A program made the position numbers and the translations under genes. Below are positions 1-64,000 of a stretch of 64,000 nucleotides of DNA, in pieces. Location of the stretch: positions 25,842,710-25,906,709 of the forward strand of contig NC_133218.1 in assembly GCF_040436345.1 (NCBI RefSeq), given 5' to 3'. The notes beneath the pieces were generated by a model, which made no database searches, was not told the DNA's origin, and saw only the letters and a list, made by a program, of their open reading frames with translations. The stretch comes from Pagrus major. Its lineage: Eukaryota; Chordata; Actinopteri; Spariformes; Sparidae. How positions within the stretch are numbered: position 1 is the first letter of the stretch; each line of letters starts with the position of its first letter.

Positions 1-495
1 CAGCCAGGAGCAGAGACCACCAACTGCCTTGAGTCTCCGCTGGTTGCCGGGCAACTGCTTATAGCCAAGAAATAGGCTCGAAACCCTGCACAAAATGGCA
101 GATTGTTATTTTTACACTGCGTTTTTGTACAGATTAAACAAACAAGATATGGCTAGCTAGCTGTTTTCTGTCTTGTCGCTAAACTAAGCAGCCACTGACT
201 TCATATTTAGCGTACAGGTATGAGAGTGGTGTCGATCTTTCCATCTAAACACGGAAATGGCACAAAGAAAATAGTCGAAACAAAGAAGAAACAAAACCGT
301 CTTGTCCGTCAAAGGTAAATTTAGCTCTGAAAGATTAAAACTTTATTGTGAATGTAAGCACTTGGTCTGGAATAAATTTGAAAATCTGTCCTCTGCTTTC
401 ATCTTCAGTAGATTCGACTACTGCAACGGTGACAGACAGCTGCAGCTGATTTCAGATTGCTGCTAATTGTGTGTGTTCATTTGTGTGTCCCGCAG
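1..495 (+). other. got2: Last intron of got2 (3' part)
   Basis: No reading frame here resembles an aminotransferase exon. The preceding GOT2 exon, which would encode the stretch ending in the conserved Glu-Gln before Val-Glu-Arg, is not found, so this is taken as intron running up to the acceptor (cccgcag) that ends at 495. It holds a short palindrome at 43-55 (GTTGCC-G-GGCAAC) that resembles an RFX half-site pair with a 1-nt spacer. Otherwise nothing recognisable. Confidence 0.6.
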
Positions 496-618
496 GTTGA
501 GCGCCTGACAAAGGAGTTTTCAGTGTACATGACCAAGGATGGCAGAATTTCCATGGCAGGCGTGACCTCTGGGAACGTTGGCCTACTGGCACACGGGATC
601 CATACGGTCACCAAGTAG
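496..618 (+). CDS. got2: Aspartate aminotransferase, mitochondrial, terminal coding exon (partial gene)
   Basis: This exon encodes the last 40 residues of the PLP-dependent mitochondrial aspartate aminotransferase, which interconverts aspartate/2-oxoglutarate and oxaloacetate/glutamate in the matrix and serves the malate-aspartate shuttle. The frame opens with Val-Glu-Arg-Leu directly after a cccgcag acceptor and runs through the family motif [18 protein letters not shown] to the C-terminal Val-Thr-Lys and a TAG stop. The upstream exons with the PLP lysine lie outside the window. Two positions differ from the usual vertebrate tail: Leu replaces the Tyr of the NVGYLAH motif, and Gly replaces the Ala of LAHAIH. 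Both are small changes in the C-terminal helix. The adjacency to slc38a7 on the same strand is the same as in mammals and supports the call. Teleosts often carry two got2 copies, and I cannot tell which this is. Confidence 0.93.
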
Positions 619-1807
619 ACTGGATGCTGCAAGGAGAGCTACGAAATCAAAGCAGCAGTGTTTGAGAGGAGCTTAATGCGTCACTAATTCTCTGTCTCCT
701 CCATTCCACCATTTAGAAAAGAGCTCAGTATTTAGTTAGACATTTTCTTGATTGGATTTCAAATTCAACTTGGAACATTTGCTGCTGTTAAACGGTTTAA
801 TTTCTGGTTACCTTTTCTTCAACATTTCACTCAACCGGCTCCCCTGCCAAATTGTAAAAGACATGTTTGCTCCCACCACAGACGGATCATCTTTGCTTAT
901 TTATTATGTGGAATCAACTGTTGGCTGTGCATTAGTGTCCTCCTAAATGTGTGCTGTTTATCTGCTGTGAGCTCATTCACTTTAAAACATCAAGGAACCA
1001 ACATCGGGGTAATATCAGCCTGTGCATTAGTGTTACATTCATGTTGAGGTCTCTGTTGCATTTGAAAGCCTGTCGAAAATGTGAGTTCTGTTATGTTTTT
1101 TTCCTTAATTTTTATGGAAGAGTCGTAGCACTTTATAAGGTGTAAGGCACTGTTTGAGTTTCAATATTAGGCTGGCACTCTTTATTTCACAATTATGTAA
1201 TCAGTTGACTATCAGGCAGATCTCTGGTTTTTCATCTGAACTAATCCGTCATCCAGTAATTTCCTTATTATTTCTGTTAGGAATCTCCCTCAGTATGTTT
1301 CCAATAGGATTCATGAAGGATTTTTGGTGGCAGGGCAGCAGTCTCTCTGTCAGTCCCTTTTAATCCCAGATACAAAGAAGCACATAAGCCAAAAAAGGGT
1401 TAAACTCGGTACAGAGAAGCAATCAATATTTTGAAGGAATTACACAGATAGGAGTTTTTCTTCATATAGCACCACAGCCCTAAATCGAATGTCCCATTTA
1501 TTATTTCCTCTTCATAACGGAGTCCTTGTATTTCATACAGATGTCTCTGTGTTGGGATGAGTGGGATACCTGATTTGGTTGAACACTGGACAGTTCATGA
1601 AGAAATATGCACATGCTACTCATTTACTCAGACATCATGGTTCAGTGAATGAATCTGTTCGTCAGTGAGACTGTTGGATACACGGGGAATTTTAAAAATG
1701 TGGGGTTTGCCCCCAGTCTGGTCATACTTCTGAAACTTCTGGCATGTCGCCGCCACATTTTGCATTCTGTCATAAAATAATGGATCAGTGATCATCATTG
1801 AACAAAC

Positions 1808-1813
1808 AATAAA
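1808..1813 (+). other. got2: Candidate polyadenylation signal of got2
   Basis: AATAAA hexamer, 1.2 kb after the got2 stop codon, followed by a T/GT-rich stretch (gtgttctaatgtgtgttttt). It is the first canonical hexamer seen downstream of the stop. Confidence 0.5.
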
Positions 1814-2101
1814 TGGCTATAGAGTAATACGTGTTCTAATGTGTGTTTTTTCTAGTTCTTCCCCTGTTTTTGTGATCAGTTGACCCGTTTACTTACAGTT
1901 TACCCAACTTTCCGAGTTGATACGCCTACATCTTGCTTATTTAATCAGTGATTTACTTTACATCACAATGATAATGAACTTGCACTATACTGCAGGTCTA
2001 CAGATCATAATGCTTGTTTCATTTTAAAAACTTACTGAATCATGATGAGTCATTTTCCAGAGTGACGTCAGAGTGAGACTGGATCTAAAGCACAGCTGGA
2101 T

Positions 2102-2685
2102 TAAAGGGTAAATTCACCCCAAAATTAAAATTCTCTCATTATCGACTCTTCCCCATACCGATGGAAAGTCGGGAGAAGTTTCTTGGACCACAAAATATTT
2201 CTGGAGCTTCACAGTGATGCAGCCTTCTTCTAAACAACTGAAGTAGATGGGGACCAAAATGGCATACAGCTCGTCTCCAGTCTCCAGAAGCCCAGCGATC
2301 CCAAATTGATTTGAAAGGATGTTATTTCTACTTTTTTAAGGTGAAATCTTTACTGTAGCTGCTAAACTAAAAGTGTTCGCACACCCAATCTGAAGTGGGT
2401 GCACCAGCTTGACCCTAAATAAAGAATTTTCAAATCAATTTGGGATTTTAGGTCTTTTGGACGCCAGACGAGCTGTATGGAGCCATTTTATTTATTTTTC
2501 CTGGTTGTTTTTCTGACGTTTTAGAACAAATCCCCTTCTACTTAATTTGTTTAGGAGAATCCTGCAACGCTGCTTTCCCCTGAAGCTCCAGAAATGTTAG
2601 GTGGACTACGAAACTTCAGCGGAGTCTCTCAAAGAGCCTCTCTACAGGACATAACAGGGCTGGAAGATAAGGTGATAATGCAGAA
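2102..2685. repeat. Palindromic teleost repeat (MITE-like)
   Basis: The left arm begins with TTAAAGGGTAAATTCACCCC and continues with sequence around 2160-2315. The right arm, about 2425-2630, is an imperfect reverse complement. For example CCCAAATTGATTTGAAA at about 2300-2316 pairs with TTTCAAATCAATTTGGG at 2428-2444. The stretch around GGACCACAAAATATTTCTGGAGCTTCA pairs with the one around 2580-2620. The arrangement is that of a non-autonomous DNA transposon or fold-back element that is very common in fish genomes. The class is inferred; no coding sequence remains. Confidence 0.75.
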
Positions 2686-3074
2686 ATGATTCAACGGCCA
2701 TAATCACCGCAGTTAATTTCCTGCTTTAGTAGTAGTGACATTCCCAAAGGAAGTTGTAATCAATCAAATCACCACAATCTTATGTGATACAGTTGACCAC
2801 CAGTTGATAACCTGGCTTTGATCTACAATGCACTGATAAAAATGTTACCTTACTCCTCTTTAGTTTATCAGTCATTGAACTAATTGTACGTATTGAATGC
2901 TAAAAACCCAACATAAGACTTCTTATCTCATTTCCAAACGAGTATCCTTGTGCTAAATAGGTTTTCTCTATATAAATATTCGGGTTTGGCTTGTTTAAGG
3001 AGGAGGATGAGTCGTTTCACTGCAGATAACTACAATACCCACAATTCCAAGCAAGCGGAAGACCCAGAATATCA

Positions 3075-3084
3075 GTCACGTGAC
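3075..3084 (+). promoter_or_regulatory. slc38a7: CLEAR element (TFEB/TFE3 site) in slc38a7 promoter
   Basis: A perfect 10-bp palindrome, GTCACGTGAC, identical to the CLEAR consensus bound by TFEB/TFE3/MITF in lysosomal gene promoters. A second, weaker E-box copy (GTCACATGC, 3090-3098) follows within 6 bp. It lies just upstream of the presumed first noncoding exon of slc38a7, whose human product is a lysosomal transporter. Confidence 0.8.
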
Positions 3085-3099
3085 GCAGCGTCACATGCT

Positions 3100-3178
3100 C
3101 CTCCGCTTTGTGCTGGCTGCCAAAACACAGACTGTTCAGTCATTACCTGCCTGCGGTGGGGGCTGTTCAACACTGAAG
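3100..3178 (+). other. slc38a7: Probable 5' noncoding exon of slc38a7
   Basis: The stretch after the CLEAR elements is relatively GC-rich and ends in a plausible donor (ctgaag|gtactg, exon end 3178). Coding starts only at 4910, in an exon with a good acceptor at 4698 (tttcattacag), so a leader exon joined across a 1.5-kb intron is likely. The transcription start is not visible and the left border is approximate. Confidence 0.45.
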
Positions 3179-3851
3179 GTACTGCTCCCTATTATCAGCA
3201 TTTTATCCTCTTCGCACCACTTAACAGCGACGACATAACAGCGAATATAAATGATGTAGAAGTATTTAAATGTGCGGACTGTGTGGTGAAAAATGATCTC
3301 GCTTGTATTTTGTGTTTAGCTAGGTGTAACGTTTGCTAGCTAGCTATTGTAGGACGCAGAGTGACAAAGGGGTTGACTGCGTTGACAGAAGTTATTGTTG
3401 TGTTAATGAAAAGAAAAGAAAAGCAATACTCTAATCACATTAAAAGGTGAGGTGTTTAACCAGTGTTTAATGTTGGCAGCTGAAGGTTTGTCTGTGTTGA
3501 ATAAGCTAGCAGTAAATTGAAATGAGGTCAGCTGGACTTCATCAGCACCTTTTCTTATTTCCTGTAACCTTTGCTTTACTTATTCTACTACAGTTTCTGT
3601 TGATGTAAAGTCATTAGTGATTTAATGAGAGGCTCACCAGGCCTACTTTTCTCCAAATGGTTTTTTTTTATTGTTTTGAGATTTCTGTTTGTTCTCGAGC
3701 CCATGATCTTTTTTGAGGACATGTAACCAAACACAGTGACATCAGATAATTGTCAGGGTCTTGAAAACTAAAAATTAATGAAATTACCTTTACATTTTTG
3801 GCTTGTGTGTAGTGCTAAACCACCTCCTACTTGTGTTTTATCTAACAAACA

Positions 3852-4066
3852 TACACAACTCAAAATTAGTTAGGGATAGTGGGATAGTTTAGTGTTTCAC
3901 TTGATTGTTTATTCTGTGACATATCTGAATTGTTATTCTGTGTTTTGTGAATATTTTTGGTCCCCAAAAATAATGCAACACATTTCATTTGACGTTTATT
4001 ACATATCCATGCACATGCATATATGCACCCGTATCCCAATATCCCTAACTAGTTTTGAGTAGTGTA
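3852..4066. repeat. Mariner-like MITE, copy 1
   Basis: The element is bounded by terminal inverted repeats: TACACAACTCAAAATTAGTT at the left and its near-complement (AACTAGTTTTGAGTAGTGTA) at the right. It is flanked by TA, as in Tc1/mariner-type miniature elements. A second copy is at 17870-18057. The interior is AT-rich and noncoding. It lies in the presumed 5' UTR intron of slc38a7. Confidence 0.75.
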
Positions 4067-4909
4067 TATATCAGTATTAAAGTCGGCCAGTGTTAATGGG
4101 GAAATACTTGTGTAGCCGTTTGACTTGAGGCTCTACACGGGTCCCTGTTGTGCAATAACCAGACTGTTAGAGCAAAGTGAACAGTCTGACAAAAACTCCA
4201 CAACGAACCTTTTAACATACTCGCCAAGATCGTGTGAGATGGCAGTATGCAAGTTTCATGTTAGCCAATAAGAGCCTAATGTTGCACACTTGACAATGGA
4301 GGTGGGACATGCTCTGACATGGAAAATGTTATAATGAGCGCTATAATAGAGAAGCAACACACACCATGGGACACTGGAAGGACTTGAAAGCAAAAAAAGT
4401 ATTGCACACCGGCTTCATATGCATTTTTTTTTTTTTTTTAAGTTGGAATGACATTTTGACCTTCAAGCCTTCTTTGAGATCAACAAGGCCTGACTAACCT
4501 GCCTCTACTTTTCATATATTATTTATTCAGGTTAATTCCAACAGTACAGAAAATAAGTTCCTCACTGAAAACAACTCCAGTGCCTCACATTTATTCACAG
4601 TAATCCAAACAAACGTAACAAATGACTACTTTATATTGATTTACAGTGTGTGTTGGTTTGAAAGAAGTGTCTCTAAATGCAACAATATTTCATTACAGAT
4701 CACGAAACAGCTCCACCGCCACACTGACGCAGCTGGTGATCACCTTGAGAAACAACAGCTGTCTCCTGACTGTTGCGGAACTTCAGACACTGAACATAAA
4801 CTGCTACCACTGCTTCTACCTCTGATCAACTTCTCTGGATCCAGAGCGTTGGAGACTGATCTTCTTAAGTGTGTAAGGCTTGGCAGGCCAAGCTACAGCC
4901 TGTTGACGC

Positions 4910-7900
4910 ATGGCAATTAACACCGATGTGGAGGACTGGGGCGGAGTTGGGAGTAATGACTCTGGAGAAAGAGCGTGGCTCTTGCAGAGCCCCAGTGTGG
5001 ATTCTGACCGGCTTCTTGAGACAGACAGGAGGAGGAACGGGGGTGTGTCGTCATTTGGAGCGGTCTTCATTGTAGTGAACGCAGCACTGGGAGCAGGCCT
5101 ACTCAATTTCCCTGCAGCCTTCAATATGGCCGGAGGAGTAACTGCAGGAGTGATGCTTCAAATGGTGAGGAGATCCCAGTGAGGGATGATGAGGCACATG
5201 TTCGGTCTATAAACTCTTGCTGTAATGTGATAACTTGGCCTGCAACCCACAATTCTATTCATTATTTATTATGTAAAATGTCAATCTGATGACAAATGCT
5301 AATTAGACATTACTAGAGGCCAATAGAGGATATTTTAACTTTGGTATTTTTCAAACCACTGAAGTTTGCAGCCCTGAAACAGGCTGCAGTGTATTCCCTG
5401 CAGACAAAGTACATCCACTTAAAGTGCTTGTTGTTTTTGCCACTGACGGACTCAAATTGCCAGATGTCTGACAGCATTATGAAGAGGATCCCTACAGAGA
5501 AAAAACCTTTATAGCCAAGAGTAAAATTCCGCCATGTTGTTCTCACCGAAGCCACTAGACTCCATTTGCAGAAGCAGTAATTTTATTGCCATGAAACACA
5601 CTTCATTCTAACACTCCAGAAAAACAAAACCAAACACAAAACCTTCTTAGTTATTCTCTCCACTGTTCCAACAATCACCAACTCTGGTTTGGTTAAAATA
5701 AATACCAAATTTAATGTAATGGATGTGAAAATATTGTGATTTTAGATGCCGTTCATGCATCTAACGTGGTGGATTGAGGGTTCATTTCAACTAAATGAGA
5801 GTTGTTAATTGTTGGAACACTGGAAAGACAAATCAGGATGGTTTTAATGAGTATTGTTTAGTTTTTTTGTCAAGTTTGAATGACGTGTGTTTTACAATGA
5901 TAAAATTACTGTTTTTGCAAATGGAGTCTGGTGGCTTTTTCTGATCAAACAAAAATGACTTTATTCTTAATGAAAGCTTTTATCTTTGTAGGAATCGTGA
6001 CCACTTTGAACGGCAATCTGAGCCTGTCAGTGGCCAAATCAAGCATTTTAAGTGTATAGACTTGGATGGTGCACAGGTATTATATTGCAGCCACCCATTG
6101 AGCTAATGACCACCAACATATTATGTCATATAATGAGAGAGAAGCAAATATTTTTGGGTTTAAGAAAAGCTGAAAGGAAAAAAAATGAAATTAATGTTTG
6201 ATTATTTGATCTGGGCTCTAACGTATGTGCAGGCACACAGTGCTTGAGCTGATAACTGCTGACAGTCTGAGTGTATTTCCTGTTTCTGTCTTTTGACCAA
6301 CACAAAACTGCATTAAGACAATATGAACTGGAACTATAATGTGCTGCTTCCTGTTTCTTTTGTTTCAGTTCATGTTGATCTTCATAATCAGTGGACTGGT
6401 GATCCTGGGCTACTGCTCCAAGGTTTGTGTCTCTTCAGGACTACCAGATTCTTTGTTTTCATCTCTTACCGTTCCACTTGTTTCTCTTTCAACATGTTCT
6501 GCAGCCTTTTAAATCGGACTACTTTTCTTTCACATGAGTATTTTTCCTGCAGTAGTGGTGAAATAACTGGAGTAGCCTTGTGCAATAACTTGGGTCCGTG
6601 GTTGTATTCCTGATTAAATGTGGTACACTGCAACAAAGCTCAGACTTTCACTTCCTGATGGCTCAGACTTTTGCTTACTAGTTAAAACATAAAGGAGAAA
6701 CCATCCATCTAGGTTTGAGTCATTTGAATACATTCATTTTACTTTACACATGATATTTGTTCTGATCTAGAAACAGCCGAAGGATACTGCTTTAAAATGC
6801 ATCAATCAGCCGTATTCACCTGTAAGATGAACTTTGTGTTAAAGCACTTGGTTCCATGAGAGCCACTGACTTCATGTGTATGATGACTCAACAGCCCTAA
6901 AACTTTACTTGGGCTATAATAACACCTTAAACTGGAGATGATTCCAGTCAGCAGTGAGGCTCCTGCTGCATGTTTTCTTGTGGAGTGGAGAGTAATATCT
7001 GAGAGCAGCAATAAGACATATACACCAGTAAATTTCATCCTTCTTTATGGTTGGCAACTTATCTGATACCTTATTTGGACTCCACTCTGTGCTGTGTCAA
7101 ATCTTGAATCACATGAGCTGCATCAGCAGAAGGTTGTTTTTGGTTTTAACAACTGTCACAACTGTCAGCAAAGAAACGCAGAATGAAACCACTGTGGGCA
7201 CATGATTGAAAAAATGGGTAGCTGATGATTAGAGGACTGTTCCTCGATCATTACATTTCTAGTTTTTATTTTTGTCAGAATTTTAAGCGACGCTGGTGGT
7301 GTTTTATCGTTGCAGGGGAAAGTTTTCTTGGTATCATTTCGAGCCTCGTTAACAGATCAGCATTGTATAAAAGCCGCGGGTTCTGTTGAACATTGTCGTC
7401 TCAGCTGGTATATCCCCTCAAGGCCTCATATCTTAATGTATGTTAATGCACCATCTCACAACACATCCATCATTCCAAGCTGGTCAAAGAAACTGCACAA
7501 TGATTTTGATTTACTCCCAACATTTTAAAATGTAATGTCACAGGTGTGTGCATACCAGGGCCGACTATATGTAAAGAGTTGTTGTCATGTAATGTGCAAT
7601 GGTCATATAGCCACGGTACACATTTTATTTTTCAATTGGTGATTCAAATGGCTCTTATAATATACGCAATATTTCCTTGGACAATGTTTAACCTTATAGA
7701 TAAAGCTGTGTTTTTTGCCCTTTTTCATGGCTGTATTTCATAGAATAGCTGAAGAGGTACAGGAAAAGGGATGAGAGGGAGGCGGGGTGACATGCAGCAA
7801 GGGGCCATAGGTCAGATTCAAACCCTAGGCCTCTGCGGCGAGGTCACAGCCTCTGTGTACATGGGGCGCACACTCTACCAACTGAGCTACCATTGTGCTT

Positions 7901-10900
7901 GTTTAACAGTTTTCTCAGTGTTTTATTTCTATTAGACTAATTGAGTAGTCTACATTTAAACCTATCTTTCTGTTTACTTGTTTGGATCATCCCTTGTGTA
8001 TATATACATATTATAAAATGAATATCAATGATCTTCGCTCCTCGGACATGCAATATTCTGTTAACAGCTGTAAGAATATTCCAGTACCTCTCCTGCTGAA
8101 TCATTGTCCTCTAACTATCTCTAATTATCTGTCTGGTTTTTTTAGGTCAGCAATGAGAGCACATATCAGGAGGTTGTTCGAGCCACTTGTGGAAAAGTCA
8201 CCGGTGTCCTGTGTGAAGTAGCCATCGCTATCTACACGTTTGGGACCTGCATTGCTTTCTTTATTGTCATAGGAGACCAGCTGGATCGCTGTAAGTATAT
8301 TCACAGTGATAAAGTCAATACAGCCTCCCTATTTCTGTCTCCTGACAACAGACAAAATGCCATTTCCCAGAGCTTAGCTTTGTGTAAATGTCCTTACTTA
8401 TTGTTCTCTCACCTACATTCACATGGACTCATTATTATGCTACATTTTAGTGATCTGTTTGTTGTAAGCTGTAGTAGGGTTGCTAACCTTTTTAAAAAGG
8501 CAGTGCCATCATTGACGAGGGTAAAGAGCATCAAGGATGACACCAGTCAGCTTTTTCACTCAATAAACGTGTCCCTCATGTGACCCACTCGTGTACTGAG
8601 ACGCTGACAGTGTAGGATTCCTACTTCCAGGAAATAGACTGTGACCCTCCACCTCTGTCAGTCTTTTGAAATAAATGGAGAGGTTGTGACTTTAATTATC
8701 TACTTTGCTCAATCTCTTTCATGCGCACAGCAGTCTGCAGGAAATTTCCACGATGGCACTCCTTACTCTATACATTTACATTATCTCCTTCTGTCTATCT
8801 GTGCTTCTCAAAGTTTTTATCGTAATTCCTGTGTTTTGTTTCAGTGATAGATGCGATAGCTCATAGACAAGAGGGTGCAGACAGCTACTGGTACACTGAC
8901 CGCAAGTTTACCATCGTTGTTACTGCAGTCTTGATCATTCTTCCACTTTCCATCCCCAAAGAGATTGGCTTCCAGAAGTATGCCAGGTACAAATACTTAG
9001 GTTATTTTCTCACAGAGGATTAAAACAACATTAACCTTGTACAATAATCATGTCTGAGTTCTTGTTCTTCGTCATTGCAGTACACTGAGTGTGATGGGGA
9101 CCTGGTATGTTACCATTGTGGTCATTATAAAGTACATCTGGCCCGATAAAGAGATGACCCCAGGCTATGTTCCCCCCAGGTGAGCTCTGCTGCACACATT
9201 TCATGAACACTGCTCTTTAATGTATGCAGCTATAAGCTTTTTAACAACTTTTGATGAATCATTTTATCTTTGTCCACCCACTCATTCAAGCAGAAGCATC
9301 CACGTCGTCATGCTTTGCTTGAGTTGCTAAATCGTTGTGTTTGTTACAGTTCTGCTTCCTGGACTGCAGTTTTCAATGCAATGCCCACCATATGCTTTGG
9401 TTTCCAGGTATCTCTTCATTTGGTATCATTTGATATGCCTTTCTTTTGAACGGTTCAATATTGATTAACTTTTTTCGTCTGATCTTCTTCCTCCTGATCT
9501 CTCTGCAGTGCCACGTCAGCTGTGTGCCGGTGTTCGACAGCATGAGCAAGAAGGATATCAAACCTTGGGGAGTCGTCGTCACTCTCAGCATGATAATCTG
9601 TCTCTTCGTTTACACAGGAACAGGTATTATCAGCGTTTGCACTCGTTACTCACTGTAACCTGTCGATGACTCCTGCATGTATTGGCTTTTAATTACATTT
9701 AGGAAACTGCTTGTAAAGACGTGTTTGATTTTGATAACATTACCCAGACATGAAACATCTATGCAGGCTGCAAATCAGTTGTCGTTTCTAAAATTCAATA
9801 TATAATTACTTAATGTTTCAGTTCAAATTGCGCTGATAGCCGAAGTCCCCTATTGTATAGTGCTGTTACAAGTAAGATGGCTCGTGACCGGCTGTCAATA
9901 CTTCAATGCTTGCTGTGTTTTGTGTTTGATCAGGAGTCTGTGGCTTCCTGACGTTCGGCGCCAATGTCAGTCAGGATGTGTTGATGTCGTACCCCCCCAA
10001 TGATATTGCAGTCGCCATTGCAAGAGCTTTCATTGTCATCTGTGTCATCACCTCATACCCTATTTTACACTTCTGTGGCAGGTAAGAGACACACTTCTGG
10101 CATCCATGTTCAGCATACTGTTTCTCAGTCAGTTGTTAAGATTGTAATAAAGATTTTTAAATTGCACAACCTTAAAAATATGTTGATGTTTAAATATTAT
10201 AATATAGTTCTTCTACATAGTATTCGTCTCATGTATGAAATGTCTGCATCGTCACGGTGCTGCAATCTTATAAATGCATCTGCCGCCCACATCCATGTTG
10301 CTGTCTCACATCACACAACAGACTACAACTACCAAGTAGAATAGCGATGCGCTATGATTTACCTCATGCACAAACAAGCACACAAAACCTCACTTGACAT
10401 AAATAAGCAAGTCGGCAAAAAAAGCTGCTATTGCACAGTGTGCTACACACCTTGTATTACTTTACACATACAAGAATGCTACAGGTCAGTTGCATGCAGT
10501 GAAATGTACAGGTTTTAATAAGTAAGTATATTAAAAATTGTGGAAAAAAGCAAACTATTAGCTAGATAACTAGTATTAGAAAACTTAATCAGGAAAGAAA
10601 ACATGGAATTACATGTGATCGAGACAGTTTTCCTTATTTTCCAACACAGTCAATGCAGCATTTCCTCACTGCTCTCTGCTGTAATCGTGTGTCCTTCCAG
10701 GGCGGTTATCGAAGGACTTTGGCTGCGTTTCCAAGGCGAGCAAGTGGAGGTGTGTGTCCGTCGTGAGCAGAGGAGGAGGATCCTGCAGACGCTGGTGTGG
10801 TTTGTTGTCACCCTCGTCCTCGCCCTCTTCATCCCAGATATTGGTCGGGTGATCTCACTGATCGGAGGATTGGCAGCCTGCTTTATCTTTGTATTCCCAG

Positions 10901-11854
10901 GTAACACTTCCCTCATTCTTAGCAAGATCTCGGATTTCTGTGCAGTTCTAATATCATACTGTAACTTGTGATGTCTCTTTAACTTAACAGGTTTGTGTTT
11001 GATGCAAGCCAAGTTGTCAGAGACAGAAGACCGATCTGCAAGGTGAGATGCAGCTTATTCTCAGATCCCTTTCAGCTTCTCTGGAACTTCTCAAAAACAA
11101 TTACATTATAATGTTTGTCTCCTTGCGTCTGTAACAAGAGCTGGTAGCTCAGTGCTGCACTGTATTGACCCTTTGCTAATGTTTACTCAGGATGGGTGAA
11201 ACGGAGGACTTAAACGGATAACTTAAAGATGCATTATCACACCTTGGCCATTAGGGTGCAGAAAATCTTCAGGATAAGCTCCCACATTTTTTCTGTCTGT
11301 TTGCTGATGAGCAGGTAGTGTACAGTGAATCAGAGCTTGGAAACCAAAACAAGACTAGACGAAACGAGACTAGAGCTGCCACCATTAGTCGATATTAAAT
11401 TGATTGATTAAAATAATCTGCAACTATTTTGATATTAAATAAATTGTTAGTCACTTTTTAAGCAAAAATCCAAACAATCTCTGGCTCCAGTTTCACCAAT
11501 GTGAGGATTTGTTTTTTGTCACTGAATACTTCTGGGTTTTGATAGATTGATAAAAGAATCAGCAGACAAATCGGTAATGAAAAAATTAGTTGATGCCCTA
11601 AAAAAAAAAAAACAACTAAAACACAAATCTCCAGAGTTTGGTGTTAGTCTGTCATTTTGCTGCTTTCACATTAGAAACTTTTTTTCAGTGTCAACATAAA
11701 AAATGTTTAATGCAGATGTGATGATTTTCTTTGTTGGTCTCTGTGTTACAGCTGGCATGGATTGGTGGTCTTGGGTGTCGTCATGGTTACGATTGGAGCC
11801 TTCATCTTCGGCCTCACCACGACCAACTCCATTTATCAAGACGTCGTCAGCTAA
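4910..11854 (+). CDS. slc38a7: Sodium-coupled neutral amino acid transporter 7 (SNAT7)
   Basis: Eleven coding exons join in frame: 4910-5164, 6369-6422, 8146-8290, 8845-8986, 9081-9179, 9350-9407, 9509-9623, 9934-10081, 10701-10900, 10991-11042, 11752-11854 (1371 nt, 456 aa; the human protein is 462). SLC38A7 is an amino acid/auxin permease family transporter that in mammals exports glutamine and asparagine from lysosomes. A hydrophilic N-terminus of about 48 residues precedes the first membrane segment with the family hallmark [12 protein letters not shown] (residues 57-68). Alternating hydrophobic segments then run to the end, with matches to the conserved [11 protein letters not shown]-like loop (here [10 protein letters not shown]), [20 protein letters not shown] and [10 protein letters not shown]. 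The start at 4910 is chosen because the first conserved exon opens there and no longer frame exists; its Kozak context is poor (C at -3, G at +4). The 5' UTR part of this exon begins at 4699. It sits beside got2 as in mammals and ends tail-to-tail with the lysosomal carboxypeptidase gene. Confidence 0.95.
7755..7899 (-). repeat. tRNA-derived SINE (minus strand)
   Basis: On the minus strand the element starts with a tRNA-like A box (TAGCTCAGTTGGTAGAG), followed about 60 nt on by a B-box-like GGTTTGAATCT. A tail containing CCTTGCTGCATGTCACCCC follows, typical of an abundant perciform SINE. The spacing and the lack of a cloverleaf rule out a functional tRNA. It lies in intron 2 of slc38a7. Confidence 0.8.
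11373..11600. repeat. Teleost interspersed repeat with ATTAGTCGAT arms (copy A)
   Basis: The element starts with GAGCTGCCACCATTAGTCGA and ends with ATTAGTTGATGCCCTA. The ends are roughly complementary (GAGCTGC...ATTAGT versus ATTAGT...GCCCT), and the middle reads CACTTTTTAAGCAAAAATCCAA. I recognise this as a very common fish non-autonomous DNA element whose ends read ggctgcaactaatcgat. It lies in the last intron of slc38a7. A second, more decayed copy is near 29500. Confidence 0.65.
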
Positions 11855-13916
11855 AAGGAACATTTTTATCGTGGACAGTGGACTCCTTGTTAGAGACAGA
11901 GGGAGGGGTGCTTGGCTGTGTGCTGCTATTCTGAACTGCTGGATAAGATGAAGCATCTCATGACACTCATTTTAAACCTCTCTGGCATGTCACATCCCTG
12001 CTCCATGTTGAGTTAGAGCTCCACAGGTCTTTACTCCATCAGGTAGTCATCAGAGAAAACCCCGCAACGCCAAGTAACTCCGGACACTTTGCCTTTTATT
12101 TGATGTAAAGTTTTAATTGCATGTTTTATGTTTTTATGATTTTATGATTTTAACTTGCAGTGGAACCAGTTTTTGGCGGTTTAGCCGTCCCACAGGGGCA
12201 CAGAATGACTTCCCTGTCTCTGGACCCTGTATGGACGACACACTGTCCTGTTTACAAGAGCTGAAGGACTTTGTACAGAAAGGTCTTACAATCAAATTGA
12301 TTTAAATGATGAAATTGTACCAATTTGTGTATTTTAACTTGCACGTTAAATGTTTCTTGTTGAAAATAACATGCAGTGGTTTCCAGGTCTAATCCAGGTC
12401 CAGACTTTAAGTTGACGCTGCTGTTAGTTTGTCAACATATTAAATCTATCAGACAGGTTTGCATCGTTAGCGAGGTTTTATCTGCAGGGCTGGGCATGTG
12501 TTGTTGGTTTAATTTCAGTCAGTACCTCTTAATGAGTTGAAAAAGTTTTTTTTCAGCTATTTTGGCAAGGCAAACTAATTTTACATTTTAACACTTAGGA
12601 AATCATGAGTTATTTATTTTCTTACATATTTTCTAAAAGTTAAGAGACGTACTATGACGATGATTCTATAATTGGCTTTAAGGCTGTCATTTTTATTCAG
12701 ACAAGGTTACAAAGCTATGTTCATGTAAGCCTGCAGGCCTTTTCAAAAGATTAGTTACCTTCAGACAACCAGGGTGTCCGAGGTGAGCAGCGACTCCACA
12801 TTCAGGATATGTCAATTCCTCAGTGGGTTTAAAACGAGACGGACTTTGAATGTATGCAAAACATGGATGTAACCTACAAAGAATTCAGTTTGTACATAAT
12901 TTACAGGAAACACTCGCTCTGGGTACATAGACCAGAGACAACTTGTCAAACTGAGGATTTATTTACTTGAATCAGTACGCACCACTGCAGATGTTTCTAG
13001 TTTTGTTTTTAAACTTAAGACCAAAGTTTGAGCTTTTGTTTTTTTATGCGGCAATATTCATTCTACTGAACACTAATTAAAATGTTCATAATCACAATTA
13101 CTGAGATCATTAAATTGTATTGCAAGAACATTTAAAATATTCAAGCGCTTACAATGAGTTAAAGACTAAACAGGGAATTAAATCCCTGCTTTGGTTTATT
13201 TAATCACTATCACTAATAATCTTGGGTACGTTACGAGTTATGATCTATAATCAAAGTGAGGTTCAAGACTTGACAACCTTTGTTTTTTTTACTGTTATTG
13301 TATTATAACCAAAAAGTGTTTTATTTGTAGTCATGAGGGACAGAATGTAAAAGGGATTGCATTAGTCACACTGTTGGACTAAATACTTTTACTGTTAAAT
13401 TTAGAGGAAGTGAAAGAAGCGTTAGTCAAAACAGTACTGCTGTCTGGTCTGTACAAAGATTTTAGAGACTCAATAATTGTTGGAATACAAAGACCTTGTA
13501 GTCTAATACCTTAAGGTTTGTTGTTTAAACCATTTGTGTCAAATCTCTTTTTTAACCTTTAGGTGCTGCAGACAACCGTTTGTCTGGTCATGAGTGAATG
13601 TTGGTTGCATTTATGATTTCTGTCTTAACATGTATATTTTCTTTCCAAGTTAATCAGATCATGTGACCCTGTTGTCTCACACATACAGCCGACTTGCAAA
13701 TATGAAGTTCATGGAAAGTTTTTAAATGGAAATACTTAACAGTACTACCTGTGATGTACCAATAAATGAACTACGATCAAAGCTTGTGAATAAATCTGAC
13801 AATCTGTATGATACTGGCAGTTCTTTAATAAAACACATGTGAAGCTGCAGTTTTGATCAAGGCAGTTTGAGCATTGTTAAGTCCTGTTTCGTAACTTTCC
13901 TGCAAATATCAATAAA
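11855..13916 (+). other. slc38a7: slc38a7 3' UTR
   Basis: About 2 kb of AT-rich sequence without a coding frame follows the TAA. Canonical AATAAA hexamers are at 13761-13766, 13827-13832 and 13911-13916; any of these could end the transcript. The opposite-strand signal of the next gene is only about 110 bp further on, so the two convergent transcripts end almost together. Confidence 0.6.
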
Positions 13917-14028
13917 AAATCACTAACACCAAGATTCAGCTTTACATCAGTGCCACAGAAATTTGCTTCATTTGATCATTTAAAGTGCAGTTTGAGTATC
14001 AGGCTGAGGACAATTTCTGTTTTGGCTT

Positions 14029-14034
14029 TTTATT
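14029..14034 (-). other. Candidate polyadenylation signal of the cathepsin A-like gene
   Basis: TTTATT on the plus strand is AATAAA on the minus strand, about 600 nt after the carboxypeptidase stop codon. It lies roughly 110 bp from the last slc38a7 signal on the other strand, consistent with tightly packed convergent 3' ends. Confidence 0.45.
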
Positions 14035-14628
14035 CAGCACATTAGATATGAAATGAAACTGAAAGTCAAAGTGTTGACTTTTAAGCAGGGTTCTCATTTC
14101 TGTTGAAGGACTTGTACCCTTTTATACATGCATAGTTCCCCAGTTTCAGGACAATAATCTCATTAAGTCAAGGCCACAAAGAAGCTTTTTAAAGCTACAC
14201 AGAACTCAGCAGACGCTTTTCGCTTACTGAAAATCATCCTGAAGGCACAAAACCTCAAACGTGCAAGAAGTGAAGCTGGCTGGTAACCGAATAAATTATT
14301 TTAGTCACATTTGTTGACGTGTACAATTATTTGTGTTCTTTTAAAACTGAGAGACTGTGTAAAAAAGGGTTTTAACTCCTACACTGTCAACCCAATATAG
14401 ATTTGAACATTGTCAGAGCTCGTCATTGGACTTACATTGTTTCATTTCAAATCCAATGTGATGCAAAGCAAAGCCACTGCGTCCCTCTCTAAATACTCAG
14501 ACTGCACTGCAGGTACGAACAACACAAATGATCAGAGTAAGTGCCCGAACAGTCCCTTTCCCTCCAAAATCATCTTCCCTGAGAAAATGTACATCTAACA
14601 AGTGAGTGCAGGTATCTGACATTTTGGC

Positions 14629-17600
14629 TTAGTAGGAGCCATTTGTGAGGAAAGACTGGAACATGTCGAAAGCTGGACCTGGAGCCCACTGAGGAACCAT
14701 GTGACCTGCACCCTGAAACACACAGGACAGCAGTACCTCACAATAACGCAACCATATCAAAGTAAAACAGGACAATTAAAGAACACACTGATGGTTACCT
14801 TGACTGTCAGGAACGTGAGGTTTCCAAACTGTTGGTAGAAACCAGCAATCTGGTGGTCAGAAATCCATTTCTGGTACTTAGTGGTCTCCTGAGAACAACA
14901 TTTATTGTTAGGAAAAGTTTTTTGAGGTTGGAAAATAATATAATTTTATAATCTTTTCTAAAATGAGTTCCTACCTTCAGGCCAAGATCCTCCACAAACC
15001 ACTGGTCTCCCAGGAAGTTGCAGGCCATGTCGGTGTCTCCGTTGTAGACGAGCCCCCGCAGGCCCAGAGAGAGCAGCTTCAGATACACGTCCTTCATCGT
15101 TGCATACAGGGTGTTGTATTCCATGCCAACTTCATCACTACAACAAAAAGAGTTCATTATGATCAAGATCAACATGTCCCTGGATCTACCTAAACTGCAC
15201 CGACAGGATGGGAAAATACCTCAACTACAAAACTACAGTTAGTCAACCTAATTTCAAGATTGATACATGAACGGATTCAAGACAGCCGTTTAATTTACTA
15301 CTTTAACTACTTCAAATGTTAAAAACAACAGTTATTAAAAGCAAAAAGAAGAAGATATTGTCAGAGCATAGAACAGTCTGGAGTCTACTATTTTAGGCAT
15401 CAAATTTCCTGTTTGGTCCAACACGTGTTGATAGGTGTACATTTCTCCTTCAGTAATTGTTTCAACAGCAGACAGAGACAGATTTTTTTCTAGCAATGCC
15501 AACTGCTCATGCAATTTCATACAGTATTTCAGTACTTTATACATTTTATCCTTACTCTTGTCATAATATCTAGCAACCGTTACATGTTTGACAAACACCT
15601 TCACATGAAAAACAAGCTGCATTTATATAATTGTATTTATACTGTATATAGGGTACTTCTCAGACAGAAGGAACCATTTCTATTGCCCCTTTATGTCATT
15701 TATTTTTTATCTACATATGTTTTCATTGATATTCTGATTGTGAAGTCATTAAATAACCCAGACCATGATTATGGTTTCTCTATCAGGCTAATGTATCAGA
15801 AAAGATTGAAATTACACAACATATCCAACCACACGCTCAAGAATTTTCAGCCCATCATGCAAATGAAGGAAATGATAAATGACGCTGCAAAGAAATGCTG
15901 AGTGAAGTTATTCTTGCGACAGTCTCTCTCTGACTTTTAAAAGTTAATGGGGAAGTAACAGATTATGAAAAGGGAAATACTTCTAACAAATGATGACAGT
16001 TGCTTGTGTTCCTGTTGTTGTTCAGACCTTCAATAAAGATCTCCAACTTAGCTAGATGGTGAATCAGAAAACAAAATATGAAACTTTTTCTTCACTCCAG
16101 TATAGTCTAAGGTATTAGACTACAAAGACTGAATATCAATGACTTAAAGACATGTAGTTATTACCTTGTACTGTTGCTTGCAGGAGCAAATGAGCCGCAT
16201 TGTTATTTTGCAACTTTATGTCTCCAAACGTCACACTGTCCTTGTCGTCGACTACAGGCAAATACCTGACATCACATTCATCTGATTACTTTCATTATTT
16301 TGCTGTAACATACCTGCACAGGTCCCATGGTGGCAGTATGTCTGGTATGTGTAAGGCTTTCCTCACGTCGCCTCTGTTCAGCCAGTTCATCTGAGCCGTG
16401 CTGTTGATGCAGGGAGGGACTATACCCAGAGACACTGAGGAAGGCACTCGATCTGAAAACTTCAGTCAAGATTTTTAGCATCAACAAGAAAATGAGAACA
16501 TGACGCACAGGTGCATGCAGCACTTGTTCGTGGAGGGAAACACTCACTTTGTGGGTGAGCCAGTGTTTCCTGTAGTTCTTAAACAGGTGAGTCATGGTCC
16601 TCTCATAGCCTTTGTGGGATCTTCTGCCACCCTCACAATTCAAGTACAGGGCATACTCATTAAGTCCGCTGTCATACACAATACCAAAGGCCACACCCAC
16701 CTGAAGGGAGACAAGGAAGAAATTAAATTTAATGAGTTCATGAGTAACACAAGAAAGACCAGCTGAATCCTAAAGTAATAATGCACATGTACCAGAGTCT
16801 TGCAGGTCTCTGAACTGGAGTTGTAGAAGTTACAGCCTCCCTTGTCGCAGCAATTTAAATTCAGATCACGCCACAAACTGCACATAAAACACAGGTTTAA
16901 AATGACAAATCACTCTATTGACTACATGAGTAATATGTATAATATAACATGTATTACTTCTTGGCTTGTTCACAATACTTAAATGTCTTTATATCGATGC
17001 AGATCAGTAGCATAATCATTGCTGAATGGTACATTTCTATAGCACCTTTCCAGTCTACAGACAGCTCAAAGCACTTTACAACACTTGCTTCACTACAAAC
17101 AAGCTTCCTCCACCACAAAGTGCCACTTACTCTTCGCCAAAGAGGCCGTGGTAGTAGCCGAAGTAGATCAAAGATTGCTCATTGAGAGCAAAGCTGCTGA
17201 TGCCATTTCCCACTGCAAAGCCCTGAAAACAAAATATACTCAATATAAATCACACTGCTTTATTGCAAATGTCTTTTCCTGAAGGGTAAAATATCATCTC
17301 TTCAGTCATCAAACTGCTTTATGGTGGTGCTCCTGATGGTGCTCATCTAAGGCTCAAGATAAGCTGCATGAAGCATCTCACCTTGAAGTTGATGGTTGCA
17401 GCTCCAGTAGCCACGCGGAGGCTGAGGGTTGGTGCATAAATTCCGCCGTAACTTTCCCCAAAGATGAAGAACTCATTTTGAGCAAACTTGGGGAACTTGG
17501 CAAAGAAACTCTGCAGGGCTCTGTAGTTATCCTCAGCGACCTGAGAGAAGAAGTAGTGAAATGGAAAGGCTTCTTCTAAAGTCTACTTCTCAAAATGGAG

Positions 17601-19182
17601 TCAGTCACCGTCTGAACTCACCTGGTCATCATCGGTAGTGTAGTTTTTGTCATCGGAGTAGGAATATCCCACTCCTGCAGGAGATTCTACATACAGCACA
17701 TTGGCAATCTTGTTCCAGCTGAACGGGTTCTCATACAGCGTGGCACCGTTATCATTCACCTGAAAAGGAAACTCCTCAATAACTATTCAGAGTTTCGTTT
17801 AGTCAGTGTACAGCAGGCGTGGGACGATAAGAAATGGCAATGATCATGACACAAGTATCCTGACCCAAATACACTACTCAAAAATTATATTTTTTATAGC
17901 CCCAAAGCTGAGCTGAAGCCGTATCACAAACAACCATTTATTCAGAACTTAGACACGCATGACTCTCCATGAGTAAAACCATTAAAGCAACAAATATACT
18001 GTTGGGCAACATATATGCACCCATATCCAAATATCCCTCACTAATTTTGAGTAGTGTCATTGCGATTCATGATATTATCCCGATAATGAAAACGTGCTTT
18101 TAACTCCAACACTGAAATATGCTGGAATCACTTTAGTTACCTTTTTAAAAATTGTATTCTATCAGATGCAGTGAAGGATAAATAAATAGTGGGCACCTCA
18201 CCTCCATACTGTTCTTTAGTTTAGAATCTTCTAGTATCTAGTATTTACGCACATCTGATTTAAATTTTGTAGGGAATTCAACAGACAAACCAAACTTCAG
18301 CCATGGTGACAGGCTTGAGGTTTTGTTAGTAGAAGGGTGCAGCCTCCTTTTCGAAACAGTATAGGACTGTATGTTATCGAGCTAGACAGTTTTTTCAAGC
18401 CACTTATGAGTGATATTCACGATTATCCTGATAATGGAAACTCACCACAAGCAACTTATCCTGAGTGTTATTGATCACAATCTGCAATAAAACTTATTCT
18501 CCCATCCCTAATGTACAGTTACTCATTAAATTAGCATTCTCACATGAAACGGTCCATTCTCTGACAGGAATCCATCCAAGGAGCTGCAGCCTGGGCCTCC
18601 ATTCAGCCAGAGCACCAGAGGGTCTTTGACTGGGTCCCTCTGAGAGGTCACAAACCTGCAGGGGATGAGGATTAGATGAGATGGGGGTTAGATAATGCAT
18701 GACTTCAAGAAATGTCACACATAGGCCTACCTAAAAAAAAAAAAATACAAATTTGGTCTCATTCAAAATTACTTATGGCACTCCAAGTGTGAGATAAATT
18801 GGCAGTGTTAGCAATGAATTTTCATATTACACTAAAGTTTGTTAGAAACATAAAATACAATTACTTTCTAAAACAAACAAACAAAATCCCCTCCGTATTT
18901 TTGAATTTACTGACAATATAACCTCAGTGTGCAGGGTCAGAGCAAAATTTAGGCGGAGCAAGGTGGGGCTTATCGGGAAGCTGCAGAAAGCCAGTCTGTG
19001 ACTGTTTCTTACCAATAATGGAGAAACTTTCCCGGCCGAGCCTGGAGGTACCCCGACCACTGTCGGTAGTTGGGTTTGAACATCATGCCTGGCAGGTAAG
19101 TCACCTCATCAGGGGCGTAATGAGCCCGACAGCCGAGCTGAAACACGGCCAGCAAACACACCAACAACCCGCCGGCGGACAT
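14629..19182 (-). CDS. ctsa: Cathepsin A-like lysosomal serine carboxypeptidase (protective protein-like)
   Basis: Eleven exons in transcript order: 19182-19013, 18655-18544, 17759-17622, 17540-17382, 17222-17131, 16877-16793, 16700-16548 (16544 for the in-frame donor), 16452-16314, 15137-14975, 14888-14799, 14712-14629. With the 16544 donor this is 1389 nt and 462 aa (human CTSA 480). It is an S10 family serine carboxypeptidase; CTSA trims C-terminal residues in lysosomes and protects beta-galactosidase and neuraminidase. A signal peptide ([20 protein letters not shown]) is followed by the oxyanion motif LNGGPGCSS (about 74-82), the nucleophile in GESYGG (Ser170), the acid in [10 protein letters not shown] (Asp387) and the base in GAGHMVP (His439). 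The whole triad is present. The segment between about residues 253 and 350 is more diverged than expected of a strict CTSA ortholog, so this may be a teleost ctsa-like paralog. The promoter carries a perfect CLEAR palindrome. Confidence 0.88.
16541..16550 (-). promoter_or_regulatory. ctsa: Tandem splice donor (GTGAGT / GTGTTT) that decides the frame
   Basis: At the 3' end of exon 7 the minus strand reads cacaaa-gtgagtgtttccc. Using the strong GTGAGT donor ends the exon at 16548 in phase 0, but the next exon (acceptor ttttcag, exon end 16452) needs one carried-over base. The overlapping donor 4 nt downstream (exon end 16544) gives phase 1 and restores the frame, adding Val and a split Asn codon. 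Confidence 0.5.
17870..18057. repeat. Mariner-like MITE, copy 2
   Basis: It has the same terminal repeats as the element at 3852-4066: TACACTACTCAAAAATTAT at the left and ACTAATTTTGAGTAGTGT at the right. The internal stretch CATATATGCACCCATATCC also matches copy 1 (gcatatatgcacccgtatcc). The right-hand TA is lost. It lies in intron 3 of the carboxypeptidase gene (counting from its ATG, the 18543-17760 gap). Confidence 0.75.
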
Positions 19183-19303
19183 CACTGTGCAACCTCACAC
19201 TACACAACAGCTGGCATTAATTTAAGACGAGGTTTCTTCTTCCTCTTCAGCTGCAGCTCCGCGTGAACAAGTCGAATCTAACGTCATATGACTGCGTCTG
19301 AGG

Positions 19304-19313
19304 GTCACGTGAC
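19304..19313 (-). promoter_or_regulatory. ctsa: CLEAR element (TFEB/TFE3 site) in the cathepsin A-like promoter
   Basis: A perfect GTCACGTGAC palindrome 122 bp upstream of the carboxypeptidase ATG, with a second palindromic E-box (GTCATATGAC, 19283-19292) between it and the start. CTSA is a known member of the TFEB-regulated lysosomal network in mammals. Confidence 0.82.
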
Positions 19314-20084
19314 CAGCGCCTGACTCCACCCGGAAGTCCCAAACTTTTTTCTTTCTTTCTTTTTTTTTTTTTTAGTGGTTTAATCCTCGTCAGAAGCAGG
19401 TGTTTTGAGCTGTAATCAATCGATGTGTGATTGAAAGCCTACACAATCGTTTGATATTGAAATTAAGATTTACTGAACCATTAAGCATATATTCTTTTCT
19501 TATTTCTTTTATTGACATGGTCAATCTTTTCCCATTTACAAACATTATTATTAGAATTTCCTATGTTGTATGTTAATTACTTGCACCATCAAATATACAT
19601 GTGTATTAAGGTTATTCATGTGATACAGATTTCAGGCTAATCTGGTGTTTAGAGGCTCTTTCAAGTTTTCCTCCATCTTTTGTTCCTCCTGATAAAAGTT
19701 TTTTTTTTCATTAAGATTTTCTCGACTGGAATCAAGGCTCTACACTCCTAGATAGGAGTGAAGATTGTACAGGTTCACTGTACAATATGTACAGTGAACA
19801 ACAAGCCCACTGAGGCTCTGTGATTTGTGGCAATAAATACATTTGATTTGCTTTGATTGCAAGTTCCACTAAACAAGTCAGTAAAACTAAAAAAAAAACC
19901 TCAATGGAAAAACAAATGGCAAGAGAAAGTTAGAAATAGGCTAAATAAGGTGATTCACAATCCTCTGAGAAATCATATTCACAATATAATGGAGATTTAT
20001 ATAGCAGTTAATGTTATTGGTGTACAGGGAATACAAATAATACATTCTTTACAAACAACTACCAAACATAGACACCCTGAGCCT

Positions 20085-20345
20085 GGGGATAGGCTTTTTT
20101 CCACAGCAGACATTTTGATTTGTCATAGTATGAAAAGGACAGATGTTACTAATAACACTAACAATGGCTCTGTTCTATTCAAGTGTCCCAGTAAGCCACG
20201 TTGGTGAAACAGTGAGCAGCATGAGCAATACAGGACCCTGCTGAAACTGAAGCAGCTGCATGGATTCATCCATCGTTAATTTATTATTAACACCTGTGCT
20301 TTTCCTACTGTGACACGTCAACACGTCTTCTGTGGAAAGGGTCTG
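20085..20345. repeat. Fold-back repeat
   Basis: The left arm (TTTTTTCCACAGCAGACATTTTGATTTGTCATAGTATG and onward to about 20200) is an imperfect reverse complement of the right arm ending GTGACACGTCAACACGTCTTCTGTGGAA. The two arms therefore give similar translations on opposite strands. The stretch in the middle (AAGCCACGTTGGTGAAACAGTGAGCAGCATG) is a recognised, highly repeated fish sequence. Probably a non-autonomous DNA transposon. Confidence 0.6.
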
Positions 20346-20892
20346 TTTAACCAAACAAGCATGACATTGTGTGAAAACTAATAGCAGTTTAAAAAACAAG
20401 GTAGCACAAAAATATTTGCTCTTCAGAATTAAACTTGCTAAGGAGCTTAGGAGAAGTTTCCCTGATTACTAACTGAGCCAAACAGGCAACTGCCCTACAG
20501 CTAGTCTGCCAGCCTTGGACCTCAAGCAGGCCTAGTCAGCTGCATGGTTTTGGCAATTTCAGTGCCCTGAGTAATTTTACTATATTGTTTTCACACATGG
20601 GGACAGTAGTTTTGGCTGTAACTACCACTGAGGGACGGTGAGGTCATACCCTTGGTATTTTTCTGTGAATGTCTACAAATATTAATCTACAAATAAAATT
20701 AACAAACACTTGTTGGATAGTTTACAGGCTGTGTATATTGGTTTAATTGTGGGCTAACATGTTTTTAAAATCCTTTAAGACTTTTTTGGGTTATAATTAA
20801 TGTGTGATAGTCATAAATTCAATCCAGCCATTCTCTGAAAATGACAAAATAATAGCAAATGGACTGCTCAGTGTTATTAAACTAGTTTGATC

Positions 20893-21241
20893 CTTAAAGG
20901 GGCAGAATTTTAATATTTACAACATTAGAGGTAATAATACAAAACTCAGAAATATTTATATTTTCCATAACTGAATAAACAAGCTGTTCTCAGAGGAAAA
21001 TAACTCCTCCAGAACACAACTTGAGAGCAAGAAAGGTGGCAGGGTCCGCCAAATATAAACAAAGTAAAACAGTATGAAATTGTGTTGTCCTTTAGGGTTG
21101 GATTGTTTGTTCAATTTATTCAGTCATGAAAACAAAGAGAGTTTGTTTATTTAGTTTCTTCAGGCATTACAAAAACAGTCGATGAAGAGCTTTCTCTACT
21201 GCTTAAAATGTCTTCCCCGAAACCACATAGTGCACCTTTGA
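20893..21241 (-). repeat. Teleost repeat with TTAAAGG ends, copy 1
   Basis: It is bounded by CTTAAAGGGGCAG at the left and TAGTGCACCTTTGA at the right, which are near inverted complements. The interior (actgaataaacaagctgttctcagaggaaa, ggtggcagggtccgccaaatataaacaaagtaaaacagtatgaaattgtgttgtcctt) matches the element at 59201-59543 in the opposite orientation. Confidence 0.75.
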
Positions 21242-21380
21242 TTTATATGGAATACATATTAAATAAAGTACTGGGTTAATCCTTGTTCCATGATTACTTT
21301 TTGTGAAGTTGTATAATTTTAGTGCCAGAGGATTTTATTCTGGTCAGTTTGGACTTTTATTGTGAAGGCAGGTATAAACA

Positions 21381-21616
21381 ACTACCGGAAAAAACACGCG
21401 CCTCATATCAGTAGGGGGGTGGAGTACCAGTAAAGTTTGGACTGAACCGTAAACATTGGCTTTAGCCTAAAAATACACTAAAGATAAATGTACCTGTCCG
21501 TCTAAACTCTCAAGTTAAAGTACCATCGGTTGACGTCGTCCGGACTGCTAACGTTAGCTTTAGCTCGGTAGCCTCGTCAGGAACTCTGCGTACCGCTGCT
21601 GCCTACATCGCTCCAG
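21381..21616 (+). promoter_or_regulatory. e2f4: e2f4 promoter and probable 5' noncoding exon
   Basis: The sequence becomes richer in CG dinucleotides (acacgcgcc, gttgacgtcgtccgg, cctcgtcagg, gtaccgctgct). It ends in a good donor, ctccag|gtaaca, at 21616. The coding exon has a matching acceptor (ctcacgtccag, exon from 22030) just 4 nt before the ATG. A noncoding first exon joined to 22030 is the simplest model; the transcription start is not visible. Confidence 0.5.
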
Positions 21617-22033
21617 GTAACAGTAATATATCATCACATTTATCAAGCGTGGCATTGAGGTCATGTATATAGTCTGTTTGTATGCATGTTTTAGCATTTT
21701 TCCAAACAGCCCAAAGTTAAACAATTACTTCAAGGCTTTTTTTTAAAATTAACATTAGCTGTGTAGCTAGGATTGAAAAGATACACAAAATGCTAGTGTT
21801 TCCGGTACAAACTTTTCACAATAAATCCGCGGCAGGGAGAAGCGACCCGGGGTGAACGTTGTTTTTTACATCATATATTCAAATCCAAGTAAATTCACAC
21901 AAGAACACCCGAACAGCAAACCTTGGCTAGATTGTATGTCGAAGTTAAACCTGTATGGTTGTGAGACGCAGGCTCTGGGCAGCTGTTAACTGAGGGAGGC
22001 TCCCATGTTTGTTCTCCTCTCACGTCCAGCAGA

Positions 22034-25000
22034 ATGGACCCTGAAGAAAGCCCACACAGTCCAGACAGGGACACCTCCGTGCCAGAACAGAACCCCAAGT
22101 GCCACAGGAGTACGAGGAGCCTTAACCTGCTCGCCACGAGGTTCGTCCGCTTGTTACAAGACGCTGAGGGCGGTGTGCTGGACCTCAAAGACGTGAGTGA
22201 GCTGACACCAGTCAATCACACTGCACAACAAACACTGAACACAACTCTGCAGATGTTTTATCATGAGTGCACTATGAATAAAAAAATTCTCTTCTACATT
22301 CCTCTTCAAATGTGATTAATGTCTTGGACAAAGACTACACACTCCAGACAATAAAAAAAAAAAATTGAATTTAACATAAAATCCTTCATCTTATTTCCCA
22401 TGAATGTCGGTGCTTACTGTTTGTACTGGGAATACGAATTGTTTTTGTGTTATTTTGGGATGCTTTATAAGAAATGTGTGATTGTTTATACATAAGTATT
22501 TCTGGTTATGTTACCAAATGTGAGACCGAGAGAAAAAAGTTAACCTAACTTAAAAGTGAACTTTTCCTAGCTTCTAGCTTCTTCTAGGAACTAAAGCCCT
22601 CAGATTTGTATTTGACGTGACATTTAGGTGAACACTTCAAAGCAACATTATATTTCAATCATCTTGCAGAAGCTGTTGTCTGAGGCCACTGTCAATAGGT
22701 GCATTTAACCTTCTTTGGAACAAAAGCATTATGTTATCAAAACTGAGCATTCCTATGATTGCTTTAAGTGCTTAATTTGGTTTCTGAAAGTGGGTTTTGG
22801 ACTTTCAATATCCACTGTAAGTGATCTCTAAATGTTTCAGTACCTCTGGCAAGCTGATCCCCTGATACACCTAGATCATAATATGCGGATAAATGTTTTT
22901 TTGTACGCGTGTTCTTTCAGGCTGTCAGGATCCTGGCTGTCGGGCAGAAAAGGCGTATCTACGACATCACAAATGTGCTGGAGGGCATTGGTCTGATTAT
23001 GAAAATGTCCAAAAGCATTGTAAAGTGGAAGTAAGTTTTTAACCTTCCATTGTGTGCTTGAAATTTGATATGAATGTGTGGTCTAAAAAATGTTACATAC
23101 ATGTTACATTACAAACATACATATGTTTTTTTTCTTAATAAGGGGTTCAATGCCTGGATCAAATGCACACGAGTCATCCAACAGAGTAATGGAGTTGAAG
23201 TCTGAGCTGGAGGATTTGGAGCAGAGAGAAAAGATGTTGGACCAGCAGAAATTCTGGGTTGAACAGAGCATCAGGAACACAACAGAAGACTGCAGCAAAT
23301 ATCCTTTTAACAAAAGACATAGAAAACAACGTAGAAATGTATGTGTTTATAAGAATGAACTTTAAACTGAAAATGAAATGTTGGACAGTATTTTATGCAG
23401 ATTTTATCAGATCTCTTGTGGTTTATTCCTTGATGACACAGATGTTGTATTTTCTCTGGCAAAAGTAATTCTTGTAAAAATCTCTGTCATGCTACACACT
23501 ACAGAATCCTTGAGGTTTCTCCTTAAAATAACACAATATATCAAATTGATCCTTAACTCAAGTCAACTCTGACTTATGTAAATCATGAAGATATCTGCAA
23601 CTGCTTCAGTGGTAATGTATAATCAGTCTTTCCTTTTTCTATTGCAGTGAAAGACATCCTAGTGCTGCTCAAAAATATCTTCTAAGCACATTCCTCCCCC
23701 CATCTTTTCTCCTGTTGAGTTGCAATGATGGAAGGTTCAGAGATCCAAGATTATAACAAATATTTTTTTAAACGGAAATGTGTCAAGCCACATACTTTAT
23801 TCCTCATTGATTTATTTTTCCAAAGAAATGTGTTACAGGAGAATTTTAAGCTCTGAATAGCAGAGATGTAGAGTTCATCAAACTAGGTTGCAGCTCAGAA
23901 TCAGCTGATGTTTTGGGGAGTCAGTGTATTTTCTAAGTTGGAGTAATGTCAACACAGCTGGACAAACACTGCTGTAGAAGTTAAGAATGACACTTGCATC
24001 ACCAGAGCAGCTAACAGAGCAAAATTTTGTTCAAAATAAATACAACAAACTTAATTTCCTTTTTCTTAAAATATGCAAAGACTTGACTAAATTATTGTGT
24101 TTTAACCAAAAATGTTCACTCTCCTCTTTCTCCAGGCCACACTCTTTTAGCAGTACGGGCACCATCTGGTACACAGCTAGATGTTCCCATTCCTAAAGCT
24201 GTAAGTGACCTGAACCTGAGTTACTTTGTCCTTTGGCTTTCTTATAGGATGATTTACTATGTTCATAAATCTTTGTCAGGTCCAGAACTGCCCGGCAAAG
24301 TACCAGATCCACCTGAAAAGCATCAATGGGCCGATAGATGTCGTGCTTCTTAACAAACTCTCTGTCAGCTCTGCTCCTGTCGTACTGCCAGTCCCACCGC
24401 CTGAAGACATTTTACGAAAAGCCAAGTTGGCCATGTCCACGTCAGATGTGACAGAAAGCAGTTTTACACCATGTCAGCCTTCAGCTAACACCAGATATAG
24501 CCCCAGTTTTCTCCGGACGGCAATGGAGGACATGCAGCGTCTTGAGTCATCAACAGCTAGAAACCCTGAGTCGAACAGAACTGAGGCATCTGGATGTGAG
24601 TATTTTAGCTTGTACAGTTTCTGAAGAGCGTTTTTGTTGATAAGCCACTGAAGCAGAAACCTCACACGCCCTTTTAGCTTCAGCTGGACCCCTCGCCATA
24701 TTGATCCAAACTCTAGATCGGAGATAATGACTTTGCCTTGAATTGAGAGGTCACGAAGAACAAAACGTCACACTTACTGCTTTCTTTTGAAAGAAGCAAA
24801 GCATGCTGTTGCATTGACCACTTAAGACTGAAACCAGAGTCAGTAAACTGGACAGTATAAAATTTGAGATGTGTGACATATATGCATTTAACTTACTAAA
24901 TCAAATAAAAAAGTGAATGCAATGTTAAATTAAAGCATGGCTAGTGCTTCTTATCTGAACTAAGTTGGAGATAACACAGACGTCAAGCTCTTCCGTCAGT

Positions 25001-25591
25001 GACTGATAAAAACAGTTTATCAGTTGTATATTATCAGTGGTTTCTGGTTTGCGGTGTCTTTTCTCTGCATCTTTGGTTATTTTTTATATGCTCATACAAT
25101 AATGTGTTCCTGCCTTGTGCATGTTTCTGTCAGTGCTGACTGCTTTTACATTGATCGTTATAAAAATCTTTTTTCCAGTGCGAACTTTATCAAAAGAACT
25201 GGAGGAACTTCTACAGCCCACCAAGGGTAGAGACCTTGTTGTTTCTTGAGTTTCTTAATTATTTATGTTCATTAAACTCTTATGTAAGTTTTACTGTATA
25301 TGAATGTATGATTAAGTATATCTTCCCTTATCATGTAGAACTGATGAATGCTGATCTAATCAAACAGCTACTGACCTCTGAAGGTAAGCATATTTTATTT
25401 TCTGACTTCATGTCTATCACATACTGTTACTTGCAGTGTATTTGTGTTCATCATGTGTTTACTTCTTCTTCTCAGTTCTTTCTCCTCTCCTCCGCCTATC
25501 TCCGCCCCCATCTGAACAGGATTACGCTTGTAATCTGGATGAGAGTGAAGGCCTCTGTGACCTCTTTGACATCCCTGTGCTCAATGTTTGA
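22034..25591 (+). CDS. e2f4: E2F4-type transcription factor
   Basis: Nine coding exons join in frame: 22034-22192, 22921-23030, 23143-23298, 23568-23611, 24136-24200, 24280-24595, 25179-25226, 25339-25383, 25476-25591 (1059 nt, 352 aa; human E2F4 is about 413). The protein binds E2F sites as a heterodimer with DP proteins and recruits p107/p130 to repress cell-cycle genes. The winged-helix DNA-binding domain spans about residues 27-90 with [13 protein letters not shown] at 64-76. A leucine-rich dimerization coiled coil follows ([19 protein letters not shown]), then the marked box with [13 protein letters not shown] and [15 protein letters not shown]. The C-terminus carries LSPPP and the pocket-protein motif [12 protein letters not shown], closer to E2F4 than to E2F5. 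Residues usually constant in the DNA-binding domain differ (AVGQKRR for [19 protein letters not shown] for LIEKKSKNSIQW). ATG 22034 has A at -3 and G at +4. The third intron is AT-AC (separate entry). Confidence 0.92.
23299..23567 (+). other. e2f4: U12-type AT-AC intron of e2f4
   Basis: No GT donor fits the frame at the end of coding exon 3, but the sequence there is GCAA|ATATCCTTTT, an exact match to the minor-spliceosome 5' site. The 3' end has TCCTTAAC (23550-23557), a consensus U12 branch site, about 11 nt before a terminal AC (gtcaac|tctgac). Removing 23299-23567 yields the expected marked-box sequence [13 protein letters not shown] in frame. Confidence 0.9.
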
Positions 25592-25690
25592 CCATGAACT
25601 CCTGTGTTAAGACTTCTAAAGTAAATATTTTTTGTATCCAGAAATGTACATAGTTGTCTGTTTTTACATAGTTATTTGATTATAACAAAT

Positions 25691-25696
25691 AATAAA
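25691..25696 (+). other. e2f4: Polyadenylation signal of e2f4
   Basis: AATAAA 100 nt after the e2f4 stop, followed by a T/G-rich stretch (cgaattttgtgtcc). It gives a very short 3' UTR. Confidence 0.75.
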
Positions 25697-25719
25697 GAAA
25701 TGATTTCGAATTTTGTGTC

Positions 25720-26518
25720 CACCTCATTCATATATTCAGAAGCAAACTATTATAAACATCTTGCAATATCATGCAGTCCAATACGACACTTCAATACTGC
25801 ATGCACACACTGAAAAGCACAGCATCAGAGTGAGGGCATGAGGTACTTGAATAAGGAAAAATATATGCAAAATTATATTTATACATCATTTGATACATAC
25901 ATATTTGCAGTGTTGGTTTTACTGCTGTTCCAGAAAAAGGAGAAAGGTGAATATGTTTTACAGCCTTCCAGTAAGGAATGAAGGGAACTTTTTTGATTTT
26001 GTATTATTTTTTCCGTGAGAACTGTGTTTCAGTGTAATCTGTGCATACAGCATAATTTTTTCACCAGAGGTTGAAATTTAAAAGAAAAAAGAAAACAAAC
26101 ACCTTTGCCCAAATGTGTACTTTATGCATTAATACAGCCAAAATGATCCAAAAATGAATGTAAACAAAAAACAAAACATAAAATGCATCAAAAGATGCAT
26201 GAATTTTAAATGTTAGAGGAAGAGAAAAATAAAAAATAGAAATAGTCTAGTAAACCTCAAACCAATCCCAGTTTAAGTATTGTAATAAATGCACACTTTG
26301 TCTTTCCCCTAATGATACTGGTTGAAACACTCTCCTTGTGGTGTTTTCCTGAGATGCTGTAGGTATGACCCGCCCTACTCTGTATTTGATTGGCTTACTC
26401 TGATATTCTTACCGTAGCCCTGACCAATCACATTCCTCATGCCTAAATCTAAACGAATCAGAGGCCGAGTAGGGCGGGCCATGTCTTCGTTACGTCTCAG
26501 ATTTGACAGCGTGCTGGT
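25720..26518. other. Spacer between e2f4 and the GAS8-like gene
   Basis: AT-rich sequence without coding potential up to about 26330. The last part (26340-26518), with GC-richer patches such as ggccgagtagggcgggcc, is probably the proximal promoter of the downstream gene. The sequences gacccgccctactctgtatttgattgg (from about 26368) and aatcagaggccgagtagggcgggcc (from about 26456) are an inverted pair with about 90 bp between them. Confidence 0.5.
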
Positions 26519-26532
26519 GTTGCTATGGCAAC
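26519..26532 (+). promoter_or_regulatory. RFX X-box upstream of the GAS8-like gene
   Basis: GTTGCTATGGCAAC fits the X-box consensus RYYNYYATRRNRAC at every position. It lies 132 bp before the ATG of a dynein-regulatory-complex-like gene, the usual place for RFX2/RFX3 sites in ciliary genes. Confidence 0.8.
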
Positions 26533-26663
26533 ACATGTTTGAGAGCGGTGTTGAGATAAAAGTGGAAGAACTTCTCTGAGTTCAAGTGCGAGCTAATTTT
26601 ATACTAGCTCGTCAAATCTATTGAAACACTGACTGTCTGCGTGTTATTTGCGCAGTATATACA

Positions 26664-29600
26664 ATGGTGAGTCAAACGTTCTTTAAATTAGTTGATGACA
26701 ACTTTGTGGCTTCACTGAGCTAACTACACAAACGTTACACAGCTAACGTTAGCTGTTAGCTACCTAGCAGCTGCAGGTCGGTCAGTGTCTTGGTGTGTGA
26801 ATTTCATATTTGCGTGATATTAAGTGCTTCTCATTTGTTATCATTACATTCAGACCCGGGCTAGATACTTTGCCACAAATGCTATGTTAAAGAAACACTC
26901 TAGGTTGCCAGTAGGAAGCAGTTTTAACGTTTTTTTTCCTATTATATTGACCTTTGTCCAGCCGCCTAAAAAAAAAGGCTCAAGTAAAAAGCCAGCAAAG
27001 GCAAGGACGCCCACACTGATAGATGGCCTTACCAAGGAGGAGATGTCCAAGGAGCAGGTCAGAGCTAAATGTGATGTGTGTTGGAAAGTGTGGAGTGATG
27101 GTTGGATATTTTATGTCAGGAGGAAAGAAAGGTTGCCTCCTCTAGGGGCATTTCATCAAGTCTGTATTTCACTTCCATACAGCTGGGGGGCCCCCAAGAG
27201 ACAAGTTTAAACAAGAATGGTTAAAATAAATGCAGCATAGGCTGAGACATCCTGAGTTGTGGTTCCCGGTATGTGTCAAGGTCTCAAAACACTGGATACT
27301 CTGGGAGCAACTTTTCATTAGCGCTCCTCTGCCTGTTATAATGACAGTTAAGCTCCAACAACCCAGTTGTTGATGTAGACTTTCGTTACAAATTTGTAGT
27401 CTCTTAGCTCATGCCCTGATGGCCTATAAGACATCACTGGAATAATTTTCTTAGACTTTTTCTCCAGAGCCGCAGAAGACATATACATCGCCTGCTTCCA
27501 ATATTCCCACACTGAACACACATTTTAATTTCAGCTGGAAGAGCACATTGTGCGCCTTCGAGAGGAGTTGGATCGAGAGAGGGAGGAGAGAAACTACTTT
27601 CAGCTGGAGAGGGACAAGATCCACACCTTTTGGGAGATCACAAACAGACAGCTAGAGGAGATGAAGGCTGAACGGAAAAATTTAGATAAGGACATAGAGG
27701 AGGATGAGCGCCGCCACCAAGTAGATATCAGGGTAAGTCTAATACACAGGTATACTACACCCAAACTCACAGGCTACACTTTCCCAAGTAAATAGAGTAA
27801 ATAATTGAGAATATGTCAGAACAGGTAATGTGGTTGCCCCCTTATAAAGGCCCTTCAAATGCAGGTGATATATTCAACCTCTTTTGACTGAATGAGAACA
27901 CAAATAGTGTATCCTTTGCACACCTGACTTCTTCTGAGTACAGCTAGTTTCCCAGCAACGTTATGTTAATGAGATGGAATGCCCCACCGCGCACGTTGAT
28001 GGGACTGGTTCCTTAGGTTTGTGACATATGAAACCCTGGCTATCTGAATCTGTTTTTTTAGACTGTGCTTGGTAAACAGCAGTTCTAAAGCAGAAATGCT
28101 CAGCCATGGTGTTGACTGGTTATTTTGCTCATTACATGTCTTGCATAATATAAAAAACACGATTTTTACAGGTTAACAAGGTTTAAAACTTGATTTTCAA
28201 TGGAGGGGGTCTTTACATGCTATTTTGTTGTGAATCACAGATTGAGACCAAAAAATTGGTGTCATGATGGCGAAACTTTAGCCGACACATTTCCCAGTTT
28301 CTCAGCAGGTATAATGGAATACTGAAAAGATAATATCCCAAAATTACAGATAATAATTCTGCTCTCAGATCAGTTCCAGGATCACAGGCTTCTCGACAAA
28401 TTGAGAAATACATTTCTAATCTCTTTACTTTTACAGATAATGTCACAACTATATTGTCATCCACATATAAGATGGCTGTTTTTAGTTACTTTCGGGAAAA
28501 GTTGGGATTTTGGAGATATAGTGATAAATGAAAAGGAAAAGGAAAGGATAAGTTAAAAAAAAGTATTGGGGACGCCTTCTGTTGCCCACTTAGATGACCC
28601 TGTATACTTGCCTGCACTCTTACCCATAACCATTGGAATGCTCACCAGACTTTTGGCACATTCGCTGGCATGGATAGATTATCCAGGGACAGATCTAATG
28701 GCTGAATTAATTTTATATTGCACATTTGATTTATTTTTCCCCACTAGGTGTATAAGCAGAAGATGAAGCACCTCCTGTGTGAAAAGGAGAACACAATCTC
28801 TGAGTTGAAAGCAGATGGTTTGGTCTCCACTGAGCTTGTGCAGAAAGAGCAAGAACAATTAGATAATGAGCTTCATAAGGAAATGAAGGCCATCAAGGTA
28901 GACTTGCAGGAGCTCGACATTGAAGACATTGTCAAGGAGCTTGAACTGGTTTGTAGTTCACACCTAATCATTATTTCCCCTACAATTAAAGATCTGTGGA
29001 TTAAATGTTTCTCTTTAACCTGATGTATTTTCAACAAGTTAGCATCAATGCTGCAAACACCAGTTTGTTTGTCGTCTCAACAGACACATGATGAAGAAAT
29101 GTCTAAAACAAGAGACACCTGGGAGAAGCAGCTCGCAGGTAAATAACTCATCACATTTTAAGTTGAATTCATCACCCTATGCGATCCAAATCTAAAACGG
29201 GAGCCATAACTGTGTTGCTATTTGTGTAGAAATTAAAGCCAAGTATGCAAAAAAGATGGAGTTGCTGCTACAAGAGCATGACAACATGAGGAAAAACAAG
29301 TTCAGTGAGGGAGAGGATCACTGGAACAGCTACATTGCCGCTCTTCATGAAGACCACTGCAAAGCTCTCAGTGACGCTGATGCACTTGTTAAGCAAATGC
29401 ATGAGGATATGGAAATGGTGAATGATTCCGTCAAGGTATCAAATTGACACCAAATGTATTTGAGATGTTTTGCATGCCACTTGTGATTGTTTACATTATA
29501 GGTTAGTCCACTGATTAGTTTTTACAATTAATTGATAAAAGTGTTTAGTCTATAAAATGGGGAGAAAAAGCCCATCACACCCTCCAAGATGATGTATTTC

Positions 29601-30860
29601 TTCATAAGATTGATAATCAATTTTGATATCTGATTCAAAAAATATATAAAATGTAGAAATGTGACTCAAAATCATTGACTATGTATGACAAATTGTTGAA
29701 TCACTTGTTTTGATCCAATCATGTTTTATTGGCTTTTCTTAGAAACAAATAGAGGACATGACGATGAAACAGGAGCAGAAGAAAAAGGACCTGGTCCCTG
29801 TCTTGCAGGATAACAAACGTCTCTCTAAGCTTCTCTCAAAAGCCTTGGAGGAAAACGCTGAAAAAGAGAAAAAATTGAGCTACAAAGGAATGACAAGAGT
29901 TGGTGTCTATGTGGATTTTTTAAGCTGAGTTTACTGTTGCAAATTGCGCACTACTATCTGTTGCTACCAGTGCCTTAAGTGCTGCCTTCTGAGCATGTGT
30001 CTCAGTAACTGACTTGGCGCATACTACATACTACAAAGGCACGATGTTAAGCTGTGGCACTGTTTTTGACAGGACTCCGGTGAAAAGATCAAGAAAAAGC
30101 AGCTAAATGATCTAAAATGGGAACACGAGGCACTGGAACAGAAATTCAGCAAGGTAAAGTCGAATGCTATCTTGATTAATTTGCACCCTGGATGTGATCC
30201 ATATTTTTTGTGTACGTTTGGGTATTTATGTGAACGTTCTTGCATCTGTTTCTGCGCATGCACATGTGCTCCTGTGTACATGTGACGCAGCTTCAGCTGG
30301 AAAGGGACCAGCTGTACGAGACGTTCACTCTGAATATTCAGAAGATGCAGCAGAGAGCGAGTGTGGAGAGCGAGCTGCTGGAAAGGCAGCTGAACGCTCT
30401 GACAGACCGTCTGGAGAAGACACAGGCTCAGCTGAACTTGGTGCTTTCTGCCTCTAACGTGGACCAAACTTCCCTCGGTGGGGTCACAAACAAAGTTGAG
30501 GTACTGTTGTATATCCTCCTTTTGTAAGTTGCAGTGTATGTTTAATGCACATTGTCCTACTGTTTGTATGAGACTAAAGAAACTTGTTTTTTGTTTGTAG
30601 CAAAACCTTGACTCCAGTAACAATACCATCAAGAACTTACAATGTAAAAAAGCTCAGATTTCCAAGGTTAGTAGTTCATTTACTTCCTGAACAAATGATG
30701 ATGTTCAATCTGTTTATGTAGTTTATTTGTGCAGTAACATTCATACTTGTATATGAAACAACTTTGTATCTGGCAGGCCCGCAAGGATTTGCTCCTGGCC
30801 GTTGAAGCAAAGCAGAGGGCACTTGGTGTCCCTGTGGAGGTACTGTGTGAAGCCCTCTGA
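26664..30860 (+). CDS. gas8: GAS8/DRC4-like dynein regulatory complex subunit (divergent)
   Basis: Eleven coding exons: 26664-26666 (the ATG alone), 26962-27057, 27535-27732, 28748-28948, 29084-29138, 29230-29435, 29743-29898, 30073-30153, 30291-30500, 30601-30666, 30777-30860 (1356 nt, 451 aa; human GAS8 is 478). GAS8/DRC4 is a coiled-coil subunit of the nexin-dynein regulatory complex in motile cilia. The basic N-terminus [11 protein letters not shown], then [20 protein letters not shown] and [13 protein letters not shown], match GAS8 closely. The C-terminal third ([40 protein letters not shown]) also matches. The middle (exons 5-7) is poorly conserved, about six residues are missing near the exon 7-8 join, and the protein stops soon after ALGVPVE, lacking the usual GFKPL tail. 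Exon 7 uses a weak donor (aga|gttggt), the in-frame choice. Probably a fast-evolving paralog; use the symbol with that reservation. Confidence 0.88.
29500..29640. repeat. Teleost interspersed repeat (copy B, decayed)
   Basis: The stretch ATTAGTTTTTACAATTAATTGATAAAAGTGTTTAGTCTATAAAATGGGGAGAAAAAGCCCATCACACCC matches the recognised fish element whose other copy is at 11373-11600. It includes the typical 'tttagtctataaaatg' and 'cccatcaca' blocks. It lies in intron 6 of the GAS8-like gene. Confidence 0.55.
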
Positions 30861-33800
30861 CAGCAGTGTAGCTGGGAAAAGTCTGGAACAAGTCCTGGAT
30901 CTTGAGTTTTCCCCTAAATGAGAATCAAATGAAATGAAAGACTGAAGTATTTAGTGCAAATCTCACTTTGTATGCATCTGATCTCATGAGAATCTGACAT
31001 GTTGCTCAAATATTGATCTTTAGTAACACAAATATTAACATGAAATATTGTTTTCTCTCGGCATCTTGTAATTGTGGAAGTGCAACCAGGGCAGTTTCAA
31101 GTAAAAGGTCCTTCATGCTCCTGATTCAGGCTGCCCTCCAGAGGCAGAGATCAGTAACTACAGGGACAGTGACGTTAAGAAAATAGGGTTTAAAGTTCTC
31201 ATGTAACAGATAAAAAGGTTGTAATGCTTTTAGGCTAATTATTTCAGCCTTAAGATCTTTCCCATCTGACAGTCCTCAGGAACAACACAGGACCTACAAA
31301 CAAAATGTGTAACTTCAGCTGTCTTCTCCATTTGAAGTAGTTTATTATTTATCATTTTTTGAATCATCATTTAGCAAATAGATCATAAGTGTGTCACGTA
31401 TTTCTGTTTTGCTGTTGCTATTAAGATTTATATTGAAATAGAGATAATAAGTGAATATAGAATTAAATACATTTAAGTGTATGATTTTAAAGAAGCTTAA
31501 CAAAAAAACAAATTTGACTTGGAGCAACAGAACAAATCTGGAGTGCAGTGGTGTTAGGTTACTATTTCAAACCATACTGGTGTGTCAACATGCAGCCACT
31601 TGGTTCATTCAGCACTATGTACTGTACACTGGATGGGATTTTCCTCTGTTAATGGTATTTGTCGTGTGTTTTGTCATTTTAGTGACTTGACAACAGGTGT
31701 CACTGTCCACCTACTAAGGAAAAGAAACGTAAAACATGAGTCATAACACACTAGAAACAGCTTTGACGTGGCATGGAGACGTGGACAAATTGTGTTATAA
31801 TTTGTCTCATTTTGTATATCATTGAGCAACTTTCTGGTCGTTAACCATACTGTAACTCCCATATGTTGCTGTTAGGTTACAACTGAGCCTGAACTTCATT
31901 ATTTTACTATTGCTAGAGATAAGAGAGGCTGTCTAAACCTTTCCCAAACTGTGAAACTATAATGTTGGGCTGAATGCAATGTGCTACCGTATTATGTTGT
32001 GAAAAATAAACAAAATTATCTCAAAACATGGTTAGGGGCAATACATGTGATCAGGTCACCCCTACTTTTCACTGAGCTTTTTTGACTTTCCAACAAAGAA
32101 TGTGTAATAACCTCAAAGAGGCCTCTGACCACCTAACCACCTGGACCTGAGCCAGGTAGGCCTGTTCATTAATCCATCCCTGCATGGAGAGGGATGAAGA
32201 CCTGTGCAGGTAAAGAGTGGTTCACTCTTTTTCTTTGTAGTAATAATGTCTGTATCCTATGTATCAGCATAAAGGGAATTGAAGGCCTTATTATATATAC
32301 TGTAGATTCATTAATGTCTTTCACACAGCTTCAAGAAGAAAGACGATGTTTCTGTGTGTGTTTGTGTGATTTTAATAATTAAATATTTCTTCTATGTTAT
32401 GCTGTTTTGTCTTTGTAAAGCACAATGGGGCGTTCTTTTAAAATATGTATGTTCATGTCATTGTTTGTGAATAAAGAATTGAGAAGTTAAGACAGTGTTA
32501 TTGCAGCTTTAATAAGGATAAGCTTCTAACACCAAGCCTTGCAGCTAACTGAGCAACATGGTGTTCTTTAAATGAGTCTCACAGCAGCTTAGGCATTTCC
32601 AGAGCTTCCTTCTCTCAGGCTTGTCAGGATCTGGTTGAAGAACACCCTTTTGTACTTTAGCGTGACCTTTATCTTTAAAGAGCAGTTAATGTATTTCAAT
32701 GATATGACCTAATAGTAGTAGCATTTTACTGATGCAGAGAATCTGCTCTGTTGAGGCCAGTTGTGCAAACTGTCTATTCTTTAAAGGTGTTGGTTTTATA
32801 GCCAGCTAATACATGTAATAAAGTTGAAGTCTATTCTAGTGCATTCATAATTGTTTCTGTAAATAATAGCTATATAATAATAACAAATTATTGGTTTTGA
32901 TTAGATATTTTGGTATTTGGATATTCAGAATCAATGGACTCGATGATTATGAACTTGATGTCACTCTGCAACACAAGAAAACTACAGAAGAGGTCATTTT
33001 CAACATTAGGTGACACAAATATAACAAACAAACAAAACACACCAGATTAATTTGTTGTCTGATATCAGAGTTAAAGTGGATGATCTTCGTAACAATCTAC
33101 TTAATCTTACTGGCTCTGAAGATTAATTCATGCAGAAAATGAGACTAAAATGTTAATTTGACATTTAACACTAAGTGCTGGCAATTACAGTCTAATGAGA
33201 TTGATAGAGTATACTCGCCACGAGACAGGCAGCACTCGTCTGTTCCAGAAGTGGAACGTTTTTCTACTCATTTCCCCCCTGTTGTTCTTTTTAATGGATT
33301 CTTATAAACTTACAAGCCTCAGGCCTATAAATTCAAACATTTCTAAGAATAGCAGTAATGGTTGCCAATTGGAGCATTAGACATAATACCCAATTGAATC
33401 ATTTTGGTTAAATAAATTATTTGTTTTAGTTTAGGGTTCCTTGATAGATGTAAGAATATGTGTTGAAAAACATTTAGTCTTTTAGATCACTTTTTGTGTG
33501 TCTATATATTTACATTTGTTAATAAAAAAATATATAATTGTTTTAAAAAGATATCCACAAATTTCTGTTAGCTGCAGTTGTCGAATGTAACTAAGTTACT
33601 CAAGTGCTGTACAATTTTGATGTAGTTTGTTTTTCTTGAGTAATTTCCATGTTCTCCACTACATTTATTTTAAACCTTTAGTAACAAGTTACTTTGCAGA
33701 CTTAGCTCATATAATAAAATATAAATAAGATAATAAATGATTCTCTATCATTATAGATTAGGCTCAGTAGTATGTAAAACAATTAAAATAAGCGCCAGCT

Positions 33801-34340
33801 GCAACATTAAAGGTTATATGTAAGAATTCTGGTTAAAAATCATTCAAAACTTTCCCAAAATGATCTTATATGCATTGTGTTGCAAAGTATGTTCTGCATC
33901 GCTCTCTGTCTGCACTGTTCGCTACACAGCTAACTGAGCTAACTTGGTAACGGCAGCTAAAGTTGGCAGCAGTTAGTGGTTACTTTGATATGTTGCTCCC
34001 TATTTATGAGTATGAATTCAACAGGCGGCCAATTCGTACATATTGCACCTTTAAAATGACGCACACATGAATGAATCAGTAATTACATTCCAGTATGATT
34101 CTGAAATGGGCCAATTTGCAGAAGTACTTTAACTTTAGGTATTAAAGGCACTAACTATACTTTCATGCTAATACTTTTCTACTTTAACTTTGAATACAGG
34201 ACTTTTACTTGTTACAGAGTGTTTGGACCCTGCTGTATTGCTACTTTAACTTAAGTAAAGGTTCTAAATACTTCTTACACAGCTGATTAGGTACAATTTA
34301 AATAAATCCATCATGGTTAAAACAACAAGTGAAATCAGTT
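30861..34340. other. GAS8-like 3' UTR and downstream spacer
   Basis: AT-rich sequence without a convincing coding frame. Canonical AATAAA hexamers on the plus strand at 32005-32010 and 32470-32475 are candidates for the 3' end of the GAS8-like transcript; none lies within the first kilobase after the stop. One repeat is recognised at 33807-34055. Short open frames on both strands have no family resemblance. Confidence 0.5.
33807..34055. repeat. Teleost repeat with TTAAAGGTTATATGTAAGAATTCTGG start
   Basis: It starts ATTAAAGGTTATATGTAAGAATTC and ends CATATTGCACCTTTAAAAT, giving complementary TTAAAGG/CCTTTAA ends. The core contains ACACAGCTAACTGAGCTAACTTGGTAACGGCAGCTAAAG, a sequence seen many times in fish genomes. 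Related decayed copies appear near 49200-49400 and 56500-56705 in this window (blocks such as 'gttagctcagttagctgtacagcta' and 'tacatactgcaccttta'). Confidence 0.6.
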
Positions 34341-34379
34341 CTTCAGCTTCTAATGTCAGTAGATTATAGAAAAATCCAA

Positions 34380-35440
34380 CTCAGTTTGGGGGTAATTTGA
34401 GGTATTTCTGCATCTACATTTCCATGCGAAGATGGGGCTGAAAGTTGGACTCAAACCAAGTATTCCAATCTCAACAGCGAGTTTCACCAGCTGATTTCTG
34501 CCATGCCTGAGTTTCCAGCGGAGACAGGAGGGACGTATGGGGTGGATCCAGTTTCTCATTGAATATTCCTGTGGCGAATCGAGCCCTGCTGCACTGAGTG
34601 ATCGCTGTTCCCTGCCGTATCAATAATACAGGAGGAAGTTATTGTCCCTGTGCAGGCCACAGTATCATACAGCTAAGGCAGGTGGATGGAGGGGGTGGTC
34701 CTTTCACTCAGTCCTCTAGGGTTTCAGGGCCTGCAGACAGTGGTCTGACTCTGGGGAGCCGGCTGCCGTGCCCTTGCACAGGGCTCAATTGTGAGTACGC
34801 CTGACCGAGGGGATAAATGTGTCTAAACAGTGACAGCCTGCACAGTCCCGCCGGCCTGGCCTCGTCGGTAAGACTACACCCCCAACAAACCCAGAGTCAC
34901 GAGATGAGTCCCAGCTGAGAGACGACTCAATGGGGAATCAGTCAGTGGGAGACATCAGACAGTTAGAGAATGGGATAGATATCCTGGGTGTGATTAACAT
35001 GATCCAGATTTTCACCTTGTTTGAGCACCTAGTTGAGTGCTGTGTCCTTCCTGTGGCCTCTTGATGATCCAAAATACTGAACTAGGAACACACCATATAG
35101 CACATCCAAAAAGGATCGAGTACATACGAGTCTAACCATACTGCTCTCTCTCTTTTTTTTCTGTGCATTGTCATAGAAAAAAGCCCACAAACACAATGCA
35201 GCATCGCAGGATAGACTGAAATATGAAGCCAAGCATCAACTCTTAAGCCCCAGAGACAATAACACAGCTAAAAGCAAAGAGAGGGATAGAGGACACAGGT
35301 GGGAGGGGTGCAGGAGGAGAGAGTGAAAGGTAGAGAAAGTCGGAGTGATGGTGAAACAGAGAGTGGCACTCAGAAAGAGGTCAGCTCCGAGTGTGTTGAC
35401 ACGGCCAAGTTAGAGATGCTGGCAAAAACTTGAAGGGATA
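34380..35440 (+). promoter_or_regulatory. GC-rich block upstream of the stereocilin-like gene
   Basis: Compared with the surrounding AT-rich spacer this block is markedly GC-rich, especially 34560-34960 (gccctgctgcactgagtgatcgctgttccctgccg; ggggagccggctgccgtgcccttgcacagggctc). It has no long coding frame. A donor-like cctcgtcg|gtaaga is at 34861-34874, so a noncoding first exon or a conserved enhancer for the downstream gene is possible. A purine-rich GA stretch follows (35275-35380). Function is inferred from base composition only. Confidence 0.35.
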
Positions 35441-35908
35441 CTTGAATAAATGGATTGTAACTGCTGGTGAGTTCTGAATTTTTGGTCCTTAAATTCTCAT
35501 TACTGTTGGTAAACAAAAAATGCTTTAAACAGGATGTATCCTTTTTTATATTTGTAAAATTAATCTCTTTAAGAATCAGAAGTTTGTGTTTAACTGTGTA
35601 TTTGAATATCTTTTCTCACAGTCATAACCTGTCTTTGGTCACACTTTCCAGCATCACATGTGGACCCAGTTTTCTTACAGTTTTTATAAGTTAAGTACAT
35701 GATACTTGTTTCAGTGACCATGCAGTGAAAGTGGTAAGGTGATGTGGGAGCTAGTCATTAAGGTTTAATGCGCCCTCTCCGCCAAGATACTTTACTCCTT
35801 GAGTCCATCTCATCAATGAAAATTTAAAAAAAGCAGCATGTTTAAACACGAGGTGTTGTGAAATCAATAGGAAAAACAGGATGAGGACAAAGATGTGACT
35901 GGCATGAG

Positions 35909-38900
35909 ATGAAGATGGCAGAGAAAGGGCCAGGGATGGTCACTCTTCGATTCACAAGCATCATACTTTGTACTGTTTTACTGGGACAAGGATCCCCAGA
36001 GAACACAGGTGAGTGCACCCCCAAAACATGTTGCTAAATACAATATTTGTGTGTTTATTAAAAACATATTTAATACATGATGCTGCCTCTAATGGGACTC
36101 TTTCAGGAGGTGGTAAAGAGGACAGCAGAAATGCCATTCTTAAGGAGATCATTTCAAAATGGAGTACAGGAAGTGGTTGGAGTCCTCAGAAAGCTCCTCC
36201 AGAAACAAACGAGGACCAGCCTGTGCACCCTTGGGTGAGGAATATCATGGGGAGCCTAAAAACACTTTTTCCAAACAAGAACCTGCCTTCTTTAAACAAG
36301 CCAATTGACAGGCACCGTCTGTCTGGCTTCCTCTACAACATCTCTCTGTACCTCCAAGAGATGGGTGCTGAGCTGGAGGAGGCACCAGCCGAGCCAGATG
36401 AGGATCATCTGTGGGAGAAGGTGCTGCATTTCTTTCTCCAGTCTGAAGGGAGTGCTGCGCTGAACCAGTGGAACGGCCGGGTGCCACCGCGACCCAGCGT
36501 CAGAGTGCAGGACTGGTTTTTGTCCCTGAGGGGCAGCCCTCACTGGGACTGGCTCCTGGGGCTGCTGCAGAGTCTGCTCAGTCTATCAGAGCGTCAGCCC
36601 AACAGGCCCCTCTTGACTTACTTGTCTCAGAACTGGAGGACAGTGAGCGCTGTGCTGGAAGCTTCGCTTCAGGCTCTGATCAGTGGGACTTATGGCCAGG
36701 CCAGCGCAGGCCTGCAGGGCTTTATCTGTGCTCTAAAGGGTCGTAGTGACTGTGCCTTCAATGTTAGCTGGCTTCAGCAGCTGCTGCGTTTCCTAGAAAC
36801 CCGCAACTGGAAGCCTGTGGTCAGTTTACACCCAGCAGGGGAAGGTGCTGAACACAGTAAAGCCTCAAGTGCCTTTGGACGCTTTAAGCCCTTCAGCTTG
36901 CCTCCTGAGGCCTTAAGGCAGGATGGCTTTTTTGTAAATGCATCTATGGATGACATGATGGCGACAGAGGATGATCCAGACTTCATGCAAAGTTTACTCC
37001 TACAGGCGTTGTCACGCTCAGGCGGAGGAGAGCGAGGAGGCCACCTGGCACAGAAAAATCTAGCTCTGGTGCAGAGTTTAGATGGGCTGAGGAGGGGCCT
37101 CCTGCACAGGGTGGGTAGTTCTGTCTACGACAACCTGAGGAAAAAGGTGTCACGAGTAACCATGGCGCTGCTTGATGATGTCAGCACTCTGGTGGATGTG
37201 CCACAGCCCAACACTCAGGGCCGGTGCTCTGTTGGTGAGTATGTTGAGCAGTTAGCTTCACAGGATATTTGCACAATCAAAACAGCTATGAACTCTTTAA
37301 CTTTGGACAGAAAGCTGACTTGAAAAGTGTTTAAGTTACATGCAGTCATACACACAAGCTGACTATATAATCGGTATATATTTAAGAAAGAGCAGCTTCC
37401 AGCCATAGTTCACGTGGCAGATGCTGCTGTGTGTAGATGCACTCTCACATTTGGATGCTTAGCTTCAGAAGATGACTCTGAGATAAGCAATGATATTATA
37501 AGTTTTAATACCTTATTCATTAAACAACATGCCAGTTCAAACATATTTTATGTAAAGAAGTAAATCATGCATTATTTAGATTGCATTTAATGTTATTCAT
37601 CCAAGATAAACCCTTGTTAAGAGCCTCCTGAGCTTGGCCCTGGTTTCACCTGAAGGATCCAGGAGAGACAGTGACAGTGACTGCCACTGCTTTAAAATCT
37701 TTGTAATCATCCTGGTCGATGAAAGCATCTGTTGTTAGCCCGGCTAATCTCTTTATCCTCTCATTGATGTCAGTAACATTATATCTTGGGCATTGTTAGC
37801 TGAGCTGCACTGTTACATCAGGCACGTACTATAGGAGTCTCCACTTGCTTTTTCCACCACTCATACACTTTGATTTTCTGTTAATATTTGCTTTTTGTTT
37901 GTCTCTTTGAAGGCGACCTGAGACAACTGATCTTATGGTAAGATATTTTAGGAATATGACCACATGTTTGACAGTAAATTGTTCGCAAAAACAGAATTCT
38001 ACCACTGTTCTGTCCGTGTAGGGGGATAAGAAATAACGTGACGTGGAACACTCAGGCTTTGGGCGTGATGTCCCAGGGTCTCCCGAGCTCACTCCCATTC
38101 CTGTCCTGCCCCTCCACTGAAGGAGATGAAGTGAGATCAAAAACAGCCCCCTCTTCAAGATCAACCTCCAAACAAAACCGCCTTCATGAACTCTCCACCG
38201 CACCTGGTCGCTCGCAGTTCAACCAGCCACAAACAGGGAAAACTAGAGAGAGCATCGACCTGCAGAAAGAGATGGAGTTCTCCACCTCAATAGAAATCCT
38301 AGAAGCAGCGTGTAACGAGTCGATCCCGGGCTTGACAGGCGTCTCCAACTTCACTGTGTTCCTCTACTGCAAACTGTTTGAAGGGGAGAACGGCTCAGTT
38401 GATCCCGCAGTGGCCCAGATGGGGCTCGACCTGCACGCCACGTGCTCGGATGCGGCTTGGTACCTGTCTGCTGCTGAGGAGGACTTCCTTTGGGTTCATG
38501 TCTGCAGTGAGTTCTTCGCCCATGAATTCAACAACACGGTGTGTGCCAACTCATCTTTCTGGCTGCAGAGAGCACATCAGGTAATGAATTGCTTGCAGTG
38601 TTTTCCGGGAACTTTTTGCTAAATGTCTGTGGCATCTGTTGGTCCCTTTACTTCATTTTAACTTGTCCTTACTTTACTATTTGCAGGCTGCCTTGACAAA
38701 GGACTACCATTTTTTTAACCAGACAAGCATAGACGAGCTGTGTGTGCAGCTGTCGGTCGAGCCGATAGGAAGTCCAGAACTTGACGAGAACTGTCTGGCC
38801 CAGTTGGGCAGCAGGTCTCTCAGTGCCCAGACCTTCAGACATTGCTTTCTACCCAACAACTCCGTCCTGATCTCAGCTTTGTGTGGGAGAGAGTCCCCAG

Positions 38901-39589
38901 ACTCGCACCAGTCCTTGCCAGAGGGCAGCTGGGCCGCGGCTTACTGCTCCAAAATACCAAACCTCTCCCATGTTGACACCATTGAGGAGACTTGCCAGTA
39001 CAAGGACTGGGCTGTGCATCATTTCACCAACTCCACTCTTTTGGAGCTCTGTGGGCAGACACATGGATTGAGAGAGTACATCTGTCTAAATGCCACACTC
39101 TACCATCGACTCCTGAGATCAATGCCTCAGTTTGCTGATTTCTGTGCTGATCTGCAGGCAGAGCTGGAGGGCAGGAAGTGTCTGCTGCAGAGGTTTTTTG
39201 ACATGCTCCCAGCGCCGTATGAGTTTGACACCTCACAACTGTGTGTGGACCCGGCTCCGCTGCTGGTGGAAGTCGTACACAAGCTGAGTGTGTGTGAGGT
39301 GGAGGGAGGGGAGCGTGAAGGGTTTTTAGTGGCGCTGGGATATGTGTTGCGTGTCCTGGATTTCATGGTGGGCCTCTCTTCGGGATTGGACGAGGGGGAA
39401 AGAGAGGCGAGGCAAGGTTTGGGCCAGGCCATCCTCCTCTCCACTCTCCTCGACAACACCTCCTGGGCCGCACTGCAGCCAGAGGCCTCCATGAGCGTCC
39501 TTCACACTGTGGGAGTCTTCCTCCGCAGAGAGAGGAACGCCACCCTCAAAGAGGACCTGCTGAGTTGCTTCAGTGTAAGATGGCTGAGT

Positions 39590-39646
<57 letters not shown>

Positions 39647-42600
39647 TAGAGAGTGAATAACTTGTTTGTGCTGTTACACCAGCCTGTCTTGTGGGACCTC
39701 ATCCAGCGGGACGACAACTCATCTGCTCTCAGGGTTCTGCTGCAGGTACCGGCCTGTGCAGCTACATTCACATTTCAATCTTTCAGATCAGCTCACTGAA
39801 CTTTACACTGAGGGGAATCACTTTATCTCACCAGGAGTACCTCCAGATGCCAAGAGACAGCATTCGCACGCTTGTGATGTCTGCAGAAAAAGATGCTGTG
39901 AAGAGATTCCTCTCACATATGCATCAGAGTTGGGACCAGCTACATGTTGAAACCGACCAGGTTTGTTCTTAAAGGGACAGTTCACCCCCAAATCAAAAAT
40001 ACATATTTTAACTCTCACCTGTAGGGCTGCTTATCCATCTCAATTGTTTTGATGTGAGATGTGAGTTTTGGAGATATCAGCTGTGGAGATGTCTGAGACA
40101 CTCGTGACAGTGCGGGATGTACACATTATTGGCTGTGCATTACATTACAAGCTGTGTGCTGCTATTTTAGAATTAATTAATGCCTTTCCTGTCGTATAGT
40201 GTAAGACTATCAAGCAGTGACGTTAGCTAGGAAGTGGTTTAATGCTAACATTAGCTGCTGTCTAACAGAAGCTAATGGTTGTCCCTCGAGATCTTTACTA
40301 TCCTCTTATCAGTTGCTTATTAATGGGGAAGTGGTGAAATAATATCATTTTGTAAGATTACCTACATTTATATGACTTGCAACATACAAAACAGCGGCAT
40401 CATCCCAGCATTCAAGCTTCCCACACCGAACGTGACATCAAGTTAAAATGGCCGCTGCGTGAATATGGTCTATAAGTGACACTTTTTATGAAGCACATTT
40501 TGCAGGTATAAGATCTTTTTACAATGTACTGTGCCTCTATGCCTATAGTTCTGTTCACACTCTCCTGTGCTGTCTCTATTTTACTTGAATCTATGTCACG
40601 GCCCATGCATAGTTAAAGAGGGCCAGACTGAATACACATCAGTTTCTGTCCTGCTCTATTGTTTTCTCTGTCAGGCCTCTCAAAAAGAGCTGCAGGCCAT
40701 GGAAACAATGACCGCTGCTTTCATCCATAAGTTCCCCCGAGTGACCCCAGAACTGTTCGTCGACCTGTCTCAGTTCATTCCCTTCATGTCGGTCTCTGAC
40801 ATCATGAGCTTCCCAGCCTCCCTGATAGTCAACGACAGCGTGTGAGTTACTGACCTACGAAATGATCGTGTTAAGTTTAATATACAGTAACTTTTCCTGA
40901 CGGTAACAGCATCTGTGTTGCTCTCCAGGTTGACAGCAATTCGTGATCACAGCTCAGGCATGAAGTCCCTGCAGAAAAAGGCCTTTGTAAAACGACTCCT
41001 GCAGTCGAGTGTGCTGGGTGATGTCCCTACGTGGCCACCGTACTTTCTCAGTTCCATCCTCCCACTTCTACCTTACCTCCCAGTTAGTCATTTTCAGCAG
41101 CTGACATCACAGCAGGTAAGAGGCCGATCTGCTAATTTTGAAAGACATAACATAATTGCATTATCGCTTTCACAGATGTTAGTCATCACAGACATGATCA
41201 GGTGATTATTCAGGCCATGGATTGGGGATATTACATATGTACAGATGACAAATTAAGGGAAAAACCTAAATACATGAGTTGGGATACTTCCATGCGAGTC
41301 GTAAATACCACAGGAAGGTTTTATGGCCTTCACAGTCATCAGATCTCATTTCAGTTAAGGCCTTATAGGAGATTTAGGTGCTCCTCCACCACCACCACCG
41401 TGGCTGGAGGCATTATGTTTCGGAGTTGTCTGTCCATCTGTCCATCCCAGTCTTGTAAACCCGATATCTTAAGAAAGCCTTGAAGGAATTTCTTCAAATT
41501 GGGAAGAAAGCAACAACTTGAACTCAAGGATGAACTGATTCGAATTTGGTGGTCAAAGGTCAAAGGTCACTGTGACCTCACATAACATGTTCTGTGAACA
41601 TAACTCAAGAATCAATATGCTAATTATGACAAAATTTCACACAAATGTCTATGGTCCGGGTCCACATAGCATTTTTTTCTGAGTAAACTCCAACCACTGG
41701 TCTTAATTCTAATTTCCTTTAATTTGTCACTAATCTGTGATTTTTGTTTTTAGCTTGTTTCAACTTTTAATCTGTTGTCTTCATTAGCTCACTCCCCTGA
41801 TAGAGTTTCTAGGCAACGGCAGTCTGGATGGTGTCCGGGGGCGCCACGTGCTCCGGACCCTCTTCAACAAGAAGAAGAACCTGACCAGTGATAACATTCT
41901 GAGGTGGGACCGAGATACCTTCAGTTAATGTTCATGTTTGTCTGTCTTTATTAAGAGTTATCCAACATTGTTCACATACAGAGCTCCTGCGTTCACTGCT
42001 GCTTTGCGTTCGGTACTATGAACAAGTTTAATCAACTGAGAGCATACTTGACAAAGCTGTTCCTGTCCTGACGACATGACCTCTTAGGGAGTTTAGTTAT
42101 TGATATACAAGATTGTGACTGATTGGCATTGACAAGTTAGATCATAGTTTGTTTATGTATTGATTTGTGTGGTTTTATATAGGAAATAAAATTGTGTTTG
42201 CAGGTTAGGAGTCCTTACATGTTACCTGGATCCAGTGGACCTGGGTTCATTTCTTCAGGACTCAGCTGCGTCTTTAGCTCTCTGGCAGCAGCTGGCTCAG
42301 TGCATGTCCAAGGGCTTCATCAGTGACAGTGGCAGGGTAAGCACTACTTGTTCAGTAAATCTTCTTTAAACCACTGACATCCTCATCATTTTTTCTGTCT
42401 GTGTTTGTTTGAGCTCTGCCCGCAATGTTTGACTAACTGGGCCGATTTGTGTCTGATGGACAGTTGTCCTCTTGGTTGATACCAGCCGTTCAGAAGCTGA
42501 ATGTCAGCAGCATGGATCCTTCAGACCTGTCTGCCTTCACTGGTCTGTTACCTCAGTTAGGAGCGTCCTTCCTGCTGTCACTCCCCTCACAAAAACTCCT

Positions 42601-45600
42601 GGAAATCCTGTCACAACCAGGGTTACACAGATATTCTCCAGCCCAGGTCAGCAGGGAATTTATTTGTTACCTCTTGGGCGCAGTTGTTAAATGTTCTCCA
42701 GCATTTTGTAGAAAGTTATCTCGGCAAAACTTCATTTTCCAGGTCCTCAAATTTCATGGTAAGCAAGTGGTATTTACCAAGGAACATATTTGAAATTTCT
42801 TTGAAATTGTTGCCAATTTACCACAATAACTACCTGAAAATCAAAAAAAAAAAAAAAAAAGTGCATTGTTGTAATTTAGCTGCAACAACTTACAATAATT
42901 TACTGGTCTGCTGAGGAGAAGTTAGACAGAAACTAGCTGGAGGTTTTCTGAAAATGTATGAAATTAATTACCAGCTATTTATGAACTGCTTGTTGGAAAA
43001 TAGCAAAATATTATTAAATCATGTTGGGGTCATTTTAGATCAGTTTTCAGGTAATTATAATGGCAATTAGGGGGTAATTTAAAAAAAGTCAAATATGTTA
43101 CTTGGTAATTACCACCTACTTACCATGAAATTGTGAACCTGTTCAAATGAAGTGCTTTTTAATGAAAGTTTCCAAATTTGGTTGGAAAAAAGCCAAGGCA
43201 ATCATAAATGTTTTCAGTAAGAAGTAATCATGATGCATTTTTCACAACCTGCAATATGTACTGCAGGGTTTTTTGTCATAACTGTAGATCTACAATTTAT
43301 TAGCTACCAAATTTCTCAAGAAAAAAAGAGGCTGAACACTGATTAAACATGTGACCTTCACCCCAGATATCAAACTGTCTTAAAATGCCAACACTTGTGT
43401 ATTTTCGTACGCCCACTCGCAATTTTTTCTCCTCAGGCTTTTCAAATGCTCTCCAAGATATCAAAGGACACCACTGTAAGTAGACATTTTCAAAATATTT
43501 TTGCTGAGTTCCAGCCAGCTGCACTTTCACCACCGTGCTTCTCTCTCCCTGCCAGCTCACCATGGAAAAACTGTGCAGACTGAAGCCATTACACTCTGGT
43601 CTCTCCCCCGCTGTGCTCAGAGACCTCCAGTGGCCTGAGATCACTGAAGCTGCCCACTGCCAGTGCTGGAGAACGCTGCTAACTGAGCTGAAGCCCGGCC
43701 ATAGAGCCATGTTATACAATGCAATGCAGGAGGTGATGGTACTATCATCTAACTTTTCTTATCTGTTCATCCCTCCTCATACCCTGCTTTCACTCACCAT
43801 TTTGAGAAAATGGTTTTGGCAGCTGAAATGATTCGACACCATCCAGAAGCCTCAAACTTACTGGAAAATATCTCATTAAAACAAAAAACTGCAGCATAGC
43901 ATGCAGAGTAACATTTATCTCAGGTTTCCTGACAGTGTTCATTTGATCCACATGTTTGAACCTACCTTGTGTTTTCTAAAGGGCCCTATAAAGGAAAAGT
44001 TCACCCCAAAATCTTAAATACGAGTGCTACTTATCCATCTTGACTGTTTTAGTGTGAGTTGCAGAATTTTGGAGATAACAGCTGTCGAGATGTCTGCTGC
44101 CTTCTTTTGAATTATAATGGAGTTAGATGGCACTCAGCTTATCAAGCTGTAGGGGTCAGAAAGATAAGCTATATTTAAAAAACTCAACAGCAGTGTCTCT
44201 TTACAGAAGTCATGACCGGTTATTAAATATAATCCACAGACCTTGCTGTGAGCAGTTTCATATTAGGTACTATTTTATTTCTTTTCATCTACTTATGGAT
44301 GAGGAGGCTAAGTACATTATGCTAACTAAGCTACAGCTCAGCCATACTTGCCAACCCTCCCGATTTTCCCGGGAGAGACTCCTGTTTTACTTTGCCCTCT
44401 CCCATTTTCCTCCCAGGGTCACAATTCTCCCGCATCTCTGGCAATTTTTCACCCTTCTTTTCCCCGTTTAGTTATCATAACCAGTTTCTGGCCGATACAG
44501 TGTGTACTCTGCTGTACTGTTGCGCCTCGTCCTCCTCTGTGAGTAAGAGATGGACAGAGAAATGGAGAAGAGACAGATTGTTTAAACAAATTTTAGATGC
44601 CCTGGAGAGAAGAATTCCCGTTTCTTACATAAAGTTTTAAAGGAAAGAGGCTGTAAAATCTACGTCAGTTCCCATCAAGAGGCTGACTAACACGGGACAG
44701 TGGCGTGCTTGGACTCTGGAAAGGGAAAGGACAAAAAAGGAATGAATGAATGAAAAGTGATAAAATATGACTTTATGCCACAGATTTACGCAAGTTTACG
44801 CTAGAGGGAAAGTTGATCTGTATTTTGGGGGGGAATTAAAAGTAAAATTTTAATTATTTGACATAAAGTGCTGTTGCATTTATTTTGTTATTTTCATTCT
44901 TTTAATGTCACCAGAAAGCAGGAAACACAGTCCTTGAATCTCACATTTTTTGTAGGTTGGACCCCAAAACCCCAGTTTGGTTTCAAAATCCTCCCTATTT
45001 TTGAGAGCCCAAAGGTTAACAAGTATGAGCTCAGCCGAGGATGCCACTGACCCTGTTCACACGGCGGCCATTTTCCTCTGACGTTGTACTCAAGGTGGGG
45101 AGCTTGAATGCTGGATAATGTTATGCTGCTCTGTCATAGGTTGCAGGTTGTATAATCTGACATATTGTTATCATTTCATCATCTACCAGTTGATTAGCAA
45201 CTGAAAAGTTATCGGACAATGAAAATCTGTAGGGACATCAGGCCATATTTTGAGGTGAAACAGCATATTGGATAACCCATAAGCTAATGTTAGCATTCAA
45301 CCACTTCCTAGCTAGCATTACCGTTTGATTACATTCAACGTTTCACATCCAGGCAACAATTAATGTATCCAAAATATGTGTTGATATTTTAGAACTACTT
45401 TACGCCTATTTCCTATCCTATTTAAGCTAATGGGTCATTGAAAAATTGCCTGCTGTCCCTCCGGATTTTCACCACCCATTGTCTTTTCAGTTGCTGATCA
45501 ATTGGGAAGCTGTGAAATAATAATTATTTGTCAGATTCCCTGCGTTTAGGTTACACAGCTTGCAATTTGGAACACAGCAGTACAACATTAGAGCTTCCCA

Positions 45601-48600
45601 CCCTGAGCGTAATGTTTCCTGAGGGGAAAATTGCCGCTGTGTGACTATGGTCGAGGGATACGAGTACCATCTCCTTTCATTATAATGGAAGAGAAGGCAG
45701 ACATCTCTATGTAAGATATACAAAACACTGCAACTGAGACCAAAACAACAGCTCTTAACCAGCCCTGACCGGCCTTCTGCTCCTTAGCAACAGTTTAAAT
45801 TTAACATTAACTCAACGTCAAACACATGAACCCACGAGTTCATCACAAGTTTATCGGAGAACAAGATGTCTTTATACATATCCAAGCAACATTATGACCA
45901 TCATATGATATCTGGATCGACAGTTACAAAGCATATGCAGTACAGTAGAAATACAGACTGAGTAGATGATAAGGTTTAACAGTTCCCCTTCACAACTGAC
46001 AGTGTTGTTGTTGTTGTTTTATGTCGACAGGCTCTACACAGAGACTCTCAGAACAGCACTCAGCAGCTAAACTGTCTGCTACCATTTGTCCCTCTGAGGG
46101 AGCTGAAAGAAACCTTAAATGGAGAAGCAATCCTAAGAGACATCAGCCTGTACAGAAACGTACTCTGGTCGTCACAGCAGGTGCACATTTTACTTTGATC
46201 CACCTTTGTGTGCTGTTTGAAGCTGCATTGATATGACAACAATGGGTGGAGGTTCTCTGACTAAAGGAGAAAATGTTACCAGCTTCAGTTTTCAGTCCCA
46301 TTAATCCGTAACTCATTGGATATGCTTCAGGTGAGCCTTTCAGGATATTAATACTCCATAAGCATCAGCCGCCATCAAGCTAATTAGTTTGGATGTAGTA
46401 CAATGGTGTGGAGGAGTGTAGCTTAAATTAATAATGGCTACCTTAAAGGGATTTTGTCACAGCCAAGAGTGTATTTCATCTTCTGTTCTCGGCCTAACAA
46501 GACCTGAGTCATATCAATAAAGATTGCCCTATTCAGTTAGTGGCTGCACTAAAATATATTGTGACAGTGAATATTAAACCTAAAATATTATATTTAAATA
46601 ACCCTGAAGTTAAATGTTTCACTACCCCACGTTATGTGTGTGATTAAACATTTATAACAGTCCTTTTATTGTCAGATTGTAATTACTGGTAATTAAACTA
46701 TAAATCCACCTGTCTGTACACTCAAAAAAATGATTTGGCTGAAACAGTGACTCATAACATTTACATTTTCAACCAAATTTTATTACATAAGGGTCATTCC
46801 ATGCCAACTCACCCAAAATCCAGAGCTTTTCCCAGTTCATGTCATGGACTTCCTCGAAAAAATGTATGTTGAAACTCCTACATCCTATAGCTGTACTCAA
46901 AATTATTTTTAAGTTAAGAATTTTAAGTTTGGCCCTCTGAGCTAACTCTCAGCATTTTTGTGTACGTGTTTTCGAATCCTCTGCAATCACACATTTTTTA
47001 TTGGACTGGGTTGAAACATCCAAGAGACCCTGAGGAAACTTGGCAGCATGTATTCATTTAAATAGTTGCTGCTGAATGGTTACAGATACCAAATTAATTA
47101 ACATTTTTTACCAGAACTAAACATTCTGTCATTTTCCAAAATTCATGTCTGCACTAGTTTTTACTTTCTCGCAACCAAAATTTGGTTCTGTGTAGTATTA
47201 ATGCACTTCTATCACATCTAAGAGTTCAGTTATAGGATTTTACAAGGTCCCATGAAGTTTCAACATTAATCCTTTCAAGGAAATAAACTGGGAGGCCCTA
47301 GGTACGTTGGTATAGAAGGCCCTAGAAGTTTAGTAAAAAGTGTCAGATTAAATACAGTTTTTTTCTATCATGTTGAGACAATGTGAAGGAGTTAAATAAC
47401 TTTGTTTGATTAAATTAAATGAATGCAGACTTAATGCAGACTTGCATGCATAATACTGATCCATTGGTCTTTCATCATAACCGTAATTTAATTTAGCTCC
47501 TTTGATTTAAATGTTATCTGTTCAAAGGTAAAATGTTGATTCTGACACCCCATTTTTTCACGTGGACAGGCTCAGCTTTTGTTCAAAAAGATCCAGGAAT
47601 TTAAAAACATCACCAACAAGATGGCGAGGTAAGTTGGATGGATTATAGCAGAACATTCAGATCTCCAAGTCCAATCATTACCTCATTTAGCCTCCAAACT
47701 GAATTAAACATTCAAAACAAACAGATCCAGTCATTGTCAGGTCAGATAGTCACTCAATAAACAATTTAAATAATGGCCACTCTGTTTCTTGGAGGGATCT
47801 GGGTCATATTGCAGGTGGAATGAGCTGTGACTTTCTGAGGCTTTGGAGCAACGATACTGATTTTGCGGAGCTGCTTCAGTTTGTTAGTGAGCTGCCTGGA
47901 GGCGTGAGACCTGCTCTGGTGAGCAACACACAGCACACCTCAATGTCTTTATCACAGCCTCTGATACAAAAGTCATTAGTTTGTTGATGAAAACAAATTA
48001 AAAGTCACATTTGAGTCTAACAAGTTCAGATGTGTTTTGGCTGTGTTACCAGCGAAAATGTATCGTGGACGAACTGAGGAAACAACCTGAACCCGACCTC
48101 AGTGCTTTGAGCTCTGGCTTTGCTGCAACATTACCGTAAATATCTCCTAATTAAACATTTGTGTTGCTCTTTACAAAAATATTTCACAGTTTATCTGAAG
48201 ATGATTTACACCTCGTCTTCTTTTCCAGTGTGACGATGATAGAGAACCTCTCGAATGTTTCCTTCAGAGCCGTGCTGGAACACATTCAGGCACACTTTGC
48301 TGATTTCCTCAGGCTGCCACATTACAAGCAGACGAATTTAGCAGAGAAAGCCGTTACTGAGCTGGTAAAACACCAGCATGAGCTATACAAATACTGCATT
48401 TGCTGCGTATCCTTACATGATGTGCATGAGAAGACACATTGTTATATGTAATTTGCATGTCATTTATAAACATCATTAACTAATTAAACAGAAATCTGAA
48501 ATTAATGTCTTGGTATTTAATATGATAAAATGGCACCATGAGCATAAACTGGAACTCAGAGATGCTGTTTGTGGTTGAATGAAATCAGTGATGATTGGCT

Positions 48601-51600
48601 CGGGTTACTGATGGTGAGTCATGTATTTGATTTGTATCAACATATAAATGGGGCAGAAAGAGCAAACTCCATTTGTTGATTCAGGCCTCTCAAGCAAGCA
48701 TGAACACACACAAAAAGAAAGAAACAGATAGAAGAAGACATTCAGGCGCAACCTGCCTCATCTTTCAACAGCTTTTCACATGAGTGAAGTCATATTGGTG
48801 TGAAATCCCTCTAATCCAGGCTCACTGACTGTATGTGGTGCTCTACAGGGCTCTTCTCCGGCTGAGGGGGAGATTGATGGCACCGCTCTGGACGTCCTGG
48901 GGCCTTTACTGCCTTTCTTGGACCGGGACAGCTTGGCTCTGGTGGACAGAGGAGCTCTGGCTCTGCGGCTGGAGGAGATGAGGGGTTTCTGCATTCCCAG
49001 AGAGGCTCTGAGAGACATTAGTGCCCTCCTCACTCAGAAAGACTTGCTCGGGTAAAGCTACACATCTGCTGGAGAAAACACCACGTCTTAATAATATGTA
49101 AACAAGTTAATTTAAAACACTGTATTAGTTACACACATACAAGCGAAAACGCCTGAAAAGGTGAATTAAGTAGAACCGCCACCTCAAATTCATACACTAA
49201 ACAAATAGGGGGCAGCATATTACCAGAGTAACCACTGACTGCTGCTACCCATAGCTGCTGTTAGCTAGTTAGCTCAGTTAGCTGTACAGCTAGCGGTCTG
49301 GACTAGGAGTTTGGAGAACCAGTTGGTGTTTGCACCACTAGCATAGGAGCTTTAGAACCAGGATGGGCCGGGGCTAGCTGGTTAGCATGAATATAAGCTG
49401 ACCTGTACATTTTAATTTCTTATGGGAAGTATTTATTTAGAGAGTTATTTAAATTAAAATACGTTCCACACATTAGAGTAATACACTAGAAGTAATATGG
49501 AATAGTTTGTTGTTTCTGAAATACATAAAATGCCTGATAGTAGATTCCAGCATTGTTCTGGCAATAAGACGTGGATTACATAAAACAGCAGTAATAAGAC
49601 GATATGTGTTGTTCTTGCCAGGGAGCCATCCAAATGGCAAGTTGGGGATGTGGAACATTTGGGCAGGCTGGTGTTTTCTCTCTCGACAAAGCAGATTAAC
49701 TCCATCCCACTGGTAAGCACCCAAAAGCATCCACCCGTGCAAGTAATTCATTTCACTGCACTTGAACTGGCTTTCTTAGACATACCCTGACAAGTATGAA
49801 TATATAATATGTTTCCTCTGTGCAGATGGTGTTGAATAAAGACACAGTGGAGCAGGTCCTAGTGGGTCAAAGTCGCTGGGAGGACAGTGTGATGGGTGGG
49901 GTCTGTGTTACTCGGTGTATGGACCAGCATCGCCACAGACAGCAGACTCAGAGTCTCATTCGAGGGATTGTCAAAGCACGGAGCAGGAGGGCAAAAGGTT
50001 CAATAAATATTTCCTCGACTGCTGTTGTTGTACTGTGTCTAATACTGTGGCGGATGCATTTTATCTATAAGAAAAATCTGTCACTATGAATTGTGAAAAT
50101 GTTTCTGTGTACGTTTTTATTTGTCTGTTGGAGCAGTGCCAGTTCCAAGCTGTGCCGATGTCAGAGGGACATTTCCCTCAGCTTGGACGTCCACTCAGCT
50201 CAGCCGAATGTCACAGGAAGATTTGAAACAGTGTGTAGAAGTTTTTGCTCAAGATGCCTCAATGAGCTCTGAGCAGCGCCGAGCAGTGTGGGTGAAACTC
50301 AGGCAGGTTAGTAACAATATCATCTAGGGCTGAGCAAGTACCTGTCTGAAACGAGTATCTGGTTCAAATAATGTAACTTTTACAAGTATCATCAGAGTAA
50401 AATGTGTCAATATCCATACTTGTGATGAAGGGAAATCCTTATCGGGTAGCAGAGAGAAGTATAAAATGTGTTCGGTTCTCTTACTCTTATGATCAAAAGC
50501 ACTGATCTGAGGCTGTTATGTTCATCATTGTCTGATAAATAATAAATATAGCAACTTCTAATCAACCATAGCAATTTTTCAGATTTAAATGAATAAGTTA
50601 CATAAGTTAGTTGGTTGAACAGATAGAGATAAAGGTGTGCTCGCTCATCCCTAATATCATCCCTTTAGATTCCTTACAGTCTGACTTGTGGTGCAGCAGT
50701 TCCCAGTTATTATCTTATCTAAACATCAGAACACAATTATTGAACAGGAATTCACGTCTCCAACCCTGACAGACAAGGACAGCTGAGTAAGCATGAGTAG
50801 CATTCTAATATCAACATGATCTGTGATTCGAACATTTTCTGCTTCTTTCGATCCAGTCCTTCAGTCCGATGAGAGAGCTGAGAGCAGATCAGGTGCTGGC
50901 TCTGGGCTCAGTAGTGACTGAGATGGGAGAAAGAGAGCTTTACGATGCCAATCTCACTGATCTGGGTTTATTGGCACATCTGGGGACACTGACAGAGTGG
51001 AGCCCTAAAAAGGTGAACGTTTGAAATTTTCATTCTGATGCAATGTGTGTTTTTTCTTGCATTTATTCAAATAACATTTGATCATTCTGGGTAGAGTACA
51101 GGGACTACAACTATCATTGCGTTATGCAATCTTGTGTGGTATAATGATAATTAAAGTGAATCTTGAGGTTTGACTGTGTGTTTAATATTCCTTGTTTCAG
51201 ATGAGAGCAGTGATTACAGGTGTGATGCGGAAACGCAAACTGAAAGTGGAGCAGCTATCCACCGTTGATCTGGCAACATTTGGCCATCTGATCTGTGGCC
51301 TGTATCCCTCAGAGATCAAAAGACTGAGCCCATACAACCTCAGGTCAGCCAAATACCTCATGTGTATTTATACAGCTTCTTCTTCTAGAACAACAACTCT
51401 TAACAATGGTTGTAAAAGCTACAAAAATGGCTGTTAGAAGTAATAAAGAAGGTGCACACTCGCCAATTTAATAAGTGTGTCTTCTAAGCAACATTAGAGA
51501 ACCAACAATGTTCCAGACACAACAAAATGTCAGATAAATGGCATCAAAACAAAGACCAACATTAACAAATATTAGTACTCCAAAGGGGTCAACAAATACT

Positions 51601-53946
51601 GCTAGTTTGCATACAAGGTAGTAAGCAATTTGTGCACTACTTAGCAGTAATTAGCAACAGTAAACGTCATGATGAATCTGTCCGCCGCGTAACAGAATGA
51701 CTTTCTTGTGGTTTCAGTGAGTCATTAATTGATTTCACATTCACTCGCTAACAGATGCTAACTAACAGAAGGCTGGTGCACATTTCTCAGCAGCACACAA
51801 CATCATGAAAACATTTTGCTTAGCCTCAGAGGAGGATAAAGTCCTGAATACTTTCCCTCTAACTGCAGTATGGCTGTGTCATTCCTGCGGGAGACATCCC
51901 TGCCTTGCACAGAACAGCAGATGGAGGCGTTGACAAGCCGTTTGTCCAGACCTGAGGCCTTTGGTCCAGTCAGTGCTTGGGGACCAGAAGTTTTCACAGA
52001 AATTGGGACATTGGCAGGTACAGTTGAACATAATATCCCTGGGGGTAAAAACTTGTGATCAAATGTTTTTGAGTTGTTTTTTCAAAGAGGAAGGAAGCTT
52101 AGAGGAGGAAATGACAGTTCTTAGATAGATAGGTACAATTAAAAATATCCCTGAGGGTATAAAAGTTTAGGAAAACTTTTTCCTGTGATTTGATACGAGA
52201 AACATTAATTATCTGACAACAGTTTGTTTGTGTCTCTGTCTAGTGGGCATGGAGGATATGGTGCTGTCGGCTCTGGTACAAGAACAAATGGAAGGAATCA
52301 CCCCTGAAGCCATCGTCCTAATGAACCCAAAGAAGATGGCAGTGAGTTTCACCAATGATTTTAGGGCCATTTAATCAGGTCAACCTACAGGACAATGTTT
52401 ACCTTTGGAATAGATCTGTACGTATCACCAATAGCAAATTTGGTTCAATTGTTAAATTTTTAGCAATTATAACAATTACAGTATTTTAAAGTATAACAGA
52501 TAGGAATCAGTGAAGCCATTTTCCTAGATGACATTTTGACATGCCAAATCAGGAAAAGCACAGGTGCTAACAATAAATGAATAACAGCTGGATTCCATTT
52601 AGCTGCTTTAGTTTCAGGGTCCTTGTATAGTGCATGTTAGTTCACTGTCACACTGTCATGGCTCTCCGGGACACTTGAATACAACAGAGCTATTGTTAAT
52701 GTACGATATGTTAAAGATACTTTATGTAACATTTCTGCCTTTAAAGGTACGAAAAAGATGAAACCTTTGTTATATATTTTGGTGAGTTGTGTGCTGACAT
52801 TATCCTGAAGTTTTCCAATAACTTTTAAACCCAGAGAGATTCTAATTCTATTCAAGGGAACGGTCCATTTCACTTGGCTTTTATAACTCCCTGGGAAACA
52901 TGAACATTTCTGCCTGAGTCACATCAGATGAGTTTTCATTGGCAGTGTTGGTTGTTTATGAATGAAGATAACAACTCCCATGATGCCACACTACTTCATG
53001 ACATCATCAAACTACATCTTTTGTTTTCATTGTTTTAACTAAGAGACCAACAGTGACAAAAATTGCATACTGTGCGTTTAATATCACCTGTACTTTTTTT
53101 TATGATGAGCAGTGAAAAAGTGAAAAGGCCTATATAGATTATGAACATGTATTTTAGTACATGTTTTTTTTAAATCAGAAAATTATTTTTTAATCAACTT
53201 TATGATTTTGATTTTCTTTTCTTTTTTTTCTGATATAAAAAAACAAACCATAAATCAAGTCTTTATTTATTCATTTTTTTAATTTATTTTTTTTAATCAA
53301 GTCTAGTCTTTATTTATATACAGCTGCAGTAAGGGACATGTAGAATATATGATTTGATTTAGAAAGGAGGATATGGACACTATACCCTACATATTGTACA
53401 GGTATATGTGCTGTGTGGTTTGATCAGAAAAATTTTAAAATAATTCTTCTCACAGAGTGCTTCCTCTCAGTGTCCTGTAGGTCTGAGTTAGAATTTGTGT
53501 CTTGACAGGTGGTGTTTAGTGCGGTTCAGTTGTCGTGGTTGAGTGCGGAGCAGGCGTGGGCTGTCACCACGGAGCAGTGGGCAGAGCTGGACACTGAGCA
53601 GAGACACGCTGTTGGACTCGCTCGATACGAAGGCGACATCCTGCTTGAGCAGAGAGGTGAGTCTTAAAAAAAATGAAGGTGATAAAATCTTCTTTTTAAC
53701 AACCTCCTGTATAATAAGTCTGTTGTTTTTATTTTATTTCACTTGGGGAAGAGTTTGTCATCACATATACTTATTATGATAACACTTGTTTCCATCAAAC
53801 ACCATGATGTTGTATTCATAAGGTAATTATAGATGTTCTGTTTGTCTGCTTCCACAGGGAGAAACTCGTCTCCAGTGGCCCTGAACACAGACAGCTTCAC
53901 TGTACACTCACTGGCTCTGTGCCTCTTGTTATGGCTAATAATTTAA
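35909..53946 (+). CDS. strc: Stereocilin-like protein
   Basis: Twenty-nine exons join in frame (5862 nt, 1953 aa; human stereocilin is about 1775 aa and its gene also has 29 exons): 35909-36008, 36107-37234, 37913-37937, 38022-38580, 38687-39574, 39683-39745, 39835-39960, 40675-40841, 40929-41115, 41788-41903, 42204-42336, 42464-42646, 43437-43475, 43556-43732, 46031-46180, 47570-47628, 47795-47918, 48053-48135, 48229-48364, 48849-49051, 49622-49712, 49826-49997, 50137-50306, 50857-51012, 51201-51343, 51869-52017, 52244-52341, 53509-53656, 53858-53946. Stereocilin is an extracellular protein of hair-bundle top connectors and tectorial/otolithic attachment. A signal peptide (TSIILCTVLLGQGSP region) opens the protein, helical leucine-rich stereocilin/mesothelin-type repeats fill it, and a hydrophobic tail (LALCLLLWLII) after a small-residue stretch suggests GPI anchoring. 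The region LLDNTSWAALQPEASMSVLH to DVPTWPPYFLSS is the best conserved. ATG 35915 has a better Kozak context than 35909; both fit the signal peptide. Confidence 0.85.
37913..37937 (+). other. strc: 25-nt microexon of the stereocilin-like gene
   Basis: The segment gcgacctgagacaactgatcttatg lies between a ctctttgaag acceptor and a gtaaga donor. It converts phase 1 to phase 2 exactly as needed to join exons 2 and 4, giving GDLRQLILWGIRNN across the joins. Without it the frame is lost. Confidence 0.8.
39591..39643 (+). repeat. (AC)n microsatellite
   Basis: About 26 uninterrupted AC units beginning 17 nt after the exon 5 donor of the stereocilin-like gene. Long open frames of alternating Thr-His (plus) or Cys-Val (minus) across it are artefacts of the repeat. 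Confidence 0.97.
39968..40500. repeat. Teleost palindromic repeat in intron 7 of the stereocilin-like gene
   Basis: It begins TTCTTAAAGGGACAGTTCACCCCCAAATC and contains 'gcttatccatctcaattgttttgatgtgag', 'ttttggagatatcagctgtggagatgtc' and 'gggaagtggtgaaataatatcattttgtaagatta'. The block ends with 'aaaatggccgctgcgtgaatatggtc'. The same ordered blocks are found in the element at 43985-45780, so the two are copies of one family. Confidence 0.7.
41380..41680 (+). repeat. High-copy fish repeat in intron 9
   Basis: The segment from 'gtggctggaggcattatgtttcggagttgtctgtccatctgtccatccca' through 'cttgaaggaatttcttcaaat' and 'gaactgattcgaatttggtggtcaaaggtcaaaggtcactgtgacctca' is a sequence I recognise as one of the most abundant interspersed repeats of percomorph fish. 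It is noncoding. The class is uncertain. Confidence 0.65.
43985..45780. repeat. Large palindromic repeat filling intron 14
   Basis: The left end (AAAGGAAAAGTTCACCCCAAAATC...GAGATGTCTGCTGCCTTCTTTTGAATTATAATGG) is mirrored at the right end (TTTCATTATAATGGAAGAGAAGGCAGACATCTC). Inner arms at about 45055-45200 (cacggcggccattttcc, ggtggggagcttgaatgctgg, tgttatcatttcatcatct) are inverted relative to 45480-45650 (gctgtgaaataata, agagcttcccaccctgagcgtaatg, aaaattgccgctgtgtgac). It is related to 39968-40500. A younger hAT-like element interrupts it at 44343-45027. Confidence 0.7.
44343..45027. mobile_element. Non-autonomous hAT-like element with 8-bp target duplication
   Basis: The 685-bp element starts CATACTTGCCAACC and ends GGTTAACAAGTATG, a 14-bp terminal inverted repeat with two mismatches. 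It is flanked on both sides by the identical 8-bp AGCTCAGC (44335-44342 and 45028-45035). An 8-bp duplication and terminal repeats of this kind fit the hAT superfamily. Just inside the ends are CCTCCCGATTTTCCCGGGAGA at the left and ATCCTCCCTATTTTTGAGAGCCC at the right. No transposase frame is present, so it is a deletion derivative or MITE. Confidence 0.88.
49150..49410. repeat. Decayed repeat in intron 20 of the stereocilin-like gene
   Basis: It contains 'agggggcagcatattaccagagtaaccactgactgctgctac', 'gttagctagttagctcagttagctgtacagctagcgg' and 'gctagctggttagcatga'. These blocks are also present in part near 33950 and 56550 and are typical of a dispersed fish repeat. Borders are approximate. 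Confidence 0.45.
52700..53085. repeat. Repeat with TTAAAGATACTTTATGTAAC start in intron 27
   Basis: It begins GTTAAAGATACTTTATGTAACATTTCTGCC and ends GCATACTGTGCGTTTAA, matching the end style (ttaaag...atgtaa / tac-tg-g-c-tttaa) of other small fish elements in this window. Internal 'tgaagataacaactcccatgatgccacactacttcatgacatcat' is seen in many fish loci. The class is uncertain. Confidence 0.5.
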
Positions 53947-54007
53947 AATGCTGGATAAAAATTAATTGTCCATTGACCTCCCTTGGTATCATCATATTTG
54001 TACTTCA

Positions 54008-54013
54008 AATAAA
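54008..54013 (+). other. strc: Polyadenylation signal of the stereocilin-like gene
   Basis: AATAAA 62 nt after the stop, followed by T/GT-rich sequence (ttttcctctgtgtgttggtcc), giving a very short 3' UTR. Confidence 0.7.
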
Positions 54014-54029
54014 TATTTTGAAATGTTCT

Positions 54030-57000
54030 GTTTTCCTCTGTGTGTTGGTCCTTTAATTTATGCTGCCCTTGATTGTGCTCCACTGCACACGTTTCACATT
54101 TATGTGAGCTATAAGCTTGATGGAATACAAATAAGTATATGTAATTGCACTATGAATAATAATCTTTTACTAGAAAAATAAGAGGGAGCAATGTGATAAT
54201 TCATGTTTATTTGACAAAAGAAAGGGCTTTACAAACTTTACAGGATGTGTGATCACTCAAACACACTTGATATTATATTTTATGGAATCAAATAAAATTT
54301 AAAATATCTTGAACCATTTCCCTTGCGGTTTAAAAGACCGTTGAAATCTTTCCCCCATTTATTTATAACTTCTATTGACTCAGTAACCTGCCTCCTTCAG
54401 GCCCGGGGACCTCCATGGGAACCTTCTTTTGCCTACAAGGACCTAGTTTGCTAACTTCATTCTAGAAATGCTGCAGAATTGATGTATGAATGCTTTCACA
54501 GCACAAGAACTATTCTCTCTGGTGGAGACTTTTATACTTCCTGTATGTATTTTTTCCCCCTGAATATAAATCAATATTATTGAAACTTCTCTTAGAAATA
54601 CTATAGTACTATAATATATTTAAGAGTAGAAAACTGACATAACAATTATGATACAATATTTTCTGTTTATTTGTTAACATAAGTGATACCAATAATATTG
54701 ATTATTGCCTGCTTTGCTATATCAGTAAGTCTGAGAGTTCACTTATGCTGCTCCTTCCTGCAGGTGTTTTCCATTTCTTTAATTTGGTGCTGCATTCCAG
54801 GTGAGAATAAAATACAACAATTACAGTCAACCTGTCAAATGGTATTACTGAACTGGTATACTACATACCGGAACTGGTATATCCTACAGTAGTAGGGTTG
54901 CAGGGGCATACCAGTGTCAAGGTATACAGTGGTATAAAAACTGAAGGTTATTATACTACATACATTTGCATATCTTTATTGAATACTGCTGTATTATTGT
55001 TTTTTTGTCAAGAAATTCAAGTTTCTATCAGTTTTCATGTCTGTCAGGACAGAATATTTTGTAAAATTATCCAAAAAATTGTGATATTTTCTAAGACAAT
55101 TACCTTATTGTGAAAATCTCATACTGTTGCAGTCATACTACATATTAAAACACTTTCAGCAAAACAACAAATGACCCAGCTATTCAGTAGTAGTACTAGT
55201 GAAGATACAACTTCAGTGCACCAAAGAATCAATTGGCACACTAAGATTTCAAAAAACAATTTATATCATACTTACATATATTATATCTTAAATGGGATCC
55301 GGGGACCTACGAACCTCAGTAAAATATTAGAGAATGTAGAAGAAAAGAAGCTGAATTACCAACCAGGCAGAGCGAGCAACTGCCCTGGGAAACCACACGC
55401 CACAGGTTTGCTGGCTGTTAATTGTTTTTCTGGTGATTTAATCAACTGCATATTTGTTTAGGGACCTGATTCATAAAAGTACATAATAAAAATACCAGGT
55501 GGGTGTGTAGTATTAGCTAATTTTGTGGACCTGTAAGAAAACGCAGTATATGTGCCCTTATAACACCCTTATTAGACAGATCCAGCAGAGACGTGACTGG
55601 AAATAAGGTAAGAGATGAATGGAGAATGGATGTGAATCAAGGACACTGTGAATCAACACTTCACATTACGATCATCTGATTAGTGATACAGGACTTTAAA
55701 ATGAAAAAGAGCTCGCTTCAGCAGGAGTTTTGTCCCTTCTGCCATAGCAGTCCTTAACAAACTGGCTCACTGACACTGTTGTGAGCTGCAATGTATCAAT
55801 GTATACATGAAGTTTTTTTTCATTGTGTGTATCTGTTGCTGTGTGTGTATATTTGAATGTTTCTGTATCATACTGTGCTGTGACAACAAATCTCCCACTG
55901 GAAAAAAACCCCCCTAATCTAATGGTCGCCAGGGCAGCTCATATGGGGCATATTTCTAATTAAAGTTGGGTTTAGCCATTAAATTATCACAAACTGTCTG
56001 AAACACATAAAACCTAGGACCCGATAGTATTATTCCTGTAGTATCAGGATGGCTAATGGTCTGGGGAAATAATGAAGCTGCCATATGTAGTCTACATTGT
56101 GGTGAAAACTTTGAGGTGAGAGGCACACTGCACAGTGGGCAGGAGGAATGTCTGGAGGTCAATAGGTCCCCAAAACCAAATTTTTGCCCAGGGGCCCCAG
56201 ACCAATAGGTTAATCTAGCCTGAAGCAATATGTTCACTAACACTTTATACAAACCATCATTAATGAAACGTAAATTACATTTCTTTGGTGATCAACATTT
56301 GTATTTTAATGTTAGAATGGATGAAAAATTACAGACATACAAACAACAGTGCAGCCCACACTGTAAACATAAAATTCAATAAATGTATTGTTAATTAAAC
56401 TTAAGTTATTTCACAGCTAACAAACAATAAAATGCTTTATAAACCATGTATTTAGCAATTGTTCATTGTAAAGTTGTAACTGATGTTGGCTGACTGGGAC
56501 CTCGGAGCACCAGGGAAGTGTTGGTATTTATACTGCTAGCACAGGAGCTTTGGCCCAGGACACGCTGGTTAGCATGTTAACTTAAGTCGATGTCTCTGCA
56601 ACACAATACATCGCCGTCATAACGTCAAAATGTATTTCTTCACATTCTGTTGATAATTTTAGCAAATTGTTTTAACCTAAAATCTTACATACTGCACCTT
56701 TAATAGATGTTTTTTTTTTACTCAATTACTTAACATTCCTAGCACCACAGAACTACTTATCCTCACAGTCATATATAGAAGGAAAGTGCTGTATTTTGAG
56801 TTCAAATGTTGTTGTTTTTTATGTTTTTCAACCATTCAAAACACCATAATGTATTTCAAATACATTACTTTCAAATATATGATACAAATGACATAACAAA
56901 ATAAAATTCCAAATAAATATTATAAAATATATCATGAAATGAATCATCCCCTGGAGTCATGTTACTGGTGTGACTGTGTGACAAAAGGCACACTGCTGAC

Positions 57001-57600
57001 ATCACTTTACTTCCTCTGACCTATTTCCTGAATATCTATGAAGAAAGGACATGGTTAAGTTCACCGTCTCTTTTCAGTTATAAGAAATGTTCACATTTCT
57101 GTCAAGATTTCATAAGAAGCCTTTAGTTGACATCACAGGTGTGACCTACCTATTAGTAGGGGAAAAAGTAGAATACAAATGGATTAAATTACATGATTTA
57201 GTGAGCTTTACATGATTGACAACATGTGGTTTGATGCCCTGTAGCAGCCATTTTGTACTTTTTCATGAATATTGCCACTGGTGTTACCATCACTGGTGTT
57301 ACCTTCCTTATGAGTAACACCACAAAAAAAGATTTTAAAAAAGCTACTAAGCCTTCATTTATGTGTATTCATAGAGTCAGTGAGTTATGGAATAATGTGG
57401 TCTAATTTGAAATGTTAGAAAAGGACTTTTGCCTTTCCAAAAGTGGACATTTCTGTAGACTGAACCTAAAGTGTTACCACATGTCCCTTTACTGTGTCTG
57501 TATGAGCAACAGACAGTTTCTAATAAAGACTGCATTTCTTGGTGTGCAGTCGGCATTACACAGAACAACTATTAAATGTTTTATTCGTTTTAAAACTGGT
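54030..57600. other. Spacer after the stereocilin-like gene
   Basis: AT-rich, without a recognisable gene. Short frames at 54683-55461 and 55956-56252 have no family features. A decayed dispersed repeat is at about 56500-56705 ('gctagcacaggagctttggcc', 'cgctggttagcatgttaac', 'cttacatactgcacctttaa'). The rest is unassigned. Confidence 0.5.
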
Positions 57601-57644
57601 AAATCTGCCACCGCCTCAGTGTCAGGCTGCTATACCGCTGGTGA

Positions 57645-57658
57645 CCAGCAGGTGGTGG
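57645..57658 (+). promoter_or_regulatory. CTCF-like motif
   Basis: CCAGCAGGTGGTGG fits the CTCF core CCASYAGRKGGCRS with a single difference (T for C at position 12). It stands at the edge between the AT-rich spacer and the CG-rich promoter region. Confidence 0.4.
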
Positions 57659-57659
57659 T

Positions 57660-58513
57660 GTAGCAGCGCCGCTGGCCGCTAAGTAGGTGTTGCTGTAACG
57701 TCCCCACTTTGTCCACAGTCGTGACGTATTTCCTGGGGCTTGTACAGACCACTCAGCGGTACACCAGAGGGGTATCATGACTATTTATAACCAGCAATTC
57801 TCCCTTATCAATTTTTCAGTCGCTTCGCCGTGCTGTCGTCGGTTCTAACACCGCGGTGAGAGACAACAACGAGCCGGGTCGAGCAGGATGTAAAAGGAAG
57901 CTGGTAAGTTGAGCTGAACGTAAGTTTCCCGTCCGCTCCGGGTTGTATTTTGTACTTGTTTGGGCTGCGCGGTTGCCGAGTTTGCCGTGTTCTCGTCTTC
58001 AGTCCCACCGGGGACCCTGACACGGGACGGCACCGGACCGCATGTTTGTCCTATTGATCCCGGTTGCTGTCAGTTTGTGTGTATCGGCTCGAGAGACGAA
58101 GAAGAAGGGGGGTCTCACTCACACACACACACACACATGCCGAGGTGACGTCGACTGCGCCGCGTCCGGTTACTGTGGTGGTTCCTGCGAAAAAATTGTC
58201 GTGATCCACACCGTTTCTCCTCCGTCGGAATGAGTAGTAAAAACGTGAGGTCGGAAATGTTCGTCAGGGCTGGATGAGAGAGAGAGAGGGAAGGGGAATT
58301 AAAAAAAAAAAAAAAAAAGGGGGAGGCACCTGTGAGACGGAGCAGGTCAAGCCTACCGTGGTGTCAAGTTTACGTTAATCACGGCGCGGTACAGTTTCAG
58401 ACATATTTGTCAAGCGGAGGGAGGGAGTCATCATCGGATCAGCTCCAGCCGCCGCCGCTCCGACACAAATTATGACTAACTACGTGTTGTTGTCACGGAC
58501 TTAAACGTGTGAG
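57660..58513 (+). promoter_or_regulatory. CpG-rich promoter and 5' noncoding exon(s) of a downstream gene
   Basis: From about 57.66 to 58.51 kb the sequence is dense in CG dinucleotides (gcgccgctggccgc, cgcttcgccgtgctgtcgtcgg, ggtgacgtcgactgcgccgcgtccgg, cagccgccgccgctccgac), unlike both flanks. Two good donors are visible: aggaagctg|gtaagt (exon end 57903) and cgtgtgag|gtgagt (exon end 58513). They could close alternative or alternative-promoter first exons. No convincing start codon context with a conserved protein follows within the window, so the coding exons are probably beyond 64 kb and the gene cannot be named. Strand is inferred from the donors. Confidence 0.55.
58119..58138 (+). repeat. 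Short (AC)n tract
   Basis: About ten AC units inside the CpG-rich block. A poly-A run with adjacent GA repeats (gagagagagaggg, aaaaaaaaaaaaaaaa) lies at about 58275-58320. Confidence 0.85.
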
Positions 58514-59200
58514 GTGAGTCGACCCCAACGCAAACTCACGACTTTACTCCTATCAGCTGACATATTTAAACCTCTTAACTTCAGCTCCTAAACATTCAAG
58601 TGTTTGGCTGTACAGGCCTGAGCGAGACAGACAGACACACACACAGAGAGAGAAGTTTTCCTCCTTCCTGAACTGACACTGCAGTTAATCTTTAACAGTA
58701 CGTGTTGCTGTTTACACATGCAGCCTAACGTGGACTTTTTTTAATGCTAAACTCTGATCACGAAGCGCTTACATTGCCTTAGGACTGAACTTTGACATGA
58801 CAGGTAATCAATGCAGATATGAACGCTTCTTTTGTTGCTGGGCTGACCTGCTGTGGTGGACATTTGACTCTTGTACGCTCGTTGTCTGATGAGACACAAT
58901 CCGGGCTGATGTGAATATGTTTTGTGAAAATCATCCTCTGCGTAACTGAGCTGTAGCTGTGTATTGTGTAGAAATGAGGCCGTTTCATTGTGGTGACTGA
59001 CCTCCTTGTGTTGTTTGTGCTTCCAGTAAGCTGTAATTTTGCTTCTCCAGTGAGGCAATATTGAGCTACTGATCATTATGGATAAACAAGGTTATCGAGC
59101 CCCGTGAATGTTTGTACATGTGCCAAATGACAACTGAAATTATGTGGTGGAAGTGTAACTTCTTGCTTGTACAGTACGATAAGATGTTTAATTAGAGTTT

Positions 59201-59543
59201 TAAAGGTGCACTGTGTTGTTTTGGGGAAGAAAAGATCTTCACTGACTGATTTTTTTTATGACTAAACAAACGAAATAAACAAGCTGTCTTCGTTTTCCTG
59301 ACTGAATAAACTGAATAAACAAACTGACCTTAAGGGACAACACAATTTCATACTGTTTTACTTTGTTTATATGTGGCGGACCCTGCCACCTTTCTAGCTT
59401 CAAACAGTGTTCTGGGGACCTTATTTTCCTCTGAGAACAGCTTGTTTATTCAGTTATGGAAGCAAAAAAATTTGTGCTGTGTTGTAAATATTAAAGTTCT
59501 GAGTTTGAATTTATGCTTCAAAACTACACAGTGCCCCTTTAAA
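59201..59543 (+). repeat. Teleost repeat with TTAAAGG ends, copy 2
   Basis: It starts TTAAAGGTGCACTGTGTTGT and ends ACACAGTGCCCCTTTAAA. Internal blocks 'gggacaacacaatttcatactgttttactttgtttatatgtggcggaccctgccacctttc' and 'tctgagaacagcttgtttattcagttatgga' are the reverse complement of blocks in the copy at 20893-21241. Confidence 0.8.
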
Positions 59544-59739
59544 TTTGAGTTGCCATACAAGCATCTGAATGAAATGTATGTACAAGGGATTGTCTCAAAA
59601 CTGAACTTTGACATGAAAAACTCCTGTTACCCACAAAGTGTTTAAATGCTGCATTCTTACTGACATAACTGCAGGAAGTCTAAAGAAGAGCATAGATGAC
59701 AACACTTGGGCGAAGTAAATGTACCAGGGAATAGAGTTG

Positions 59740-60092
59740 TGTCGTTAATCGGGATATAATTGAAAAAGTGCAATATCCAAATCGCAAGAAGCTGCAATTA
59801 TTTGCTAAAGGTAAAATGTGTGCGTAAACAGCATTATAATGAAATAATGTGGTGCTGTAGAGATTCCCTGGCCCATAATCTTGTTCTGCAGATGCAAGAA
59901 AGACATGTTTGTTTGGTACAGACCCCAACAAACAACATATCGTTACGATATTAACAGTTTTTTCCCAGTGAAAAGAAAAAAATGTAATGCAAAAATGATT
60001 TTTCCCAATAATTGTGAATGTTATCGCTATTGCAAAATCTGTCAAAAATAATTGCAGTATGATTTTTCTGAACATATTGTGCAGCCCTAGTT
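59740..60092. repeat. Repeat ending in ATATTGTGCAGCCCTAG
   Basis: The segment runs from 'ttaatcgggatataattgaaaaagtgcaatatc' to 'ttttctgaacatattgtgcagccctag'. It contains 'aacaaacaacatatcgttacgata' and 'ataattgtgaatgttatcgctattgcaaaat'. These are hallmarks of a widespread fish non-autonomous element whose ends read 'gctgcacgatatt'. Class and exact borders are uncertain. Confidence 0.55.
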
Positions 60093-60294
60093 TGTAAGCC
60101 CTTTGAGTGGGCTAGCTTAAAGTCAAGCCATTAATTGTTACATGGGTTTTACAGTTAAATTCCCATACAAATTCCCTAACGATCAAAGATGACTGCAAAA
60201 CACACTCAATACATTGTGTTTTTAAGCTCAAACCATAGCTGTGATGTCCTAAACAAGAATGCAAAATTATGATCAAAGCACACCACTGGAGAGA

Positions 60295-60495
60295 GTTTGG
60301 ATGTTGTGGCTCAGGAGGTAAAGCACGTCGTCCACTGATCACAGGGTTGGCAGCTGGATCTTTGTGCAAGACACTGAACACCAAATTGCTTCTGATTGTC
60401 AGGGCTGCACCCTGCATGATAGTTTGCTGCCATCAGTGTGTGAGTGTGTGCTTGAGGGGCTTAATGAGTGGCAAAAACCTTGTAAAGGTTACCTG
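60295..60495 (+). repeat. tRNA-derived SINE (plus strand)
   Basis: A degenerate A box (TGTGGCTCAGGAGGTAAAGC) and B-box region (GGGTTGGCAGCTGGATCT) are followed by the typical fish SINE body 'gtgcaagacactgaacaccaaattgcttctgattg' and 'tgtgtgagtgtgtgcttga'. The mutations in both boxes mark it as an old copy. Confidence 0.8.
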
Positions 60496-63400
60496 ATATT
60501 AAAAGCTTTCATTTAGAAGGTCAGACAATGTAACAAATGAGGTGTTAGTTGAGATAAACACAGAGATGTTTCTGTTTTTCATCATTCTGAAGTAAGGCTG
60601 TCATACTTGTAGTTCAAGGATCTGGAGTCATACAACTTGTTGTATATTTCCACCATTTTGCTTCCTGTTATTTTCATCTTTGCTTTGAGCCCCTGTGGAC
60701 TTCCACTTCCACTTTAAAGAAAAATATTTTAATTAAGAACGCAATGAATACAACATCTAATTCAAAAGCAGTCTCCATCAAGGTCCTTGCGTAGAAATGT
60801 TTGAATGCCATCAGGACTCCTTTTTTCTGTTATTCAGCTTTTGGTGGAAGCTATGTGGCATCCAGTTACAAAGAGGAATCTGCGAACAAGAAAAAAATGT
60901 TTGTGCTAAATGCAGAAGTTCTATTTTAACTGTCTTTTCGAAGACATGAAGAAAATAAATCTACACACAGTCTTACTGGTCTACATATATAATCCTCTAA
61001 GAATCCAGATCTGTAGTCACACTTTAGCTGATATGTCACAGGCTCCTTTATACACTGTTTTAAACACAGTAGACTGTTTGGGAGTAATCAGACCGTCAAG
61101 ATCGTCAAGATTTAAAACATTTGCTTTGAGACCCTAATTTGAACTTCTAGAATAGAAAGTGCTGTTGCCGTGATGCAGTTTTAAAACCTAATTGGGAAAA
61201 CCAAAAGACCAAACAATCCAAACACTTTAAAGCGTAATCTTTGAGATAATAATGGCTTGAATGTTAGATTACCGCTGGTTTATTATTCTAAAGACCATAC
61301 TTTTTTTAAAATAGAGCCTTGGTGAGGTGTTACTTCCTGTTGTTAACAGGTTAGGTGTTACAACTCTGGCAAAAAAAAAGATTTTGCAGCAAACACAATG
61401 TGATTTTTAGTAGTTATGGCATTTTCATGAATAAGCCCAATGCTTTCTATATTAGAGAGAGATATTGATTTAATACATGTCACAATGTGAGAGTTGAGTG
61501 TGAGGAAAAGGGTCATGTGGGCTAAATGCATTTGAGTTCATTTTTATTTCATTAAAATGTAAATAATGAACCAATGAGGTGTAAACTGTTTCCTTTCTAA
61601 AACGTCCTGATGAGTTCAGTAATGAGGCTGGTATTATCCTTTGGGTTAAATGACACTTGGCTAATTATAATTTGGTGTATTTTTTTCTCTGTTATAACTT
61701 CTGTTATCACAGTCTGACATATGGTATCATTTACTGAGGTAACACTAAAGACCACTCACAGCGCCACGGTCGGCTTCTCCTTTGTCTCTCGCCAACAGTG
61801 AAGTCGTTGAGCAGTTGTTAAATTATGGCGTGTGGTTTTCACGCTGACGTTAAAGAAACTGAGTGGTTGAGCGCCCAGATGAGGTCACAGACGTCAGTAC
61901 TTAAAGTCAGTGTGTGTGTCTGGAAATCAAACAGAGGTTTGGAAACATTCACGCTGTTAACCTGTTGCATCAAAGGACAGAGGACAAAGTTGAGTGAGTT
62001 ATCCACCAGATTTATCTCTTGGTTTTCCACCTTTCTCATTCGGTTATTTTATGCAGTATGTTATGATTTAGATGAATTTAAATCTGGTTAATACTTTGTC
62101 AGACATTGGCTTTAATAGCCAAGCTTCACTTTTAAACCTTTTAAAATTAATTTCAGACAAGAAGATTTTCATGTTTGTCTTTAATTTCAATAGGAACTGA
62201 GATAGAAAAAGTAAACATGTAATTAATGTAGGGAATGGATCCTTGCTACTTAATGGAGGGAGATTTTTGTGTTCATAAAATAGGCTTAACTGAGCAGGAA
62301 GGAAGAATTAAAAAGGCGGCAGAGGGATTTGGGTGTTACTGAAGGTTGGCACATTTAAAAACAGTTCTACTTTGAGAGACACTTCTGGCACTTGATTTGT
62401 TCTGCTTGGTTAATATTCACAATGCTTATTTTAAATATAGTCATTTCTGTTGTCAAGTCAGTCGCTATCCATGTTACCTATTTATAAAAATGAACATTTA
62501 CCATTGAAACGCCTGACATGGATTAGCAGCTTGTCGTACCGACTCCCAGCCAGGCTGACCTGTAAGCTGGCTGATCTCTAATGACTCAGTCACCTGTAGT
62601 GTCACAACCCAATGAACCAAGTCTGTCTTGACCCTTTAGACATTACTCATCACTTTGCTCGGGAAGCTTTTCAAAAAATTGCTCTTAAAAGTACACTGGT
62701 GATCCAGTTTTTCCAGCACTTTTAAATTGTGTTTTTTCTGCATCGGTTCCACACAAGCGTCAGATAACAGTAGAGGGTACAAAGGATTTAGATATAGATT
62801 TGAATTGCTACTGAAACAGGGCTTCTTTTGTAATAAACATTTTGATATTGCAAAAATGTTGCATACGTCTGCAATATCACTAAACATACAGTATATAGAT
62901 AACAGCATAAATAAATGATGAATGCCATCAATAGAAGTGAGCAGGGATCTGCAGTAGCTGTATTTGTTTTAACAATGTATGCAAAAGAGGAAGTGATATT
63001 CTCAAGGGAGTTCCTTAAACTAGTGAGAAACCAGCCAGATGGGAAAATTATCCACCAAAGGGATTTTTACAGGAGCAGTAAAGTAATTCTTCTGAGAAGA
63101 CAGTTTAATTAATGATTGCCAGATGAAGATCTATCGCTGAAACTTTACATTTGGTTACTTCAATTAGTTAACATCAAGTATTACATTTTTGCCCACAGAT
63201 CTGTTATTTAAATGTGAATATACACAGAACACTAACTCTACTTCAACCAACAAAAAATGTATCTTGATTTGAACATGCCAGTAAATATGTAGGTAAATAA
63301 AACAAAATTCCTAGTTAAGAATGAATAACTGGTTTCCACAAGTTGCCGTTAGGTAATTGTAACAGCTGAACAACACATTTGATTAGAATAAAGCAGATGT

Positions 63401-64000
63401 TCATTTGGAATTTATTAGTCTGTGTCTGCAACTCAGGGAAAACAACTTTTGACACAAATAAACTCCCCTCAGACTTAAAAATCAATATAACCCAGCCCTT
63501 TTATAACCACCATTAACTGTGGTCTCAGTAATAAACCCAATTTAATTTTAGCTTTTCGACAATGTCACCCACATCTGAACTTTATGAGCTTTGTAAAGAG
63601 CAAATTTACAGCAGGGTTGTTGTTTGCACTGCATTGTATAGGTGTACCTAATAAAGTGGCTATTGACTGTATTAAGCAATTTTTATATACTACGTAAGGA
63701 AACAGACACACTAAAAGTTGTTGATCATGGTTAAACGCCGACAGTAATAAGATGCACCAACATCGTCCTTTGAGTTTCTAAGTCAGTGGATTGACGCCAG
63801 CTGGCAGCAAGTGACACAGATTATCTGCACCTAAAAGTCTTTCCAGAAGTCAATGCAGCCATTACCCCAAATTCCTTCAGTTGTATATGTAGCTGTTCAG
63901 ACAGACTGGGCAACAGTTTAGCTGGCAGCCAGCGCTTTGGGAATCTATTTGTACTTTGCCTTGTCATTGCTGTCTAGATAAATGTAATAGAGTAAAAAAA

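Follow-up and report, generated by a model that had tools for sequence, protein, structure and literature searches.

Two exact CLEAR-type palindromes at the predicted 5' ends of a slc38a7-like and a cathepsin A-like gene in Pagrus major

Analysis of a 64-kb stretch of Pagrus major DNA (64,000 nucleotides, hereafter the window) reveals two exact copies of the 10-bp CLEAR consensus palindrome, GTCACGTGAC, one at the predicted 5' end of a slc38a7-like gene and one at that of a cathepsin A-like gene. As judged from sequence, both are probably CLEAR elements of the ordinary kind, in which an E-box is flanked by TCA and TGA, and would belong to the core promoters of two genes of lysosome type; we put the probability of this reading at about 0.7. 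We infer the transcription starts, the exact name slc38a7, the identity of the factor, its binding and the induction of the genes. The two sites are as follows.

3075–3084, no strand assigned: GTCACGTGAC, exact CLEAR-type palindrome where the slc38a7-like gene is predicted to begin
19304–19313, no strand assigned: GTCACGTGAC, the other perfect copy, with 131 bp from its start to the downstream start codon of the cathepsin A-like gene

Palindromes and other E-boxes in the window

The preliminary description had reported two copies of GTCACGTGAC, and both were confirmed, one per predicted gene 5' end. The 64 kb contain no third copy and no site differing at one position, and 100 dinucleotide shuffles of the window yielded no exact copy. 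When up to two mismatches were allowed, 18 matches were found against a shuffle mean of 16.6; degenerate matches of this kind, being near the shuffle level, were rejected as a signal. TCACGTGA is also confined, in the window, to the two palindrome positions.

The palindrome had further been said to mark these two genes and nothing else, and this holds for the perfect palindrome, as a small test with only six 5' ends recognised by eye in the window. No CACGTG was seen at the other four in the stretches examined. By eye, these four belong to an E2F-type gene, a coiled-coil gene, a stereocilin-type gene and a CpG island.

The stereocilin-type gene is long, extending over approximately 35912–53945 (Pfam Stereocilin, E 6.3e-10, one exon). 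The CpG island, at 57601–58500, contains no coding frame that could be named by eye and may mark the start of a gene running beyond the window. A search of the whole window with Rfam gave no matches at the gathering score.

The bare E-box, CACGTG, occurs seven times in the window, which is approximately the chance number. An alternative is that the palindromes are general E-boxes, serving mainly other bHLH-Zip or bHLH factors (USF1/2, BHLHE40/41, MYC/MAX or MLX) in a house-keeping promoter role, with MiT/TFE input minor. We consider this unlikely. The letters of a site cannot separate TFEB/TFE3 from USF and BHLHE40-type factors, but the TCA/TGA flanks are present on just two of the seven CACGTG motifs, and these are precisely the two at the slc38a7-like and cathepsin A-like genes. 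The E-boxes of USF and BHLHE40-type factors are not known to have a particular tie to lysosomal genes.

The preliminary description had also placed a second E-box-like site by each palindrome. Both are present, downstream of the palindrome; they start 15 and 21 bp from its start and carry three and two mismatches to the consensus, respectively.

The slc38a7-like gene and its 5' end

2971–2978, plus strand: TATAAATA, possible TATA box, from its letters
3090–3099, no strand assigned: GTCACATGCT, second E-box-like site, beginning 15 bp from the palindrome start and differing from the CLEAR consensus at three positions
4910–11854, plus strand: slc38a7-like coding region, 11 exons, 456 aa, Aa_trans transporter (hand model, GT–AG junctions)

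The predicted protein matches Pfam family PF01490 (Aa_trans) with an E value of 4.2e-56. Comparison with solved chains gave only two matches, PAT1 and SLC38A9, both weak. The name SLC38A7 is our assumption, taken from the preliminary description and the got2-like neighbour, with Pfam giving the family only. The lysosomal class of the gene depends on its name and is presumed likewise. Immediately upstream, at 490–618, lies the last exon of what we take to be a got2-like gene, with a Pfam match below the cut-off. GOT2 and SLC38A7 adjoin in human too.

The palindrome lies approximately 95 bp before the donor of a putative non-coding first exon (GT at 3179, by eye). If the possible TATA box TATAAATA is used, the palindrome would be approximately 70 bp inside the slc38a7 transcript. 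The second site, GTCACATGCT, keeps the TCA flank on one half, like an asymmetric M-box. A further element, ACTACAATACCCACAATTCC (3029–3048, plus strand), presumably resembles the ZNF143/SBS core-promoter motif. An ATG-started open frame of 57 codons (3007–3177) runs through the predicted first exon and spans the palindrome; it may be due to chance or may be an upstream frame.

The cathepsin A-like gene and its 5' end

14629–19182, minus strand: cathepsin A-like serine carboxypeptidase coding region, 11 exons, 463 aa (hand model, GT–AG)
19283–19292, no strand assigned: GTCATATGAC, second palindromic E-box-like site with a CATATG core, two mismatches to the consensus

The predicted protein is a complete serine carboxypeptidase (PF00450, E 1.8e-130, residues 31–460), and the best PDB chain is 7kdv, lysosomal protective protein (E 3.2e-145), with identity at 222 of 437 aligned residues. 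All of the six best solved chains are lysosomal protective protein. Alignment to 7kdv shows a full S10 domain with the Ser, Asp and His catalytic motifs, and GAGHMVP is present. Judged by sequence, this S10 carboxypeptidase is most similar to lysosomal protective protein. The gene families named in the preliminary description, slc38a7 and cathepsin A-like, are borne out by Pfam and PDB at the level of an Aa_trans transporter and an S10 carboxypeptidase.

GTCATATGAC lies 21 bp start to start from GTCACGTGAC, downstream on the strand of the cathepsin A-like gene, and keeps both flanks around its CATATG core. This core is not known as a standard MiT/TFE site, E-box or M-box. Upstream of the palindrome is CCGGAAGT (19330–19337, plus strand), which we take to be an ETS-type site.

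Chance expectation and spacing

Under a uniform model, 0.061 copies of GTCACGTGAC are expected per 64 kb, and the figure of approximately 0.06 given earlier agrees with this. Markov models of orders 0–4 give 0.021–0.034 and order 5 gives 0.11, and simulations of orders 1, 2 and 3, with 400 windows each, produced no window with two or more copies. The whole genome contains 1110 copies in 785,883,843 bases (785.9 Mb, 25 contigs), or 0.090 per 64 kb, beside which the earlier figure is somewhat low; the reversed letters of GTCACGTGAC occur 2139 times. At the genome rate, the Poisson probability of two or more copies in a 64-kb window is 0.0038.

The positions at the genes can be considered in the same way. 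For two random CpGs (1000 in the window), the probability that each of two centres, 3130 and 19240, has one of them no more than 150 bp away is 4.4e-4; weighting by length instead of by CpG gives 4.4e-5, and both figures are affected by the centres having been picked after the sites were known.

It is very unlikely that one or both palindromes are functionless in this species and due to chance. The genome rate lends this explanation some weight: approximately 25 pairs of neighbouring palindromes within 16,229 bp, the separation seen here, are expected by chance genome-wide. Spacing is thus only modest evidence, and the argument for the palindromes is their position at a gene and the class of that gene, rather than the distance between them. 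Against chance, both palindromes are situated at predicted gene 5' ends, and none of the 49 gaps among the 50 sites listed on contig C1 is 16.2 kb or less, the shortest being 22 kb.

The spacing also bears on the possibility that the two neighbours constitute a co-regulated domain, in which lysosomal proteolysis and glutamine export are held together by selection. The genes are convergent neighbours with a common element, their palindromes 16.2 kb and their coding ends 2.8 kb apart. Against this, palindrome pairs as close as these are among those expected by chance, and human SLC38A7 and CTSA are on different chromosomes, the gene in the window being cathepsin A-like by sequence. We regard such a domain as highly improbable. 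The preliminary description had presented the two genes as convergent functional neighbours. Convergent adjacency is seen in the window, whereas the coupling of amino-acid release to glutamine export finds support in that adjacency only.

Palindromes elsewhere in the genome

The first 20 palindromes listed on contig C1 (L005–L024) were taken in listed order as a sample. They are mostly away from recognisable promoters, which again lends weight to chance, and an exact copy does not suffice to identify a lysosomal promoter. A scan for genes (one strand, approximately 5 kb each) found no Pfam family at L006, L016 or L018 and one homeodomain at L024, so that no lysosomal gene was seen beside these four within that scope; L005, L007, L008, L017, L020, L022 and L023 were left out of the scan. 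From printed frames, by eye, L009 appears to adjoin a MARK-like kinase, and L010 and L019 appear to be in mobile-element reading frames.

L011–L015 (G000:C1:2800876–3029519) are five near-identical stretches of at least approximately 300 bp, near position 5000 of each listed sequence and within 229 kb of one another. This indicates that a locally duplicated sequence carries the perfect CLEAR palindrome. An interspersed repeat was also considered, but the closeness of the copies on C1 speaks rather for local duplication.

CpG context was evaluated as a mark of functional palindromes and rejected, since the flanks of 4 of the 20 palindromes pass the GC and CpG cut, no different from 60 of 300 background pieces. 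The slc38a7 site (GC 0.41) would itself fail this cut.

A second E-box-like site within 45 bp is present at two of the 20 sampled palindromes, L021 and L024. The gene next to L024 is the homeodomain gene, which is not lysosomal. At L021 (G000:C1:5795832, 4968–5009), GTCACGTGAC and GTCATATGAC are 32 bp apart and follow the order seen at the cathepsin A-like gene; the palindrome starts 61 bp before the by-eye start codon of a lysosomal alpha-mannosidase. The assignment of this gene comes from one exon, which scores 122 bits with PDB 1o7d, 70 with the jack bean enzyme and at most 42 with mannosidase II. L021 is an unplanned replicate, in which one further lysosomal gene has the same kind of arrangement, and the presence of this pair at the alpha-mannosidase gene is a further point against chance.

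In the 264 kb examined (the window and L005–L024), GTCATATGAC occurs twice, each time beside GTCACGTGAC at the start of a lysosomal-type hydrolase gene, in identical order and with the two starts 21 bp apart in one case and 32 bp in the other. This could represent a composite CLEAR code in this fish, in which GTCACGTGAC followed by GTCATATGAC 20–35 bp toward the gene marks lysosomal hydrolase genes, but we consider this decidedly doubtful. The pair was noticed post hoc at two genes, and the presence of a GTCACGTGAC had been the reason for choosing 200 of the 264 kb, so that the composite may be due to chance. Among the matches listed in a literature search, GTCATATGAC was not found with TFEB, MITF or TFE3, and CATATG was found in one.

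Candidate transcription factors

Published work bears on the factors that could act at these sites. GTCACGTGAC is described as the CLEAR element of lysosomal promoters, to which TFEB and TFE3 bind (PMC7815692). Such elements tend to occur in clusters, mostly no more than 200 bp from where transcription starts (PMC11262230). The sites in the window share with those of the MiT/TFE network (TFEB, TFE3, MITF) the exact consensus and the position at a predicted 5' end, together with a related but weaker site nearby and genes of probable lysosome type. They differ in that they are known here from the DNA letters only, and in that the second site at the cathepsin A-like and alpha-mannosidase genes has a CATATG core.

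General E-box factors bind letters similar to GTCACGTGAC. In the Lamp1 CLEAR stretch, USF2, MITF, BHLHE41, USF1, SREBF2, SREBF1 and ARNT2 all score above TFEB, and this favours the view of the palindromes as general E-boxes, MITF being itself an MiT factor (PMC11262230). In a CLEAR box, MITF contacts the T at position −4 on both halves (PMC6355916), and this T is provided by the flanks of the palindromes, which argues for MiT/TFE factors.

Expression of SLC38A7 in mammals provides evidence on both sides. One report on human kidney tumours and silenced cells names SLC38A7 in a set of 28 targets of TFEB/TFE3, and its expression falls on silencing of TFEB or TFE3, a result that speaks against a minor role for MiT/TFE input (PMC10165358). 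The two cases have in common the named gene, a glutamine transporter; the human case concerns expression, in those tumours and after silencing, whereas the fish case is a sequence element. The starvation response of mouse Slc38a7 is mixed and to that extent favours general E-boxes. In the study concerned, the mRNA rises on complete amino-acid starvation in a mouse hypothalamic line, Slc38a7 is lowered on partial starvation in primary mouse cortex cells, and the protein is unchanged at 5 h in the hypothalamic cell line (PMC5952004). For VPS35-knockout cells, in which TFEB is known to be activated, a depletion of lysosomal SLC38A7 is described, and the passage available on the CLEAR genes that are raised names neither SLC38A7 nor CTSA (PMC10227043). 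The terms slc38a, ctsa and cathepsin are absent from the available main text of a paper on zebrafish tfeb/tfe3 (triple) knock-outs (PMC12225984), and the literature search did not find SLC38A7 together with 'CLEAR element'. Control of SLC38A7 by TFEB/TFE3 is already reported in human, and the perfect site in the slc38a7 promoter is a new instance.

The CLEAR/TFEB reading of the preliminary description is thus supported in part, as regards the gene families, the positions of the sites, the human SLC38A7 target (PMC10165358) and the alpha-mannosidase parallel, whereas the choice between TFEB/TFE3 and another bHLH-Zip factor is not decided by the letters. In view of the assumed name SLC38A7 and the poorer match of the second sites to the consensus, we have set our confidence in ordinary CLEAR elements slightly lower, and that in chance slightly higher.

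Proposed mechanism and implications

If both palindromes are ordinary CLEAR elements, MiT/TFE factors (Tfeb, Tfe3 and possibly Mitf) would move into the nucleus under conditions such as starvation or inhibition of mTORC1. Each palindrome would then be bound by a dimer, perhaps aided by the weaker neighbouring site. Transcription of the slc38a7-like and cathepsin A-like genes would be raised separately, each by its own element, and their neighbourhood need not matter.

If this is true, the TFEB/TFE3 lysosomal network would reach the gene for the fish lysosomal glutamine exporter via a named DNA site, and a change of ten bases would be enough to test a human link based on expression. If its association with two lysosomal-type hydrolase genes is true, the companion GTCATATGAC would extend the CLEAR code slightly, in a way open to checking in any fish genome.
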